64,000 nt of DNA from Aureimonas altamirensis (GTDB lineage Bacteria; Pseudomonadota; Alphaproteobacteria; Rhizobiales; Rhizobiaceae), in NCBI RefSeq assembly GCF_023702225.1, contig NZ_JAMQCO010000002.1:460327-524326 (forward strand), written 5' to 3'. Under the pieces are notes generated by a model. That model worked only from the letters and a program-made list of their open reading frames with translations. It had not been told where the DNA came from and made no database searches. A program made the position numbers and the translations under genes. Shown here piece after piece: positions 1 through 64,000 of the stretch (positions are counted from its first letter, which is position 1; each line of letters starts with the position of its first letter).

Positions 1-1
1 C

Positions 2-460
2 ATTTCCTATACCTCACCCTCGGGCCAGCAGGCCGACAGCCGGTTCGCCGGAACCTTCCTGCTGGGCGGCCAGATCAAAGGGGGCGCCCCGCGCCTGTTC
101 ATGATCTATCCGGAAGGCAACTTCATCGAAGCGGGCGCTGACAACCCCTTCTTCCAGATCGGCGAACACAAATACGGACGGCCGATCCTGGTCCGCACCT
201 ACGACCATTCCATGTCGCTGGAGGAAGCCGTCAAGCTGCTTCTGGTGTCATTCGATTCGACCATCAAGTCCAACCTCTCGGTCGGGCTTCCGATCGACCT
301 CCAGACCTACCGGGCCGGCAGCCTGGAGGCAGGATATCACCAGCGCTTCGACGAGCGAGACCCCTACTACCAGACCATCGCGGACGGCTGGTCGGGGGCG
401 CTTAAGGAAGCGTTCGACCGCCTTCCGCCCTTCCTGCCGGACGCGCCCGTCAGCGGCTGA
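2..460 (+). CDS. Proteasome-type (HslV-like) peptidase, C-terminal part
   Basis: The reading frame is open from the left edge, so the gene begins outside the window; 152 C-terminal residues are visible. Motifs such as FLLGGQIKGG, PRLFMIYPEGNFIEA, FFQIGEHKYGRPIL and VSFDSTIKSNLSVGLPIDL match the predicted proteasome-type protease family (COG3484), Ntn-hydrolases distantly related to HslV. Such enzymes use an N-terminal threonine nucleophile, which lies off the window and cannot be checked. The family is often adjacent to transglutaminase-like and alpha-E genes; that side is not visible. It converges with the DUF971 gene, the two stops overlapping by 11 bases. Family assignment is firm; substrate is unknown. 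Confidence 0.85.
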   Translation: MSYTSPSGQQADSRFAGTFLLGGQIKGGAPRLFMIYPEGNFIEAGADNPFFQIGEHKYGRPILVRTYDHSMSLEEAVKLLLVSFDSTIKSNLSVGLPIDLQTYRAGSLEAGYHQRFDERDPYYQTIADGWSGALKEAFDRLPPFLPDAPVSG

Positions 461-809
461 GGCCCTTTTCGGCAAGGTCCGCCAGATAGGCTTGCCATAG
501 GCCATCCTGATCGCGGCCGAGTTCGGCAAGATAGCTCCAGGTAAAGATTCCCGTATCGTGCCCGTCGTCGAAGACGATGCGGATCGCGTAGTGACCGACG
601 GGCAGGACATCCGCAATGGCGACGTCGCGTTTTCCGCCGACGGTGACCTTCTGTTCCGCCGAGTGGCCCTGCACCTCGGCGGAGGGTGAGTGCACGCGCA
701 GCATCTCCGCCGTGAAGGCATGCTCGACGCCATCGGAGCCCGTCACTTTCAGCGTGCGGCGATCACGGGTGACCGCAATCTTCGCTGGCGCCGCCACCTT
801 GTCGCTCAT
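450..809 (-). CDS. DUF971 / gamma-butyrobetaine hydroxylase-like N-terminal domain protein
   Basis: A 119-aa soluble protein starting MSDKVAAPAKIAVTRDRRTL. The LKVTGSDGVEHAFTAEMLRVHSPSAEVQGH stretch (about residues 20-50) and the VLPVGHYAIRIVFDDGHDTGIFTWSYL stretch (about residues 69-96) are the diagnostic halves of the DUF971/GBBH-like N-terminal domain, which also occurs fused to gamma-butyrobetaine hydroxylases and Mrp-type ATPases. The stand-alone form has no established function. The start at 809 is chosen because GGAG lies about 7 bases upstream; an ATG nine codons earlier has no comparable site. It is divergent from moaA, with 79 bases between starts, an arrangement that suggests but does not prove a link to cofactor metabolism. 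Confidence 0.8.
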   Translation of the reverse strand: MSDKVAAPAKIAVTRDRRTLKVTGSDGVEHAFTAEMLRVHSPSAEVQGHSAEQKVTVGGKRDVAIADVLPVGHYAIRIVFDDGHDTGIFTWSYLAELGRDQDGLWQAYLADLAEKGLSR

Positions 810-888
810 ACAACTCTCCGTACCGATCTTGACCATGGGGTAGCGCCCTTCCACATTGCTGACAACAGGCAGAAGAGCAGGAAGCATC

Positions 889-1932
889 GTGTCATCAGCA
901 GCGGCCCTCGCGCCGACCCCGCGCCATAACGGCAGTATGATCGATCCTTTCGGACGCCGGATCTCGTATCTTCGCGTGTCGGTGACCGATAGGTGCGACC
1001 TGCGCTGCGTATACTGCATGTCCGAGCATATGGAGTTCCTGCCGCGCCGCGAGCTTCTGACGCTCGAGGAACTGGACCGGCTGTGCACGGCCTTTATCGA
1101 TCGCGGCGTAAAACGCCTTCGGCTGACGGGCGGAGAGCCGCTGGTACGCAAGAACGTGATGTCGCTGGTGCGCGGCCTGTCGCGGCATCTGCACAGTGGG
1201 GCTTTGTCGGAACTGACGCTCACCACCAACGGCACGCAGCTTGCCGCCCATGCGGACGAGCTTGCGGCCTGCGGCGTGCGGCGCCTGAACGTGTCGCTCG
1301 ATACGCTCGATGCCGACAAGTTCCACATGATCACCCGCCGCGGCGACTTCGACCGCGTGATGGATGGCATCGCCGCCGCCAGGCGCGCCGGCATCGACGT
1401 CAAGATCAACACCGTCGCTCTCCGGAACTTCAACCAGGGCGAGATCCCGGACATGATCCGCTGGGCCCATGGGCTCGGCCTCGGCCTGACGCTCATCGAG
1501 ACGATGCCGATGGGAGACGTCGGCGAGGACCGGACCGACAGATACCTCCCGCTGTCCGTGCTGCGTCACGAGCTTGCCGCCAGGCATGGCTTCACCCTCA
1601 CGGAGTCGAACCATCGCACCGGTGGGCCGTCGCGTTATTTCGACGTGGCGGAAACCGGCGGGCGATTGGGGTTCATCACGCCGATGACGCATAATTTCTG
1701 CGAAAGCTGCAACCGCGTCCGGATCACATGCACGGGCACCTTGTACATGTGCCTCGGACAGGAAGACGCGGCCGACCTGCGTGGTGCGCTGCGTGCCTCC
1801 GAAGGCGACGAACTGCTCCACCGCGTCATCGACGATGCGATCCTGCGCAAGCCCAAGGGGCATGATTTCGTGATCGACAGGCAGACCCGCCAGCCGGCGG
1901 TTTCGCGCACGATGTCCGTCACCGGAGGTTGA
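889..1932 (+). CDS. moaA: GTP 3',8-cyclase (molybdenum cofactor biosynthesis protein A)
   Basis: Radical SAM enzyme that, with MoaC, converts GTP to cyclic pyranopterin monophosphate in the first step of molybdenum cofactor synthesis. From the chosen GTG it is 347 aa. C36-x3-C40-x2-C43 (motif CDLRCVYC) is the radical SAM cluster, [10 protein letters not shown] follows, and the C-terminal cluster cysteines lie in [11 protein letters not shown] and a later C. The protein ends in Gly-Gly, as in MoaA proteins where that tail enters the active site. GTG at 889 follows AGGAA at 879-883; an ATG at 937 (331 aa, MIDPFGRR) is an equally reasonable start. mobA lies 2.7 kb downstream; no moaC is visible nearby. 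Confidence 0.95.
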
Positions 1933-2080
1933 ACGGGCGGCGCGTCCAATCGCCGCATTTTGCGCGCATTCGGGATACAAGTTTACGTGTTGGAACGCGT
2001 GGGGGACACCGCCGTTCTACCACCGATGAACGGCCGCGAAGCGCGGCATCGAGCCAAATTCCAAGGGGAGTTTCGTCAGC

Positions 2081-2293
2081 ATGAAGAAGACTTTGAAGCC
2101 GGTTCTGGCCCTGGCCGCCGTCGTGATGATCACCGCCGGCTGCACGCAGACCGAGCGCACCGTCAGCGGCGCCGCGATCGGCGGTGTCGGCGGCGCTGCG
2201 GTGGGCAACGCGGTGGGCGGCGGCACGGGCGCCCTCATCGGTGGCCTGGGTGGTGCGGGTGCGGGCGCGCTGATCGGCCGCAATACCTACTAG
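2081..2293 (+). CDS. Small glycine-zipper lipoprotein
   Basis: A 70-aa protein with a lipoprotein signal: MKKTLKPVLALAAVVMITAGC has a basic N-terminus, a hydrophobic core and an ITAGC lipobox with the acylated cysteine at residue 21. The mature part is almost entirely glycine-zipper repeats (AAIGGVGGAAVGNAVGGG..ALIGGLGGAGAGALIG), as in small SlyB/OmpA-associated alphaproteobacterial envelope proteins. AAGGGGAG precedes the ATG by about 9 bases, and a strong intrinsic terminator follows 25 bases after the stop, so it is probably a monocistronic, well-expressed envelope protein. Exact role unknown. Confidence 0.85.
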   Translation: MKKTLKPVLALAAVVMITAGCTQTERTVSGAAIGGVGGAAVGNAVGGGTGALIGGLGGAGAGALIGRNTY

Positions 2294-2317
2294 GTCGCTT
2301 CCCTTTTTGGGCCCGAG

Positions 2318-2349
2318 ATGCCGCTGCCCCGGGCAGCGGCATTTTTTTA
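2318..2349 (+). terminator. Rho-independent terminator of the glycine-zipper lipoprotein gene
   Basis: ATGCCGCTGCCC (2318-2329) is the exact reverse complement of GGGCAGCGGCAT (2331-2342), giving a GC-rich hairpin (the innermost pairs must open to form the loop) followed by TTTTTTT. It lies 25 bases after the lipoprotein stop. Confidence 0.9.
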
Positions 2350-2450
2350 TGGCCACCCTCGCCATAAGGGAAAAAGCGAAGTAAGCCTGACTATCGTCGC
2401 GGCCTCGGGAAAAGGGAGGGAGTCCGCGGTGGTCCCCGCATTCGCCTTCC

Positions 2451-3389
2451 ATGCCAGGTGACCTCGTGTCCATCGCCAGACAATCCGTCGAATCGGCAAG
2501 CGCCGCGGATAATCTGCGCGCGAGCCTGATGATGATCGGCTCGACGGCGCTGTTCGTCGTCAACGACACGCTGACGAAGATCGTCATGGAGGACATGTCG
2601 GCGGCCCAGGTCATCGCCATAAGGGGCGTGATGGTCTGCCTGCTTCTGTTCGCCATAGCCTGGCATCGCAAGGCGCTTCCCTCGTTGTCCGTGCTCAGGA
2701 ACCCGTACCTGATCGTGCGCACCCTTGCCGACGCCGGAACCACCTTCCTCTTCATGCTGGCGCTGGCCAACATGCCGATCGCGAATGCCTCGGCCATCTA
2801 TCAGGCCTTGCCGCTGGTCGTTACCGTCGGCGCCGCACTCTTTCTCGGCGAGGCGGTGGGCTGGCGGCGATGGACCGCCACCTTCGTCGGCTTTGTCGGC
2901 GTCGTCATCATCGTGCGTCCCGGCATGGAGGGCTTCTCGGTCTATTCCATCGCCGTGCTGCTGTCCGTCGTCACATCCGCGGCGCGCGATCTTGCGACAC
3001 GCCGTATGCCGAAGGGGCTTTCCTCGATAACGGTCGCGGCCATCACGGCGGCAACGATCACGATCCTCGGTGCGGCCCTGACGCCCTTCACCGGGGTCGC
3101 GCCCGTCACGTCCACCCATCTCGGCCTGATGGCCGCGGCAGCCATTCTGCTATCGGCCGGTTATGTGGTCATCGTGGCCGCCATGCGCGGCGGCGATGTC
3201 GGCTTCGTCGCGCCGTTCCGCTATACGGCGCTGCTCTTCGCCATCATCCTGGGCTTCCTGGTCTTCGGCGAACTGCCGGATTTCTGGTCCAGCATCGGCT
3301 CGGTCATCGTGGTCTTGTCCGGCCTCTACACCATCTACCGCGAGCGACGCCGCCACGCGGTGAAGATCGTCAAGGCGCAGGTACACTGA
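2451..3389 (+). CDS. DMT-superfamily (EamA) transporter
   Basis: A 312-aa polytopic membrane protein with the ten-helix, two-repeat pattern of EamA/RhaT-type drug/metabolite transporters. Repeat one starts near LRASLMMIGSTALFVVNDTLTKIV, and repeat two follows about residue 150, ending with the typical FGELPDFWSSIGSVIVVLSGL helix. Substrate is unpredictable within this family; efflux of metabolites or amino acids is usual. ATG 2451 has no obvious ribosome site, whereas GTG 2466 has AGGTG (2456-2460) five bases upstream and could be the real start (307 aa). The stop overlaps the start of the next exporter (TGATG), so it is the first gene of a coupled operon ending in mobA. Confidence 0.85.
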   Translation: MPGDLVSIARQSVESASAADNLRASLMMIGSTALFVVNDTLTKIVMEDMSAAQVIAIRGVMVCLLLFAIAWHRKALPSLSVLRNPYLIVRTLADAGTTFLFMLALANMPIANASAIYQALPLVVTVGAALFLGEAVGWRRWTATFVGFVGVVIIVRPGMEGFSVYSIAVLLSVVTSAARDLATRRMPKGLSSITVAAITAATITILGAALTPFTGVAPVTSTHLGLMAAAAILLSAGYVVIVAAMRGGDVGFVAPFRYTALLFAIILGFLVFGELPDFWSSIGSVIVVLSGLYTIYRERRRHAVKIVKAQVH

Positions 3390-4594
3390 TGGATACGAGA
3401 GCCCCGCAAATGCAGCCGCCAGCCGCAGCGGATCACTTCAGGCCATCGGCCAGCTTCATCCTTGCGCTCGTGCTTGCATCCGCACTGTCGCCGCTGGCCA
3501 TCAACATCTTCATTCCGTCGATGGCATCCATAGCGGGGCATCTCGATGCGGCCCCGGCCACCGTGGCGCTTGGCCTGTCGCTGTATCTTGTAACGGTCGC
3601 GGCCGTGCAGCTCATCGCCGGCCCCTTGTCCGACCGATACGGGCGGCGTCCGATCATGCTGGCCGGCATGGTGCTGTTCATCGTCGGCACGCTTCTCTGC
3701 ATCGCTGCCGAAAGCGCTGCGGTCTTCCTGGCCGGTCGGGTCATCCAGGCAGGCAGCGCCACCGGCATCGCCCTGTCGCGCGCCGTCGTGCGCGACCTTT
3801 TCCCGCGGGACCGGGCCGCCAGCATGATCGGCTACGTCACGATGGGCCTTGCCGTGGCACCGCTGATCGGCCCGGCGCTCGGCGGCGTCATGGACAGCCT
3901 GCTCGGCTGGCATTCCGTCTTCTGGCTGCTCGTCGTCTTCGGCGTCGTAACCCTGACGATGATCTGGGTCTATCTTCCGGAAACAGCAAAGGCGACGGGG
4001 GCGCCCGTTCGCGCGCAGTTCGGCGCCTACCGCCTGCTGATCGGATCGCCCGGCTTCTGGCGATATGCCGGCACGGCCACGCTCGTATCGGCTGTCTTCT
4101 TCACCTTTCTCGGCGGCGCGCCGTTCATCGCTTCCCATCAGCTCGGCATGAGCCCCGCCGGGTACGGTCTTTGGTTCATGGCCTGCTCCATGGGCTACAT
4201 ACTCGGCAATTTCATCACCGGCCGTCTGTCGGGGCGGCTCGGTCTCGAACGGTTGATGCGTGCCGGCTCCATGGTCACCTTCGCGTCGACGCTGCCCCCG
4301 CTGGCGCTGTTCCTGACGGGCCATCTGTCGGCTGCCACGCTTTTCCTGCCGATGCTGTTCGTCGGGCTCGGCAACGGGCTTGCGGTTCCAACCTCGACCG
4401 CCGGCGGCGTATCCGTCCGGCCCGAGGCCGCCGGCGCCGCAGCCGGGCTTCTGGGTGCGGTGCAGATCGGCGGCGGCGCCGCCGCCACCGCCATCGCGTC
4501 CAACCTCGCGCACTCGCCCGCCGCGGTCGCCGCCGTCATGGCAGGGTTAGGCGGGGCCGCCGTGGCGCTGGCGTTCAGGCGCATACGGCCGTGA
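3389..4594 (+). CDS. Bcr/CflA-type multidrug efflux MFS transporter
   Basis: A 401-aa major-facilitator protein. The N-terminal sequence LSPLAINIFIPSMASIAGHL, the motif-A loop GPLSDRYGRRPIMLAG and the helix-4/5 region GRVIQAGSATGIALSRAVVRD are hallmarks of the Bcr/CflA drug-resistance subfamily (12 helices, proton antiport). The ATG overlaps the upstream stop by one base (TGATG), and its own stop overlaps the mobA GTG (GTGA), so translation is coupled through the three genes. Substrate unknown; family members export bicyclomycin, chloramphenicol or sulfonamides, but most environmental homologues are untested. Confidence 0.9.
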   Translation: MDTRAPQMQPPAAADHFRPSASFILALVLASALSPLAINIFIPSMASIAGHLDAAPATVALGLSLYLVTVAAVQLIAGPLSDRYGRRPIMLAGMVLFIVGTLLCIAAESAAVFLAGRVIQAGSATGIALSRAVVRDLFPRDRAASMIGYVTMGLAVAPLIGPALGGVMDSLLGWHSVFWLLVVFGVVTLTMIWVYLPETAKATGAPVRAQFGAYRLLIGSPGFWRYAGTATLVSAVFFTFLGGAPFIASHQLGMSPAGYGLWFMACSMGYILGNFITGRLSGRLGLERLMRAGSMVTFASTLPPLALFLTGHLSAATLFLPMLFVGLGNGLAVPTSTAGGVSVRPEAAGAAAGLLGAVQIGGGAAATAIASNLAHSPAAVAAVMAGLGGAAVALAFRRIRP

Positions 4595-5205
4595 CCCTTG
4601 CAGGCGCAATCCTTGCCGGCGGCGCGGGGTCACGCATGCAGCCGTCCACCATGCCCAAACCCTTGCTGGAGATCGCCGGCCGTCCGCTCGTAGCCCACGT
4701 CGTCGAGCGCATGGAAGGCCAGGTCCATCCACTGCTCATCAACAGCCCCTGCAACGACGGGTTCGAGCGGTTCGGACTTACCCTGGTGCCGGACCTCCGC
4801 CCGCAACGCCTGGGGCCTCTCGCCGGCATGGAAGCCGTGCATGCGTATCTGTCCACCGGTTTTCCACAAGCTTCGCACATCCTCTTCGCACCGGCCGACA
4901 CGCCCTTCCTGCCGGAGGATTTCGTGGCGCGGATGAGCCGGTCGCCGGGGCGCGTGCGGATCGCACGAAGCGACGAACGGCTTCATCCGACGGCCTCGCT
5001 CTGGCCGATTGCGGCGCTGTCCGGGCTGAGCGCCTATCTGGAGACGCCCGGGTGCCGGCGTTCCGTCCTGGACTATGCCCATCTTCAAGGGTTCGAGGCG
5101 GAGGACTTCGCGGTCGGCGACGGCATCGATCCGTTCTTCAACGTCAACCGCCCCGCCGACCTCGATGCCGCCAGTGCGCATTTGACGCTTCGACCGGGGG
5201 GATGA
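4591..5205 (+). CDS. mobA: Molybdenum cofactor guanylyltransferase (MobA-like)
   Basis: A 204-aa nucleotidyltransferase that would attach GMP to molybdopterin to form MGD. Visible motifs are ILAGGAGSRM near the N-terminus, the following Lys in MPKPLLEIAGRPL, VPDLRPQRLGPLAGMEAV, the metal-binding APADTPFLP segment and the C-terminal FFNVNRPADL, all in MobA order and length. The loop after GSRM reads QPSTMPKPLL rather than the usual GxDKAL, closer to other sugar-nucleotide transferases, so substrate is a little less certain. The GTG start overlaps the MFS stop as GTGA. Sitting at the end of an exporter operon instead of beside mobB is unusual. Confidence 0.85.
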   Translation: MTLAGAILAGGAGSRMQPSTMPKPLLEIAGRPLVAHVVERMEGQVHPLLINSPCNDGFERFGLTLVPDLRPQRLGPLAGMEAVHAYLSTGFPQASHILFAPADTPFLPEDFVARMSRSPGRVRIARSDERLHPTASLWPIAALSGLSAYLETPGCRRSVLDYAHLQGFEAEDFAVGDGIDPFFNVNRPADLDAASAHLTLRPGG

Positions 5206-5307
5206 CCCCGGTTGCCATTTGCGTCGAAACAGGCAGTATCGCGGAATTATGCGGCACGCACACAAAACGTGCTGCACATAGCAACGTCTTAATGAGGTTT
5301 CGGGGAT

Positions 5308-6105
5308 ATGCAGCTTATTCATCGCCTACTCCTGGCCGCCGCGGCCCTTGCCATCGTCGCCGGCCCTGCGAGCGCCCAGGAGTCGGATGCCGACAAGACC
5401 TGGACGGAAATCAGAATCGGCACCGAAGGCGCCTATCCCCCCTTCAACTTCCTCAACTCGGCCGGCGAGCTCGAAGGGTTCGACATCGACATCACCCGGG
5501 CCCTTTGCGCGCAAATGCAGGTTACCTGCACTTTCGTGACGTCCGACTGGGACGGCATCATCCCTGCCCTTCAGAACGGGCGCTTCGACGCCATCGTGGC
5601 CTCCATGTCGATCACGCCGGAGCGGTCCGAGCAGGTGCTCTTCACCAACAAGTACTACAACACGCCGGGCGCCATCGCCGTGCCGAAGGACAGCGACCTG
5701 ACGGAAGCGACGCCTGAAGCCCTGGCGGGCAAGGCCATCGGCGTGCAGGGCGGCACGACGCACTCGCAGGCCGCGGAATTCTTCTTCCCCGATGCCGATG
5801 TGCGCGTGTATCCGACGGCGGAGGAATACAAGCTCGACATCGAGAACGGGCGCGTCGACGCGGTGATGGACGACATCGTCGTTCTTTCCGAGTGGATCAA
5901 GAGCGACGCCGGCGCCTGCTGCAAGGTGCTGGCGCAGATGCCTGTGAACGAAGAAATCTACGGCCCGGGCGCGGGCATCGCTCTGCGCAAGGGCAACGAC
6001 AAGCTCAAGTCCATGTTCGACGAGGCGATCGTGGCGATCCGGGAGAACGGCGAGTACCAGAAGGTGCAGGCCAAGTATTTCGACTTCGACGTCTACGGCG
6101 ACTGA
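5308..6105 (+). CDS. Polar amino-acid ABC transporter, periplasmic binding protein (Lys/Arg/Orn/octopine type)
   Basis: A 265-aa secreted protein with a clear Sec signal peptide (LLLAAAALAIVAGPASA-QE, cleavage near residue 23). Family signatures include IRIGTEGAYPPFNFLNSAGELEGFDIDITRALC, SDWDGIIPALQNGRFDAIVASMSITPER and a Cys-Cys pair near SDAGACCKVL that resembles the ArgT/OccT group. It binds a cationic or opine-type amino acid in the periplasm and delivers it to the permease pair immediately downstream. A perfect intercistronic hairpin follows its stop, a common way to keep binding-protein transcript more abundant than permease transcript. The gene is the first of the cluster. Confidence 0.92.
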   Translation: MQLIHRLLLAAAALAIVAGPASAQESDADKTWTEIRIGTEGAYPPFNFLNSAGELEGFDIDITRALCAQMQVTCTFVTSDWDGIIPALQNGRFDAIVASMSITPERSEQVLFTNKYYNTPGAIAVPKDSDLTEATPEALAGKAIGVQGGTTHSQAAEFFFPDADVRVYPTAEEYKLDIENGRVDAVMDDIVVLSEWIKSDAGACCKVLAQMPVNEEIYGPGAGIALRKGNDKLKSMFDEAIVAIRENGEYQKVQAKYFDFDVYGD

Positions 6106-6112
6106 GCAGCGG

Positions 6113-6143
6113 GATCGCGCCGGGCATGACGTCCGGCGCGATC
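6113..6143 (+). promoter_or_regulatory. Intercistronic hairpin between binding-protein and permease genes
   Basis: GATCGCGCCGG (6113-6123) is perfectly inverted at 6133-6143 with a 9-base loop, eight bases after the binding-protein stop. It has no following T-run, so it is better explained as an mRNA-stabilising or attenuating stem than a full terminator. ABC importer operons often carry such stems to raise binding-protein levels over permease. Confidence 0.75.
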
Positions 6144-6165
6144 ATGCCGCCGACATGGTTTCTCC

Positions 6166-6876
6166 ATGAACGACGTTCTTTCCCTGCTTGCCTATGGCGA
6201 TGCCGGTTGGGGTGACGAAATCCTGTCCGGTGTCGGCATTACCGTCGCGCTGTCGCTGGCCACGCTGCCGCTCGGCCTCGGGCTGGGCCTTGTGCTGGCA
6301 CTGGCGAAGCGCACCGAGGATCCGGCCCTGCGCCTGTCGGCCAACATCTACACGACCATCTTTCGTGGCCTGCCCGAGCTCCTGACGCTGTTTCTCGTGT
6401 ATTACGGCGGACAATCCCTCATCAATTCGGCATTCGGCGCCGCCGGCCTGCCCGCGCTGACGATCTCCAGCTTCATTGCCGGCATGATAGCGCTTGGCAT
6501 GGTCTTCTCGGCCTTCGCATCCGAAGTCTTCCTGTCGGCCTTCCAGGCGATACCGGCGGGCCAGGCCGAGGCGGGGCGCGCGCTGGGCATGCATCGCTTC
6601 GCCATCTTCTACAAGATCACCTTTCCACAGCTCGTCCGCCACGCCCTGCCCGGCCTGTCGAACTGCTGGCAGAACCTGCTCAAGGATACCGCGCTCGTCT
6701 CGGTCATCGGCCTGGCCGATATCCTGCGGCAGACCAGCATCGCCGCGCGCGTCACCCGCGAGCCCTTCCTGTTCTTCGGGCTGGCCTGCGTGCTGTTCCT
6801 CATCCTGACATTCATTTCCGGCGCCGGGATCGCGCGGCTCGAACGGTGGACGAATCGAGGAGTGATGGCCCGATGA
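6166..6876 (+). CDS. Polar amino-acid ABC transporter permease (HisQ/OccQ type)
   Basis: A 236-aa inner-membrane permease. LSGVGITVALSLATLPLGLGLGLVLALAKR, the FRGLPELLTLFLVYYG segment and the EAA loop (QAEAGRALGMHRFAIFYKI..P) place it in the HisQ half of the HAAT family. It forms a heterodimer with the next permease. The last codons overlap the ATG of that gene (ATGA), so synthesis is coupled. No ATPase gene follows, so an ATP-binding subunit must be encoded elsewhere or shared. Confidence 0.92.
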   Translation: MNDVLSLLAYGDAGWGDEILSGVGITVALSLATLPLGLGLGLVLALAKRTEDPALRLSANIYTTIFRGLPELLTLFLVYYGGQSLINSAFGAAGLPALTISSFIAGMIALGMVFSAFASEVFLSAFQAIPAGQAEAGRALGMHRFAIFYKITFPQLVRHALPGLSNCWQNLLKDTALVSVIGLADILRQTSIAARVTREPFLFFGLACVLFLILTFISGAGIARLERWTNRGVMAR

Positions 6877-7661
6877 GCGCCTCGACCGTCCGGCAGCGAC
6901 CGGGCCTTGTCGGCATAGTGACGCTGACGTTCTGGTTCCTCGCGGCGATCGGCCTCGTCTGGTATCTCTATTCGGCCTACAACCCCATCTTGTTCGAGCG
7001 GTATGCGGGGCGCTATCTCGACGGCCTCTGGGTCACGATCCAGTTCGTCTTCATTTCCTTCATCTTCGGTGCAGCGCTTTCGGTGCCGGTTGCCTTCGGC
7101 CGCATGTCCGAAAACCGGATCACCGGAACGCTGGCCTATGGCTTCGTCAGCTTCTTCCGGGGCACGCCCTTCATCGCCCAGATCTTCCTGATCTATTACG
7201 GCTTCGCCAGTTTCCGGGGCGCCTTCGAGACGGTCGGCCTGTGGTGGTTTTTCCGCGACGCCTGGTTCTGCGCCATTTTCGCCATGGTTCTCAACACCGC
7301 GGCCTACCAGGCGGAAATCCTGCGCGGGGCGATCCAGAGCGTTCCGCGAGGCCAGTGGGAAGGCGCCAATTCGCTCGGCCTGTCACGCACCGTCACCTTC
7401 TTCAAGGTGATCCTGCCGCAGGCGCTGATGGTGGCCCTGAGGCCCTACGCCAACGAGTTGATCCTGATGGTGAAGACATCCGCGATCATCGCCATCGTCA
7501 CGGTCTTCGACCTGTTCGGGGTCACGCGACGCGCCTACAGCCAGACCTACGATTTCCAGACCTATGTCTGGGCGGCGGTGATCTACCTCTTCATCGTGGA
7601 GACCTTGCGCAACCTGACGATCATGGCGGAAAATCGGCTGACGCGCCACCTGAAACGCTAG
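6873..7661 (+). CDS. Polar amino-acid ABC transporter permease (HisM/OccM type)
   Basis: A 262-aa inner-membrane permease partnered with the preceding HisQ-like subunit. YLDGLWVTIQFVFISFIFG, SFFRGTPFIAQIFLIYYGF and the EAA loop PRGQWEGANSLGLSRTVTFFKVILPQ are typical. The start at 6873 is chosen from the ATGA overlap with the upstream stop and the GAGGAG about 10 bases upstream; an upstream ATG (6846) lies inside the previous gene. The transporter set is binding protein, HisQ, HisM, with the HisP ATPase missing from the locus. Confidence 0.92.
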   Translation: MSASTVRQRPGLVGIVTLTFWFLAAIGLVWYLYSAYNPILFERYAGRYLDGLWVTIQFVFISFIFGAALSVPVAFGRMSENRITGTLAYGFVSFFRGTPFIAQIFLIYYGFASFRGAFETVGLWWFFRDAWFCAIFAMVLNTAAYQAEILRGAIQSVPRGQWEGANSLGLSRTVTFFKVILPQALMVALRPYANELILMVKTSAIIAIVTVFDLFGVTRRAYSQTYDFQTYVWAAVIYLFIVETLRNLTIMAENRLTRHLKR

Positions 7662-7740
7662 ATCGGGGCGTTAATCCGTGAAACCGCGCGCCCGGCATGC
7701 CATGCTGGGGTGATCCTGCGAGTCGCATGGGAAGGAACGC

Positions 7741-8610
7741 ATGGCTAAAGTTGCATTCATCGGCCTCGGCGTCATGGGCTATCCGATGGCGGGCCATCTG
7801 GCCCGAAAGGGCGGCCACGAGACGACCGTCTACAACCGTACCGCGCAGAAAGCTCGCAAGTGGGCCGACGAGTTTGGCGGCCATGCCGCCGACACGCCGC
7901 GCGATGCGGCGGCGGAGGCGGATTACGTGTTCATGTGCGTCGGCAACGATGACGATGTCCGCTCCGTCGTCTACGGCAAAGACGGCATCCTGGCCGGTTT
8001 GAAGGACGGTGCCGTCCTGATCGACAACACCACCGCCTCCGCCCATCTTGCCCGCGAGCTTGGCGATGCGGTGGAAAAGGCCAGGGGCCGCTTCCTCGAT
8101 GCGCCGGTTTCGGGCGGCCAGGCCGGCGCCGAGAACGGCGTCCTGACCGTTATGGCCGGCGGCGACGAGAAGACCTTCGAGGATGCCAGGCCCGTCATCG
8201 ACGCCTATGCCCGCATGGTCGGGCTGATGGGCCCCGTGGGCTCGGGCCAGCTCGCCAAGATGATGAACCAGATCTGCATTGCCGGCCTCGTGCAGGGCTT
8301 GGCGGAGGCGGTCCAGTTCGGCCGCAATGCCGGCCTCGACATCGAAAAGGTGATTTCCGTCATCTCCAAGGGCGCCGCCGGCTCCTGGCAGATGGAAAAC
8401 CGCCACAAGACGATGATCGACCGGAAATACGATTTCGGCTTTGCCACCGAATGGATGCGAAAGGATCTCGGCATCTGCCTGGAAGAAGCGAAGGCCAACG
8501 GCTCCTCGCTGCCGGTTACGGCGCTGATCGACCAGTTCTATGCCGAAGTCGTCGGCATGGGCGGTGCGCGGTGGGATACGTCCTCGCTGCTGGCGCGGCT
8601 GGAACGGTAG
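7741..8610 (+). CDS. NAD(P)-dependent beta-hydroxyacid dehydrogenase (3-hydroxyisobutyrate dehydrogenase family)
   Basis: A 289-aa soluble oxidoreductase. VAFIGLGVMGYPMAGHL is the Rossmann dinucleotide-binding motif; DAPVSGGQAGAENGVLTVMAGG is the substrate-binding signature, and GQLAKMMNQI carries the catalytic lysine of this family (HIBADH, tartronate semialdehyde reductase, GLYR). The substrate cannot be chosen from sequence alone: 3-hydroxyisobutyrate, tartronate or succinic semialdehydes are all possible. AGGAA precedes the ATG at an ordinary distance. It converges with the Lrp gene, leaving 12 bases between stops. Confidence 0.9.
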   Translation: MAKVAFIGLGVMGYPMAGHLARKGGHETTVYNRTAQKARKWADEFGGHAADTPRDAAAEADYVFMCVGNDDDVRSVVYGKDGILAGLKDGAVLIDNTTASAHLARELGDAVEKARGRFLDAPVSGGQAGAENGVLTVMAGGDEKTFEDARPVIDAYARMVGLMGPVGSGQLAKMMNQICIAGLVQGLAEAVQFGRNAGLDIEKVISVISKGAAGSWQMENRHKTMIDRKYDFGFATEWMRKDLGICLEEAKANGSSLPVTALIDQFYAEVVGMGGARWDTSSLLARLER

Positions 8611-8622
8611 CCTGCCCCTGGC

Positions 8623-9105
8623 CTACTCGCGCTGCTCCTTGTCGAGCACGAGATAATCGAGGGGCAGTTCGGTCGTGTACTTGATCTGCTCCATCGCAAA
8701 GGACGACGACACGTCTCGAATCTCGATCTTGGAGATCAGCTTCTTGTAGAAGGTGTCATAGGCCGCGATATCCGGCACCACGACGCGCAACAGGTAGTCG
8801 ACGTCGCCGCTCATGCGATAGAATTCGGCCACCTCGGGAAACTCGGCCACCACTTCCGAAAAGCGCAGCAGCCATTCGTTGCTGTGCGAGGACGTTCGCA
8901 CCGCGACGAACACCGTGACGCGGGCGTTTACCTTCTGCGGATCCAGGATGGCGACGCGGCGGCGGATGACGCCCTCTTCCTCCAGCTTCTGGATACGCCG
9001 CCAGCAGGGGGTTGTGGATAGCCCGACGCGCTTGGCTATATCGGCTACGGCAAGCGTCGCGTCCGCCTGCAGAAGCCGAAGAATTTTCTTGTCGAGCCGA
9101 TCCAT
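8623..9105 (-). CDS. Lrp/AsnC-family transcriptional regulator
   Basis: A 160-aa regulator: N-terminal winged helix (MDRLDKKILRLLQADATLAVADIAKRVGLSTTPCWRRIQKLEEEG) followed by the RAM ligand-binding/oligomerisation domain (VTVFVAVRT..SGDVDYLLRVVVPDIAAYDTFYKKLISKI). The family responds to amino acids. MDRLDKK at 9105 matches the family N-terminus; an open extension of 22 codons upstream is untypical and was not used. It is divergent from the aspartic protease gene across about 220 bases, where its operator may lie. Target genes cannot be named; the amino-acid ABC cluster or the dehydrogenase are candidates by proximity only. Confidence 0.93.
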   Translation of the reverse strand: MDRLDKKILRLLQADATLAVADIAKRVGLSTTPCWRRIQKLEEEGVIRRRVAILDPQKVNARVTVFVAVRTSSHSNEWLLRFSEVVAEFPEVAEFYRMSGDVDYLLRVVVPDIAAYDTFYKKLISKIEIRDVSSSFAMEQIKYTTELPLDYLVLDKEQRE

Positions 9106-9284
9106 GTTCCGTGCCTTGTCGATACCCTTGGTCGCGCGGGGGCAGAAGCCGCCGCAGCCAAGCTTGTGCATGCCCGGTCAACTTTACGCAAGTTGCGGTG
9201 CCGGGCGTTTGCACGATGCGGTGCCGCGACCTACATCTGAAGACGAGCGTCATGCCATGCAGGAGACCAGTTTGAGGCTGCCCC

Positions 9285-9306
9285 ATATGAGCCGGAAACG
9301 CTCTGT
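9285..9306 (+). repeat. Partial copy of the GGAAACGCTCT repeat
   Basis: CATATGAG, two variable bases, then GGAAACGCTCT. The same string with two differences occurs at 30510-30530, where it is the loop and right arm of a perfect inverted repeat. Here the left arm is absent, so this looks like a decayed or half copy. It lies just upstream of the aspartic protease start. Confidence 0.45.
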
Positions 9307-9324
9307 CGAATCGGAAACCCGCCG

Positions 9325-10035
9325 ATGAGGAATGGCGGCGTCCTGATGCTTCTCCTGGCGCTTTTGGGAGGCGGGCTCGCGCTTCTTCTTCTCAATACCG
9401 ACGGCATGATCGCCGGCCTGCGCGAAGACGATTTCGCGCAGCTCGTCTATCTCGGCGCCATCCTGACGGCGGTCGGCGGAACTGTCATCGTGGCCTTTCG
9501 CGGACGTCTCGCGGATGCGGTCCGCAACGCCCTTTTATGGACAGTCGCCTTCGTGGTGCTGATCGGCGTCTATGCCTATTCTACCGAATTCCGTTCGGTC
9601 GGAGAGCGGATGCTCGGCGCGCTGATGCCGGGGCGGATCGTGGCAAGCGGCAGCGGCGACAACCTCCAGGTTTCGGTCGGCCGGGGTTTCGACAACCACT
9701 TCCGCGTGGATGCAAGTATCAACGGGGTTGAGCTGCCGGTGCTCGTCGATACCGGAGCAAGCACGGTGGCCCTCGACAGGGATACCGCAAGGCGCGTGGG
9801 CATCGACGTGGACGCCCTGTCGTACGACGCACAGGTTCGCACAGCCAACGGCGTTGCGTCCGCCGCCATGGTGCGGCTGGACAGCGTCGCGGTGGGCCCG
9901 ATCGAACGCCGCAACGTGACCGCCATGGTAACCGCGAACGACGCCATCGGCGTCGGTCTTCTGGGCATGAGCTTTCTCGGCCAACTGGCCTCTGTCGAAT
10001 TTCGCGGCGACCGCCTGATCCTGACCGATCGCTAG
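9325..10035 (+). CDS. Membrane-anchored retropepsin-like aspartic protease (TIGR02281 clan AA)
   Basis: A 236-aa protein with three N-terminal hydrophobic segments (about residues 5-23, 39-57 and 66-85) followed by a periplasmic retropepsin-like domain. The catalytic motif is LPVLVDTGASTVAL (Asp-Thr-Gly, about residue 144) with the later GLLGMSFLGQL segment characteristic of the TIGR02281 clan AA proteases. Such enzymes act as dimers because each chain gives one catalytic aspartate. Substrate is unknown. The stop overlaps the convergent dusA stop by four bases. Confidence 0.88.
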   Translation: MRNGGVLMLLLALLGGGLALLLLNTDGMIAGLREDDFAQLVYLGAILTAVGGTVIVAFRGRLADAVRNALLWTVAFVVLIGVYAYSTEFRSVGERMLGALMPGRIVASGSGDNLQVSVGRGFDNHFRVDASINGVELPVLVDTGASTVALDRDTARRVGIDVDALSYDAQVRTANGVASAAMVRLDSVAVGPIERRNVTAMVTANDAIGVGLLGMSFLGQLASVEFRGDRLILTDR

Positions 10036-11012
10036 GCGGCAGACAATTCCACCCCGGCCATGGCCTCGAAAAGGAGGTCCGGGCCGGCGCCGGCACGCAC
10101 CGACCGTTCGGACAGGATCTGCCGCCACTGCCGCGCGCCGGGATGCCCGTTGAACAGTCCCAGCATGTGGCGTGTGACATGTGAAAGCTTGCCACCGGCC
10201 GCGACATGCGAGCCGGCATAGTCCGCCATCTTGCCGACCACTTCGGCCAGCGACGATGACGGCGCAGCTTTGCCGAACAGAAGCGGATCGACAGTCATCA
10301 GGTCGGCCGGGTTCTGATAGGCGGCGCGCCCCAGCATCACTCCGTCCAGGCCCTCCAGCAACGGCCTGGACGAGGCCACCGACGCGATGCCGCCATTGAT
10401 GCCGATGAACCTGTGCGGCAGCCTTGCCTTCAGGCGTTCGACGCGACCATAGTCCAGAGGCGGGATCTCACGATTTTCCTTGGGGCTCAAGCCCTGCAGC
10501 CAGGCCTTGCGGGCATGCACCCACAAGCCCTCGGCGCCCGCGTCGAAAACGGCATCGGCCAGGGCATCCAGTGCGGGCTCCGGATCCTGGTCGTCGACGC
10601 CGATCCGGCATTTGACGGTAACCGGCACGGCGACGGCGCCTCGCATCGCCGCGACACAAGCCCCAACCAAAGCGGGTTGCAGCATCAGGCATGCGCCGAA
10701 CGCCCCGGATTGCACCCTGTCGGACGGGCAACCGACATTCAGGTTGACCTCGTCATAGCCGAAGCCCTCGCCGATCCGTGCGGCCTCCGCCAGCTTGGCC
10801 GGGTCCGAACCGCCGAGCTGGAGCACGACGGGATGCTCCGTGGCATCGAAGCCCAGCAAGCGCTCTCTCGGGCCGTGGATGGCGGCGTCCGCAACGACCA
10901 TCTCGGTAAACAGCCGCGCACGCGCCGTCATCTGGCGATGGAAGTACCGGCAATGCCTGTCGGTCCAATCGATCATCGGCGCCACGGCGAAAGTGCTTGC
11001 GGTCTGCGTCAT
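10032..11012 (-). CDS. dusA: tRNA-dihydrouridine(20/20a) synthase
   Basis: A 326-aa FMN enzyme reducing uridine 20/20a in the tRNA D-loop. The start APMIDWTDRHCRYFHRQM is distinctive for DusA, followed by QLGGSDPAKLAEAARI, VNLNVGCPSDRVQSGAFGACLM (catalytic Cys in NVGCPS and the following loop), VTVKCRIGVDD, WVHARKAWLQGLSPKENREIPPL and GINGGI. Length is normal. It is divergent from the BrnT/BrnA pair and converges with the protease gene. Confidence 0.96.
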   Translation of the reverse strand: MTQTASTFAVAPMIDWTDRHCRYFHRQMTARARLFTEMVVADAAIHGPRERLLGFDATEHPVVLQLGGSDPAKLAEAARIGEGFGYDEVNLNVGCPSDRVQSGAFGACLMLQPALVGACVAAMRGAVAVPVTVKCRIGVDDQDPEPALDALADAVFDAGAEGLWVHARKAWLQGLSPKENREIPPLDYGRVERLKARLPHRFIGINGGIASVASSRPLLEGLDGVMLGRAAYQNPADLMTVDPLLFGKAAPSSSLAEVVGKMADYAGSHVAAGGKLSHVTRHMLGLFNGHPGARQWRQILSERSVRAGAGPDLLFEAMAGVELSAA

Positions 11013-11062
11013 CGTCCAGTTTCCAAGCCTTCCGTCAAAACCAGAACCAAACTCATATTCAC

Positions 11063-11072
11063 TTCATATGAA
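11063..11072. promoter_or_regulatory. AT-rich control region with a TTCATATGAA palindrome upstream of brnT
   Basis: Between dusA and brnT the base composition drops sharply (about 11030-11130). A 10-bp perfect palindrome TTCATATGAA sits at 11063-11072, and TTCATT (11084-11089) and TACATT (11107-11112), spaced by 17 bases, make a weak sigma70-like promoter just before the brnT ATG at 11129. BrnA antitoxins repress their own promoter, so an operator here is expected; the exact site is inferred. Confidence 0.4.
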
Positions 11073-11128
11073 CTTGTTTATGGTTCATTTTTTGAGCTTG
11101 AATCCTTACATTCTTGTGGATACAAAAT

Positions 11129-11428
11129 ATGGGTAAGTTGCCGTCTTTCGATTGGCATATGGCGAAGGCTCAGGGCAACCTTACAAAGCACGGCGTCGCT
11201 TTTGAAGCAGTGAAAGGTTTCGAGTTCGACACGGCTTTGTACGTCGAGGATAACAGAACCGAATATGGCGAAGTGCGGGTTTCGGCGACAGGATTCATCG
11301 GCGACCGGCTCCACGTCTTGATTTTCACGTTACGCGAGCCGGATGTCGTCTGGGTCATCTCGCTGCGAAAAGCCAACCGAAGGGAGTCTGATCGCTATGT
11401 CGCATTTGCAACACCTGACGAAGGCTGA
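11129..11428 (+). CDS. brnT: BrnT-family ribonuclease toxin
   Basis: A 99-aa protein: SFDWHMAKAQGNLTKHGVAFEAVKGF matches the BrnT signature (WD..K...N..KHGV.F..A), and the C-terminal HVLIFTLREPDVVWVISLRKANRRE matches the RelE-fold core with the R-x-I/V-S-x-R-x-A pattern. BrnT toxins are RelE-like ribonucleases neutralised by BrnA. The ATG at 11129 is used; a TTG five codons upstream keeps the frame but has no support. It overlaps the antitoxin gene by 32 bases. The unusual toxin-first order is normal for brnTA. Confidence 0.92.
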   Translation: MGKLPSFDWHMAKAQGNLTKHGVAFEAVKGFEFDTALYVEDNRTEYGEVRVSATGFIGDRLHVLIFTLREPDVVWVISLRKANRRESDRYVAFATPDEG

Positions 11429-11717
11429 ACGCCGTGAGTTGCTCCTTCGCGCCAGACGCAGCCTGGAAGCGATCAGCGATGCCGAAGATGCCCGCATCAC
11501 GGCAGAAGCCGAATCCGACCCCGATAACCCGCCCATGACGGACGATGAGTTCATGCGCGCCCGCCGCGGACGTCCGCCGGCGGCGCTCGTGAAACGGGCA
11601 ATCAACGTACGTCTGGATCAGGATATCATCGAAACGCTGAAGCAGGGCGGACCACGGTGGCAGACGCGCATGAACGAGTTGTTGCGCAAGGCTCTGAAGC
11701 TCGACGACGCGGCTTGA
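11397..11717 (+). CDS. brnA: BrnA-family antitoxin
   Basis: A 106-aa protein whose C-terminal half (RGRPPAALVKRAINVRLDQDIIETLKQGGPRWQTRMNELLRKAL) is a ribbon-helix-helix-like BrnA domain; the N-terminal half is an acidic linker that would wrap the toxin (about residues 20-55, including MTDDEFMRARRG). ATG 11397 begins MSHLQHLTKAERRELLL and overlaps brnT by 32 bases, so translation is probably coupled. It would both neutralise BrnT and repress the operon. Confidence 0.9.
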   Translation: MSHLQHLTKAERRELLLRARRSLEAISDAEDARITAEAESDPDNPPMTDDEFMRARRGRPPAALVKRAINVRLDQDIIETLKQGGPRWQTRMNELLRKALKLDDAA

Positions 11718-11803
11718 TGCCGCGCCGTAGAAAGGCCATGGCATGCCGCGGCGTTTGCGCTATCTCCCGCCGCTGGTGAACCATCGGAGCGAGCGGAACC
11801 GGC

Positions 11804-13252
11804 ATGGCAAAGGAAAAGGTGGCGCCCATCGTCGTATGGCTGCGTCACGATCTGCGCACCGACGACAACCCGGCCCTCGCCCATGCGGCCGAAACCGGAC
11901 GTCCCGTCATTCCCCTTTTCATCCTGGCTGACGAGAACGCCCCCGTACGGCCCTATGGCAGCGCCCACAAATGGTGGCTGCACCACTCGCTGAAAAGCCT
12001 TTCCGCTTCATTTGCCGAGTTGGGATCGCGCCTGGCACTCCGCCGTGGCGACGCCTTTGCGGTGCTGGGCGACATCCTGTCGAAAAGCGGCGCCACCGCA
12101 GTATACCTCAATCGTCGGTACGGCCCGGAAGCCACAAGCGTCGATGGCGCGCTGGAAGAGCGTTTCGAGGGGATCGACATCCAGTGCTTCGATGCCGCGC
12201 TGTTGCACGACCCCGACAGGATCAAGACCGGCAGCGGCGGATTCTACAAGGTCTACACGCCGTTCATGAAATCCGTCAGCGCCGGGCTGGGCGAACTTCG
12301 ACACCCGATCGACGCTCCCTCCCGACTGGTGGCGCCCGAACACTTTCCCGTATCCGAAAGCCTCGACAAATGGGGCCTCCTGCCGACAGCCCCGAACTGG
12401 GCTGGAGGTTTCGAAGCGGAATGGACGCCCGGCGAAACCCACGCACAGGAGCGGCTCTCGCATTTCTGCGACGAATTGCTCGCGGGCTACAGCGAGGGCC
12501 GGGACAGGCCTTCCGAAGACCTGACTTCCCGCCTTTCGCCGCATCTGCATTTCGGCGAGGTCTCGGCACTCCGCGCGCTGACGATGGCCGAGGAGCAGGC
12601 CGACCGCCGCAAATCCATTACCGGCACGGACCGGCAAACCTTTCGCCGCGAACTGATCTGGCGCGATTTCAACCATCATCTTCTCTACCACTTTCAACAG
12701 CTTGGATCGAAAAACTTCAACCAGCGCTTCGACACGTTGAAATGGCGCGATGCCGCCGCCGACCTGGAGAAGTGGCAAAAGGGCCGGACGGGATATCCCA
12801 TCGTGGATGCCGGCATGCGCCAGCTTTGGCAGACAGGGTGGATGCACAACCGCGTGCGCATGATCGTCGGATCGTTCCTGACGAAGGACCTCCTGATCGA
12901 CTGGCGGAAGGGCGAAGCCTGGTTCTGGGATACGCTCGTGGATGGGGACGAGGCCAACAACACATCGCAATGGCAATGGATCGCCGGAACGGGCGCCGAT
13001 GCCCAGCCCTTCTTCCGCATCTTCAATCCCGTCAAGCAGAGCCGGGACTTCGACCCCGGGGGCGATTACATCCGCAGCTTCGTGCCCGAGCTTTCGAAGC
13101 TGCCCGACAAGGCCATTCACGCACCATGGGAAGCCGACGACGATACGCTGAGACAAGCGGGCGTCGCGCTGGGCGAGACCTATCCAAAGCCGATCGTCGA
13201 CCATGGAGAGGCGCGCGACCGTGCCAATGCCGCCTTCCAGGCGACACGGTAG
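11804..13252 (+). CDS. phrB: Deoxyribodipyrimidine photo-lyase
   Basis: A 482-aa flavoprotein repairing cyclobutane pyrimidine dimers with light. The N-terminal photolyase alpha/beta domain begins VVWLRHDLRTDDNPAL; the C-terminal FAD-binding domain carries SRLSPHLHFGEVS, ELIWRDFNHHLLYH, TGYPIVDAGMRQLWQTGWMHNRVRM and the conserved WQWIAGTGADAQPFFRIFNP. Length and motifs fit class I CPD photolyase better than cryptochrome. It stands alone on the plus strand between brnTA and cysK. CGGAACCGG precedes the ATG. Confidence 0.96.
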   Translation: MAKEKVAPIVVWLRHDLRTDDNPALAHAAETGRPVIPLFILADENAPVRPYGSAHKWWLHHSLKSLSASFAELGSRLALRRGDAFAVLGDILSKSGATAVYLNRRYGPEATSVDGALEERFEGIDIQCFDAALLHDPDRIKTGSGGFYKVYTPFMKSVSAGLGELRHPIDAPSRLVAPEHFPVSESLDKWGLLPTAPNWAGGFEAEWTPGETHAQERLSHFCDELLAGYSEGRDRPSEDLTSRLSPHLHFGEVSALRALTMAEEQADRRKSITGTDRQTFRRELIWRDFNHHLLYHFQQLGSKNFNQRFDTLKWRDAAADLEKWQKGRTGYPIVDAGMRQLWQTGWMHNRVRMIVGSFLTKDLLIDWRKGEAWFWDTLVDGDEANNTSQWQWIAGTGADAQPFFRIFNPVKQSRDFDPGGDYIRSFVPELSKLPDKAIHAPWEADDDTLRQAGVALGETYPKPIVDHGEARDRANAAFQATR

Positions 13253-13356
13253 CCGGCAAGGCAGGCGATACGACGGAAGACGTTTCGCCAACCTGCCCGA
13301 TGATCTAGGCTGGCGGCGATTCGAGATACGATGCCGACACACGAGCGGAAACTTAA

Positions 13357-14394
13357 ATGGAACGAAACCTTTCCGTCATCGACGCCATCGGCAATACGCC
13401 GCTGATCCGCCTGCGGCGCGCTTCCGAAGAGACCGGATGCGAGATCTGGGGCAAGGCCGAGTTCATGAACCCCGGCCAGTCGATCAAGGACCGGGCAGGC
13501 CTGTTCATCATCCGGGATGCCGAAGCCAAGGGCCTGATCAAGCCGGGCGGCATCATCGTGGAAGGCACGGCCGGCAACACCGGCATCGGCCTGACGCTGG
13601 TGGCGAATGCGCTCGGCTACCGGACGGTCATCGTGATTCCCGAAACCCAGTCGCAGGAAAAGAAGGACGCGCTCCGCCTCATGGGTGCGGAGCTGCTGGA
13701 AGTGCCCGCCGTACCCTACCGCAATCCCAACAATTACGTGAAGGTGTCGGGCCGGCTTGCGGATCAGATCGCGCGCAGCCATGCGGACGGCGCCATCTGG
13801 GCCAACCAGTTCGACAACGTCGCCAATCGGGACGGCCATATCGTGACGACCGCTGAGGAGATCTGGCAGCAGACGGGCGGTCAGATCGACGGCTTCATCT
13901 GTTCGGTCGGCACGGGCGGCACGCTGGCCGGAACCGCGGCTGGCCTCAAGCGGCATTCCGGCCACGTGCGCATCGGCCTAGCGGACCCGATGGGCGCCGC
14001 CCTCTACAGCTTCTACAAGGACGGCGAGCTGAAGTCGGAGGGCTCGTCCATCACCGAAGGCATCGGCCAGGGGCGCATCACCGCCAATCTCGATGGCTTC
14101 GAGCCGGATTTCGTCTGCCAGGTGCCGGACGCGGAAGCGCTGCCCATCCTGTTCGACCTTGTACTGGAGGAAGGCCTGTGCCTCGGCGGCTCCTCGGGCA
14201 TCAACATCGCCGGCGCCATCCGCATGGCGCGGGAGATGGGGCCGGGCCACACCATCGTCACCGTGCTCTGCGACTACGGCAACCGCTATCAGTCGAAGTT
14301 GTACAATCCCGAATTCCTGAAGACGAAGGATCTTCCACAGCCGGACTGGATCGGCCGGCAGCCGAGCTTCGACATCCCGTTCGAAGCTGCATGA
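13357..14394 (+). CDS. cysK: Cysteine synthase A (O-acetylserine sulfhydrylase family)
   Basis: A 345-aa PLP enzyme forming cysteine from O-acetylserine and sulfide. SVIDAIGNTPLIRLRR, the PLP lysine K44 in NPGQSIKDRAG, EGTAGNTGIGL (substrate-binding loop) and CSVGTGGTLAGTAAGLK are present. It is longer at the C-terminus than E. coli CysK and belongs to the alphaproteobacterial form. The sulfurtransferase gene starts 16 bases after its stop, suggesting a sulfur-metabolism operon. Confidence 0.93.
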   Translation: MERNLSVIDAIGNTPLIRLRRASEETGCEIWGKAEFMNPGQSIKDRAGLFIIRDAEAKGLIKPGGIIVEGTAGNTGIGLTLVANALGYRTVIVIPETQSQEKKDALRLMGAELLEVPAVPYRNPNNYVKVSGRLADQIARSHADGAIWANQFDNVANRDGHIVTTAEEIWQQTGGQIDGFICSVGTGGTLAGTAAGLKRHSGHVRIGLADPMGAALYSFYKDGELKSEGSSITEGIGQGRITANLDGFEPDFVCQVPDAEALPILFDLVLEEGLCLGGSSGINIAGAIRMAREMGPGHTIVTVLCDYGNRYQSKLYNPEFLKTKDLPQPDWIGRQPSFDIPFEAA

Positions 14395-14410
14395 AACAAG
14401 GGGCCGAAGC

Positions 14411-15268
14411 GTGAGCCGGTACAGCACAATCATATCCCCGCAGGAACTGGCGGCGGCATCGGGCGCTGGCGACGTGCGCGTGGTCGACGCCTCCTGGTAC
14501 CTGCCGGCACAGAAACGCGATGCCCGCGCCGAGTTCGAGGCGGCCCATATTCCCGGCGCCGTCTTCTTCGATCAGGATGCCGTCGTCGATCCGCAATCGA
14601 CGCTGCCGCACGCGCTGCCGTCTCCGGCCGTCTTTTCCGCCGCGGCCGGCGCCCTGGGCCTGTCGTCCAGCGACAGGATCGTCGTCTATGACGGCATGGG
14701 CCTGTTCTCTGCCGCGCGCGTCTGGTGGATGCTGCGGGTCTTCGGCGCCCGCGACGTCCGCGTTCTGGATGGCGGGCTGCCGGCATGGCAGGCCGCCGGC
14801 CTGCCGACACGATCAGGCCCGGCCCATCCCAAGCCGGCGCATTTCGACGCCGCCGAACCGGGCGACGCCGTCGTCGGGCTTGAAGACATGCGGCGCATCA
14901 TCGATTCCGGAACGCTGCCGATTGCCGATGCGCGCTCCACCGAGCGGTTTTCCGGCCATGCGCCGGAGCCCCGTGCAGGGGTCCGCTCGGGGCATATGCC
15001 TGGCGCGTTCTCCCTGCCCTTCGGCGAACTCCAGGACGACGGCCGGTTGAAGGACGAAGCCGGCCTGCGCACCGCATTCCGGAATGCGGGCATAGATCCG
15101 GAAGCGCCGGTCGTCACCACGTGCGGCTCGGGCGTGACGGCGGCGGTCATCAATCTGGCCCTGGAATCACTCGGCAACCGGAATGCGAAGCTGTATGATG
15201 GGTCGTGGACGGAATGGGGCTCGCAGGGGGATACGCCCGTAGAGACGGGCCCGGCCGTAACGAGGTGA
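14411..15268 (+). CDS. sseA: 3-mercaptopyruvate sulfurtransferase
   Basis: A 285-aa tandem rhodanese protein. The first (inactive) rhodanese domain covers about residues 5-140 (VVDASWYLPAQKRDARAEFEAAHIPGA); the second carries active-site C238 in TTCGSGVTA, the CGSGVT loop typical of mercaptopyruvate rather than thiosulfate sulfurtransferases. The GTG start follows AAGGGG at about 9 bases. It lies between cysK and a GNAT gene with very short spacers, consistent with cysteine catabolism/sulfur transfer. Confidence 0.94.
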   Translation: MSRYSTIISPQELAAASGAGDVRVVDASWYLPAQKRDARAEFEAAHIPGAVFFDQDAVVDPQSTLPHALPSPAVFSAAAGALGLSSSDRIVVYDGMGLFSAARVWWMLRVFGARDVRVLDGGLPAWQAAGLPTRSGPAHPKPAHFDAAEPGDAVVGLEDMRRIIDSGTLPIADARSTERFSGHAPEPRAGVRSGHMPGAFSLPFGELQDDGRLKDEAGLRTAFRNAGIDPEAPVVTTCGSGVTAAVINLALESLGNRNAKLYDGSWTEWGSQGDTPVETGPAVTR

Positions 15269-15272
15269 AGGC

Positions 15273-15851
15273 GTGACGACACTCAAGACCGAAGTGACGC
15301 AGCTCGTGCTGCATTCGCTTCCCGATGCGGAGACCCCGATGCCCGAGCATGCCGGGCGGCTGGACCTTCTCCGCGTGCGGACAATTCCGCTTGCCTTCTA
15401 CCGCTATCTGTATCGCGTCGGCAGGCCGCATCACTGGACATCGCGCTGTCTCGGCGACAGGGAGCTGGCGCGCGAGGTGCATGCCCCCAATGTCCGGCTT
15501 CAGGTCCTGTATTGCGATGGGGCGCCCGCCGGCTGGTTCGAGCTCGATGTCGGCCGTGCCCCGCGCCAGACCCGCCTTGTCCATTTCGCCACCATGCCCG
15601 AATTCCGCGGGCGCGGGCTTGCCCGGTACCTCTTGTCCAAGGCCATCACGGCCGGCTTCGAGGACGGGCCGAATGGACTGGTGGTGGAAACCAATACGCT
15701 CGATCATCCGGCAGCCCTGCCCCTGTACCGCAAGATGGGTTTCCGCCCGCTGTCGGTACGCGAGGTGGTAACGGTCGGCTTCACCGACCCGGAAGCCGAC
15801 GATGACGGATTCCCCTCGCCCTCCGGTCGCGTCGCGCCAGGAATGGCCTGA
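15273..15851 (+). CDS. GNAT-family N-acetyltransferase
   Basis: A 192-aa acetyltransferase. The acetyl-CoA-binding motif A reads MPEFRGRGLARYLLSKAI (about residues 108-125), preceded by AGWFELDVG and followed by ETNTLDHPAALPLYRKMGF, the usual motif B. The GTG start lies four bases after the sseA stop, so the gene is cotranscribed. The acetylated substrate is unknown. Confidence 0.88.
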   Translation: MTTLKTEVTQLVLHSLPDAETPMPEHAGRLDLLRVRTIPLAFYRYLYRVGRPHHWTSRCLGDRELAREVHAPNVRLQVLYCDGAPAGWFELDVGRAPRQTRLVHFATMPEFRGRGLARYLLSKAITAGFEDGPNGLVVETNTLDHPAALPLYRKMGFRPLSVREVVTVGFTDPEADDDGFPSPSGRVAPGMA

Positions 15852-17751
15852 CGATCGGACAATGGCGCGGACGGTTATCTCCAGCGATGCTGGCGCCGTA
15901 AGCGCCCAGCTTCGCATCCTTGCGACAAGCGATCTTCACGTCTGCGTCTATCCGTATGACTACTTCGCGGATCGCGAGACGCATTCGGTCGGCCTGGCGC
16001 GCACCGCCAGCATCATAGCGGAACTGCGCGCAGGCGCGCCCAATTGCCTCCTCTTCGACAATGGCGATTTCCTCCAGGGGAACCCGCTCGGCGACTTCGC
16101 CGCGGGGAACGCCTCGGAGCCGGGGTGGCGGCACCCCATGGTGGAGGTGATGCGGCAGCTACGCTACGACGCCGCAGGCCTCGGCAATCACGAGTTCGAC
16201 TGGGGGTTGCCATTCCTCAAGCGCGCCTTGGAGGATGCCGGATTTCCGATCCTCTGCGCAAACCTGAAACCGGCCGACACGTTCCAGCCCTTCTGGTCGC
16301 CCTACGCCATCCTGGAGCGGCAACTGACCCTGGATGGCGGAGGCCAGGCTTCGATCCGCATTGGCGTCATCGGCCTGCTTCCGCCGCAGGTGACGAAGTG
16401 GAACGCGCATCACCTCGACGGCGTGGTCGCCAGCCACGACATCGTGGCGACGGCTTCTCAGGTCGTTCCGCGTATGAGGGCCGAGGGGGCCGATCTCGTG
16501 ATCGCGCTGGCCCATACGGGGATAGATCCGGCGACCGATGGCGCGATGCGGGAAAACGCGGCGCTTGCGCTCGCCTCAGTAACGGGGATCGACGCGATCG
16601 TCGCCGGGCATCAGCATCTGCGTCTTCCCGGCAAGGATTTCGCCGGAATCGCGGGCGTCAGCGCGGATACCGGCTCCATCCGGGGTGTACCATGCGTCAT
16701 GCCCGGATTCGGCGGATCAGATCTCGGCGCCATCGATCTGGCCCTGACGTACGACGGCACGCGCTGGATGGTCCAGGCCGCAACCGCCAGGCTGCATCCC
16801 ATCGGTCGCAGAAGCGCAGACGGCTGGGTGCCGCTGGTGCCGAGCGACCGGGGCGTGCTTGCCGCCGCGGCGGCGCCGCACGAAGAGACGCTCGCCTCGA
16901 TCCGCCGCCCCATCGGCGCGACGTCGGCGTCTCTCCATTCGTATTTTTCCGTCCTGAAGCCCACATGCGCACTGCAACTCGTCAGCGACGCGCAGCTGTG
17001 GCACGCAGGGCAGATGATCGCCGGCGGTCCGCTGGATGGGCTTCCTCTGCTGTGCGCCGGATCGCTGTTCAAGGCGGGCGGGCGTGGGGGCCCGGGCAAT
17101 TACACCGACATCCCTGCCGGCCCGCTGGCCGTTCGCAACGTATCGGACCTCTACAGCTACCCGAACGAGTTGCAGATCGTGGACATGTCCGGCGAAGGGC
17201 TCGCCGAATGGCTGGAGATGTCGGCCAGCATATTCTCCACCCTGGCGGCTGACGGGATCGTTCGGCCATTGCTGCTTCCCGGCGCGGCTCCGTACAATTT
17301 CGACGTCATGGATGGCCTGGCCTATCGCATCGACCTCTCGAAGCCGGCGCGCTACGACATCGACGGCAAGCTTGCTCCCAACGGCGGACGCCGCATAGGC
17401 TCGTTGCGGTACATGGACCAGCCGGTGGCGACGGATCGGCGATTTCTCGTGGTGACGAACAGTTTCAGGGCTTCCGGCGGGGGCCGGTTTCCCGGACTGG
17501 GCATCGGCCGGGTCGTCGCATCCTCGCACCGAGCCAATCGCGACGTGCTCGCGGCCTATATTGCCGAGCGCGGAACCGTCCATTGCCATGAACGGCCGAT
17601 ATGGCAGTTTGCGGAAACCGGCGGCGCGCTCGTGCATTTCGATACCGGGCCAGGGGCCGCACGCCATCTGCATGAGATCGCCCGCTTCGCACCCGTCGCC
17701 GAAGGGATGACCGAGGAAGGCTATGTCCGATACAGAATGACGCTGCCATGA
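15802..17751 (+). CDS. cpdB: 2',3'-cyclic-nucleotide 2'-phosphodiesterase / 3'-nucleotidase
   Basis: A 649-aa metallophosphoesterase/5'-nucleotidase-family enzyme. Metal-binding motifs in order: LATSDLHVCVYPYDYF, DNGDFLQGN, GNHEFDWG, LAHTGID and AGHQHL; the C-terminal nucleotide-binding domain contains YSYPNELQIVDMSGEGLAEWLE and APYNFDVMDGLAYRID. It hydrolyses 2',3'-cyclic and 3'-nucleotides. CpdB is normally periplasmic, but no signal peptide is visible from either start, so location is open. ATG 15802 has GGAAG six bases upstream and overlaps the GNAT gene by 50 bases; ATG 15862, just after that gene, is the alternative (629 aa). Confidence 0.92.
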   Translation: MTDSPRPPVASRQEWPDDRTMARTVISSDAGAVSAQLRILATSDLHVCVYPYDYFADRETHSVGLARTASIIAELRAGAPNCLLFDNGDFLQGNPLGDFAAGNASEPGWRHPMVEVMRQLRYDAAGLGNHEFDWGLPFLKRALEDAGFPILCANLKPADTFQPFWSPYAILERQLTLDGGGQASIRIGVIGLLPPQVTKWNAHHLDGVVASHDIVATASQVVPRMRAEGADLVIALAHTGIDPATDGAMRENAALALASVTGIDAIVAGHQHLRLPGKDFAGIAGVSADTGSIRGVPCVMPGFGGSDLGAIDLALTYDGTRWMVQAATARLHPIGRRSADGWVPLVPSDRGVLAAAAAPHEETLASIRRPIGATSASLHSYFSVLKPTCALQLVSDAQLWHAGQMIAGGPLDGLPLLCAGSLFKAGGRGGPGNYTDIPAGPLAVRNVSDLYSYPNELQIVDMSGEGLAEWLEMSASIFSTLAADGIVRPLLLPGAAPYNFDVMDGLAYRIDLSKPARYDIDGKLAPNGGRRIGSLRYMDQPVATDRRFLVVTNSFRASGGGRFPGLGIGRVVASSHRANRDVLAAYIAERGTVHCHERPIWQFAETGGALVHFDTGPGAARHLHEIARFAPVAEGMTEEGYVRYRMTLP

Positions 17752-18761
17752 TCGCTCCACACACCGTCAGACGCCGTCTTGCCATAGCGGCCGTCGCCCT
17801 TTCGGCCGTCATCCTCGGCGCGGCGTCCTTCTGGACCCTCGGCCCACGCGAGCCCGTTCCGCAGACATCCGCCTTTTCCGCGCGGGATATCGGTCCCGAC
17901 ATCTCCGCCTGGCTCGCGGCGCGCGAGGCCGATATACCCAATCTCCGCCCCGATGCGGCCAAGGAGATCGTGTGGGCCTATCCGGCGTCGCGCGCCAGGA
18001 CACCGCTCGCCATCGTGTATATCCACGGTTTCTCGGCCAGCAAGGCCGAGTTGCGCCCCGTCCCGGACATGGTCGCCAGGAAACTCGGCGCAAATCTTTT
18101 CTACACGCGCCTGGCGGGCCACGGCCGCAACGAACCGGCCATGGCCGAGCCGACCGTCGGCGACTGGCTGGACGATCTTGCGGAGGCCGTCGCCGTAGGC
18201 CGGCGCATCGGCGAGAAAGTGGTCATCGTAGGGACGTCGACCGGCGGCGCGCTGACGGCCTATGGCGCAAGCCTGCCGGGCCTGCTGGACGGGGTTGAGG
18301 GCGTCGTCCTGATATCGCCTAATTTCGCCGTCCGCGACTGGCGGAGCTTCCTGCTGACCATGCCATACGCACGGCAGATCGTGCCTTTCCTGCATGGCGA
18401 CACCTACGGCGAGGCTCCGCGAAGCCAGCCCGCCGACGAGGCCGCGGAAACCTATGGCTGGACGAGGGGATTTCCCACGGTGGCGCTGCTGCCCATGGCC
18501 GCACTTTCACAGGCGGCAAGGGCGATCGACTTTTCCGCGATCCGTATTCCGGCGCTGTTCATCCTGTCGCCGGCCGACAAGGTAGTGGATGCATCCGTAA
18601 CGCTGGAGGCCGCCGGCCAGTGGGGCGGCCCGCATCGGCTGCTGGAGGTCGATCATTCGACCGACCCTTCGCAGCACCTGATCGCCGGCGACCTGCGCTC
18701 GCCGCAAACCAACCAGCGCGTCGCGGACGCCATCGCGGATTGGATCGCTTCTTTGCCCTGA
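17748..18761 (+). CDS. Membrane-anchored alpha/beta hydrolase
   Basis: A 337-aa protein with an N-terminal hydrophobic anchor (LAIAAVALSAVILGAASFW) and an alpha/beta hydrolase domain. IVYIHGFSASKAEL is the HG oxyanion region, VVIVGTSTGGAL is the nucleophile elbow (Ser in GTSTG), FILSPADKVVD supplies the acid and the C-terminal EVDHSTDPSQHLIAG the histidine. Substrate unknown; a carboxylesterase or lipase-like role is plausible. The ATG overlaps the cpdB stop (ATGA), so it is translationally coupled. Confidence 0.85.
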   Translation: MIAPHTVRRRLAIAAVALSAVILGAASFWTLGPREPVPQTSAFSARDIGPDISAWLAAREADIPNLRPDAAKEIVWAYPASRARTPLAIVYIHGFSASKAELRPVPDMVARKLGANLFYTRLAGHGRNEPAMAEPTVGDWLDDLAEAVAVGRRIGEKVVIVGTSTGGALTAYGASLPGLLDGVEGVVLISPNFAVRDWRSFLLTMPYARQIVPFLHGDTYGEAPRSQPADEAAETYGWTRGFPTVALLPMAALSQAARAIDFSAIRIPALFILSPADKVVDASVTLEAAGQWGGPHRLLEVDHSTDPSQHLIAGDLRSPQTNQRVADAIADWIASLP

Positions 18762-18766
18762 TCCCA

Positions 18767-20020
18767 TCAGATCAGGAGGTCGGCGATGACCTGGTTTTCG
18801 GTGATGTCCTGATAGCGGATGCCATCGGCCTCCATGCGCTGGAGAAGCCCGTCGAAATTCCTTGCGTCCTTCGTCTCGATGCCCAGCAGGATCGAACCGA
18901 AATCGCGTGCCGACTTCTTCAGATACTCGAACCTTGCGATATCGTCGTCGGGACCGAGCAGTCCAAGGAAGTCCTTCAGGGCTCCGGGCCGTTGTGCCAG
19001 CCGCAGCACGAAGTACTTTTTCAGGCCCTCGAAGCGCAAGGCGCGCTCCTTCACGTCGGGCAACCGCTCGAAATCGAAATTCCCGCCCGAAACCACCAGC
19101 ACGACCGTCTTGCCCGCGATCACGTTGCGCAAGGACCGAAGGGCGTCGATGGACAGGGCGCCGGCCGGCTCCAGTACGATTCCCTCGATGTTGAGCATTT
19201 CCAGCATGGTCTGGCAGAGCCGCCCTTCGGGCGACAGGATCACGTGGTCGGCCGGAAAGCCGCCCAGCAATTCGAGCGGGAGGGCACCGATCTCGGCCAC
19301 GGCCGCGCCGTCGACGAAGCCGTCGATCTGCGGCAGTCGCATGCGGCGTCCCTCCGTCAGGCTGGTCTTCAGGCTGGGTGCACCCAGCGGCTCCACGAAG
19401 CGGAAATCGGGCGCGTCGGGCCCGGAAAAGTAGGACGTCACGCCGGAGGCCAGGCCACCGCCGCCGACGGGCATGACGATCATGTCGGGCAACTCGCCCT
19501 TGAGCTGGCGCTCCAGTTCCAACGCAACGCTGGCCTGCCCTTCCACGATGTCCTCATGGTCGAAAGGGGGCACCATGGCGGCGCCGCTGTCCTGGGAGTA
19601 GCGTTTCGCCGCCGCATAGCAGTCGTCGAAGAAGTCGCCGACCAGTTCGATCTCGATGGCGTCGCCACCGAAGACGCGGGTCTTGTCTATCTTCTGCTGC
19701 GGTGTGGTGACGGGCATGAAGACACGCCCCTTCAAGCCGAAATGCCGGCAGGCGAAGGCGAAGCCCTGCGCGTGGTTACCGGCGGAGGCGCAGCAGAATT
19801 TTGCGGACGCCTCCCCTGCCTCCAGGCGCTTGCGCATGAAATTGAAGGCACCGCGAATCTTGTAGGACCGGACCGGCGTGAGATCCTCGCGCTTCAGGAA
19901 AATCTTGGCGCCGAACTGCTTGGAGAGATGCTCGTTGCGCTGCAGGGGCGTAGCGGGAAAAAGCCGACGCAATGCATCTTCCGCCCTGGCGACGCCCTCC
20001 CTGAATGATTGCTTGTCCAT
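18767..20020 (-). CDS. ilvA: Threonine ammonia-lyase (short, single ACT-like regulatory domain)
   Basis: A 417-aa PLP enzyme converting threonine to 2-oxobutanoate for isoleucine synthesis. PLP lysine K54 lies in VRSYKIRGAFN; CASAGNHAQGFAFACR, MPVGGGGLASGV and VVLVVSGGNFD are the fold-type II signatures. The C-terminal 80 residues (LKKYFVLRLAQRPGALKDFL) form one ACT-like regulatory domain, as in the short IlvA form. It converges with the hydrolase gene with five bases between stops. Confidence 0.94.
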   Translation of the reverse strand: MDKQSFREGVARAEDALRRLFPATPLQRNEHLSKQFGAKIFLKREDLTPVRSYKIRGAFNFMRKRLEAGEASAKFCCASAGNHAQGFAFACRHFGLKGRVFMPVTTPQQKIDKTRVFGGDAIEIELVGDFFDDCYAAAKRYSQDSGAAMVPPFDHEDIVEGQASVALELERQLKGELPDMIVMPVGGGGLASGVTSYFSGPDAPDFRFVEPLGAPSLKTSLTEGRRMRLPQIDGFVDGAAVAEIGALPLELLGGFPADHVILSPEGRLCQTMLEMLNIEGIVLEPAGALSIDALRSLRNVIAGKTVVLVVSGGNFDFERLPDVKERALRFEGLKKYFVLRLAQRPGALKDFLGLLGPDDDIARFEYLKKSARDFGSILLGIETKDARNFDGLLQRMEADGIRYQDITENQVIADLLI

Positions 20021-20099
20021 GGATGATCCGAGTGCTGTCTGGTCACGGGCGGCGTCCGTACCGCCCGGCCCTACGCTCTAAGCCTTCGATGCCGGACAC

Positions 20100-21935
20100 T
20101 CAACCCGTTTCGTCCTCCACGAAAAGCGGCACCTTGCGGAAGCTGTCCACATCGATGAGCCCCTGGTCGGAGATCCGCAGCGAGGGGATCACGACCAGCG
20201 CCAGAAGAGAGTGCTGCATATAGGCGTTGTTCAACGTGCAGCCGGAACGGCGCATCGCCTCCAGAAGTGCGGTCGCCTTTTCGGCGACGACTTCCGCGCG
20301 TTCGTCCGACATCAACCCGGCGATGGGCATCTCCACGAGCGCCTTCTCCTGCCCGTCGGCGTAGAAGACTACCCCGCCCCCGACAGCCCGCAGCCTGTTG
20401 GCCGCCAGCGCCATGTTCTCGCGGTCGGTGCCGACGACGATCATATGGTGGCTGTCATGCGCGACGGTGGAGGCAAGGGCGCAACGTCCCTCGTAACGGA
20501 AACCGGACACGAAGGCGTTGGTGACGCCGCCGGTCGCCCGGTGCCGCTCTACCAGGGCGATGTGGGCGACATCCTGTTCCACATCGCTCTCGACCAGTCC
20601 CGACACGACGCCGAGGCGCGCCTGCGCCTTTCGTGTCGGCGCCTGGTTCTCCACGACGCCGATGACGCGGGCCGTGACGGAGTTTGCGCCCGCCGGCGCC
20701 GGCACGGCGAAATCATCCGCCGTCATGTCGCGCTTCATGCGCACGGTTTGCCGCGCGCTGTCCGGGTAGGCGTATGCCGGCATGTCCTCCACGAGGCGGC
20801 CGGCCTCGGCCAGCTTGCGCCCACGCGCGAAGACCATGTCGATGGAGAGTTCGGCGAGGTTCGATACGATTAGGAAATCCGCGCGGCGGCCGGGCGTGAT
20901 GGAGCCGATCTCGCGTTCCAGCCCGAAATGCTCGGCCGTGTTCAGGCTCGCCATCTGGATGGCGGTGACGGGCTTCAACCCCTGCGCGATCGCGTGCCGC
21001 ACGACGCGGTTCATGTGCCCGTCATGCACCAGGGTTCCGGAGTGGCTGTCGTCGGTACACAGGATGAAGTTGCGGCTGTCGAGCCCGAGTTCGGTGATGG
21101 CCTTCACCTGCTCGGCCACATCGTACCAGGCCGAGCCCAGGCGCAGCATCGCCTTCATGCCTTGCCGCACCCGCGCGGCGGCATCCTCCATCCTCGTGCC
21201 CTCGTGGTCGTCCTGCGGGCCACCGGCGACATAGCCGTGAAACGGCAATCCAAGGTCCGGCGAGGCATAATGCCCGCCGACCGTCTTGCCGGCGCGCACC
21301 GTGGCCGCAATACCGCCGACCATGGTCGGCTCGTTGGCCGCAACGCCGGGAAAGTTCATCACCTCGCCCAGGCCGATGATGCCCGGCCATGTCATGGCCT
21401 CCGCTACGTCGTCCGGCGTGATGATGGCTCCCGCCAGCTCGAGTCCCGGCGCGGACGGCACGCAGGACGGCATCTGCACATAGACGTTGACCGGCTGCGC
21501 CAGCGCTTCGTCATGCATCAGGCGTACGCCCGCAAGGCCGAGGACATTGGCGATCTCGTGCGGGTCGATGAACATGGACGTCGTGCCATGCGGGATGACG
21601 GCGCGACAAAACTCCGTCACCGTGATCATGCCGCTTTCGACATGCATGTGCGCGTCGCACAGGCCGGGCACGATGTAGCGCCCGCCGGCATCCACGATGG
21701 CGGTCTGCGGGCCGATGGCATGCGACGCGTCGGGCCCGCAATAGGCGAAGCGCCCGCCGCTTATGGCGACATCCGTGCCTGCGATGATCTCGCCCGAATG
21801 CACGTTCACCCATCGAGCATTTCGCACGACGACATCCGCGGGCCGGCGGCCCATCGCCACGTCGACAAGCTCCGGCGCCATTTCGGCGAAGCCGCGCAGG
21901 GCCGGTTGGTGCCGGCTGTTGCGATTGGTGGTCAT
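20100..21935 (-). CDS. ade: Adenine deaminase
   Basis: A 611-aa amidohydrolase converting adenine to hypoxanthine. DAHMHVESGMITVTEF carries the HxH metal ligands, followed by PHGTTSMFIDPHEIANVLG and CTDDSHSGTLVHDGHMNRVVR; the C-terminal half has HHMIVVGTDRENMALAANRL, the Ade-specific region. The start at 21935 (MTTNRNSRH) is used; the frame stays open upstream only because it runs through the tRNA-Leu gene. GGGAAG lies close before the ATG. The tRNA gene begins 31 bases upstream on the same strand. Confidence 0.95.
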   Translation of the reverse strand: MTTNRNSRHQPALRGFAEMAPELVDVAMGRRPADVVVRNARWVNVHSGEIIAGTDVAISGGRFAYCGPDASHAIGPQTAIVDAGGRYIVPGLCDAHMHVESGMITVTEFCRAVIPHGTTSMFIDPHEIANVLGLAGVRLMHDEALAQPVNVYVQMPSCVPSAPGLELAGAIITPDDVAEAMTWPGIIGLGEVMNFPGVAANEPTMVGGIAATVRAGKTVGGHYASPDLGLPFHGYVAGGPQDDHEGTRMEDAAARVRQGMKAMLRLGSAWYDVAEQVKAITELGLDSRNFILCTDDSHSGTLVHDGHMNRVVRHAIAQGLKPVTAIQMASLNTAEHFGLEREIGSITPGRRADFLIVSNLAELSIDMVFARGRKLAEAGRLVEDMPAYAYPDSARQTVRMKRDMTADDFAVPAPAGANSVTARVIGVVENQAPTRKAQARLGVVSGLVESDVEQDVAHIALVERHRATGGVTNAFVSGFRYEGRCALASTVAHDSHHMIVVGTDRENMALAANRLRAVGGGVVFYADGQEKALVEMPIAGLMSDERAEVVAEKATALLEAMRRSGCTLNNAYMQHSLLALVVIPSLRISDQGLIDVDSFRKVPLFVEDETG

Positions 21936-21966
21936 GCGCTTCCCGGATCCTCGATCAATACGAAAA

Positions 21967-22051
21967 TGGTGCGGGCTGCGGGACTCGAACCCGCACGGGG
22001 AGGCCCCGAGAGATTTTAAGTCTCTTGCGTCTACCATTTCGCCAAGCCCGC
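21967..22051 (-). tRNA. tRNA-Leu (anticodon TAA)
   Basis: Minus strand, 85 bases including an encoded CCA. Acceptor GCGGGCT (5' end at 22051) pairs with AGCCCGC (21977-21971), followed by A73 and CCA at 21969-21967. GGTTCGAGT-type T-arm, a long variable arm as in tRNA-Leu, and an anticodon loop CTTAAAA closed by AGAGA/TCTCT give anticodon TAA (reads UUA/UUG). Confidence 0.96.
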
Positions 22052-22162
22052 CAACGCCCGTGGTTCGGACACGCGAATCCATTGGATGCGCGTATCCGAA
22101 AGCCGGACGTTACAGCGGGATACACCGGCAGCCGAGCCGAAGGCAATCGGATGTCGTCGCCC

Positions 22163-22678
22163 TCAGCCCTCACGCCCTTCCTTGCGGGCCTGCGCGTTCT
22201 TCACGAACTGGGACACCCGGCCGGCCTCCATCGGGCTGCCTATCTTTCGGGCCTTCTCGTTCTCTACCGGATTCATGCCTTTGCCCTCGCTACGCCCGGA
22301 CGATGGACGCGTCGGCCGGTTGGCAGATTCCTTCAGCGACAAGGCGCGCCGCGCATTGGCGGTCAACTCTTCGCGGCGTTCGGCAGCCTTGCGCCGTGCA
22401 GCTTCCTTGTTGACCCGGCGGACGGCCTCCGCGAGGAGCCCGGACTTCTGGCGCATGCCGGAGTTGGAGTGGTCGAAGCCGCCACCGCCCCTTCGCGCCT
22501 CGCGGCGCGCCTTGGCCGCCAGCGATTGGGCCCGGTCGCGGCGCTCGCGCAGACGCGCGAGGAGATCGCGCAACGCCGCATCCTCGATCGTCCGGATGTG
22601 AGGGTGATGGGTCTCGCCCACCATTTCGCGCTCCGCATTGTCCAGAACACGCGCTTCGTCCTTGATACGGGTGCTCAA
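22163..22678 (-). CDS. Conserved hypothetical protein (charged, helical)
   Basis: A 171-aa highly charged, Arg/Ala/Glu-rich protein with no membrane segment. It begins LSTRIKDEARVLDNAEREMV and has a heptad-like helical body (LRDLLARLRERRDRAQSLAAKARREARR; RRVNKEAARRKAAERREELTANARRAL). Similar small proteins are common in Hyphomicrobiales without assigned function. The TTG at 22678 is chosen because AGGAGG ends five bases upstream; the in-frame GTG two codons earlier would overlap that ribosome site. It lies near the end of the minus-strand exopolysaccharide set. Confidence 0.6.
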   Translation of the reverse strand: MSTRIKDEARVLDNAEREMVGETHHPHIRTIEDAALRDLLARLRERRDRAQSLAAKARREARRGGGGFDHSNSGMRQKSGLLAEAVRRVNKEAARRKAAERREELTANARRALSLKESANRPTRPSSGRSEGKGMNPVENEKARKIGSPMEAGRVSQFVKNAQARKEGREG

Positions 22679-22736
22679 TGCCACCTCCTGTCTTTTCGTA
22701 CAGCAGGCCAACACATGGTGGACGGGCGCGGTTCCT

Positions 22737-23480
22737 TCACGGCCGCGTCAGCGGATCATGCCCCGGCTTGCGGCCGCGCCTGATTTCACGCGCGCGGCGC
22801 CCGAGGCTGAGAAACGTCGACATCAACGGCAGGCGCGCGGCGGCCACGGCCTCACCGGAAGGGCTGCGACGCAGAACGACGCGCGGGCAGGCAGCCAGGC
22901 TCGTGAAGCCCGGAAAGGTTCTTCGAAAGACCTGGTAGGCAGCCTCTACCGACAGGGCGTCGCCTTCCTGGTCGTGTCCGGGCCAGCTGCGCAGGAACAC
23001 CGAGAGTTCGACTGCGGCGGCCCGGGATATACCGACCACCTGGCACTGGCCGGCGGGGCCGTCCGGGTCGAGCACGCTCACGGCCGACCGGCCCGGCGAC
23101 AGACCCTGCACTTCGCCGAAGAACAGGTCCCAGCGCTGTTGCGACAGCGATTGCAGAACGGCGGCGATCCGGCTGCGTTCGGCCCCCGGAAACACGGCGT
23201 CGTCCTGGATGAGGAGCAGGGATCCGCGTCCGGATGCCAGGAAGGCATTCACCACGTCGCGGTGCGCCTGCAGCCGGGCGCCGGTCCCTTGCGGCCGGAT
23301 CCCGGACGGATGTTGCGGCGCGACCGCCTCATGCACAAGGTCCGGCAGGACCTCGGGCGAAAGGCCCAGCCTGCGAAGCTGGGCCGAAAACTCGCGTCGG
23401 CGGTCCGCGTGCTGCGACATCGCAATGACGCGGACCATATCGAATACGCCCGAGACGGGGTTGTGTGGCTGCCAGCGCAT
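22737..23480 (-). CDS. Putative glycosyltransferase family 25-like protein
   Basis: A 247-aa protein. VRVIAMSQHADRRREFSAQLRRLGL resembles the N-terminal strand and DRR motif of family 25 (LPS-type) glycosyltransferases, and LLLIQDDAVFPGAERSRI resembles their E/QDDA acidic motif. The middle contains WDLFFGEVQGL and a conserved GISRAAAVEL segment, comparable to the YxxS.xxA region. Match is by pattern only. ATG 23480 starts eight bases after the preceding gene's stop, so it is part of the same operon; a longer upstream frame would overlap that gene. Confidence 0.6.
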   Translation of the reverse strand: MRWQPHNPVSGVFDMVRVIAMSQHADRRREFSAQLRRLGLSPEVLPDLVHEAVAPQHPSGIRPQGTGARLQAHRDVVNAFLASGRGSLLLIQDDAVFPGAERSRIAAVLQSLSQQRWDLFFGEVQGLSPGRSAVSVLDPDGPAGQCQVVGISRAAAVELSVFLRSWPGHDQEGDALSVEAAYQVFRRTFPGFTSLAACPRVVLRRSPSGEAVAAARLPLMSTFLSLGRRAREIRRGRKPGHDPLTRP

Positions 23481-23490
23481 GCCCCGCGCC

Positions 23491-24516
23491 TCAGGCCGAA
23501 GCCGCCAGACGCTCAGGCTGGGCGCCATCGTCCGGATAGTCGGCCTTGAGCGCCAGCGCGGCGGATTGCAGGGCCTGCGCACGAATGGCTACAACGGGCT
23601 CGGAGCCGAGCGCGGCCAGCCTGATGCCCATCTGCCCGCGCCCGGGATGGACCGGAGGCCAGATATCGACCGAAAAATAGCGCGCCGCGCTGCGGTCGAT
23701 ATCGCCCCAGAACTGGACCACGAGGCCTGTCGGCATCAGTTCCGGCAGCCGGGAGACATCGGCGAGGTCCAGGCGATAGTCACGCGAGGGCGTCATCGCC
23801 AGAACCACGAGATCGAACGGGCCTTCCGACACGTCGGCGAGAGAGGGCCTGATGACGACGTCCGCCCCCGCGCCCTGCAGCCCCGATGCCAGAAGCCCCT
23901 TCATCTCGTTGTCGCAAAGCAGCAGGCATCGCGCGCCCGTCGGATCGGCGCCGGCCTGGGCAATCTGAAGAAGGCAGAGCGGCGCGAGATAATCGGCGAC
24001 ACCGGAATCGCGGTCCGCAAGGTCGGCGCCTGCGACCTTCAGGTCGTAGGCATCGCGCTGTCGCGCGTCGAGGCCGCCCGAGACCGCCCCGCGACAATCG
24101 AACAGCATGGCCAGAACCGACCGGGACGGCATGAGGCTCAGCAATGCCGGCTTGATCAGCGAGGACTGGCGCTCGACGGCCACGATATCCACGCCGGATG
24201 CCATATCGGCGGTCAGCCCCTGCACGAACTCGATCTCGCTGGTCAGCGTTTCCTCCGCATTGAGACGCCGCAACATCGCTTCCACCTGTGCGCTCCGAAC
24301 CGTCGCGCGGGCGGGCGCGGCGGCGACGATGCGTCGGGCGCCGGCACGCGCCGCAAGAAGAATGGTGACGAAATCTTCCTCGGTTCGCGCGTCGGTCAGA
24401 ACGGTGAGGCCGGACAGGTCGAGGCCGATGGCCGCGATGCGCGCGTCGATCGTCTCCAGCAGCCGGCCACTGGTCGAATCCGCCCAGATCATGTTGTTCT
24501 CGTTCAAATCCGACAT
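23491..24516 (-). CDS. Hypothetical protein in exopolysaccharide operon (Rossmann-like)
   Basis: A 341-aa soluble protein I do not recognise. It shows alternating hydrophobic strands and glycine/alanine-rich turns like two Rossmann-type lobes (GLTVLTDARTEEDFVTILLAARAGARRIVAAAP near residue 35; GARCLLLCDNEMKGLLASGLQGAGADVVI near residue 200), but no clear GxGxxG motif. No signal peptide or membrane segment. It sits between the Tat-exported glycosidase-like gene and the GT25-like gene, so a role in glycan synthesis or its control is inferred from position only. A 45-base AT-rich spacer precedes it. Confidence 0.6.
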   Translation of the reverse strand: MSDLNENNMIWADSTSGRLLETIDARIAAIGLDLSGLTVLTDARTEEDFVTILLAARAGARRIVAAAPARATVRSAQVEAMLRRLNAEETLTSEIEFVQGLTADMASGVDIVAVERQSSLIKPALLSLMPSRSVLAMLFDCRGAVSGGLDARQRDAYDLKVAGADLADRDSGVADYLAPLCLLQIAQAGADPTGARCLLLCDNEMKGLLASGLQGAGADVVIRPSLADVSEGPFDLVVLAMTPSRDYRLDLADVSRLPELMPTGLVVQFWGDIDRSAARYFSVDIWPPVHPGRGQMGIRLAALGSEPVVAIRAQALQSAALALKADYPDDGAQPERLAASA

Positions 24517-24561
24517 GTCCGCCGCCCTGAAAACCTATTAAAATAGCTGAATAATATTACG

Positions 24562-26097
24562 TTACGCATTGATATGGCCGTGCACCGCCTCCCATTTCGG
24601 CGACGTCGTTTCCCCCTCGTTCTCCAGAAGCCCCCACGAGCCCCATTTGCCCGGCTGGTACATGGACGTGTAGAGCACCATCAGGCCTCCGCCCGCCGCC
24701 TTCCAGCTATCGAGATAGGCGCGATACAATGCGCCCATGCGCGGATCGCGATTGGCGGCGATGAACAAGGCTTCCAGCCGCTCGTCGTTCTCCCGGCCGG
24801 CAACGCCGACGAGATGCTGCCCGGCTTCGTAGGCAGCCAAGGGCAGGCCCAGCCGCCTGGCCGTCTCGCTCTGGGCGCGCATCATGTCGCGAGTCCGCCC
24901 GGCCAGATCCTTCCCCAGTTCGGAGAAGAGCCGATCGAGAGACCATTGCGATACGTCTCCCGCGCGCTCGGGCGTGCCGTAGCTGTAGCCGAAATACGGA
25001 GCGATCGCGATCAGGTCGGCATTGTTCCGCGCTTCCTGCGACGACAGGACGACGTCGACCGTCCACGGATTCTCCGCCTGCCCCGCGAACACGCCCTTCA
25101 CACGCTTCGGATCGGCGGCGAAGACACGACGGAAGATGGAGATGACTTCGCTGGAGCGTTGTCCGTGATATTTGAGCTGCGCTTCGAACGGATCAGCCGA
25201 CAGGCCGAGGCGCAAGCCTTCCTCGCGAGCATGGGCGGCCTGCTTGAAGATCTCGTTCCAGACCTCGTTGGAATATTCCACATAGACCGGCAGGGACGGG
25301 TCGAGCTGGTCGCGCACCAGTTCCGCCATGCGTTCCACATATCCGTCATCGGCGAGATGCGGGATGTTGAACCAGGGCGCGATGCGCGTCCGGTTCGCCA
25401 GAGCGACCATCGTTTCCACCGGAATGCCGCGATCGGCAAGATCGAACATGCCGGGTTTCGGCCGTTGATCCCAGCTTATCAGGGGCGAGTCGTTCGTCTG
25501 GCCCCAATCCATGAAACGCAGGGCCTGCATTCCCTCCAGGCGGCTTAGGAACGCGTCGCGGAACATCTCGTCGCCGGCGTCCGGCTGCTCGACGAGGCGC
25601 AGATTGCGCAACGGGTTTTCCGGGGCGGTCTGGTACAGGCGCGCGATGACGGGAGCATCGGTCTGATTGATGCGGATGCGGTCGAAGCCCTCGCCACGGT
25701 CGAGGAGGACGGCGCCGCCATAATAGCCGATCCGGCCCTGCCCATCGTATCGGACGGTCAAGTCCGACTTGAGGTGGCTTCTGTACCTGGTGTGGATCAG
25801 GAAGGATTCGAGGAACGTCCCGGGCGGAATCATGCGCGGATAGCGATCATCCGTCATGGGCGGCAGCGGTTCGTCCCATGTGAAGCCGGCATTCACGCGC
25901 TGAACGCGCCAGCGCGACGCGCTTGCGGCCAGATTGGTGAACGGGTGCTCCGTAGTCCAGTACGGCAGGCCGACGAGGTTGAGGCCAAGTGCGGAACCGC
26001 GCTGGGCCGCGCGCGCAGTGCGAGCGGCTTCGAGCACGCCGGGAACGGCCAGAGAAGCGGATGCTGCAAACAGGAAGCGGCGTCGATTGAGCATCAT
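24562..26097 (-). CDS. Tat-exported clan-A glycosidase-like protein (annotated in relatives as cellulose-binding)
   Basis: A 511-aa protein with a Tat signal: NRRRFLFAASASLAVPG, cleavage near ARA-AQ (about residue 31). The mature part looks like a (beta/alpha)8 glycosidase: YVEYSNEVWNEIF places a candidate acid/base E278 in an Asn-Glu pair and LAAYEAGQHLVG a candidate nucleophile E424, the clan GH-A arrangement. Relatives carry the label cellulose-binding protein. Encoded directly after the GT2 gene with no gap, it probably trims or interacts with the secreted glycan in the periplasm. GGAG precedes the ATG by five bases. Enzymatic activity is inference. Confidence 0.7.
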   Translation of the reverse strand: MMLNRRRFLFAASASLAVPGVLEAARTARAAQRGSALGLNLVGLPYWTTEHPFTNLAASASRWRVQRVNAGFTWDEPLPPMTDDRYPRMIPPGTFLESFLIHTRYRSHLKSDLTVRYDGQGRIGYYGGAVLLDRGEGFDRIRINQTDAPVIARLYQTAPENPLRNLRLVEQPDAGDEMFRDAFLSRLEGMQALRFMDWGQTNDSPLISWDQRPKPGMFDLADRGIPVETMVALANRTRIAPWFNIPHLADDGYVERMAELVRDQLDPSLPVYVEYSNEVWNEIFKQAAHAREEGLRLGLSADPFEAQLKYHGQRSSEVISIFRRVFAADPKRVKGVFAGQAENPWTVDVVLSSQEARNNADLIAIAPYFGYSYGTPERAGDVSQWSLDRLFSELGKDLAGRTRDMMRAQSETARRLGLPLAAYEAGQHLVGVAGRENDERLEALFIAANRDPRMGALYRAYLDSWKAAGGGLMVLYTSMYQPGKWGSWGLLENEGETTSPKWEAVHGHINA

Positions 26098-27078
26098 CTA
26101 GTCTCCACGGCTTCCCCGGCCTTCGGCCGATGCCCGCAAGGCGCTGTGGCGCAGGAAATCCTTGAACAAATGCGGCGGCACGTCGTCGGCGCCGCGCCGC
26201 AGCGGCCGCCTCACCCGCCGCAGGCCGAAGCCCGAAAGCCAGGCCAGGTCGGCAAGCACGGCATAGGTGCGGCCATGATTGGACATGAAGTAATGGCGGC
26301 GGGATTCGAACCAGTAGCGCGGGCGCCGCGCAGGCTTCGACGTCCGGCGCGTCACGTTGGTGGACTGGCCGACCAGATGCACGACCCGGCTTTCCGGAAC
26401 GTGCCAGCATTCCCATCCGGCGCGGGCGGCGCGCAGGCAGAAGTCCACTTCCTCGTAATACAGGAAGTAGTCCTCGCTCATCAGGCCGATCTCGGCCAGC
26501 ATCGCCTGCCGCACCATGAAGCTGGCGCCGCTGACCCAGCCGACGCGTTCGGGCGCATCGCCGGTCGGCTGCACATTGGTGAAGCGCTTCAGGATACGGC
26601 TCGCCGGGCCGAAGCGGACTTCGCTTTCGAATTCTCCCAGCGGATTGGGAAACCGGAACGCGCAGGACTGCATGGTTCCGTCCGGATCCTCCAGACGGCT
26701 GCCGGCAATTCCGGCGCGCGGATGCGCGTCCAGGAAATCCACCAGCGTTCGTGCCGCTCCGGGCCGCACATAGGTGTCCGGGTTCAGCAGCAGCGTGTAT
26801 TCCGATGGCCGCCCGCCGGCGCGAAGATGCTCGATACCCCGGTTGTTGGCGTAGGCGAAACCGCCATTCACCGTAAGGGGTAGCAGCTCTACCCGGTCGA
26901 ACCATGCGCGATCGAGGATGGCCGCCTCGAAACGCAGAACGGAATCATCGCCGGATGCGCCATCCACGACGAGAATGCGCGTGCCGTCCGGCAACGTCTC
27001 GTCATCCAGCAGGGAAGACACGGCGTCGAGGACCAGCCCGGGCGTGCGGTAATTCACTATGACGACGCTGAGCTTCAT
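26098..27078 (-). CDS. Glycosyltransferase family 2 (rhamnosyltransferase-like)
   Basis: A 326-aa GT-A enzyme. LSVVIVNYRTPGLVLDAVSSLL, VVDGASGDDSV, NGGFAYANNRGIEH, LLLNPDTYVRPG (metal-binding NPD) and GWVSGASFMVRQ..IGLMSEDYFLYYEEVDFCLRA are the WcaA/rhamnosyltransferase-like motifs. ATG 27078 begins at the conserved MKLSVVIVNY; GGAGAAGG precedes it. First gene of the minus-strand set ending at the conserved small protein; the next gene starts one base after its stop. A 12-bp inverted repeat lies in its leader. Confidence 0.9.
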   Translation of the reverse strand: MKLSVVIVNYRTPGLVLDAVSSLLDDETLPDGTRILVVDGASGDDSVLRFEAAILDRAWFDRVELLPLTVNGGFAYANNRGIEHLRAGGRPSEYTLLLNPDTYVRPGAARTLVDFLDAHPRAGIAGSRLEDPDGTMQSCAFRFPNPLGEFESEVRFGPASRILKRFTNVQPTGDAPERVGWVSGASFMVRQAMLAEIGLMSEDYFLYYEEVDFCLRAARAGWECWHVPESRVVHLVGQSTNVTRRTSKPARRPRYWFESRRHYFMSNHGRTYAVLADLAWLSGFGLRRVRRPLRRGADDVPPHLFKDFLRHSALRASAEGRGSRGD

Positions 27079-27383
27079 AAGGTGCGCCTTCTCCGGGTGT
27101 CGGCCGTTGCAGGAACCAGGACCCCGACCGATCCGTCGCGAGAACCGGGACACCATGAGACGGCGACGGATCGGCAGGCGGAAAGCGGGCCCTGCCCACC
27201 GTTATGCAGGACGGGCAGCCCGTTGCGCGACTTGGCCAAACGGGTGAAGCCCTCCTGCCATCGGTGGAATGGCATACCCCATCGTCCGTGTTGTGATGGT
27301 GGGAGGCGGTGGCTTAACAATCATTACGACAAATTTTGTATTCGCCTGCGCGCGGGCGTCTTTTCATCGAGGAGCGACCCGCC
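27079..27383. other. Divergent intergenic region of the exopolysaccharide locus
   Basis: About 305 bases between the GT2 gene (minus) and the polymerase-like gene (plus), with no plausible gene. The GT2 side contains a perfect 12-bp inverted repeat (27128-27174). The plus side has an AT-rich run (about 27313-27345) before GAGGAG at about 27370, a reasonable place for the polymerase promoter, though no clear -35/-10 pair can be fixed. Confidence 0.6.
27128..27174. repeat. Perfect 12-bp inverted repeat in the GT2 leader
   Basis: CCGATCCGTCGC (27128-27139) is exactly inverted as GCGACGGATCGG (27163-27174) with a 23-base spacer. It lies 50-96 bases upstream of the GT2 start. It could be a dimeric operator pair or a stable leader hairpin on either strand. 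Confidence 0.6.
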
Positions 27384-28988
27384 ATGGGCGAGTCCATTTC
27401 AGCCGTCACCTATATCCTTGCCGGCACGCTCGCGATGTTCGCCGTGGCGATGCGGGTCACAACCGGCACCGTCGACCGCGAGACCGTACGGGTCTGGATC
27501 GGCAGTTGGGTGGCGGCGACGGTGGCGGTCTTCCTGGTTCGGAACTTCTTCGCCTATGGGGCGTGCCTCTTCGTCATCGCCCTCGTCTCGTCGCGGCGGC
27601 TGCCGCCCGAAGACAGGCCCTACCTCTTCATCGTCCTGATGTTCACCGCCCCCAATCTGGTGATCCGCATGCCGGGTTTCGCCGGCATCAACACGCTGCT
27701 GGACCTGACCCCGCAGCGCATCCTCTCGGCAGCCATCCTGCTTCCGCTCCTGCCGGCCCTCCTTCGGCAGGCGGTGCCGCCGCGACTGAAGATCGTCGAC
27801 ACCCTCGTCGTCAGCCTCGTCCTTCTGATCACCGTGCTCACCTTCCGGCACAGCGAAGCAACCGCAACCGATACGATGCGCCGCCTGATCACCAACGTCC
27901 TGGAAATCGGCGTGCCCTACTTCGTCTTCAGCCGATGCCTGACGTCGGTGGGCGATATCCGCAAGGGATACATGGCCTTCGTTTTCGGAACGCTGTCCTT
28001 TCCCGTTATCGGCGTCATCGAGTTCATCCGCCAGTGGCGGCTCTTCAATGTCGTCGCCCAGGGCTGGGGGGCGGAGATGGTGCAATTCTACCTGTTTCGC
28101 GACGGCATGCTGCGCTCGGCCGGGCCGGCGATCGAGGCGATCGCCTTCGGCTTCATCTGCATGATCGCCATGGGCTGCATGCTGTCCCTGATGACGCGGG
28201 AAAAGCGCACGATGGTCGTGATGGGCATCTTCGCTGCCTTCGGCATCGGCCTCGTCACCAGCCTGTCGCGCGGGCCATGGGTGGGCGCGGCGATCATGCT
28301 GGTCGTCTATCTGCTGGCGCGCCCCAAGGCGGTGTCGACAGGCGTGCAGGCCACCATGCTGGGCGGCCTGGCGCTGATTCCCGTTCTGATGTCGCCGCTC
28401 GGCGACAAGATCATCCGCTACCTGCCCTTCGTCGGGACCGTCGAAAACAACAACGTCGAATATCGCCAGCAGCTCATCGACAATTCGCTGGCCATCATCG
28501 GACGGCATCCGATCTTCGGCTCGGCCGAATTCCTGAACGAACCCGAAATGCTGGTTATGCGGCAAGGCCAGGGCATCATCGACGTCGTCAACACCTATGT
28601 CGCGCTGGCCCTCGAGTTCGGCCTGCTGACGCTGGCGATCTTCCTCGTCATCTTCGCGCTGACTGGCCTGTCCGTCCTGCCGATGGCGTTCCGGCGCGAT
28701 GCGCTGGCGGAGCCCGCGCGCCAGTGGCTGGCTATCATGGCGGCGACGATGGTGACGATCGCGACCGTCAGCAGCGTCTCCTACATCCCGTTCATCTACT
28801 GGATCATGGCCGGTTTCGGCGTCGGCATGGTGCGCATGGCCACGACCGGCGAGACGGTCGTCGGCGCCATGGCCCCAGCATCGGGCTCGAAAGCAAATCA
28901 GGGCATGCGCGTCATCGGCACGGGCGCCTATGCACATACGGGCCCCACAGCGCCGGCCACCGCCCTTTCCCGCACGAACGACGCTTGA
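27384..28988 (+). CDS. O-antigen ligase/polymerase-like membrane protein
   Basis: A 534-aa polytopic protein with about 11-12 membrane segments. A large periplasmic loop (about residues 350-400) contains EYRQQLIDNSLAIIGRHPIFGSAEF, matching the R..W/Y..A....HP..G.G pattern of the Wzy_C/WaaL superfamily. It would polymerise or transfer lipid-linked oligosaccharides in the periplasm. GAGGAG before ATG 27384 fixes the start. The C-terminal 45 residues are a hydrophilic, low-complexity tail. The flippase gene follows after nine bases. Confidence 0.85.
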   Translation: MGESISAVTYILAGTLAMFAVAMRVTTGTVDRETVRVWIGSWVAATVAVFLVRNFFAYGACLFVIALVSSRRLPPEDRPYLFIVLMFTAPNLVIRMPGFAGINTLLDLTPQRILSAAILLPLLPALLRQAVPPRLKIVDTLVVSLVLLITVLTFRHSEATATDTMRRLITNVLEIGVPYFVFSRCLTSVGDIRKGYMAFVFGTLSFPVIGVIEFIRQWRLFNVVAQGWGAEMVQFYLFRDGMLRSAGPAIEAIAFGFICMIAMGCMLSLMTREKRTMVVMGIFAAFGIGLVTSLSRGPWVGAAIMLVVYLLARPKAVSTGVQATMLGGLALIPVLMSPLGDKIIRYLPFVGTVENNNVEYRQQLIDNSLAIIGRHPIFGSAEFLNEPEMLVMRQGQGIIDVVNTYVALALEFGLLTLAIFLVIFALTGLSVLPMAFRRDALAEPARQWLAIMAATMVTIATVSSVSYIPFIYWIMAGFGVGMVRMATTGETVVGAMAPASGSKANQGMRVIGTGAYAHTGPTAPATALSRTNDA

Positions 28989-28997
28989 GGCAAAAGC

Positions 28998-30377
28998 ATG
29001 ACGGCAGAAGCCATGGAACGTCCGCTCCGCCGCCGGGTGTCATCGGCCGGAATCTGGAGCATGGGCCAGTTCGGCGCCTCGCTCGGCGTGCGCATGGTCA
29101 GCAACATGATCCTGACGCGGCTGCTGCTGCCCGAGGCCTTCGGCGTGATGGCGGTCGTCGGCGTGCTGGCCGTCGCTCTGGCGCTGCTGTCGGATCTCGG
29201 CATCGGCCAGAACGTCATCGTGCACAAGCGCGGCAGCGACCCCACCTTCCTCAATACGGCTTGGACGGTCCAGATCGCGCGGGGCCTGTTCATCTGGAGC
29301 CTCGCCATCGTGCTGGCGATCGTCATCGCCGTGCTTGCGCCGCTGGGCGTCTTTGCGCCCGACACGGTCTATGTCGATCCGCGACTGCCCTTCGTGCTCG
29401 TGGCCGGCACCTTCGCCGCCGTGCTGCAGGGCCTTGAATCCACCCGCATCCACGAGGCTCGACGCAACCTGCAACTGCGCCGCCTGACCGAACTGGAGTT
29501 CGGCGCGCAGATGGCGGGTTTCGTCGTCACCCTGGCGCTTGCCTACACATGGCCATCGATCTGGGCGCTCGTGCTGGGCGCGCTCTTCGCGGCCTTCGTG
29601 CGCATGGCGGCAAGCCATCTGGTGCTGCCGGGCAACGCCAACCGCATCGGCTGGGACAGGGATTCCTGGATCGAGATTTTCGGCTTCGGGCGCTGGATCT
29701 TCGTATCCTCGCTGATCGGAGTGCTATTCACCACCGGCGACCGGCTGATCCTCGGCGGCTTGGTGGATGCCCACGTGCTCGGCCTCTACGCCATCGCCGC
29801 GCTTCTGCTCAGCGTCTTCCAGACGGCCGTCAACACGCTGGCCGGCACGGTGGCCTTTCCCGCGCTCAGCGAACTGACACGCAACGACCCGGCGGCCTTC
29901 CGCAAGAGCTATTTCACCTTCCAGGCCGGCGCCGACGCGGTGCTGGGGCTTTGCGCCGGCGGGCTCTTCGTCACCGGGCCGCTGATCGTCTCCATCCTTT
30001 ACGATCCGCGCTACGCGGAATCGGGCGCCATGCTGTCGCTTCTGGCCATCGGCCTCGTCGGCATGAAGTTCTGCGTGACCGAGCAGTGCTACATGGCCAC
30101 GAAGCGGATGGGCTACTATCTGTGCACCAACGCCATCCGCCTTGTCGTCCTGGTCGTCGGACTGCCGCTGGGGCACTCGCTGTTCGGGCTCGAGGGCGCG
30201 CTTGCGGCGATCGTCGCCGCGCAATTCTCGTCATGGCCGATCGCCTTCGTCTTCAAGATCCGGCATGGCCTTTTCGACTGGCGTTTCGAAGGTGTGGTCG
30301 TACCGGCCGTCGCCCTCGGCCTGCTCCTTGGCCATCTGGCGCTGGCCGCCGCACAGGCGCTCGGCCTGGGCGGATAA
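28998..30377 (+). CDS. Polysaccharide flippase (Wzx/MATE-like, oligosaccharide exporter)
   Basis: A 459-aa membrane protein with about 12-14 helices. SSAGIWSMGQFGASLGVRMVSNMILTRLLLPEAFGVMAVVGVL is the typical N-terminus of the polysaccharide biosynthesis/MOP flippase family (RfbX, WzxC), with FTTGDRLILGGLVDAHVLGLYAIA in the middle. It would flip lipid-linked repeat units across the inner membrane for the polymerase encoded immediately upstream. The plus-strand pair ends at a bidirectional terminator about 65 bases downstream. Confidence 0.9.
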   Translation: MTAEAMERPLRRRVSSAGIWSMGQFGASLGVRMVSNMILTRLLLPEAFGVMAVVGVLAVALALLSDLGIGQNVIVHKRGSDPTFLNTAWTVQIARGLFIWSLAIVLAIVIAVLAPLGVFAPDTVYVDPRLPFVLVAGTFAAVLQGLESTRIHEARRNLQLRRLTELEFGAQMAGFVVTLALAYTWPSIWALVLGALFAAFVRMAASHLVLPGNANRIGWDRDSWIEIFGFGRWIFVSSLIGVLFTTGDRLILGGLVDAHVLGLYAIAALLLSVFQTAVNTLAGTVAFPALSELTRNDPAAFRKSYFTFQAGADAVLGLCAGGLFVTGPLIVSILYDPRYAESGAMLSLLAIGLVGMKFCVTEQCYMATKRMGYYLCTNAIRLVVLVVGLPLGHSLFGLEGALAAIVAAQFSSWPIAFVFKIRHGLFDWRFEGVVVPAVALGLLLGHLALAAAQALGLGG

Positions 30378-30441
30378 CCGGACGGACAGTCCGGCTCCGC
30401 CGCGACGATTTCCAGCGTCGCGGCTTTCATGGATCCCAAAC

Positions 30442-30470
30442 GAAAAAAGCGGCCCGGAGGCCGCCTTTCT
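30442..30470. terminator. Bidirectional terminator between convergent exopolysaccharide operons
   Basis: GCGGCC (30449-30454) and GGCCGC (30459-30464) form a hairpin with loop CGGA, flanked by AAAAAA on the left (T-run for the minus strand) and CTTTCT on the right. It serves the flippase gene and probably the ExeA-like ATPase operon. Confidence 0.75.
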
Positions 30471-30497
30471 CATTTATCCGGGCGCTGATGGGCTTGG

Positions 30498-30532
30498 CTA
30501 GAGCGTTTCCATATGAGTAGGAAACGCTCTAG
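30498..30532. repeat. 13-bp inverted repeat (dispersed-repeat candidate)
   Basis: CTAGAGCGTTTCC (30498-30510) is perfectly inverted at 30520-30532 around ATATGAGTA. The right arm contains the stop codon of the ATPase gene (30529-30531). A near-identical half copy lies at 9285-9306, 21 kb away, which suggests a dispersed intergenic repeat family rather than a local terminator; there is no T-run. Confidence 0.7.
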
Positions 30533-31377
30533 ATCGTGCCGGCAACCGGCATCGCCTCCATGCGCGAGCCGAAGACGCCGTGCTGGGCGCGGTCGGCGAT
30601 GACCTGGTTGACGATGCGGGGCGTCACCATGGACGCCTCTTCCGCATAGGCGTAGACGAGGCAGCGGTCGGCAAGGACGTTCATCAGGCGCGGAACGCCC
30701 TTCGAATCCTCGTGGATCATGCGCTTCGCCTCGTTGGAGAAGAGCTCCCGCTCACAACCCGCCACGCGCAGGCGATGATCGAAGTAGAACATCGCTTCCG
30801 TCGCCTGCAGGGCCGGCAGGTTGAAGTCCGAGGAAACGCGCTGGGCGAACTGCTCCATGCCCGGCCCCTGCAGGGTGGCCCGCAATTCGGGCTGGCCCAC
30901 CAGGATAAGCTGCATCATCATCTCGTCCGTGTTGACGTTGGAGAGCATGCGCAGCTCTTCCAGCCGTTCGGCGTCGAGGTTCTGTGCCTCGTCGACGATC
31001 AGCACGACGCGGCCGTGCCGGTCGTATTCGGAGGTGACGAACTCCGAATAGCGTTTGTAGAGGCCGGCATAGGAGCCCTCCTCGAAGGGCTGGTTGAAGG
31101 CCATCAGGATCCACTGCAGCATCGGGCTGTTGTTGCGCGGCGTGTGGCTGATGAGGCCCGTGCGCACATCCGGCCCCAGGCAGCCAAGAAGCTGCCGGAT
31201 GAGCGTCGTCTTCCCGGAGCCGATGGCCCCGGTGACGACGGTGAAGCCTGCCTGGTTGATGATGCCGTATTCCAGCATCGAGAAGGCCATCTGGTGGTTA
31301 CGGCTGAAATAGAGGAAACGCGGATCCGGAAGGATCGAAAATGGCTTTTCGCGCAATCCGAAATAGGATTCATACAT
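30529..31377 (-). CDS. ExeA-like AAA ATPase of the exopolysaccharide operon
   Basis: A 282-aa AAA ATPase. MYESYFGLREKPFSILPDPRFLYFS is the signature N-terminus of the ExeA/GspA and exosortase-associated ATPase group. Walker A is GAIGSGKT (about residues 50-57), Walker B VVLIVDEAQNL (about residue 125), and the sensor region LILVGQPELRATL follows. In polysaccharide clusters such ATPases accompany Wzz/Wza-type proteins and may supply energy or scaffold for assembly. It is the last gene of the minus-strand export operon; GGAG precedes the ATG by seven bases. Confidence 0.88.
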   Translation of the reverse strand: MYESYFGLREKPFSILPDPRFLYFSRNHQMAFSMLEYGIINQAGFTVVTGAIGSGKTTLIRQLLGCLGPDVRTGLISHTPRNNSPMLQWILMAFNQPFEEGSYAGLYKRYSEFVTSEYDRHGRVVLIVDEAQNLDAERLEELRMLSNVNTDEMMMQLILVGQPELRATLQGPGMEQFAQRVSSDFNLPALQATEAMFYFDHRLRVAGCERELFSNEAKRMIHEDSKGVPRLMNVLADRCLVYAYAEEASMVTPRIVNQVIADRAQHGVFGSRMEAMPVAGTI

Positions 31378-31422
31378 GAAATGGCTCCTTTGTCGGTAGC
31401 CGTTGCATTTCGGGCCGCCGGC

Positions 31423-32232
31423 TTACATGCCGTGCGGCCGCGCCTTGTTCATCAGGACCTGGAACTTCGCGCCCGTCGGCAGGAACGACTTGCATGTCTC
31501 CAGCTCCGAGACGGAGGACTGGCCCACCGCGACCACCAGAAGCACCAGGTCCGCGACCGGCAGGATCTGGGCCGCATCATCGCCGACCAGAAGCGGCGGC
31601 GTATCCAGAAGCAGGACGTCGGGCCGCAGGTCCCGCTTGACCATGTCCACGAAGGCCGGGATATCGGCATCGTCCGGCGGCGTCAGGATGTTGACGACTG
31701 CCCCGCCGGCCCGCACGCGGCGGACACGTTCGATGATGGCGCTTTCGGCGGCCGGCTTCACGCGCGGCAGGCTCAGCACTTCGGCAAGGCCGCCGGCTTT
31801 CGCCTTGGGCTTCAGGTCGATCACCACGACGGTCTGCTTGCGCGCCCGCGCGATGGAGAAGGCCAGGTTGGCGCAGGTAACGGTGACGCCGCAGCCGGGC
31901 GTCGGCGCCGTGACCGCGATGACCTGCGGGATATCGGCCTTGACCAGCGTCAGCAGATGGTTGCGCAGGACATCGTAGGCACGCGTCCGCGGTTCCGACT
32001 TGTCGAAGGCGATCACATTGGCGGCGAGCAGCCGGTGCGGCGCCGGCGCATGGGGCTGCACCTCCTTCGCGCCGTCGAGCTGGGCTATGCCGCCATCGAG
32101 CTGGAAAAGAGAGCTGACGCGCTGGGCGCGATGGGCCCTCGCATCCCGCTGGCCCGTGCCTTGCGACAGGGGTGCCGGGGTCATCGCCGGAAGCGAGCGC
32201 GCCCGCTGAAGTGCTTCAGTCACACGATCCAT
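31423..32232 (-). CDS. BY-kinase-like (CpsD/Wzc-type) protein with degenerate Walker A
   Basis: A 269-aa MinD/CpsD-like protein. The P-loop region reads TAPTPGCGVTVTCANLA; the essential lysine is replaced by V116. Walker A' reads VVVIDLKPK (D139-Leu-Lys) instead of the usual DxDLR, whereas the Walker B-like DVLLLDTPPLLVGDD is kept. There is no tyrosine-rich C-terminal cluster; the chain ends NKARPHGM. It is therefore probably not an active autokinase but a structural partner of the adjacent Wzz-like protein (11-base spacing). Start has GAGGA seven bases upstream. Confidence 0.85.
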   Translation of the reverse strand: MDRVTEALQRARSLPAMTPAPLSQGTGQRDARAHRAQRVSSLFQLDGGIAQLDGAKEVQPHAPAPHRLLAANVIAFDKSEPRTRAYDVLRNHLLTLVKADIPQVIAVTAPTPGCGVTVTCANLAFSIARARKQTVVVIDLKPKAKAGGLAEVLSLPRVKPAAESAIIERVRRVRAGGAVVNILTPPDDADIPAFVDMVKRDLRPDVLLLDTPPLLVGDDAAQILPVADLVLLVVAVGQSSVSELETCKSFLPTGAKFQVLMNKARPHGM

Positions 32233-32243
32233 GGGAATTGTCC

Positions 32244-33785
32244 TCAGGCAACGACGCTGGGCGCGATGGGTTCACGGGGCTGCGGGGAAGCCGGCTGGCC
32301 GGTGACCAACCCCGCCGCGACGACGAAGATCATGATAGAGGAGACGAGGCCGATACGACGCATCAGCCCCTCGCCGCGCGGATGCAGGTCGGGAATGACG
32401 ACCAGCGACTGCCCTTCCAGAGAGCGGCGCAGATCGAAGGCGCCGCGGATGGACTTGTCCATCTTGTCGGACAGGTACAGGCAGGCGGCGCCGGCGGCGC
32501 CGGCCGCGGCGAGCACCAGAAGCATCATCTTGGTGCGGCTGGGCGCGCTCGGGTAGCGGGGCACCTCGGGCGCCTCGACCACCTGGATCTGGTCGACGTT
32601 CTGGTCTTCCTCGAGCCGCAGGCCGACGCGCGCGGTGTCGAGCTTGGCGCGCATGTCTTCCAGGCTGCGCTGGGCTGCCGTACGGTCCCGCTCGAGCGCA
32701 GCCATCTGCGACTCCACTTCGGGCGCGCGGGAGATCGTGGCCTTCAGCCATTCGATGCGCGAGGCCAGTTCGCCCTGCTGCTTCACCAACCCCTCGCGGC
32801 GCGGCTTCGACAGTTCGATGCGCTCGGAAATCAGGCCGAGTTCCGGCGACAGGGTCGCCGGGTCGGTTCCGGCCGTCGCGGCGGTGTTGCTGGCGATCTG
32901 AGCCTCGAGGGATTCGATGCGCGAGCGCAGGCTGCGGATTTCCGGATGGGCGTCCGACATGGCCGAGGATTTCGCGGCCAGTTCGCCCTTGAGCTCGTCC
33001 AACTGGCGCTGGCGCGCGGCGGCAGCCGTGTCCGCAAGGGGCGCGTTCCAGCGGTATTGCGCTTCCAGCAGCCGGATCTCGTCGTCCAGCGTGGCGATCT
33101 GGCGGTTCACCTCCGCCAAATCCTGCTCGCGGGTGTTCAATTCCGCAACGAGGGCCGTGGTCCGGCTGGGCAGCGCGTCGCCGTTCTGCTCCAGGAAATC
33201 GCGCCAGGCCTTGTCGCGCTCGCCGAGCCTGTCCGAAAGGGCGGCAACCTCGCGTTCCAGGAACTGCGACGTATCGGCTGCGGTGTTCGTGCGGCTCTTG
33301 CGGTTCTCGCGGATGATCATGTCCACCAGTTCCGAGGCGCCCTTGGCCGACAGTTCCCTGTCGCCGTAGGAGAATGTCAGACGGAAGATCGAGCGGCCGG
33401 CAAACTGCTGCGACTCCTCGGTGGCCAGCGGAATGATCTGGATCTGACGCCGCACCAGTTCCGCCAGACGCGAGTCCGACATGGTCCCGCGGATGTCCGG
33501 ATACAGGTCCAGGCGGTTGACGAAATCCAGCAACTGGTCACGCGCCAGGACGCGCTGTTCGATGAACTGCAGGCGCTCCGTTCCTACCGTCGAGGCGATC
33601 AGGGGGTTCGGCCCCTGGTTGGAGCGGACCTCGATGATGGCTTCCGACGTGTAGGTGCGCGGCAACTGCATGACGACGACGAGGCCGACGAGCACCACCG
33701 CGATGGCGGGCAGGATCGCTGCGAGCGGACGGCGAAGGGCCAGTTCCACATAATATTTGATGTTCTGGAGGATATCGTTTTCCAT
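32244..33785 (-). CDS. Wzz/chain-length determinant (polysaccharide co-polymerase)
   Basis: A 513-aa inner-membrane protein. N-terminal Wzz domain with membrane helix LAAILPAIAVVLVGLVVVMQLPRTYTSEAIIEVR, a long periplasmic coiled coil (about residues 160-390), a C-terminal proline-rich RYPSAPSRTKMMLLVLAAAG helix, and a third hydrophobic segment near the end (SSIMIFVVAAGLVTG). It controls chain length and couples polymerisation to export, partnering the BY-kinase-like protein encoded next. ATG 33785 is preceded by GGAG at six bases; the ATG four codons upstream contains that GGAG and was rejected. Confidence 0.9.
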   Translation of the reverse strand: MENDILQNIKYYVELALRRPLAAILPAIAVVLVGLVVVMQLPRTYTSEAIIEVRSNQGPNPLIASTVGTERLQFIEQRVLARDQLLDFVNRLDLYPDIRGTMSDSRLAELVRRQIQIIPLATEESQQFAGRSIFRLTFSYGDRELSAKGASELVDMIIRENRKSRTNTAADTSQFLEREVAALSDRLGERDKAWRDFLEQNGDALPSRTTALVAELNTREQDLAEVNRQIATLDDEIRLLEAQYRWNAPLADTAAAARQRQLDELKGELAAKSSAMSDAHPEIRSLRSRIESLEAQIASNTAATAGTDPATLSPELGLISERIELSKPRREGLVKQQGELASRIEWLKATISRAPEVESQMAALERDRTAAQRSLEDMRAKLDTARVGLRLEEDQNVDQIQVVEAPEVPRYPSAPSRTKMMLLVLAAAGAAGAACLYLSDKMDKSIRGAFDLRRSLEGQSLVVIPDLHPRGEGLMRRIGLVSSIMIFVVAAGLVTGQPASPQPREPIAPSVVA

Positions 33786-33842
33786 GCCACGCTCCATCGG
33801 TGGGAGGCCGCCGTAAGGATTAAGGGGTCCGGTCGCGAAGCG

Positions 33843-35072
33843 TCAGTTGCTGCCGCTCGCCTGGGCGCCGTCGATGGACGCGGACCGCTGGCCGTTGCGC
33901 TGGTACGCGACGCGAACCAGGTCGCCCGGCCGAAGCAGGGTCGTTTCGGTGGCCGGCACCTCGGTGACGTTGCCGTCTTCCGAGCGCATGATCGAGTACT
34001 GGGCCTCGATGCCGCGACGTTCCGCGATCTCGCTGTTCGTGTAGATCGACATGACCCGTTCGTCCTGGATCAGCGCGGCCTTGGCCGACTGGAGCTGGCG
34101 CTCATTGTCATGCAGTTCGGAAAGCAGCCGCGCCTGACGCTCGTTCAGGTAGGTATCCACCCGCGTCCTCTCGGTCAGGTTGGCGCCTTCGAGCGCGCTG
34201 AGATCGTTCTGCAACTCGTCGCCCTGCTCGCTCAGCTCGGCAACCTCCGCTTCCAGCTCCAGCTTGGCGGAGGCATGCGACAGACCCTTGGCGACCAGCG
34301 CCGAAGTGGACGCCAGACGCTGCTTGGCCAGGTCGACGCGGCGATCGACGCTCTCCATGCGCCGGCGGAGTGCCTCGATGCCCGAGTCGCCCAGGGTGCC
34401 GAGCTGCGCCTGCGCGTTACGCTGGGCATTCACCTCGTCGATATTGGCCTTGAGCACCTGGCGCTCGCGCTCCAGAAGGTTCTGGCGCTCGATCTCCGAC
34501 ATGTCCGGCAAGGCGCCGGCCGGAAGCTCGATCTCGTCGCGCCCTGCCAGTTCGGCATTCAGCCGGGCAATGCGCAGTGTCGTGTCGGCGATCTGCCGCC
34601 GCGTCTCGGCAAGCTGGTTCTCGACGACCAGCGCACGATCCTGATCGCGTGCCTCCATCGGCGTGCGATAGAGGCCGCCCGCCACCGTGACGGCATGAAG
34701 CACCGTCATCGTCGGCCGGTACGGAAAGGATCCGGGCGCGTCCACATCGCCGACGACGTAGATCATCGGCATGTGCTGGGCGCCGGGCTGCAGCATCACC
34801 GAAAGGTTCAGCTCGCCCTTAAAGAAGCCCGCGAGCTTCTGCGACAATTCCTGCTCGAGCTGGTCGACCGTAAGGTCCTGGGCGCTGATCTGCCCGACGA
34901 GCGGCAGCGACAGCGTGCCGTCCGGGCTGATGACCGCCTCGCGGTTCATCCGCTCGTCCTGGGCTACCCAGACTTCGAGCGTATCGCCGGGCTGGAGTTT
35001 GTAAGGTTCGGCCTTCGCACCGGTTGCCACAACCAGAAGGCAAAGAGAGATAATAAAAACCATCAATCGCAT
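33843..35072 (-). CDS. Polysaccharide export protein (ExoF/Wza-like, SLBB)
   Basis: A 409-aa exported protein. Signal peptide MRLMVFIISLCLLVVATGAKA-EP; the Poly_export domain starts YKLQPGDTLEVWVAQDERMNREAVISPDGTLSLPLVGQI; an SLBB-like segment is IYVVGDVDAPGSFPYRPTMTVLHAVTVAGGL. A central coiled coil (about residues 150-345) resembles rhizobial ExoF rather than E. coli Wza, and the C-terminal LLRPGDLVRVAYQR closes the domain. It has no lipobox cysteine. First gene of the minus-strand export operon; GGAG lies eight bases before ATG 35072. Confidence 0.9.
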   Translation of the reverse strand: MRLMVFIISLCLLVVATGAKAEPYKLQPGDTLEVWVAQDERMNREAVISPDGTLSLPLVGQISAQDLTVDQLEQELSQKLAGFFKGELNLSVMLQPGAQHMPMIYVVGDVDAPGSFPYRPTMTVLHAVTVAGGLYRTPMEARDQDRALVVENQLAETRRQIADTTLRIARLNAELAGRDEIELPAGALPDMSEIERQNLLERERQVLKANIDEVNAQRNAQAQLGTLGDSGIEALRRRMESVDRRVDLAKQRLASTSALVAKGLSHASAKLELEAEVAELSEQGDELQNDLSALEGANLTERTRVDTYLNERQARLLSELHDNERQLQSAKAALIQDERVMSIYTNSEIAERRGIEAQYSIMRSEDGNVTEVPATETTLLRPGDLVRVAYQRNGQRSASIDGAQASGSN

Positions 35073-35391
35073 AGGTCGGCTCCGGGCGAAATGAATTCCC
35101 GATGATCGGTCTGAATGAGCTTTATGCAGGCCGGTCGGCGCTCCGCCTCCCGCACTGCCTAACTGCTGCGAAGCTAATGGAATCGGGCCACGTTTACCCG
35201 TACGCAATTAGCATTAGATGCCCCTCCGTCCGGCGCATCCGAAGGCCCGGCACACCTCCACTGGCGGACTTCTGGCGGGCGTGGCGACAGGGCATCCTTG
35301 CGGGGTGAGGAAATTCACCGCCGCGCCGTTGCAACTTTGCCGTGCGCCGACTCACAGTCCGGCTCGTCCGGGCAGGTTTCAGGAGACGATC
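35073..35391. other. Divergent promoter region between exopolysaccharide operons
   Basis: About 319 bases between the export protein gene (minus) and a GT2 gene (plus), without a convincing gene. A short GCTAAT/ATTAGC inverted pair (35173-35178, 35207-35212) flanks the middle. This must hold promoters for both operons, but no strong sigma70 pair can be assigned by eye. Confidence 0.5.
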
Positions 35392-36369
35392 ATGAGCGGC
35401 CGCGATATCGGCATCGTCGTCATCGGACGCAACGAAGGGCAGCGCCTTGCCGCCTGCCTGCGTTCGCTTGGCGCACACATACGAAACACGGTCTATGTGG
35501 ATTCGGGCTCGACGGACGGAAGTCCGGAGATGGCCGAAGCCATGGGTGCGATCGTCGAGCGCCTGGACATGACGCAGCCCTTCACCGCGGCCCGCGCCCG
35601 CAACGCGGGATATGAGAGGCTGGCCACCGCGGTGCCGGGCCTTCGCACCATCCAGTTCGTGGATGGAGACTGCGAACTCGCCGAAGGCTGGCTCGACGAT
35701 GCCCGGGCGTTCCTCGACGCCCGCGGCGACGTCGCCATCGTTGCCGGTCGACGGCGCGAACGACGCCCGGATGCCTCGGTCTATAATGCGATGACCGACC
35801 GTGAATGGGATGTTCCGGCCGGTGAGCAGGAAGAATGCGGAGGCGACTTCCTGGTGCGGTGCAAGGCATTCGACGGCGTTGGCGGATTCAACCCGGCATT
35901 GATCGCCGGCGAAGAGCCGGAGCTGTGCGTGAGGCTGCGCGCGGCCGGATGGCGCATCTTCCGGATCGCATCGGAGATGACGCGGCACGATGCCGCCATG
36001 ACGCGCTTCTCCCAATGGTGGCGGCGCAACGTGCGCGGTGGGCACGCCTTTGCCGAAGTGGCGCGCATGCACGCGGGATCGCCGCACGGAATATGGAAGC
36101 GCAGCGTCTCGCGCGCCTGCATCTGGGGCGGCGTCATACCCGTGGCGGCGCTGGCCAGCGCGGCGGTGCATCCGGCCGGTTTGCTGCTGCTCGGCATCTA
36201 TCCCGCGCAGGTTGCGCGCATGGCCATGCGGCAAGGCCCAGGCCGCGCGGACAACTGGGCCCACGCAACCTTCCTCGTATTAGGAAAATTTCCCGAGATG
36301 CAGGGCGTGGCCAGTTACGAATGGAACCGGTTTCGCGGGCGCAGGCGGCAACTCATCGAATATAAGTGA
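35392..36369 (+). CDS. Glycosyltransferase family 2
   Basis: A 325-aa GT2 enzyme. IGIVVIGRNEGQRLAACLRSL, YVDSGSTDGSPEMA, the FVDGDCELAEGW metal-binding DGD, and FLVRCKAFDGVGGFNPALIAGEEPELCVRLR are in order. A C-terminal membrane-associated segment (WGGVIPVAALASAAVHPAGLLLLGIYP) resembles ExoM/ExoO-like bacterial enzymes. AGGAG seven bases upstream supports ATG 35392; a longer frame reaches into the intergenic region but lacks support. Confidence 0.9.
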   Translation: MSGRDIGIVVIGRNEGQRLAACLRSLGAHIRNTVYVDSGSTDGSPEMAEAMGAIVERLDMTQPFTAARARNAGYERLATAVPGLRTIQFVDGDCELAEGWLDDARAFLDARGDVAIVAGRRRERRPDASVYNAMTDREWDVPAGEQEECGGDFLVRCKAFDGVGGFNPALIAGEEPELCVRLRAAGWRIFRIASEMTRHDAAMTRFSQWWRRNVRGGHAFAEVARMHAGSPHGIWKRSVSRACIWGGVIPVAALASAAVHPAGLLLLGIYPAQVARMAMRQGPGRADNWAHATFLVLGKFPEMQGVASYEWNRFRGRRRQLIEYK

Positions 36370-36682
36370 CGCCCTACGCCTTTGGGGTCATCGTCTGAGG
36401 CCGCCGCGCTCGATTCGACGCGGCGGCCTTCGCATTGGGGGTGCGGTGACCCGCCCCAAACCCGCAAAAGCGGTGCGAAGCAGCCTCCAAATACCACCAG
36501 GGGCATCTTCCGAAACGTGCCGAATGCAACTTTAGGTTCAATCGCAGACTGAAAGGATAGGTTTGGACGGGCACGCATTGGCCCTCCCCTAATGCCGAAG
36601 GACAGCTTGTTGCAAAGCCTGCCGCTTGGGATTCTTGCCCCGTTTTCAAAGCCTTGCACAGGCAGGACCCGGGGGCTCTCTC
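36370..36682 (+). other. Intergenic region between two GT2 genes
   Basis: About 313 bases with an 11-bp-stem hairpin near its start (36398-36429) and no convincing gene. The rest is lower in GC around 36525-36570 and probably contains the promoter of the downstream GT2, but no clear -35/-10 pair is assigned. Confidence 0.5.
36398..36429 (+). terminator. Terminator-like hairpin after GT2 gene
   Basis: AGGCCGCCGCG (36398-36408) is perfectly inverted at 36419-36429 with a 10-base loop, about 30 bases after the GT2 stop. No T-run follows, so termination efficiency is uncertain. Confidence 0.5.
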
Positions 36683-37900
36683 GTGGCGCAATTGCTGAAC
36701 ATGTTTTTTCTGGCGTTGAACGGTGCACTTGCCGTTCCCACCGTCGTATACGGGACGGAAATCGCCGCCGGCATCCTGATCAGGCGGCGGCCCAGCCGGG
36801 CGATCGCCGTGCGGCGTCCCAGCGTCGCGATCCTTGTGCCGGCGCATAACGAGGAAGACAATATCGGCGGCACGATCGCCGCGCTTCTTCCCCAGCTTGC
36901 AGCCGGTGACCGCGTCGTCGTGGTTGCCGACAATTGCGAGGACCGGACGGCCTGCATCGCACGCGCCGCCGGTGTCGAGGTGGTGGAGCGGTACGATACG
37001 CAGAAGCGCGGCAAGGGCTATGCGCTCGACGCCGGCGTCGCCCATATCGCCAAGAACCCCGCCGACTGCCTCATCATCCTCGACGCGGATTGCCGCCTGT
37101 CCGACGGCTCGATCGACAAGCTCGCTCGCCAGGTTGCGGAAACCGACAGGCCGGCGCAGGCCGTATACCTGATGACCGCGCCCAAGGGTGCGCCCATCGA
37201 AACCCAGGTCGCGGCCTTCGCCTATGTCATCAAATGCCTCGCCCGCCCGCTGGGCCTGCGTCGCATGGGACTGCCCAACCAGTTGATGGGCACCGGCATG
37301 GCGTTTCCGTGGAAGGCCATCGAGACCGTCGACCTTGCAAACGGGCATCTGACCGAGGATCTGAAGCTCGGCCTGGATCTTGCGGTGGAGGGTTATGCGC
37401 CGTTCCTGTGTGAAGAGGCCTATGTAACCAGCGAATTCCCCTGCACCGAGCAGGGAATACGCTCGCAGCGCTCGCGCTGGGAAAACGGCCACCTCTCCAT
37501 GCTGGGCCGCGCGATCGCCGGCTTCTTCAAGCCGGGCATTCTCCGTCAGCCGGGTGCGCTCGTCCTGTCGCTCGACATGATGGTGCCGCCGCTGACGCTT
37601 CTCCTGCTGCTGCTGATCCTGATGTTCGGCATCACGGCGCTGTTCGCGATGATCACGGGCTCGATCGGCGCCTTCCTGCTGGCCGCCTTCAACCTGGGCT
37701 TCGTGGTCCTGGCATCGCTGATCGGATGGGCAAAGTACGGACGGTCGATCCTGCCGGCCCGGGCCTTCGGCCACATCGCAACCTACGCGCTCGGCAAGAT
37801 CCCGCTTTACGTCAACAAGCTCATCCTGCGCCGCCAGGCGTCGGGCTGGGTTCGCACAGACCGCAACCGTGCCGAAGGCACGACCGAGGCCCGGCCCTGA
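36683..37900 (+). CDS. Processive-type glycosyltransferase family 2 (membrane)
   Basis: A 405-aa membrane GT2. VAILVPAHNEEDNIGGTIAAL, KRGKGYALDAGV, LIILDADCRLS (DAD), the acceptor-site TED in LTEDLKLGLDL and the QRSRWENGH (Q/RxxRW) motif are all present, as in cellulose/hyaluronan synthase-like and ExoU-type enzymes. Membrane helices flank the catalytic domain (N-terminal about residues 5-30; C-terminal about 275-355). The start is unsure: GTG 36683 follows GGGGG at seven bases; ATG 36701 is the alternative. Confidence 0.88.
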   Translation: MAQLLNMFFLALNGALAVPTVVYGTEIAAGILIRRRPSRAIAVRRPSVAILVPAHNEEDNIGGTIAALLPQLAAGDRVVVVADNCEDRTACIARAAGVEVVERYDTQKRGKGYALDAGVAHIAKNPADCLIILDADCRLSDGSIDKLARQVAETDRPAQAVYLMTAPKGAPIETQVAAFAYVIKCLARPLGLRRMGLPNQLMGTGMAFPWKAIETVDLANGHLTEDLKLGLDLAVEGYAPFLCEEAYVTSEFPCTEQGIRSQRSRWENGHLSMLGRAIAGFFKPGILRQPGALVLSLDMMVPPLTLLLLLLILMFGITALFAMITGSIGAFLLAAFNLGFVVLASLIGWAKYGRSILPARAFGHIATYALGKIPLYVNKLILRRQASGWVRTDRNRAEGTTEARP

Positions 37901-38025
37901 GGCCGGACCGCAGGGGCGCGTCCGAAAGGGCGCGCCATCGCAGAAGACCGAACCCCTTACCCGTCGATAGCCCCGCCCAGGCGCGAACCGCAGCCGGACG
38001 GATGGCCCCACATTGCGAGCCCCAC

Positions 38026-39453
38026 ATGGCGCTGATCGAAACGACCCACCTCAAGGTCTCCGCGGCCGCAAGGCGGCGGCAAGGCCGGACACTGAACTAC
38101 GACACCATCGCCACGGTCGCCGCCGTGCTGGATGTGGTGCTGATCGTCGGCAGCAGTATCACCGCCGGCATCGCATACCACTGGTTAGCCTTCGGCGTGC
38201 TGATCGATCCCTCGCCCTGGATCGGCGTCGGCATCACGCTGGCCGCCGCCTTCGTCCTGACGATGAGCGCCGGCGGTCTCTACAAGCCGACCGCGCTGCT
38301 TTCGTTCGGCACGCAGTTTCGGGCGATCCTTCTGGCCGGCGTCGGCATCATGGCCTTTCTGGCCAGCGTCGCCTTCTTCCTGAAGATCGGCGAGATCTTC
38401 TCGCGCGCATCCATGCTGGCCTTCATGCTTCTGGCGATGACGGTCCTGACCATCAGCCGCCTCGCCTGGAAACGGCACCTCCATGCGGCCATGGCGCACG
38501 GCCTGTTCCAGATGAAGCGCGTCCTGCTGATCTGCGGCGAATCCTTCGACTACGACAAGATGGCCGCCGACGTGGCGCGCTACGGCCTGTCGATCCATCA
38601 TGTGCTGCGCTGCCCGAACGATGATTTCACCGCGCTATCGGGTGCGTTCAGCGCCGGCATCGGCTTTTCCGTCGACGAGGTGATGGTCGCCACGCCGGCC
38701 GGCAACCTGCCGATGGTGGATACGCTTTTGACCGAGCTGCGTGCCTTGCCGCTGCCGATAAAGCTCGTCGTGAACGATTTTGCCGCCGGCCTCGTCACCC
38801 AGCCGGTGCGCCATATCGGCGACAATCTCGCCTTCGAGATCCAGCGCCGGCCGCTGACCCTTGCGGAGCGGGCAATGAAACGCGCCTTCGACATCGCGTT
38901 CGCCTCGGCCGCGCTTGCCTTCCTGGCGCCCTTGTTCGTGGTCGTCGCGATCGCGATCAAGATCGACAGCCGTGGCCCCGTCTTCTTCCGTCAGTCCCGG
39001 CGCGGCTACAACAACGCGGCGTTCCGCATCGCCAAGTTCCGCTCCATGCGCGTCATGGAGGATGGCGAGACGGTAACCCAGGCGCGGCGCAACGACGACC
39101 GTATCACGCGCGTCGGCGCCTTCATCCGCGCCAAGAGCATCGACGAGCTGCCGCAGTTCTGGAACGTCCTGTGCGGCCACATGTCCATCGTCGGTCCGCG
39201 CCCGCATGCCGTGGCGCACGACAAGGAATACGACCAGCTCCTGAAGAAATACACCTTCCGCCGCCACGCCAAGCCGGGGCTGACCGGCTGGGCGCAGATC
39301 AACGGCTGCCGTGGCGAGACGCCGACGCTGACGCACATGGAAGAGCGGCTGACGCACGACCTCTGGTACATCCACAACTGGTCGTTCCTGCTGGACATCC
39401 GCATCATCTTCCGCACGGTCGTGGAGATGATCTCGTCCAAATCGGCCTACTGA
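38026..39453 (+). CDS. Undecaprenyl-phosphate sugar phosphotransferase (WcaJ/ExoY-like)
   Basis: A 475-aa polyprenyl-phosphate glycosyl-1-phosphate transferase that would start repeat-unit assembly. N-terminal half has four membrane helices and a CoA-binding-like soluble domain (KRVLLICGESFDYDKMAADV); the C-terminal catalytic half begins KRAFDIAFASAALAFLAPLFVVVAIAIKIDSRGPVFFRQSRRG, then AKFRSM, RVGAFIRAKSIDELPQFWNV, SIVGPRPHA and AKPGLTGWAQINGCRGET. All are standard for WcaJ-type enzymes. ATG 38026 is preferred; ATG 38002 is also in frame. The stop overlaps the phosphopantetheinyl transferase stop by seven bases. Confidence 0.92.
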   Translation: MALIETTHLKVSAAARRRQGRTLNYDTIATVAAVLDVVLIVGSSITAGIAYHWLAFGVLIDPSPWIGVGITLAAAFVLTMSAGGLYKPTALLSFGTQFRAILLAGVGIMAFLASVAFFLKIGEIFSRASMLAFMLLAMTVLTISRLAWKRHLHAAMAHGLFQMKRVLLICGESFDYDKMAADVARYGLSIHHVLRCPNDDFTALSGAFSAGIGFSVDEVMVATPAGNLPMVDTLLTELRALPLPIKLVVNDFAAGLVTQPVRHIGDNLAFEIQRRPLTLAERAMKRAFDIAFASAALAFLAPLFVVVAIAIKIDSRGPVFFRQSRRGYNNAAFRIAKFRSMRVMEDGETVTQARRNDDRITRVGAFIRAKSIDELPQFWNVLCGHMSIVGPRPHAVAHDKEYDQLLKKYTFRRHAKPGLTGWAQINGCRGETPTLTHMEERLTHDLWYIHNWSFLLDIRIIFRTVVEMISSKSAY

Positions 39454-40115
39454 GCCGTCTCCGACTTCAGGCAGAATGCAGTGACGATATGGCCGCCTGC
39501 CACACGCAGGCGGCCATGCCATGTCAGGCCCGCCCGGAAAGGGCCGACATCGCCCTGCCACGTGGCCCGAAACGCCCCGCCCGGCACATCCAGCGCCACC
39601 TCGAACATCTCGAAGCCGAACAGCACCCCGCTTGCCGGATACTGCGCCTTGTAGACGCATTCCTTGGCGCTGAAGATCAAGCGGGCGGCGAGCCCGGCTT
39701 CGTCCGGCGGCATGGCGGACAATCGGTCCCGTTCTGCCGGCGTCAGAACTGTTTCCCACAGATCCGGCGGCAGAGGCTGCGCCAGCTCGATGTCCAGCCC
39801 GACAAGGCGGACCCCATCCTCCCTGCGGCCGAGCGCCACCCCGCACAGCGCCGGCGAGTGGCTGATGCTGCCGACGATGCCATCGGGCCAGCACGGGGAT
39901 CTGTCCGCGCCTGCCGGGATCGCGGCCGGCTCGCGGCCGAGGGCGGCCAGCGCCTGCCGCGCCAGCACCCGCCCGGTGGCGAACTCGGCCCGACGCCGCT
40001 CCACGGCACGGGCGACGAATGCCTCCTCCAACGGCAGAAGCCCCTCCGCCCGGTAAGGCGGAAGGGCTTCTGCAGTGGCGATGGCAGGGCCGAAAAGGCC
40101 CGGCAGAAAGGTCAT
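39447..40115 (-). CDS. 4'-phosphopantetheinyl transferase (Sfp/EntD-like)
   Basis: A 222-aa enzyme moving phosphopantetheine from CoA to carrier-protein serines. VGSISHSPALCGVAL, VGLDIELAQPL (metal-binding Asp-x-Glu), FSAKECVYKAQYP (catalytic Lys/Glu region) are the P1-P3 motifs, and the length fits the EntD group. Its ATG overlaps the NRPS stop (ATGA, 40112-40115), so it is translationally coupled to the megasynthase and most likely activates the NRPS carrier and the PKS ACP encoded here. Confidence 0.95.
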   Translation of the reverse strand: MTFLPGLFGPAIATAEALPPYRAEGLLPLEEAFVARAVERRRAEFATGRVLARQALAALGREPAAIPAGADRSPCWPDGIVGSISHSPALCGVALGRREDGVRLVGLDIELAQPLPPDLWETVLTPAERDRLSAMPPDEAGLAARLIFSAKECVYKAQYPASGVLFGFEMFEVALDVPGGAFRATWQGDVGPFRAGLTWHGRLRVAGGHIVTAFCLKSETAQ

Positions 40116-43100
40116 CCGGTCTCCCGCACGCGCCCGAACCCGGCGCGCCGTTCGTTCATGGCGTTGCGGCGCATGGCAGCACGATCGGCCACCCGGTTCA
40201 AGCGCTCGTCCGCCTTGCTGTCGCCGCCGATATGGGCGGCCAGCCCGCCGGCCGTGGGGAAGCGGAACAGATCGGTGATCGTCAGCGCCGGCGCGATGCC
40301 GGCCTTCAGTTCCCGGTGCGCCTGCACCGCCAGCAACGAATGGCCGCCGAGGGCGAAGAAGCTGTCGTTCAGGCTCACCCGCTCGACTCCCAGTATGCGC
40401 TGGAAGACCTCGACGACGGCGCGCTGGATGGCGTTGTCCGGCGCCTCGTAAGCCGCAGCCGATTCCACCGACGCCGCGGCTTCCGGCTTGGGCAGCAACT
40501 TGCGATCCACCTTGGCGTTCGGCGTCAGGGGGAAAGCCGTCATCGACACGTAATGGGCCGGCAGCATGTAGTCCGGCAGGTCGCGCGCAAGCTCGGCGCG
40601 CAGCGTCGCATCCGGCACGGCCGGCCCGTCGAACCGCAGATAGGCAACCAGCCGCACGTCGTCCTTGCGGTCTTCACGCGCCATCACCACGGCCTCGGCA
40701 ACGCCTGGAAGGGCGTTCAGCCGCGTCTCGATCTCTCCCAGTTCGATGCGGTAGCCGCGCACCTTCACCTGGTGGTCGGCCCGGCCGAGGAAGTTGAGGA
40801 CACCGTCGGCCGTCAGGCAGGCCAGGTCGCCCGTCCGGTACATGCGCCCACCCGCGAAGGGGTTCGGCACGAAGCGTTCCGCCGTCAGGTCGGCGCGGTT
40901 GAGGTAGCCGCGCGTAACCCCGTCGCCACCGATATGGAGTTCGCCCGGCGTGCCGGTGGGCACGGGCTCGCCCGCGCCGTCCAGCACGTAAAGCTGCGTA
41001 TTGGCGATCGGCCGGCCCAGGGGCACCACACCGTCCTGTGCCCGCGCCGTCAGCGTGGACGACCAGATGGTGGTTTCGGTGGGCCCGTACATGTTCTCCA
41101 CCGTGGCGCCGGAAATGGAGCTGAGCTCCCTGACCAGCGATCCATGCAGCGCTTCGCCCCCGATGAAGAGGTGACGCACCGAGCCGAGCGCATTCCGGTT
41201 GTCGGCGGAATCGAGGAACATGCGCGCCATCGAAGGCGTGCACTGCATATGGGTTACGCCGTGGCGGCGGATGAGAGACGCGAAACCCTCGCCCTCCTCG
41301 CCGGCCGGCGCGGCAACGGCGTTGCCCCCGGCCCGATTGCGGGCGACGAGCGCGGCCAGCGGCTTGAGACCCTCGAGCACGGCGTCGCTCGCCACGCCGA
41401 AATCGATGAGGCAGGCCACGTCGTCGACGCCGATGGCGGCAATTTCGTCCAGCCGTCTGGCGCCGTCCTCGATGGTTCCGAACAGGCCGGAATCCTCGAA
41501 ATAACGCTGGAAGGCGAATTCCAGGATCGCGTCCGTCTCTTCCTCGGTCAGCGAGCGAAGGTCGATATCCATCGCCTGTGCGGCGCCCGCCGGCCGCTTG
41601 AAGGCCGGAAAGGCCCAGGCGTACTGCTTGATCAGCGCGGCGGCACTTTTCAGGTAGGCCTTCATCGGCCCGCGGGCCATGTCACGCACGCTTTCACGGT
41701 CATCGCCGATCAGCGTGTGCAGCATCAGCGTGACCTTGTAGTCGTCCGGGTTGCGGCCGCATTCCCGCAGCGTATCGCGGTAGATGCGGATCTTGCCGGC
41801 AAGCTCCTCGACGGACTGGCCGAGAAGATGGGTCAGAACGTTTGCCCCGGCGCGCGCCGCCTCGCGGTAGGTGTCGGGGTTGCCGGCAGTGGTTATCCAC
41901 ACCGGCAGTTCCTTCTGCACCGGGCGCGGCTGCGTGACATAGGAGGCCTTGCCCGCCCCGAAGTCGAACTCGACCGCTTCGCCGCGCCACAGGCGGCGCA
42001 CGGTGTCCACGTCGCGCAGCATGGCGCTCTTGTTGTGCGGCGGCGCATTTTCCGGGCGCAGGGCGAAATCCTCGGGCATCCAGCCCGAAGCGAAGGCCAG
42101 GCCGACACGCCCGTCGCTGAGATTGTCGAGGACGGCCCACTCTTCCGCCACACGCAGCGGATGGTGCAACGGCAAGACGCAACTGCCGGCGCGGATGGAC
42201 AGGTTGCGCGTGATGGAGGCTACGGCCGCACCCGTGACGGCCGGGTTCGGATAGGGTCCGCCGAAGGCATGGAAATGCCGCTCCGGCGTCCAGATCGACT
42301 GGAAACCGTGCTCGTCGGCAAACCGCGCCCCCTCGAGCAGCAGCCGATACTTGGCCGGGCCGGCGCCATCGTCATTGCCCCAGTAGAACAGGCCGAAATC
42401 CAGCACCTTCGAAGTGCCGGCAAGGGCCGTGGCGGATGCGCCTTCGGCCTCGCCACGATAGACCACCACCTTGAAGCCGCGCGCCAGCGTCCAGAAAAGC
42501 TCCAGGACGGAAATGTCGAAAGACAGGCTGGTGACGGCAAGCCAAACCTTCTGCCCGGCCGCGTCCATGCCCTGGATCCGGTCGTCCATGCCGACATGGA
42601 AATTGACGACGTTGCGATGCTCCACCATCACGCCCTTGGGCCGGCCGGTGGAGCCGGACGTGAAGATGACATAGGCCAGATTGTGCGGAGCCGCGCCCGA
42701 AGACGGCCGCTCCGACGGCCAGTCGCCCGCCAGAACATCCTCGATGACCAGCGTGCGAACGCCCGCCAGCGCCGGCGAGTCCTTCAACGCACGCTCCGTC
42801 AGAACGACGGGGGCCGCGCTGTCCTCGACCATCATCGCAAGGCGGTCTGCCGGGAAATGCGGGTCCAGCGGCACATAGGCCGAGCCGGACTTATGGATGG
42901 CGAGCGCCCCTGCAACCAGGTCGATCCCCCGCTCCACATGCAGCCCGATCAGGATGTCGGGCCCGGCGCCGGCCGCGAGCAGCGCATGGGCGAGGCGGTT
43001 GGCGCGCTCGTCCAGCGCGCGATAGCTCAGCTCCCGGGTGCCGGCGGCGACGGCCGGCGCATCCGGGGTGCGGTCGGCCTGGGCCTCGATCATGCCATGC

Positions 43101-44701
43101 ATCGTGGCCGTGCGGTCGTACTGCTTTTCCGATTCGTTCAGCCCGTACAGGATGCGATGGCGCTCCTCCGTCGTCATCAACGGCAGGTCCTGCATTCGCT
43201 GCACCGCGTTGAAGGAGCCGGCCAGCACCGCAACGCGGCCGGCAAGCGCGTCGGCCGCCTCGTCGTCGATGCGGCGCCGATCGTGGATCAGCGCCGAGCG
43301 GCCGTTGGCGAAGGCGAAGGTCAGCGCCGCGCCGGCAACCGGCTCCATGCCATAGGACAGGGCGACGGAAAGTTCGGCATCGCGCGCACCGGGAGTGCGG
43401 GCCGGAAGGTCGGCGGCACAGAGGCCGCGTGCGACCAGCGCGACGGCGCGTTGCTCGAAGCGCTCGGAAAACGCAGCCGGGGCCTCATCCGCCGAAAGTT
43501 GTATGCGCAGCGGCAGCGCCTCGCGGAAGAAGCCCGGGAAACCGTGCGCGGCCGCGAGCGCCGTTTCGGAAACATGGGCGATGTCGAAGCTCGTCTCTCC
43601 GGTCAGCCGGTAGAGGAAGGCAGCCACCGCGGCCGGCGTGACGCTCGGAGCCAGGGATATCGTCCGCATTTCCGCCGGCCCGGATGCCCTGCTGTCGCCG
43701 GGGATGTCGAGGTCGACCAGCGTTGCGAAGCGGTTGCGGAAGAAGCCCTCGTTGGCCGCGGCTTCCTCGCCCGTGGCCAGCAGGCGCTCGGCCTGCCCTT
43801 CGCCCATGCGCGGCAGGATCTGCCCCACCGAAAGGACGGAGGAGAGGGGCAGACCCTTCGGGCACCGACCTTCCACCCTGATGGGACGGTCGGCCGTGGC
43901 GATCACGGCCGCCGTGCCCTCGACGCCCATAACCGTGCCCGGTACGCCCCGCGACGCGCCATCGACGATGTCGAGCGCGGTCAAGGTCAGGATGGCCGCG
44001 TCGGTTACGATCTTGGGCGTTGCCAGCGGGTTCCGGTAGCCGTCGCCGAAGCTCAGGGCGCGAAACATGCGGGAGGCCGCCTCGGCCCCGTCCTCGAAGG
44101 CGATCGCGCCGAGGCGCGCGGGCCGCTTCTGGCGCATGAAGAGCTGGCGGTCGGTGAAGTCCTGCGGCACGGGCCGCAGCGACCCGTCCTCGAGGCCCGG
44201 CAGCATATCGGCAAAGGCCGCCAGGCCGGCCTCGAAACACTTGGTGTTCAGCGTCAGCGCCGTGTCGTCGGGGGCGATCTCGAAATCAGCCCGCGCATAG
44301 ATGCCGCCTTCGTCGATGCCGTCGGTGATCGAGTGCCAGGTAATGCCATGGCGCTCTTCGCCGGCCAGCAGCGCCCAGCTCGGCGTGTTGAGGCCGGCGT
44401 ATCGGGGCAGCGGGCCATCGTGGAAGTTGATGGAGCCGCGGCGGGCGCGCCGCCACACGCTCTGCGGGATCATCCGCAGATTGGCGATGCTGAACAGATA
44501 GTCGAAATCCTGCGAAGCCAGCGTCTCGCTGAGGTCGCCGCCCCACTCCAGCACCTTGATGCCCGCGCCCTCGGCCCATTGGCGGACAGGTCCCGAGGCC
44601 GTCACGATGGCTGCGATGGCGTGGCCCCGCCCCGTCAGCCGCCGCGCACATTCGACAAGCAGGGATTCATCCCCGACAAGGACACACTGAAATACGGCCA
44701 T
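40112..44701 (-). CDS. NRPS: formyltransferase - half condensation - adenylation split by luciferase-like monooxygenase - carrier
   Basis: A 1529-aa megasynthase. Residues 1-about 290: methionyl-tRNA-formyltransferase-like domain (NFHDGPLPRYAG near residue 90). About 340-535: C-terminal half of a condensation-like domain; no HHxxxDG is present. About 540-760: adenylation part one (YVIFTSGSTGRPKGV, A3; FDIS with D729, A4). About 765-1110: FMN-dependent luciferase-like monooxygenase of the MupA/Atu3671 family (DFGLFYWGN, TPERHFHAFGG, LDNLSDGRVGLAFASGW). About 1110-1420: adenylation part two (NMYGPTETT, YRTGDLA, K1397 in NAKVDRKLLP). About 1430-1500: carrier with S1455 in LGGHSLL. No thioesterase. 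D729 fits an alpha-amino acid substrate. Confidence 0.92.
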   Translation of the reverse strand: MAVFQCVLVGDESLLVECARRLTGRGHAIAAIVTASGPVRQWAEGAGIKVLEWGGDLSETLASQDFDYLFSIANLRMIPQSVWRRARRGSINFHDGPLPRYAGLNTPSWALLAGEERHGITWHSITDGIDEGGIYARADFEIAPDDTALTLNTKCFEAGLAAFADMLPGLEDGSLRPVPQDFTDRQLFMRQKRPARLGAIAFEDGAEAASRMFRALSFGDGYRNPLATPKIVTDAAILTLTALDIVDGASRGVPGTVMGVEGTAAVIATADRPIRVEGRCPKGLPLSSVLSVGQILPRMGEGQAERLLATGEEAAANEGFFRNRFATLVDLDIPGDSRASGPAEMRTISLAPSVTPAAVAAFLYRLTGETSFDIAHVSETALAAAHGFPGFFREALPLRIQLSADEAPAAFSERFEQRAVALVARGLCAADLPARTPGARDAELSVALSYGMEPVAGAALTFAFANGRSALIHDRRRIDDEAADALAGRVAVLAGSFNAVQRMQDLPLMTTEERHRILYGLNESEKQYDRTATMHGMIEAQADRTPDAPAVAAGTRELSYRALDERANRLAHALLAAGAGPDILIGLHVERGIDLVAGALAIHKSGSAYVPLDPHFPADRLAMMVEDSAAPVVLTERALKDSPALAGVRTLVIEDVLAGDWPSERPSSGAAPHNLAYVIFTSGSTGRPKGVMVEHRNVVNFHVGMDDRIQGMDAAGQKVWLAVTSLSFDISVLELFWTLARGFKVVVYRGEAEGASATALAGTSKVLDFGLFYWGNDDGAGPAKYRLLLEGARFADEHGFQSIWTPERHFHAFGGPYPNPAVTGAAVASITRNLSIRAGSCVLPLHHPLRVAEEWAVLDNLSDGRVGLAFASGWMPEDFALRPENAPPHNKSAMLRDVDTVRRLWRGEAVEFDFGAGKASYVTQPRPVQKELPVWITTAGNPDTYREAARAGANVLTHLLGQSVEELAGKIRIYRDTLRECGRNPDDYKVTLMLHTLIGDDRESVRDMARGPMKAYLKSAAALIKQYAWAFPAFKRPAGAAQAMDIDLRSLTEEETDAILEFAFQRYFEDSGLFGTIEDGARRLDEIAAIGVDDVACLIDFGVASDAVLEGLKPLAALVARNRAGGNAVAAPAGEEGEGFASLIRRHGVTHMQCTPSMARMFLDSADNRNALGSVRHLFIGGEALHGSLVRELSSISGATVENMYGPTETTIWSSTLTARAQDGVVPLGRPIANTQLYVLDGAGEPVPTGTPGELHIGGDGVTRGYLNRADLTAERFVPNPFAGGRMYRTGDLACLTADGVLNFLGRADHQVKVRGYRIELGEIETRLNALPGVAEAVVMAREDRKDDVRLVAYLRFDGPAVPDATLRAELARDLPDYMLPAHYVSMTAFPLTPNAKVDRKLLPKPEAAASVESAAAYEAPDNAIQRAVVEVFQRILGVERVSLNDSFFALGGHSLLAVQAHRELKAGIAPALTITDLFRFPTAGGLAAHIGGDSKADERLNRVADRAAMRRNAMNERRAGFGRVRETG

Positions 44702-44986
44702 CGCAATCGGCTCCGAATATTCTTTCGAGAAATATCTGCCGGACTATGGCCAAGGCCGGAATGAAAGATCAATTTGCACTTCCGGCGACGTCGGAAGGAT
44801 GGTGTCGGCGGTAGGCCCTACTTCGGAAGCGGTAGCAAGCTCCGCAATTTTATCCGTTCGGCATAAGCCCGATCTTTCCAAATGCTATCATGACGCACGC
44901 CGCCCGAGGGCTTACCCCTGTTGCCAGCGGCACCGTGACGTTTTCGCCGCGCAATCGATTTTCAGAAGATTTGCGGGCGGAGCGAT
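44702..44986. other. Divergent control region between NRPS and PKS genes
   Basis: About 285 bases separating the two megasynthase genes, lower in GC than either. An imperfect palindrome CTTCCG-N7-CGGAAG lies at 44779-44797, and CTTCGGAAG recurs nearby at about 44820. Ribosome sites are visible at both ends. The two genes are probably controlled together from here, but no regulator gene is adjacent. Confidence 0.5.
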
Positions 44987-47900
44987 ATGGCCAACGAAAC
45001 GATTTCACCGAACGACATAGCCATCGTCGGCATGGCGCTGCGCGTCCCAGGCGCAAAGAACGTGCGCGAGTTCTGGGACAATCTGTGCAACGGCGTGGAA
45101 TCGATCCGCACCCTCAGCCGCGAAGAGCTGATCGAGGCGGGGGAATCGCCCGACCGGATCCACAACCCCAACTACGTGCCCCGCGCCGCCGACCTCGACG
45201 AGATGGAGCAGTTCGACGCCGACTTCTTCGGGCTCAGCCCCAAGGAAGCGGCCATCATGGATCCGCAGCACCGTCAGTTCCTGGAATGCGCCTGGGAGGC
45301 GATGGAGGATGCCGGGCGCACGCCCGACGCAAGCGCCGGCCCCGTCGGCGTGTTCGCCGGCTGCGGCATGGGCAGTTATTTCTACTTCAACGTCTGCAGC
45401 AACCGGCAGTTGTTGGAAGACACCGGCATGTTCCTGCTGCGCCACACCGGCAACGACAAGGACTTCCTGTCCACGCGCGCATCCTTCACCTTCGATCTGC
45501 GCGGCCCGAGCGTGAACGTGCAGACGGCCTGCTCCACCTCGCTCGTCGGCGTGCACTATGCCTGCCAGAGTCTGATGAGCGGCGAGTGCGACATGGCGCT
45601 GGCCGGCGGCGTGACGATCGAACTGCCGCACCGCCGCGGCTACACCTTCCAGGACGGCGAGATCCTGTCGCCCGACGGCCATTGCCGCGCCTTCGACCAT
45701 CGCGCCGCGGGCACCGTGTTCGGCAGCGGCGTCGCCATCGTCGCGCTGCGGCGCCTTTCCGACGCCATTGCCGATGGCGACGTCATCCATGCGGTCATCA
45801 AGGCGAGCGCCATCAACAACGACGGCGGCACCAAGGCCGGCTATCTCGCCCCCAGCGTATCCGGCCAGGCCGAAGCCATCGTCGAGGCGCAGGTGCTGTC
45901 GGGGCTGGATGTCGACACGATCGGCTATGTCGAATGCCATGGCACCGGCACCTATCTCGGCGATCCGATCGAGGTGGAGGCGCTCACGCAGGCCTTCCGC
46001 CAGGGCACCGACAAGACCGGTTTCTGCCGGATCGGCTCGGTCAAGACCAATATCGGCCATCTCGATACGGCGGCCGGCGTCGTCGGCCTCATCAAGGCGG
46101 CGCTGGTGGTGAAGCACGCAATGGTGCCGCCCAGCCTCAATTACGAAAAGCCGAACCCGTCCATCCCCTTCGCCGACAGTCCCTTCGTCGTAAACGACCG
46201 GTTGAACGCATGGACCGATCTGGGCGCGCCCCGGCGGGCCGCCGTCAACTCGCTCGGTGTCGGCGGCACCAACGCCCACGTGATCCTGGAGCAGGCCCCC
46301 GCCGGCTACGGCGGCGGACGTCCGGACACTGCCGACAACGACAACGCCCCGCGCCTTCTGGTGTTCTCCGCCCGCAACCGCAAGGCGCTCGACGGCGCCG
46401 TCGCCCGCCTGTCGGCGCGGCTGAAGCAGGATGCCTCGCTGAGCCTCGCCGACACCGCCTTCACTTTGGCGACCGGCCGCAAGACATTCGAGCATCGGCG
46501 GGTCGTGGCCGTGCGCGGACGCGGCGACGCCATCGAGGTGCTGGGCGACGCCGAAACGCGCCGCGCCTTCACGCATACAACGCTGGACACTCCGTCGGGC
46601 GCCGTCTTCCTGTTTCCGGGCGGCGGCGCGCAGCATACCGGCATGGCGGCGCGCCTCTATGCCGAGGACGCGGCCTTCCGCGCCACGGTCGAGGAGGGAC
46701 TTGCGGCCCTTGCCCCCGAAGCCGCGCGCGAAATCCGCGCCGCCTGGCTGGAAGCACCCGCCGGCGATGCCAAGGCGGCCGAAGCCCTTTTGAAGCCGTC
46801 GGTCCAGCTTCCCGCCATCCTCATCATCGAGATCGCGGTCGGCCGGCACCTGATGGCGCACGGTATCCAGCCGCAGGCGCTGATCGGCCATTCCATGGGC
46901 GAAAACGCGGCGGCCTGCCTTGCCGGCGTCTTTTCCTTCGCCGATGCCGTGCGCCTGGTGCGGCTGCGCGGCGAACTTTTCGACACCATCGCGCCCGGCG
47001 GCATGCTGAGCGTGCCGATGGACCCGGCGGCCCTGAAGGCGCGCCTGCCCGAGGCGCTGGACCTCGCCTCCGTCAACGCTCCGCAATTCTGCGTCGTATC
47101 GGGCCTCAACGAGGATCTGGAGGCGTTCCGCCAGTCGCTGGCCGCCGATGGCATCGACGCCACGCGAGTGCCCATCGACATCGCCGCCCATTCGCGGATG
47201 CTCGACGCCATCCTGCCCCGTTTCGAGGCCTTCCTGCGGACCATCCGGCTCGGCGCTCCGCGCATTCCCATCGTATCCAACCTCACCGGAACCTGGCTGA
47301 CGGACGCCGAGGCCACCGACCCGCTCTACTGGTGCCGCCATCTGCGTTCCACCGTGCAGTTTGCGCTGGGGATGGGTCTTCTGGCGCAGGACAAGGCGCG
47401 CATCTACGTCGAGGTCGGGCCCGGCCGCGCCCTGTCGTCGCTTGCCAAGGCGCAGGGCTCGATCGACGCCAACCAGATCGTCAACGCCCTGCCCCATGCC
47501 GACGAAAAGGGTGACGACCGGCTGAGCCTGATGGCCGCTCTGGGCCGCCTCTGGGCAACCGGCCTTTCCGGCGATTTCGACCGTCTGTGGACGGCGCCCG
47601 GGGCGCGCCGCGTCTCGCTGCCTACCTATGCCTTCCAGCATCGTCGCTACTTCATCGAGGCAGCCGCCCGCGAGCAGCAGGGCCCCGAGGCCCCCGCCCT
47701 GGTGCGCCGGGACGACCTGTCGCAATGGGGCTACCGCCCTGTCTGGAAGCGCTCCGTCGCCGATATCGAAAGCGATGGCGAGATGGTGAAGCGTTTCTGG
47801 CTGATCTTCGAGGATGACGCGGGCATCGGGGCCGGCGTCACCGAACGCCTGCGCGCGCTCGGACACCGCGTGGCGACGGTGCGGCAAGGCGATAATTTCG

Positions 47901-50900
47901 GCAAGCGCGGATCCGACTCCTACGTCCTGTGCCCGGAAGGCGACCGGTCGGGCTACGACGCGCTGTTCAGCGGGCTTGCCGCCGACGGCGAGTTGCCCAC
48001 CGAGATCATCCATCTGTGGCTGCTGACGCAAGGCGAAAGGCACCGCCCCGGCTCCAGCTTCTTCCACCGCAACCAGGAATGCGGCTTCTACAGCCTGCTG
48101 CATCTGTCGCAGGCGATGGCCGACGCCGGCATCGCCGCCCCCCTGCACCTGACCGTCGCCACCAACGGCATGCAGCGCGTAGGCGACGAAGCCCTGCCCT
48201 ATCCGGACAAGGCCACCGTTCTCGGCCCATGCCAGGTCCTGCCGAAGGAGATGCCGGGCGTTACCGTCCGTGTCGTCGACTTCGACCTGCCGCACGCGGC
48301 GGCCGGGGCCGAAAAGCGCCGTGGCCTGTTCGTCCGCGGCAAGGCCGAGGTTCAAACCCCGTCCGGCACGACGCCCGACGATCTCTGGAACGAGCTTCTC
48401 GGCGCACCGGCATCCGAGATCGTGGCATGGCGCAAGGGCCAGCGCTGGAGCCGCAGCCATGCGGCGCTGAAGCTGCCCGAGACGGGCGAAGTGCCCTATC
48501 GCACCGGCGGCGTCTATCTGTTCACCGGCGGCCACGGCGACCTGGCGCTGGCGCTGGCCGGCCAGTTGGTCGAAAGGCATGCGGCGCGTATCGCGCTCGT
48601 CGGCCGCCGCCCCCTGCCCTCGCGGGAAGAATGGCCGAGCCTGAAGCACGCGCTGCCCCGGGGCGACCGTCTGCGCAAGCTGATCGAAGCCGTTGAGGCC
48701 ATGGAGGCCGCAGGCGGCGACGTGCTGTGCCTTTCTGCGGATGTCGGCAACCAGGAAGCCATGACCGCGGCGGTGGAAGAGACACGTCGCGCCTTCGGGC
48801 GGATCGACGGCGTGTTCCATGCCGCCGGCCTCGTCAAGGACGACTTGATCCCGCTGAAGACGCATATGGACGTCGAGGAGGTGTTCAGCCCGAAGGTGCT
48901 GGGCACCAATGTCCTGGCGAACGTGCTCGACCGTGAGACGCTGGATTTCCTCGTCCTCTTCTCCTCCACCAGCACCGATACGGCCCCGGCCGGCCAGGTG
49001 GACTACGTTGCGGCCAACGCCTACCTGAACGCCTTTGCCGAAGCCGAGCGCCGCCGCACGGGCCGCAAGACGGTGGCCGTGCACTGGGGCATCTGGGACG
49101 AGACCGGCCTTGCGGCCCGCGCCATGGGCCGCGCCCGCGCCGACAGCGCCGGCCAGCCGGTGCGCCACGGCCCGTTCTTCGAGCGGTGGGAGGCCGACGC
49201 CAACGGCGTCGACTGGCTGGAACGCACCATTTCGCCGGAGCGCGATTGGCTGCTGTCCGAACATCGGCTGACATCCGGCACGGCCCTCTTGCCGGGCACC
49301 GGCTATATCGAACTCATCGCGGAGGCAGCGCGCGAATACGGGCTGCCATCCAGGCTGACCCTGTCGGACCTCGTCTTCCTTCGGCCGCTCGACGTTGCCG
49401 ACGGCGCAGAGAAGATCGTGCGCACCCGTCTGGAAAAGCGCAAGGACGGCTGGCGCGCCACCATTCTTGCCGCGACTGCCGGGACGGCCTGGCAACGCCA
49501 CGCCGAGGCTTCCGTCGGGTTCGGCGGCGCAGAAGCGGGCCTGCTGGACGTTCGCTCCGCCTTCGAGCGGTGCCCGGACCGCCGCGCCGCGCCGGAGGGC
49601 GGCTCGCTGGTTGCCGCCCAGGAAGGGCACGTCCGCTTCGGCCCGCGCTGGCGCGTGCTCAAGCAGCTCGGCCTCGGCCAGGGTGAAGCCCTGGCCGAAC
49701 TGACGCTGGCTCCGGAAGCCTGCGGCGATGCCATGTTGCTGCATCCCGCGCTGATGGACATCGCCACGGGCTGCGCGATGGAGCTGATCCCCGGCTACGG
49801 GGAAACGGATGTCCTGTGGGCGCCCGCATCCTATGGGCGCATCGAGGTTCATGGGCCCCTGCCGCGCCAGATCTACAGCCATCTGCGCCTTGCCGACGCC
49901 GGCGACCTCGGCGATGGTTATGCCGCCTTCGACGTGACGTTGGCCGGCCCGGACGGCGTCGCCGTCGTGGAGATCGAGCGCTTCATCATCAAGCGGCTCG
50001 CCAGCGATACCGGCTTTGCCGGGGCCGAAGCCCCCGCCCCGCTGGCGCCGTCGGCAAGCCCGGCCCTGTCACCGGCCGTCGCGGCGCTGGCCGCGCAGGT
50101 GGCGCAGGGCATCCGGCCGGCGGAAGGGTTCCAGCTTCTGCAAAGGGCGCTCGCAACCCAGGAGACGCAGCCGATCATCTCGTCGATCGACCTGCACGCC
50201 CTGATCGCGCGGGCGGCACAGCCGGCAGCCGAGCCGGCGCGTCCGGCACAGCTGTTCGAGCGTCCGGCTTCGGAGCGCGATTACGTGGCGCCGCGCAATT
50301 CGGTGGAGCGCCGTCTTGCGGCCTTCTGGCGCGAGTTGCTCGGCATCGAGGAAATCGGCGTCGACGACAGCTTCTTCGACATGGGCGGCCACTCGCTGAT
50401 CGCGGTGCGCCTGTTCCGGATGATCCGCCAGGAATACGGCGTCGACTTCCCCATCTCGGTCCTGTTCGAAGCGCCGACCATCGCCGCCTGTGCGCGGTTG
50501 ATCGCCGAAAGGACGGGCATTTCCGAAGAGGGCGACGAAGCCGCCGCAGCCTCGAGCACGGAGGCGGCGCCCGCCGCGCGTATGACGCATCTGGTGGCCA
50601 TGCATCCGGGACGCGATCCCAAGGCGACGCCCTTCTTCCTGTGTGCCGGCATGTTCGGCAATATCCTGAACCTGCGTCACCTGGCATTGCATCTGGGCGC
50701 CGACCGCCCCGTCTATGGTCTGCAGGCGCGCGGGCTCTACGGTATGGAAGCGCCCCACGAGACGTTCGAGGCGGCGGCTGCCGACATCCTGGCGGAAATC
50801 CGCATGGTGCAGCCGCACGGGCCCTACCTTCTCGGCGGCTTCTCGGGCGGCGGCATCACCGCCTTCGAGATCGCGCGGCAGTTGACGGAAGCCGGGGAAA

Positions 50901-51442
50901 CCGTCGAGCGCCTCATCATGCTGGACACACCGCTGCCGACGCAGCCGGCGATCAGCCAGCTCGACCGCTTCGACATGAAGCTGCAGGACATACGGCGCAA
51001 CAAGCTGTCCTTCGTGTCGCAATGGTGGCGCAACCGCATGCTGTGGGAAAAGGAAAAGCGGGAGCGGGAGTCCGCAGCGGCCGGCGAAACCGGCGGCGAG
51101 CAGTTCCACAACCACAATATCGAGGCGGCCTTCCGCCGTGCGCTGGAGCTCTACAACGTGCGGCCTTATGGAGGGACGGTGCATCTGTTCCGCCCCGTGC
51201 CGGACGTGGTCTACCGCCTGCGCGACGGCCGCAGGCTGCAGGAAGGGCGGACCATCGTACTGGATGACAATGGCTGGACGCCGCATGTCGACGAGCTGGT
51301 CGTCTCCATCGTCCCGGGAGACCATGACGGGATGGTGCTGGAGCCGTGCGTGCGCGTGCTGGCGCAACGCATGCGCCAGTGCCTGGCCGAGGCGGAAGCC
51401 GCCCGCGGCGACGATGACGGGATGCTGATGGCGGCGGAGTGA
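44987..51442 (+). CDS. Type I polyketide synthase, single module KS-AT-KR-DH-ACP-TE
   Basis: A 2151-aa megasynthase. KS about residues 8-430 (C182 in VQTACSTSLVG; HGTGTYLGDPIE; KTNIGHLDTAAG). AT about 530-850 (S636 in GHSMGE). A structural linker (about 905-1150) precedes the KR, 1170-1390 (FTGGHGDLA; Y1340 and N1344 in YVAAN). DH about 1420-1690 (H1426 in EHRLTSGTALLPG; LHPALMDIATG). ACP about 1770-1850 (S1803 in DMGGHSLI). TE about 1880-2130 (S1953 in GGFSGGG; H2113 in PGDHDGM). KR precedes DH, the reverse of the usual order. It would extend an acyl unit once, reduce and possibly dehydrate it, then release it. Confidence 0.93.
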   Translation: MANETISPNDIAIVGMALRVPGAKNVREFWDNLCNGVESIRTLSREELIEAGESPDRIHNPNYVPRAADLDEMEQFDADFFGLSPKEAAIMDPQHRQFLECAWEAMEDAGRTPDASAGPVGVFAGCGMGSYFYFNVCSNRQLLEDTGMFLLRHTGNDKDFLSTRASFTFDLRGPSVNVQTACSTSLVGVHYACQSLMSGECDMALAGGVTIELPHRRGYTFQDGEILSPDGHCRAFDHRAAGTVFGSGVAIVALRRLSDAIADGDVIHAVIKASAINNDGGTKAGYLAPSVSGQAEAIVEAQVLSGLDVDTIGYVECHGTGTYLGDPIEVEALTQAFRQGTDKTGFCRIGSVKTNIGHLDTAAGVVGLIKAALVVKHAMVPPSLNYEKPNPSIPFADSPFVVNDRLNAWTDLGAPRRAAVNSLGVGGTNAHVILEQAPAGYGGGRPDTADNDNAPRLLVFSARNRKALDGAVARLSARLKQDASLSLADTAFTLATGRKTFEHRRVVAVRGRGDAIEVLGDAETRRAFTHTTLDTPSGAVFLFPGGGAQHTGMAARLYAEDAAFRATVEEGLAALAPEAAREIRAAWLEAPAGDAKAAEALLKPSVQLPAILIIEIAVGRHLMAHGIQPQALIGHSMGENAAACLAGVFSFADAVRLVRLRGELFDTIAPGGMLSVPMDPAALKARLPEALDLASVNAPQFCVVSGLNEDLEAFRQSLAADGIDATRVPIDIAAHSRMLDAILPRFEAFLRTIRLGAPRIPIVSNLTGTWLTDAEATDPLYWCRHLRSTVQFALGMGLLAQDKARIYVEVGPGRALSSLAKAQGSIDANQIVNALPHADEKGDDRLSLMAALGRLWATGLSGDFDRLWTAPGARRVSLPTYAFQHRRYFIEAAAREQQGPEAPALVRRDDLSQWGYRPVWKRSVADIESDGEMVKRFWLIFEDDAGIGAGVTERLRALGHRVATVRQGDNFGKRGSDSYVLCPEGDRSGYDALFSGLAADGELPTEIIHLWLLTQGERHRPGSSFFHRNQECGFYSLLHLSQAMADAGIAAPLHLTVATNGMQRVGDEALPYPDKATVLGPCQVLPKEMPGVTVRVVDFDLPHAAAGAEKRRGLFVRGKAEVQTPSGTTPDDLWNELLGAPASEIVAWRKGQRWSRSHAALKLPETGEVPYRTGGVYLFTGGHGDLALALAGQLVERHAARIALVGRRPLPSREEWPSLKHALPRGDRLRKLIEAVEAMEAAGGDVLCLSADVGNQEAMTAAVEETRRAFGRIDGVFHAAGLVKDDLIPLKTHMDVEEVFSPKVLGTNVLANVLDRETLDFLVLFSSTSTDTAPAGQVDYVAANAYLNAFAEAERRRTGRKTVAVHWGIWDETGLAARAMGRARADSAGQPVRHGPFFERWEADANGVDWLERTISPERDWLLSEHRLTSGTALLPGTGYIELIAEAAREYGLPSRLTLSDLVFLRPLDVADGAEKIVRTRLEKRKDGWRATILAATAGTAWQRHAEASVGFGGAEAGLLDVRSAFERCPDRRAAPEGGSLVAAQEGHVRFGPRWRVLKQLGLGQGEALAELTLAPEACGDAMLLHPALMDIATGCAMELIPGYGETDVLWAPASYGRIEVHGPLPRQIYSHLRLADAGDLGDGYAAFDVTLAGPDGVAVVEIERFIIKRLASDTGFAGAEAPAPLAPSASPALSPAVAALAAQVAQGIRPAEGFQLLQRALATQETQPIISSIDLHALIARAAQPAAEPARPAQLFERPASERDYVAPRNSVERRLAAFWRELLGIEEIGVDDSFFDMGGHSLIAVRLFRMIRQEYGVDFPISVLFEAPTIAACARLIAERTGISEEGDEAAAASSTEAAPAARMTHLVAMHPGRDPKATPFFLCAGMFGNILNLRHLALHLGADRPVYGLQARGLYGMEAPHETFEAAAADILAEIRMVQPHGPYLLGGFSGGGITAFEIARQLTEAGETVERLIMLDTPLPTQPAISQLDRFDMKLQDIRRNKLSFVSQWWRNRMLWEKEKRERESAAAGETGGEQFHNHNIEAAFRRALELYNVRPYGGTVHLFRPVPDVVYRLRDGRRLQEGRTIVLDDNGWTPHVDELVVSIVPGDHDGMVLEPCVRVLAQRMRQCLAEAEAARGDDDGMLMAAE

Positions 51443-51515
51443 TCCGCCGCCTACCCCTTAAGACTCTGTCACGATGCCGTGAAAGTAGAGATTGATGAGG
51501 GGATTATTTTCCAGT

Positions 51516-51533
51516 TCAATGTGAACACATTGA
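51516..51533. promoter_or_regulatory. 18-bp palindrome upstream of the GMC oxidoreductase (operator candidate)
   Basis: TCAATGTG-AA-CACATTGA, with perfect 8-bp arms, lies in the AT-rich 220-base gap between the PKS stop and the oxidoreductase start, about 130 bases upstream of the latter. The form suits a dimeric regulator (TetR/GntR/MarR/CRP-like). TTGTTT (51564-51569) and TATTTT (51588-51593), 18 apart, are a possible promoter just downstream. Confidence 0.5.
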
Positions 51534-51662
51534 GCCGTATTAAGACCAAGCCTTCCCAACTTGTTGTTTGAATACGGTTTCTGGAATTATTTTAACCTTT
51601 TCTGCGAGACTGCCTCGCCACTTTTTCCGGCGTCGTCATCTCACCCACTCGGAATAACCCAT

Positions 51663-53357
51663 ATGATCCACGATGATTTCGATGGCCTTGGGACATCCTT
51701 TTCCGGCGTTTGCATCGTCGGGGCCGGACCTATCGGCATTGCATTGGCAGTCGAGCTCGAGCGACTGAAGATTCCCGTCCTGCTGCTGGAATCGGGCGGC
51801 CACCGCCAGTCCGGCTCCATCCAGGCGCTTGCCGAGGCGGACTTCTCGACGCCCGACCGGCACGACGACATGAGCGTGGCGACGGCGCGCGCGCTTGGCG
51901 GCACGTCCAACCTGTGGGGCGCCCGCTGCGTCATATACGATCCGGTCGATTTCGTGCCGAGGCCGGGCCTGGTGAACGCGAGCTGGCCAATCTCCTATGA
52001 CGAGATATTCCCCCATTACGCGCGGGCATGCCAGATCGCCGATACGGGCGACGTCGTCTACAGCGCGCCCGTCCCGGGCGTGACCTGCCAGGATGACAGC
52101 TTTACCTTCGATACGCTGGAGCGCTGGGCAAACGAACAGAAGCTACACGTCACCCATCGCAAGCTCCTGGCGCGCAGCCCGCTGATCGACGTCCGGCTGC
52201 GCTGCGTCGTCACCGATATCGGCATATCGCCCGATGGGCGGGTGCGCGACGTGGAGATCGTCCGCGCCGATGGCGAGGAACGGCGACGCCTGGGCGTGGA
52301 CAGGCTCGTCATCGCTGCCGGAGGTCTGGAAAGCGCCCGGCTCCTGCTGGCTACCCAGCGCCGGCATACGAGCCTTTTCGGCGGACCGGACGGCCCTCTC
52401 GGCCGATACTACATGGGACACCTGATCGGCGAGATCGCCGATATCACCATGGCGACCGGCGATATCGACAAGGCCTTCGACTTCTTCGTCCACGACAGCG
52501 GCTCCTATGTCCGCCGGCGCTTCGTACCCAGCATGGAAACCCAGCTGCGCGAGGGCGTACTGAACACCGCGCTGTGGCCGGTGGTGCCGCCCGTCGCGGA
52601 TCCGCGCCATGGCAGCCCCATCCTGTCGCTCGTCTACCTCGTGATGGCGCTGGGGCCCGTCGGGCGCCTGGTCGTCGCCGAGGCGATCCGGCGGCGGCAT
52701 ATTCCCGATGCCCCGCGTGAGATCAGGGCGCATTTGCGCAACGTCCTGACGGGCGCACCGGAAGCGATGGCGCAAGCCGCCAGCTTCCTGATGCGCCGTT
52801 ACGGCCGGCGCGAACGCCTGCCGGGCCTGTTCGTGCATAATCGCAACCGCCGCTACGGCCTGTCCTATCATTCGGAACACAGCCCCGATCCGCTCAGCCG
52901 CGTCTGGCTGACAGACAAGACCGATGCGCTCGGGCTGCCCCGACTCGAGATCGACCTGCGTTTTCCGCGCTCGGACGCGGAGTCCGTGGTCCGGGTGCAC
53001 GACCTGTTCGAAAACTGGTTGCAGGCGACGGGATTCGGCCGGATCGATTATCGCGTGCCCCGCGAGGATCGGGTGGCTTCGGTCATGGCCCAGGCCAGGC
53101 ACGGCACGCACCAGATCGGCATGATCCGCATGGGTGCGAACGCCCGCGAAGGTGTCGTCGACGGCAACCTCCGCAGCTTCGACCTGCCCAATCTGTTCGT
53201 CACCAGCACGGCGGTTCTGCCGACGTCCGGCCAGGCGAACCCCACCTTGACCGCCATGGCCCTCGCCGTGCGCCTCGCCAACCGCCTTTCGGCGGAAAGC
53301 GAAGGCAAGGTGACGCAATTTCGCAAGGTGAACATGCGTGGCAGCGTGGCGGCATGA
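51663..53357 (+). CDS. GMC-family FAD oxidoreductase
   Basis: A 564-aa flavoprotein. VCIVGAGPIGIALAVELER is the FAD Rossmann motif; RALGGTSNLWGARC matches the GMC GGxS(N)xxxG region; the C-terminal ARHGTHQIGMIRMG and LFVTSTAVLPTSGQANPTLTAMALAVRLA carry the His and Asn/His active-site positions. GMC members oxidise alcohols, sugars and polyols. Its place next to the PKS and under the palindrome suggests tailoring of the product or of a sugar, but this is inference. ATG 51663 (MIHDDFD) has GGAA about ten bases upstream; a longer frame covers only the intergenic region. Confidence 0.88.
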   Translation: MIHDDFDGLGTSFSGVCIVGAGPIGIALAVELERLKIPVLLLESGGHRQSGSIQALAEADFSTPDRHDDMSVATARALGGTSNLWGARCVIYDPVDFVPRPGLVNASWPISYDEIFPHYARACQIADTGDVVYSAPVPGVTCQDDSFTFDTLERWANEQKLHVTHRKLLARSPLIDVRLRCVVTDIGISPDGRVRDVEIVRADGEERRRLGVDRLVIAAGGLESARLLLATQRRHTSLFGGPDGPLGRYYMGHLIGEIADITMATGDIDKAFDFFVHDSGSYVRRRFVPSMETQLREGVLNTALWPVVPPVADPRHGSPILSLVYLVMALGPVGRLVVAEAIRRRHIPDAPREIRAHLRNVLTGAPEAMAQAASFLMRRYGRRERLPGLFVHNRNRRYGLSYHSEHSPDPLSRVWLTDKTDALGLPRLEIDLRFPRSDAESVVRVHDLFENWLQATGFGRIDYRVPREDRVASVMAQARHGTHQIGMIRMGANAREGVVDGNLRSFDLPNLFVTSTAVLPTSGQANPTLTAMALAVRLANRLSAESEGKVTQFRKVNMRGSVAA

Positions 53358-53396
53358 GCCGCGGCGGCGGGCCGCAGCCTTTCCGGAACCGACCCT

Positions 53397-54593
53397 TCAG
53401 GCCCTGAACAGTTCGGCGAGGTAGCCGGCTTCCCGCGACAGGTCGTGCCGCTGGCGCACCAGCGCCTGTCCGCGCCGGCCCATGTCCTCGCAGGCGACAT
53501 CCGGCGTATCGAGGCAGCGACGCATCGCGTCCGCGGCCTCTTCCACCGAGCCTGCGCCGAAGAGCCAGCCCGTCTCCCCTTCCTTGACGAGTTCGGGGAT
53601 GGCCGCGATCCCCGTGGCCAGCACGGGGCGCCCGAGCGCGTAGGATTCCATGATGACCACCGGAAGTCCCTCGGCGAAGCTGGTCAGGATCATGGCGCGC
53701 GATGCCAGGAGCTGCGCGCGCACCTCCTCGCCACTCGCCCAGCCGGTGATCCGCACGACCCCTTCCAGCCCTTCCGACCGTATCAGACCGTCGATCTCGC
53801 TGCGCAACTCACCGTCGCCGACGAGGACCAGCTCGAAATCGACACCCTGCCGGTGCAGGAGGCCGGCTGCCTGCACGAGGATCCAGTGGCCCTTCTGCCC
53901 GCCGAGCCGACCGACGCAGACCATCCGCCTCGGATGGGAAGGCGGCGGCGGATTGTCGAGGAAATAGGCGGGGTCGAGGCCGCAGCGGACGATCCGGACC
54001 TTGCTCCAGTCTTCGAAGGCGGCCCAGCGGAAGATCTGGCTGGCGCAGAAATGGCTGATCGCCGCGACGAAGCGCGCGCGCGCCACCTTCTCACCCAGCT
54101 TCATGAAGCGCGGTGCATCGAATTCGTCCGGCCCATGGACGGTGAAGCTGTAGGGAATGTCCGAAAGGCACGATGCCAGCATGGCGACTTCCGCCGAGTT
54201 GGTGCCGAAATGCGCATGGATGTGCGTTACGCCGGCCTTCTCGAGATATTCGACGAGCAGACACGCCTCGGCCAGGGTGATGGCATGAAGCGCGGGGGAG
54301 CGATCGCTTCGCCGCATCATGGTCGCCGCCAGCCTCACCGCCCGCCGGAATTTTCCAGGGCGCTTCGTGGCCAGCCGCAACGTTGCGGCAGCCAGCGGCC
54401 GCGCACCGTCCTTCAGCAGGTAATAGGTCCTTTGCTGCTCGGCCCTGTCGTCCGGATCCACCAGGTCGGCGTCCCATCCCCGCATCGCGGTTCGCACCAC
54501 GGTCTGGCCGGCGGCTTCCAGCGCCAGGATCTCGCGCCGGATGAAGCTGTGGCTCGTCTTGGGATATTGATTGATGATGTAAGCGACCTGCAT
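53397..54593 (-). CDS. Glycosyltransferase family 4
   Basis: A 398-aa GT-B enzyme. VAYIINQYPKTSHSFIRREILAL is typical of the colanic-acid WcaL/AmsK-like group; HIHAHFGTNSAEVAMLA, FTVHGPDEFDAP, VCVGRLGGQKGHWILVQAAGLL and the EX7E region SFAEGLPVVIMESYALGRPVLAT are present. It probably adds a sugar to the exopolysaccharide or to the NRPS/PKS product. It converges with the oxidoreductase gene, with 39 bases between stops. Confidence 0.92.
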   Translation of the reverse strand: MQVAYIINQYPKTSHSFIRREILALEAAGQTVVRTAMRGWDADLVDPDDRAEQQRTYYLLKDGARPLAAATLRLATKRPGKFRRAVRLAATMMRRSDRSPALHAITLAEACLLVEYLEKAGVTHIHAHFGTNSAEVAMLASCLSDIPYSFTVHGPDEFDAPRFMKLGEKVARARFVAAISHFCASQIFRWAAFEDWSKVRIVRCGLDPAYFLDNPPPPSHPRRMVCVGRLGGQKGHWILVQAAGLLHRQGVDFELVLVGDGELRSEIDGLIRSEGLEGVVRITGWASGEEVRAQLLASRAMILTSFAEGLPVVIMESYALGRPVLATGIAAIPELVKEGETGWLFGAGSVEEAADAMRRCLDTPDVACEDMGRRGQALVRQRHDLSREAGYLAELFRA

Positions 54594-54714
54594 TCCAGAG
54601 CACCCGGCTGAAAGACCTACGATTTGGCGTCACGCCAAGGTATAGCGCCTTTCCATCCGGAAGCCCGCGCGCCTTCGGAATGCTTGCTTCGTCAATTGGT
54701 GGTAGGCCGCCTTT

Positions 54715-55557
54715 TCAGGCCGCGACAGGCTCGACCTCGCGCTCCGGCTGATGCTGCGCGACGCCCTGCAGGCCATGGCTGGTCCAGCGGATCATCTCGA
54801 AGGTGCCGTCGTGCCGCTCGCCGATGGCCGTGCAGCTTTCCACCCAGTCGCCGGTATTGATGTAGGCGATGCCCGCGCGTTCTCCGATGGCGGCATGGTG
54901 GATGTGGCCGCAGATCACGCCCTGGCATCCGCGCCGCAGCGCCTCGCCGGCCAGCGCATCCTCGAAGGCGCCGATAAAGCTGACGGCGTTCTTGACCTTC
55001 AGCTTGGCCCAGGACGACAACGACCAGTAGGGAAAGCCGGCCCAGCGCCGCAGGCGGTTGAAGACGTGGTTGACGGCGATTGCGGTATCGTAGGCCCAGT
55101 CGCCGAGATAGGCGATAAGCCGCGCATTGCGCACCACGACGTCGAATTCGTCGCCATGGATGACGAGATATCGGCGCCCGTCCGCCGCCTCGAACACGTC
55201 GTCCACCCGCACCTCGATGCCGCCGAAATGCTCTCCGGGAAACGGCCGCAGGAATTCGTCGTGGTTGCCAGGCACGTAGATGATACGGCTACCCTTGCGG
55301 GCCTGCCGCAGCAGCTTCTGCACGACATCATTGTGCGATGCCGGCCAGTGCCAGCTACGGCGCAGGCGCCAGCCATCGACGATATCGCCGACGAGATAGA
55401 TGGTCGGCGCGGTGTGGAAGCGCATGAAGTCGACCAGAAGGTCGGCCTGCGCTGCCTTCGAGCCGAGATGGACGTCGGAGATGAACAGCGTGCGGAACTG
55501 CCGCGCGATGGTGGCGGGTGCGACGGTGCCGCCAGGCACGTCCGAGATGGAGTCCAT
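54715..55557 (-). CDS. LpxH-like UDP-2,3-diacylglucosamine diphosphatase family metallophosphoesterase
   Basis: A 280-aa metallophosphoesterase. The motif set FISDVHLGSK, LVGDIVDGW, VPGNHDEFL, VIHGDEFDVV and CGHIHHAAIG gives the two-metal site of LpxH-type enzymes; LpxH hydrolyses UDP-2,3-diacylglucosamine in lipid A synthesis. In many alphaproteobacteria LpxI does this step and LpxH-like paralogues remain unassigned, so substrate is tentative. ATG 55557 is chosen because homology begins soon after; CAGGAG lies about eleven bases upstream. Confidence 0.85.
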   Translation of the reverse strand: MDSISDVPGGTVAPATIARQFRTLFISDVHLGSKAAQADLLVDFMRFHTAPTIYLVGDIVDGWRLRRSWHWPASHNDVVQKLLRQARKGSRIIYVPGNHDEFLRPFPGEHFGGIEVRVDDVFEAADGRRYLVIHGDEFDVVVRNARLIAYLGDWAYDTAIAVNHVFNRLRRWAGFPYWSLSSWAKLKVKNAVSFIGAFEDALAGEALRRGCQGVICGHIHHAAIGERAGIAYINTGDWVESCTAIGERHDGTFEMIRWTSHGLQGVAQHQPEREVEPVAA

Positions 55558-55788
55558 GGGGCTACGAGCTCCTGTTTCAGCTGCTGTGCAGCCAATGCCC
55601 GATTCCCATGACATCCATATGATGGCGTGGTCCGCCATTCCCGTCCGCCGATGCCAAACAGTTTCGAACGACAGTCGCGCAACAAATGCGCGCTCGGGGT
55701 GCGGCAGACCTTTGCGCAGCGTGCGCCGATGTTCTAGACGAGACCTTCCGCCTCATGGCGGGGCTGCCCATGCAACAGCGAGGAACCG

Positions 55789-58095
<2,307 letters not shown>

Positions 58096-58147
58096 CGCTC
58101 CGTCGATCGGCAGAGGCGGGGCCGGCCCACCCTTGCCGGCAACCCTG

Positions 58148-59530
58148 TCAGGGAATGCGCCGCAAGGTGCGGGCATGCCCGATGACCGGCAGAAGCTCGG
58201 CCAGCTCGGGGCCGTGGTCCAGCCCCGTCAGCGCCAGCCGAAGCGGCATGAACAGGCCCCGGCCCTTGCGGCCGGTCGCCGCCTTGACCGCGCCCGTCCA
58301 CGCTTGCCAGGTGCCGCCGTCCCACGGCTCTGCCGGCAGCAGAGTGAAAGCCGTCCGTACGAATTCCAGATCCTCGCCCGAGAACGCGATGGCAGATGGC
58401 CCGCGATAGACGATGCGTGCCCACGTCTCCGCGTCCGGCACCTTGCTGCAATTGCCGCGAACCGCCATCCAGAAGGCCTCGGCATCCTCCGGCGGGACAT
58501 CGAACGCGGCGAGCCGCTCTCGAACCGCATCGAATGGAAGCCCGTGCGTCAGTTCCGCGTTGAGGCGCCCGAGTTCAGCGGGGTCGAACTTCGCGTTGGA
58601 GGACGACACTTCCGAAAGGTCGACGCGTGCGCCGAGCGCGCCGAGGCTCGGCATCGGCTCGATGGATCCGGATGCGCCGACCAGGACGGCCAGCGAGGCG
58701 ATTGCCATCGGCTCGTAGCCTTCATCCCGCAGGGTGCGGATGGACAGTGCGCCCGAGCGCTTTGACAGGCCCTCGCCGTCGACCGTCGTCAGAAGATTGT
58801 GATGGCCGAGCTTCGGCGCCGCATAATCGAGGGCCTCGAAGATCGCGATCTGCACGCCACTATTCGTCACGTGGTCGTCACCGCGGATGACATGCGTGAT
58901 CCCCATGGCGCCGTCATCGACGACGGAGGGCAGCGTGTAGAGATAGGTTCCGTCCTCCCGCACCAGCACAGGATCCGACAGAGACGCCAGGTCGACCGTC
59001 TGCGGCCCGCGGACCAGGTCGTCCCAATGGACCTCGGTGCGCCGCGTTTCGAAGGGGCTCGATCCGAAGTTCGGCAGCAGGAAACGCCAGTGCGGACGGA
59101 CCCCCCGCGCCTCGAAGGCGGCGCGCTCCTCGGCCGTCAGCGCCAGCGCCTCGCGGCCGTAAACGGGGGGCAGACCCCGCGCCATCAGGCGCTTGCGGCG
59201 GCGCTCCAGCTCATCGGCCGTCTCGTAGCAAGGGTAAAGCAACCCCTTCCTGCGCAGTTCGTCGGCCGCGGCATCGTAGAGGGCCAACCGGTCCGATTGC
59301 CGCACGATCTCGTCCGGGCGGATGCCGATCCATGCGAGATCTTCCGTAATGGCGTCGGCATATTCCCGGCGCGATCTCGCGGTATCGGTATCGTCGAAAC
59401 GCAGGACGAAGCGACCTGGCCCGGCGGCCGGCCGCTCTTTGGCGAACAGCCAGTTGAACAGGGCCGGCCGGAGGTTTCCGATATGGATGTAGCCGGTGGG
59501 CGACGGTGCGAAACGTACGATGACACTCAT
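58148..59530 (-). CDS. gltX: Glutamate--tRNA ligase
   Basis: A 460-aa class I aminoacyl-tRNA synthetase charging tRNA-Glu (and tRNA-Gln if indirect). [20 protein letters not shown] is the HIGH region, [19 protein letters not shown] the KMSKS-type loop, and [17 protein letters not shown] lies between. Length is close to that of other GltX proteins (about 470). Hyphomicrobiales usually have two gltX copies; which this is cannot be decided. ATG 59530 (MSVIVRF) is preferred to a frame extension of 12 codons. Confidence 0.94.
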
Positions 59531-59566
59531 GGCCGGAGCCTTATTCCGCAGCACAGGCGAAAGCAA

Positions 59567-59875
59567 TCAAATGTCCAGGCCGCGCTGCACGATGGGCGCC
59601 AGGACGCTGGAGGCGATCAACCATGCCGAAATGGCAAGGCCGCAAGCGGTGAAGACGGCGCCCACCACGAACTGCCGCAGCGCGTGCCGCCGGTCCGGCT
59701 CGGCCGCACGGCCGAAGGCCAGCGGCTGCGTCACCTGTCCGAGGTCGCCCCACATCGTCGTCGCTCGCGCTTCGCCGGCCCGAATGCGCCGGATCGTCAG
59801 AAGAAAGCGGACCAGGAACAGGACGCCGACGACGGTCGCCGCCATGGCGATGTCACCCGCCGGTGGAATGAGCAT
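59567..59875 (-). CDS. Small hypothetical membrane protein
   Basis: A 102-aa protein with two predicted membrane helices (about residues 11-30, MAATVVGVLFLVRFLLTI, and about 70-95, QFVVGAVFTACGLAISAWLI) separated by a charged loop. I do not recognise a family. It lies 36 bases upstream of gltX on the same strand. ATG 59875 (MLIPPAGDI) has GGAG about 11 bases upstream. Confidence 0.6.
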   Translation of the reverse strand: MLIPPAGDIAMAATVVGVLFLVRFLLTIRRIRAGEARATTMWGDLGQVTQPLAFGRAAEPDRRHALRQFVVGAVFTACGLAISAWLIASSVLAPIVQRGLDI

Positions 59876-59985
59876 TGCGAAACTGGCTCCTTGTCTACCG
59901 TCACGATAGATGCTTAAGCATCCACGCGCGGTGGAGCAAGGTGGCGCATACCTTGAGCGACAAAGCGTGACCATGCGGAGGCATC

Positions 59986-60636
59986 TTGTACGAAATCCTC
60001 GGACTCATCGACCGGTTCGGCTTGATCATCGTCTTCGTCGGCACCTTCTTCGAAGGCGAGGTCTTTGCGATCATCGGCGGCTTCCTGGCCTACAAGGGCA
60101 GCCACTCGCTGCAACTCATGATGAGCCTCGCCTTCATCGGCTCATTCCTGGGCGATCTCGCGGTCTTCCTGTTCGCACGATATTTCTCGAACCATCGCTG
60201 GGTCCGGCGCTGGATCCGCAAGCCCAAATTCGCCAAGGCGTTGCGCCTGGTAGACCGCTTCCACGCCTATTTCGTCATCGTGAACCGCTATGTCTACGGC
60301 TTGCGCATGCCGGGCCTGATCGCCCTTGGCCTGTCGAGCATCACCGTGCCGCGCTTCCTGATCCTCAACTTCATCGGCGCGGGCCTGTGGGCCTGCATCT
60401 TCACATCGATCGGCTACGTCTTCGGCTACTCGATCAGTTCCGTCTTCGCCCGGCTCGAAACGGTGGAGCATGTGGTGCTCTACGTCCTCATAGCGCTGGC
60501 CGTCGCGCTGGTGCTGTATCTGGGCTGGCGGCAGTTCGGCCCCATGTGGACGAAGAGCCGCAAAGAGGATGAACCCGTGGCACGCGTCGGCCATGTGGGC
60601 CCGCTCAGCGACGAGGAAAAGACCGTTCAAAAATAA
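59986..60636 (+). CDS. DedA-family membrane protein
   Basis: A 216-aa inner-membrane protein of the DedA/SNARE-associated family, involved in membrane homeostasis and possibly lipid-carrier (undecaprenyl phosphate) flipping. FVGTFFEGEVFAIIGGFLAYKG holds the essential acidic residue position (FxExxxP region), GSFLGDLAVFLFARY is the GxxxGD motif, and NRYVYGLRMPGLIALGLSS the R/G motif. TTG 59986 is used as start because GGAGG (59977-59981) ends four bases upstream and no ATG is near. The C-terminal tail is hydrophilic. Confidence 0.9.
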   Translation: MYEILGLIDRFGLIIVFVGTFFEGEVFAIIGGFLAYKGSHSLQLMMSLAFIGSFLGDLAVFLFARYFSNHRWVRRWIRKPKFAKALRLVDRFHAYFVIVNRYVYGLRMPGLIALGLSSITVPRFLILNFIGAGLWACIFTSIGYVFGYSISSVFARLETVEHVVLYVLIALAVALVLYLGWRQFGPMWTKSRKEDEPVARVGHVGPLSDEEKTVQK

Positions 60637-60664
60637 AACCCCCGGAGCCGCGCTCCAGGGGTTT
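60629..60664 (-). terminator. Intrinsic terminator of the DAHP synthase gene
   Basis: AAACCCC (60636-60642) pairs with GGGGTTT (60658-60664); an inner GGAG/CTCC pair closes the loop CCGCG with one mismatch between. On the minus strand it is followed by TTTTATTTTT, ideal for termination of the aro gene. The DedA stop lies within its edge, so it may also end that transcript less efficiently. Confidence 0.85.
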
Positions 60665-60686
60665 AGGGCGTTCGAGGCGTCGGCCG

Positions 60687-62069
60687 TCAGAAGTTGACGG
60701 CCGTGCGCGCTTCGCCCCGCTCGTGATGCTTCTTGACCAGCTCGGCGACCAGGAATGCCAGCTCCAGTGCCTGATTGGCGTTCAGGCGCGGGTCGCAATG
60801 CGTGTGGTAGCGGTCGGACAGGTCTTCCGCCAGGACAGGCCGCGCCGCGCCGCCGGTGCATTCCGTCACGTCCTTGCCGGTCATCTCCACATGGATGCCG
60901 CCGGGGTGCGTACCCTCGGCCTGGTGCACGTTGAAGAAGGCCTGCACCTCGGCGAGGATGCGGTCGAACGGCCGGGTCTTGTAGTCGTTCACGGTGATCG
61001 TGTTGCCGTGCATCGGATCGCACGACCACACCACCTTGCGACCCTCCGCCTCCACTGCGCGGATCAGCTTCGGCAGATGCGCCTCGACGCGCTCGTGCCC
61101 GAAGCGCGTGATCAGCGTCAGCCGGCCTGCCTCGTTCTGCGGGTTGAGGCGGTCGATCAGCCGCAGGAGATCGCTCGGGTCGAGGCTCGGCCCGCACTTC
61201 AAGCCGATCGGGTTGCGGATGCCGCGGCAGTATTCGACATGCGCATTCTCGAGCTGCCGGGTGCGGTCGCCGATCCAGATCATGTGGCCGGAGGTGGCGT
61301 ACCATTCGCCGCTGGTGGAATCGACGCGCGTCAGCGCTTCCTCGTAGCCCAGAAGCAGCGCCTCGTGGCTGGTGAAGAAATCGGTTTCGCGCAAAGCGGG
61401 ATGGTTCTCGGAGTTGATGCCGATCGCCCGCATGAAGTTCATCGTTTCGGAAATCCGATCCGCGATCTCACGGTATCGCTCCGCCTGCGGCGAGCCCGAC
61501 AGGAAGCCGAGCATCCACTGGTGGACATTGTCGAGGTTGGCGTAACCGCCCTGGGCGAAGGCGCGCAGAAGGTTCAGCGTCGCGGCGGACTGCCGGTACG
61601 CCATCTCCTGCCGCTCCGGGTTGGGGATGCGCGAACCCTCGTCGAACTCGATGCCGTTGATGATGTCTCCCCGGTAGGAAGGCAGCGTCTTGCCGCCCTT
61701 GCTTTCGGAGTTGGAGGAGCGCGGCTTGGCGAACTGGCCCGCGATACGCCCCACCTTCACGACCGGCGAAGAAGCGGCAAAGGTCAGCACCACGGCCATC
61801 TGCAGGAAGGCGCGGAAGAAGTCGCGGATATTGTCCGCGCCATGCTCGGCAAAGCTTTCGGCACAATCGCCGCCCTGCAGCAGGAAACCACGGCCCTCGG
61901 CGACCTCGGCAAGCGAGCGCTTCAGTTTACGGGCCTCACCTGCAAAAACGAGGGGCGGAAAGCTGGCAAGCCGCTTCTCCGTTTCGGCCAAGGCGGCCGG
62001 ATCCGGATAGTCGGGAACCTGCTCGATATCCTTCGAGCGCCAGGTTGCCGGTGTCCAATCCTTCGTCAT
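60687..62069 (-). CDS. 3-deoxy-7-phosphoheptulonate synthase, class II
   Basis: A 460-aa class II (plant/AroA-II type) DAHP synthase, the first step of the shikimate pathway, condensing phosphoenolpyruvate and erythrose 4-phosphate. [60 protein letters not shown] and [16 protein letters not shown] are the conserved metal and substrate motifs. Length is typical. AAGGAG precedes the ATG. A strong terminator follows. Confidence 0.96.
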
Positions 62070-62155
62070 TGCCCCATTCTCCTTGCGGAAGCCTTACGCA
62101 CCAAGGTGGCTGTTTAAACACCAATGGTCTGAATTGTCACGGCAAAAAGGCCGCT

Positions 62156-62791
62156 TCAGGCAAGCGGGAGATGGCTCGCGCCGCGCGCGGAAACAAGCGA
62201 GTCGAAAAGGGCGGCCTCGCCCTCCTCAAGCTCCACCGGGCGCGGATAACGCGGCGCATGCCTGTCCTGTAGCACCGTCGTGCGAAAGCCTTCGGTTTCG
62301 TCCACGAAGCGCGCCAGCCCTTCGCGCCCGTAGAGGGCGTGGAAGCCCTGCATCACGGCATCCAGATAGGATTGCAGGATGAAGGCGCCCGCTTCGGACG
62401 CCGTCTCCTCGTCGGCCGATGCCTCGTAGATGAACAGGGGCACCTCGCCCGCCAACGGACTTTCGACCGCAATCCTGTCGGCGGTGACAACGCGGCGCAT
62501 GTACCCGGCCTCCCGCTCGTCCACCAGCGGCAGATGGTCGGCGAGGTCGTAGACGATGACGCCCTGCGTCACGAAATCGTCGGCGGGCCGCACGGACAGC
62601 AAAGCCGGCACGGGCTGCGGCCGCGGCAGCCAGAAGCGCCGCCACCCGGCAACCTCGGCGCGCCGGATACCGAGGAAACGCGTGCGCAGCGTGCGACGAT
62701 TGACGAGGGATCCATACCCGAAATAGGCGACGACCCGCCCCTCGCCGATCAGCGCGGCAAGGTCGGGATGATCGTCATGGATCAGGCTCAT
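62156..62791 (-). CDS. Gamma-glutamylcyclotransferase-like protein
   Basis: A 211-aa GGCT-fold protein. YFGYGSLVNRRTLRTRFLGIRRAEVAGWRRFW is the cyclotransferase-fold signature, with YGS substrate loop, and VDEREAGYMRRVV provides the candidate catalytic Glu. These enzymes release 5-oxoproline from gamma-glutamyl peptides or glutathione; many bacterial members are untested. The ATG overlaps the glutathione reductase stop (ATGA, 62788-62791), so the two genes are translationally coupled and the likely substrate is glutathione. Confidence 0.8.
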   Translation of the reverse strand: MSLIHDDHPDLAALIGEGRVVAYFGYGSLVNRRTLRTRFLGIRRAEVAGWRRFWLPRPQPVPALLSVRPADDFVTQGVIVYDLADHLPLVDEREAGYMRRVVTADRIAVESPLAGEVPLFIYEASADEETASEAGAFILQSYLDAVMQGFHALYGREGLARFVDETEGFRTTVLQDRHAPRYPRPVELEEGEAALFDSLVSARGASHLPLA

Positions 62792-64000
62792 GCGTCGCAG
62801 ACCTCGCCGTCGCGCAGGACGTAGCTGGGCGCGTACATGGTTACAAGCTCTTCCGCGGCGGTGGGATGCAGGGCCATGGTGCGGTCGAAATCGTCCTTCG
62901 TCAGCCCGGCCTTCACGCAGATGCCCAGCACCTGAGCCAGCTCTCCGGCGTCCGGGCCCAATATGTGCGCGCCGACGACCTTTCTGGTTTCTCCGTCGAC
63001 GACGAGCTTGGTGATCATCTGCTCGTCGCGGCCGGCCAGGATGTTGCGCATGGGGCGGAACCGGGCCGTATAGACTTCGACGTTGCGATACCGCTCCCCG
63101 GCCTCGCACTCGGTCAGGCCGGCCGTGCCGATCTCGGGCTGCGAAAAGACCGCCGTCGGCACCGTTTCGAGGTCCGGCCTTGTCGGTTTGCCGAGAAACT
63201 CGGTATCCACGAAGCACATCGCCTCATGAATGGCGACCGGCGTCAGTTGCAGGCGGTTGGTGACGTCCCCCAGCGCCCAGACGGACGGCGCACTGGTGCG
63301 GGAAAAGTCGTCGATCTCTATCGCGCCGAGATGATCCAGCTTTACCCCGGCCTTGTCGCAGCCGAGATCTTCCGTATTCGGCTTGCGGCCGACCGCCAGC
63401 ATCACCTCGTCGGCATCCAGGCTCCCTCCGCTCTTCAGCACCGCCTCGAACCGGCCATCGGCCTTCTGGCGCACTTCGTTGAGCGTATCCTCGCACAGGA
63501 TGTCGATGCCCTTGCGCTGCATGGCCGCGCTGACGCCGTCGCGCAGATCGTCGTCGAAGCCTCCGAGGATCTTCTTGCCGCGATAGACCAGCGTGACATG
63601 CGCGCCGAGGCCGTGGAAGATGTTGGCGAACTCCACCGCGATATAGCCGCCTCCCAGGATCACGATCCGCTCCGGCAGGCGTTTCAGGTGGAACGCCTCG
63701 TTGGACGTGATGCAGTGTTCCGCGCCCGGCATGTCGGCAAAGGGGTTCGCCCGCCCGCCGACGGCCACCAGGATGCGCTCCGCGGTCACCACCGCGTCGG
63801 TTTCCAGCAGGCGCACTTCGTGCGGCCCTTCCAGAACGGCGCGCGTCTTGAGGATTTCGGCCCCGGCCTTTTCGAGGTTGCGGGTATAGATGTCTTCCAG
63901 CCGCTGGATCTCCGCGTCCTTCGCGGCGATCAGCGTGGCCCAGTCGAAGCGTGTATCGCCGACCGACCAGCCGTAGCCGGCGGCGTCTTCGAACTCTTCC
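62788..64000 (-). CDS. gor: Glutathione-disulfide reductase, truncated at the window edge
   Basis: About 404 C-terminal residues are visible; the N-terminal FAD motif and the redox-active Cys-x4-Cys lie beyond the right edge. Visible features: LVAVGGRANP, IVILGGGYIAVEFANIFHGLG (NADPH-binding), WALGDVTNRLQLTPVAIHEA (second FAD site) and the catalytic C-terminal HPTAAEELVTMY. It regenerates glutathione from its disulfide with NADPH. The stop overlaps the cyclotransferase-like start, linking glutathione recycling to gamma-glutamyl turnover. Confidence 0.94.
   Translation of the reverse strand, partial: EEFEDAAGYGWSVGDTRFDWATLIAAKDAEIQRLEDIYTRNLEKAGAEILKTRAVLEGPHEVRLLETDAVVTAERILVAVGGRANPFADMPGAEHCITSNEAFHLKRLPERIVILGGGYIAVEFANIFHGLGAHVTLVYRGKKILGGFDDDLRDGVSAAMQRKGIDILCEDTLNEVRQKADGRFEAVLKSGGSLDADEVMLAVGRKPNTEDLGCDKAGVKLDHLGAIEIDDFSRTSAPSVWALGDVTNRLQLTPVAIHEAMCFVDTEFLGKPTRPDLETVPTAVFSQPEIGTAGLTECEAGERYRNVEVYTARFRPMRNILAGRDEQMITKLVVDGETRKVVGAHILGPDAGELAQVLGICVKAGLTKDDFDRTMALHPTAAEELVTMYAPSYVLRDGEVCDA

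Follow-up and report, generated by a model that had tools for sequence, protein, structure and literature searches.

Small two-enzyme assembly lines of the NRPS/PKS kind are usually linked to antibiotics. Initiation modules of the LgrA type, as in linear gramicidin, have formyltransferase-A-T activity; the Atu3671-type locus of Agrobacterium is a siderophore locus; and for RkpA and WcbR, which are encoded in capsule loci, a role in building the acyl part of a lipid anchor or carrier has often been proposed, with RkpA itself presumably being an ER-containing module that makes an acyl chain. In the Gly-A-MOX modules (myxothiazol/melithiazol, SolF module 4 of solanimycin, and some corallorazine-like clusters), an oxygenase lies inside the glycine A domain; according to the excerpted text of one survey, the four MOX-bearing Gly A domains that it covers share the code DILQLGMIWK (PMC12283262), and in solanimycin B alpha-hydroxyglycine was proposed to arise through a Gly-A module bearing an FMO domain, again as the excerpt has it (PMC10204066). 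PKS/NRPS clusters of Roseobacter have been treated as secondary metabolism, and the accessible portions of the papers concerned draw no polysaccharide link (PMC4062626, PMC10608839, PMC11225332).

Here, we present an analysis of an NRPS-PKS pair of Aureimonas altamirensis. In the window, i.e., the whole stretch of 64,000 nucleotides that was analysed, the pair lies inside a Wzx/Wzy-type exopolysaccharide (EPS) locus that spans ~24.5–54.6 kb and has the following features:

24562..26097, minus strand: conserved, apparently exported protein, putatively glycoside-hydrolase-like by motif only (SNEVWN / YEGG), family u13; model pLDDT 78.9; no Pfam match and no meaningful PDB sequence match
26098..27078, minus strand: GT2 glycosyltransferase, family GT2a, found between PKS and NRPS in Rhodobacterales
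27384..28988, plus strand: Wzy-type polymerase / O-antigen ligase family (PF04932, 45.1 bits; 10 hydrophobic segments)
28998..30377, plus strand: Wzx-type flippase (MOP flippase model below cut-off; Wzx profile)
30529..31377, minus strand: AAA_22 ATPase (domain match), which we take to be associated with XrtA-type EPS clusters
31423..32232, minus strand: BY-kinase-like protein (XrtA-associated tyrosine autokinase model, below cut-off)
32244..33785, minus strand: Wzz/XrtA-type chain-length determinant (172 bits, below the cut-off of 278.85)
33843..35207, minus strand: Wza-type polysaccharide export protein (PF02563)
35218..36369, plus strand: GT2 glycosyltransferase, family GT2b
36701..37900, plus strand: GT2 glycosyltransferase, family GT2d (longer ORF 36626-37900)
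38026..39453, plus strand: undecaprenyl-phosphate glucose phosphotransferase, WcaJ type (TIGR03023, 422 bits, cut-off 410.75)
39447..40115, minus strand: PPTase, Sfp/PptT-type (PF17837, PF01648)
40112..44701, minus strand: NRPS (formyltransferase 57-163; C-like remnant ~310-530; A 539-759 and 1124-1397; monooxygenase 769-1118; T 1428-1491)
44702..44986: divergent intergenic region of 285 bases, GC 0.55
44987..51442, plus strand: PKS, KS-AT-(KR prefix)-KR-DH-T-TE (domain search)
51663..53357, plus strand: GMC-family oxidoreductase (alternative start TTG 51561)
53397..54593, minus strand: GT4 glycosyltransferase, EpsE-like (model match below cut-off)

The EPS set is complete, with an initiating phosphoglycosyl transferase, a flippase, a polymerase, chain-length and outer-membrane export proteins, and glycosyltransferases; the NCBIfam matches of the flippase, Wzz and kinase all lie below the curated cut-offs. 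A sequence-only reading had described the PPTase, NRPS, PKS and GMC genes as they are found here but had taken them for a compact stand-alone locus; instead, the four genes are flanked by the undecaprenyl-phosphate glucose phosphotransferase and GT4 genes, and the pair sits inside the complete Wzx/Wzy cluster. The NRPS and PKS genes start divergently, 285 bases apart, and the PPTase and NRPS genes overlap by 4 bases. For the GMC gene, ATG 51663, which is present in the DNA and was chosen by the gene caller, is favoured over TTG 51561. The four genes are intact and under purifying selection: no frameshift or stop interrupts the window's genes, including the two megasynthase genes, for which a frameshift had been named as a sign of decay, and dN/dS relative to A. 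altamirensis L027 is 0.08 for the NRPS, 0.07 for the PKS, 0.06 for the GMC and 0.24 for the PPTase gene. A decayed locus in the window was rejected on the grounds of the absent stops, these ratios (0.06-0.24) and the retained catalytic residues described below.

The NRPS consists of Formyl_trans_N, AMP-binding split by Bac_luciferase/TIGR04020, and PP-binding domains. As in the LgrA-type FT-A-T initiation module, its formyltransferase, which matches ArnA/FMT, is N-terminal and has a conserved N-H-D, and the NRPS finds its best PDB match in LgrA; unlike in LgrA, a C-like remnant and an oxygenase come after the formyltransferase, the code is of the glycine type, and one PKS module follows. Residues ~310-530 have weak similarity to C-domain C-lobes (best E 0.049), and Pfam gave no Condensation match in the NRPS, i.e., no recognisable upstream C domain. 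The oxygenase (residues 769-1118) is inserted within the A domain, flanked by the AMP-binding parts 539-759 and 1124-1397, and matches TIGR04020 (MupA/Atu3671 family luciferase-like monooxygenase) with 471 bits against a cut-off of 244.45. The family name given earlier is thereby borne out; the likeness to the Agrobacterium locus that was compared lies at the level of the oxygenase domain only. Its best PDB match is PuwE (6ket, 2.5e-107), a monooxygenase that the partial source text assigns to a cyanobacterial lipopeptide pathway, that of the puwainaphycins. The place of the oxygenase is that seen in the Gly-A-MOX modules; however, those modules elongate or end a line, whereas the window module starts one behind a formyltransferase and without a recognisable C domain. 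The upstream C domain that accepts a peptidyl or polyketide chain, a feature of myxothiazol and solanimycin, was not found in the window NRPS. Formyltransferase N92/H94/D130 and the T Ser, at positions that we take to be catalytic (as for those of the PKS), are kept in 80/80 NRPS rows (the window and 79 homologues passing the length filter).

Read by eye at positions presumed to follow GrsA numbering, the A-domain code of the window is DILQFGMIWK, and DILQ[MFLYA]GM[IV]WK holds in 80/80 rows, with 8/10 positions invariant. The window code shares 9/10 positions with DILQLGMIWK, which is matched exactly in 18/80 rows. LgrA module 2, which we assume to incorporate glycine, has only 4/10 code positions (by eye) in common with the window, and the glycine assignment, therefore, rests on the MOX-bearing domains. 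Thus, the amino acid of the NRPS is predictable and most likely glycine, the code being like that of oxygenase-bearing A domains. The combination of a formyl start with an oxygenase-bearing glycine module was not found in searches of open-licence papers.

The PKS has, in order, KS, AT, KR prefix, KR, DH, PP-binding and Thioesterase domains, with the DH C-terminal to the KR and no ER domain in the domain search. Among 70 PKS rows (the window and 69 homologues), KS Cys/His/His, AT Ser/His, KR Ser/Tyr/Asn/Lys, DH His/Asp, T Ser, and TE Ser/His, together with what is likely its Asp, are kept in 70/70; in 3/70, Ser takes the place of the third glycine in the KR cofactor motif. The two carrier proteins and single terminal TE reported before are seen in the domain search. 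The minimal NRPS-to-PKS line with a formyl start that had been proposed stands, but its order of steps lacked the oxygenase step, which is probably central to the line; leaving the product class open was judged right.

Relatives were taken as the 80 best-scoring of 580 loci, from named genomes and not as a random sample. The PKS is present in 76 (72 full-size ORFs and 4 partial) and the PPTase in 68; no PKS is found in the locus DNA of L034 (18 kb) and L036 (24.5 kb), the latter having EPS genes and the PPTase. Using profiles built from the same 80 loci, a bias that favours the loci over random controls, and counting from six-frame ORFs in loci averaging 23 kb versus control stretches of 20 kb, we found at least one EPS-type gene in 78/80 relatives and 62/62 loci of at least 20 kb versus 3/39 random 20-kb stretches, and at least three in 62/80 and 56/62 versus 1/39; for matches of at least 100 bits, the counts were 76/80 and 61/62 versus 2/39 (at least one) and 58/80 and 52/62 versus 0/39 (at least three). 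Fewer than two EPS-type genes occur in 10/80 loci, of which seven are below 20 kb and L068, L075 and L106 are not; L106 has no EPS-type gene at 100 bits. Comparative synteny across Hyphomicrobiales, which the sequence-only reading had called for, shows that the arrangement of the pair among EPS genes recurs there and also in Rhodobacterales, with EPS families common to both orders in different gene orders. NRPS and PKS distances correlate with r=0.95 over 67 loci, species kinship left in.

These sequence comparisons support well that the pair is linked to EPS. For the NRPS-PKS pair being a component of the EPS pathway that supplies a formylglycine-derived acid to the polymer, we regard the chances as evenly balanced, which makes this the likeliest of the readings; more tentatively, the dedicated two-protein line may make a C4 acyl unit derived from N-formyl-(alpha-hydroxy)glycine as a covalent EPS building block, patchily present in many Rhodobacterales and Hyphomicrobiales. 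We infer the product, attachment and function of the line as follows. The A domain would load glycine on T1, the formyltransferase would N-formylate it there, and the FMN monooxygenase would hydroxylate the glycine alpha-carbon to give N-formyl-alpha-hydroxyglycyl-T1 or, with loss of formamide, glyoxylyl-T1. Next, the KS would add one malonyl-derived C2 unit, and the beta-keto group would be reduced, and perhaps dehydrated, by KR and DH. The TE would release or transfer a short C4 acid of the 4-formamido-3-hydroxybutanoyl or 4-formamido-crotonyl type, possibly 4-hydroxylated, and the neighbouring glycosyltransferases would help to build it into or onto the repeat unit before Wzx flips the polymer, Wzy polymerises it and Wzz/Wza export it. 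In loci that have the GMC enzyme, it may oxidise a hydroxyl on either the acyl or the sugar part. No MBOAT or acyltransferase 3 membrane acyltransferase was found among the genes scanned in the window; the attachment step is, therefore, without an obvious enzyme.

A free small molecule, such as a signal or an antibiotic, made alongside EPS and perhaps held non-covalently in the matrix is a possible but less likely product. The TE at the end of the PKS might do no more than set the acid free, a point against the polymer reading. A TolC-family gene adjoins the PKS in Aminobacter (L009), with same-family genes in L031 and L045, and would suit small-molecule export too; a second NRPS gene lies near the Paracoccus locus. 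Against a free product, PKS, GT2a and NRPS are consecutive on one strand, with the GT2 gene embedded between the two, in at least 47/80 loci (in 33 of them, the gap at either junction is -4 to +5 bases), and Wzx adjoins the PKS in at least 23/80; these adjacency and neighbour-family counts are lower bounds because the gene caller missed the NRPS in L029, L039, L040, L050, L051 and L100. Nor were small-molecule exporter, resistance or regulator genes recognisable among the 18 neighbour families in at least 10 loci, judged by one representative each, with u10, u11 and u13 lacking a Pfam match. Family u11 (32/80 loci, missing from the window) looks SGNH-like by the motif GHSL...DxxH, with a model pLDDT of 90.6 and no match in a PDB profile search.

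It is improbable that an iterative PKS with an N-formylglycine starter builds the acyl part of a lipid anchor or carrier in the manner of RkpA/WcbR. Lipid-type PKS models, PfaA among them, match the PKS, every one below cut-off, and type I PKS genes (rkpA/wcbR) inside polysaccharide loci are known from capsule clusters, as here, with no NRPS partner mentioned in the excerpted text and the window PKS compared by description only (PMC3908369). However, the PKS here carries a fused TE and is paired with an NRPS, and the absence of an ER domain means that a saturated chain is not expected. Moreover, the KR-DH order and T-TE end differ from the KS-AT-DH-ER-KR-ACP module given for SwfA, a relative of RkpA/WcbR, in that excerpt (PMC3908369).

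We similarly doubt that the neighbourhood is accidental, with a natural-product pair parked in EPS islands and sharing no function with them. Such parking would fit with EPS loci being hot spots of gene exchange and with the patchy distribution of the pair (6/21 genomes of the genus, 12/151 of the family and 7/385 of the class, the window's own genome counted in each). By contrast, the operon-type spacing with GT2a and the PPTase (NRPS and PPTase adjacent in at least 65/80 loci) and the same EPS families in two orders despite different gene orders argue against it, as does the exclusive co-occurrence of the tested genes with the pair in the genus. Across the 21 genus genomes, the NRPS and the PKS are confined to one shared set of 6; the GT2a and glycoside-hydrolase-like genes of the locus are in 5 of these 6 and 0/15 others, Wzz is in the same 5 with one 28% match elsewhere in the genus set, and in the sixth genome the pair is flanked by EPS-type genes particular to that genome. 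Some relatives look broken or badly sequenced, with an in-frame TGA in G145 (1/12 family hits) and the L101 NRPS and L048 PKS called in pieces. The GC of the four genes (0.678) is slightly above that of all 20 own-genome stretches (0.627-0.672, mean 0.655), yet the tree groups the window pair with Aureimonas, leaving a recent foreign island unsupported.

A siderophore or metallophore locus related to the Atu3671-type locus shares the TIGR04020 oxygenase family but is very improbable, and we set it aside because siderophore receptor or uptake genes, noted as absent before, were not found among the window genes scanned (~18.8-60.6 kb) and the relatives' pairs are neighboured by EPS genes instead; the glycine-type code, moreover, predicts no chelating residue.

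Roseobacter homologues of the pair are already in print as orphan secondary-metabolite clusters, and the three cases that follow probably represent the same pair. In the portions of the papers at hand, Inhi_1972/1974 of Phaeobacter inhibens has locus tags that leave one gene between PKS and NRPS (PMC4062626); the Aquicoccus/Rhodoalgimonas PKS/NRPS cluster matches by species, not coordinates, as Aquicoccus porphyridii is also the source of L057 (PMC10608839); and Tritonibacter AK171 has a T1PKS/NRPS hybrid without known similarity, likened here by description only (PMC11225332). No EPS link was found in those portions, and literature searches, as far as the source texts extend, found no published link of the NRPS-PKS pair with EPS. 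The place of the pair in a polysaccharide gene set suggests an unusual chemical group for the polymer rather than a drug-like free compound, and a formyl start on a glycine module that bears an oxygenase is a further prediction of the pathway reading. If true, a hybrid cluster classed as orphan in marine and in plant- or soil-associated alphaproteobacteria would move from secondary metabolism to surface-polymer chemistry, with assembly-line enzymes that feed a polysaccharide with a non-sugar unit.

We found that the divergent NRPS and type I PKS genes of Aureimonas altamirensis (the pair) are located inside a complete Wzx/Wzy exopolysaccharide (EPS) gene set at ~24.5-54.6 kb of the window. The sequence-only reading had described a compact divergent NRPS/PKS locus at 39447-53357; its four genes are present at those positions without stops or frameshifts, but its edges did not hold because EPS genes continue on both sides. 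Based on Pfam and NCBIfam, the four core genes are as follows:

39447-40115, minus strand: PPTase
40112-44701, minus strand: NRPS; formyltransferase, A domain interrupted by a luciferase-like monooxygenase (TIGR04020), carrier
44987-51442, plus strand: PKS; KS-AT-KR-DH-carrier-thioesterase, with a KR prefix
end at 53357, plus strand: GMC oxidoreductase, probably starting at the ATG at 51663

The NRPS and PPTase genes overlap by four bases, and the divergent NRPS/PKS gap comprises 285 bases. The poorly conserved stretch between the formyltransferase and the A domain (NRPS residues ~303-532; 43106-43795) has a weak likeness to the C-terminal lobe of condensation domains, possibly left over from an elongation module in an ancestor. 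The surrounding genes are:

left, convergent neighbour of the four genes: undecaprenyl-phosphate glucose phosphotransferase (TIGR03023, over cut-off)
left, ahead of the phosphotransferase gene: two GT2 genes
left: export protein (PF02563)
left: XrtA-type chain-length protein (NCBIfam, under curated cut-off)
left: tyrosine-kinase-like ATPase (NCBIfam, under curated cut-off)
left: AAA_22 ATPase
left: flippase (NCBIfam, under curated cut-off)
left: Wzy_C-family polymerase
left: a further GT2 gene
left, 24562-26097: apparently exported glycoside-hydrolase-like protein (family u13)
right: GT4 gene (NCBIfam, under curated cut-off)

An alignment of 14 homologues, used to scan named genomes, gave at least 592 stretches, of which at least 580 encode a relative, and the best 80 loci were kept. 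These are mostly from Hyphomicrobiales and Rhodobacterales, with single records from Hydrogenophaga, a Myxococcales MAG, a deltaproteobacterial MAG, a Salinivenus MAG, and an unspecified proteobacterial MAG; among the matches listed, the closest to the window is from A. altamirensis (94%). Neighbour proteins were clustered into families, mapped, and named via Pfam from one representative each, and the family profiles were run on six-frame ORFs of the 80 loci. The PKS was detected in 76 loci (72 full-size ORFs, four partial) and the PPTase in 68. At least one, two, and three EPS-type genes were present in 78, 70, and 62 of these best 80 of at least 580 relatives and in 62, 59, and 56 of the 62 loci of at least 20 kb vs 3, 2, and 1 of 39 random 20-kb stretches (19 from genome G064 and 20 from the window's own genome), a comparison in which the profiles, built from the tested loci, are biased in favour of these loci, which average 23 kb. 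Counting only matches of at least 100 bits, one or more were found in 76 of the 80 loci, 61 of the 62 long loci, and 2 of the 39 controls, and three or more in 58, 52, and none, respectively. An independent baseline agrees with this enrichment, since the window's own genome (4.33 Mb) has 16 GT2 (PF00535) matches and three initiating transferases, of which three and one, respectively, lie in the EPS locus of the pair. In a separate tblastn search of plasmid records with the NRPS, 3049 records matched, and all 17 with at least 80% coverage are alphaproteobacterial; the surroundings of six of these 17 were examined. In three, the annotation places glycosyltransferases and other polysaccharide genes close to the pair, and three are unannotated and contain EPS-type profile matches.

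Locus L106 had no EPS-type match of at least 100 bits, and three further loci (L107, L108, and L109) had no EPS-family match. Judging by the part of the query covered, L107 and L109 have the oxygenase and lack the formyltransferase, and L108 has the formyltransferase part and no oxygenase; L109 has an adjoining type I PKS. The PKS is absent from the 7-kb contigs of L037 and L051, and also from 24.5 kb of L036 (Devosia limi) and 18 kb of L034 (a Hyphomicrobiales MAG), in which the NRPS is present, suggesting that a neighbouring PKS may not always be needed for the NRPS to work. The u13 family was matched in 27 of the 80 loci. Its members (~500-850 aa) are apparently exported, some with an extra N- or C-terminal part, and have no Pfam match; their invariant Asn-Glu (SNE.WN) and Tyr-Glu (YE.G) motifs are as in clan-A glycoside hydrolases. 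u13 could represent a glycoside hydrolase family that has yet to be described.

Since gene calling overlooked some genes, the gene-order counts are minimum values: the PKS, the glycosyltransferase family GT2a, and the NRPS are consecutive on one strand in at least 47 of the 80 loci, with both gaps at -4 to +5 bases in 33 of them; the NRPS adjoins the PPTase in at least 65, Wzx borders the PKS in at least 23, and the divergent layout of the window recurs in at least 10. In NZ_CP081154.1 (Aliiroseovarius sp. M344), the gene hit by the PKS (match H49) carries the annotation of one combined NRPS/type I PKS and might be a naturally fused gene. L012 (Paracoccus sp. Arc7-R13) has a second, different NRPS gene at 3-2531, within the polysaccharide region that holds the pair on this plasmid.

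The A-domain code of the window, read from the alignment, is DILQFGMIWK, and the 80 rows vary only at the fifth (M 35, F 22, L 20, Y 2, A 1) and eighth (I 78, V 2) positions. A survey of signature sequences gives DILQLGMIWK for each of four MOX-bearing Gly-activating domains (PMC12283262); this code is exact in 18 of the 80 rows. The closest PDB relative of the oxygenase is PuwE (6ket). According to a corallorazine paper, oxygenases of this kind in glycine A domains hydroxylate the alpha-carbon, the N-C bond then breaks, and the carrier keeps glyoxylate (PMC11342130). Solanimycin B is reported to retain the alpha-hydroxyglycine (PMC10204066). Formyltransferase residues N92, H94, and D130 are kept in 80 of 80 rows, and a sequence search of the PDB places the domain closest to ArnA, FMT, and their kin. 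The KS, AT, KR, DH, carrier, and TE residues do not vary in 70 of 70 PKS rows, with one exception in the KR cofactor motif, whose third glycine is kept in 67 of 70. From these families, we infer all product steps: the simplest product would be an N-formyl, glycine-derived C4 acid, perhaps hydroxylated at the former glycine carbon, that bears either a beta-hydroxyl or a double bond between positions 2 and 3.

The NRPS and PKS occur in the same 6 of 21 genus genomes. Ignoring kinship, GT2a and the glycoside-hydrolase-like gene of the window locus are found in five of these six and in none of the other 15, and Wzz is likewise found in these five, its one match outside them being distant (28%). 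In the sixth genome, where the pair has 56-57% identity, matches to GT4, u11, GT2d, WecG, GT2b, and Wzx lie next to it. More broadly, the distribution of the pair is patchy (12 of 151 family genomes and 7 of 385 class genomes at E 1e-200, own genome counted), arguing that it is an accessory trait. dN/dS vs A. altamirensis is 0.08 for the NRPS, 0.07 for the PKS, 0.06 for the GMC gene, and 0.24 for the PPTase. Ignoring species kinship, NRPS distances correlate with PKS distances (r = 0.95, 67 loci) and with GT2a distances (r = 0.76, 59 loci). In a midpoint-rooted NRPS tree of 74 rows, the window groups with two other Aureimonas rows (100% support), and Hyphomicrobiales and Rhodobacterales rows lie on opposite sides; Hydrogenophaga falls among Rhodobacterales (85% support), which hints at transfer.

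Formyltransferase starts, as in LgrA, and glycine-A-MOX modules are already known. PKS genes in capsule loci (RkpA/WcbR) have also been reported (PMC3908369). In open-licence literature, we found no description of a PKS, a glycine-A-MOX module, and a formyltransferase start combined in an EPS locus. Roseobacter homologues, which are probably the same pair, are listed as secondary-metabolite genes in PMC4062626, PMC10608839, and perhaps PMC11225332. A free, exported small molecule would agree with the TolC-family gene (c47) bordering the PKS in some Hyphomicrobiales (L009 7822-9165; also L031 and L045). The embedded glycosyltransferase, Wzx/Wzy/Wzz/Wza, and u11 fit an acyl unit that would be installed on, or built into, the EPS polymer. 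u11, absent from the window, is present in 32 of the 80 loci (e.g., L011, L054, and L070), often directly after the PPTase gene (adjacent in at least 21); it is apparently exported, ~310 aa, SGNH-like by motif (GHSL...DxxH), and weakly similar to DUF4886. It has a confident structural model and may add or remove acyl groups of the polymer. No membrane acyltransferase family was found among the scanned genes of the window, which counts against an acyl unit on the polymer. We consider any exact product structure much less probable than covalent incorporation of the product in the polymer, whose chances we put slightly below even; a shared pathway, in which the pair contributes to the EPS locus in one way or another, is likely.
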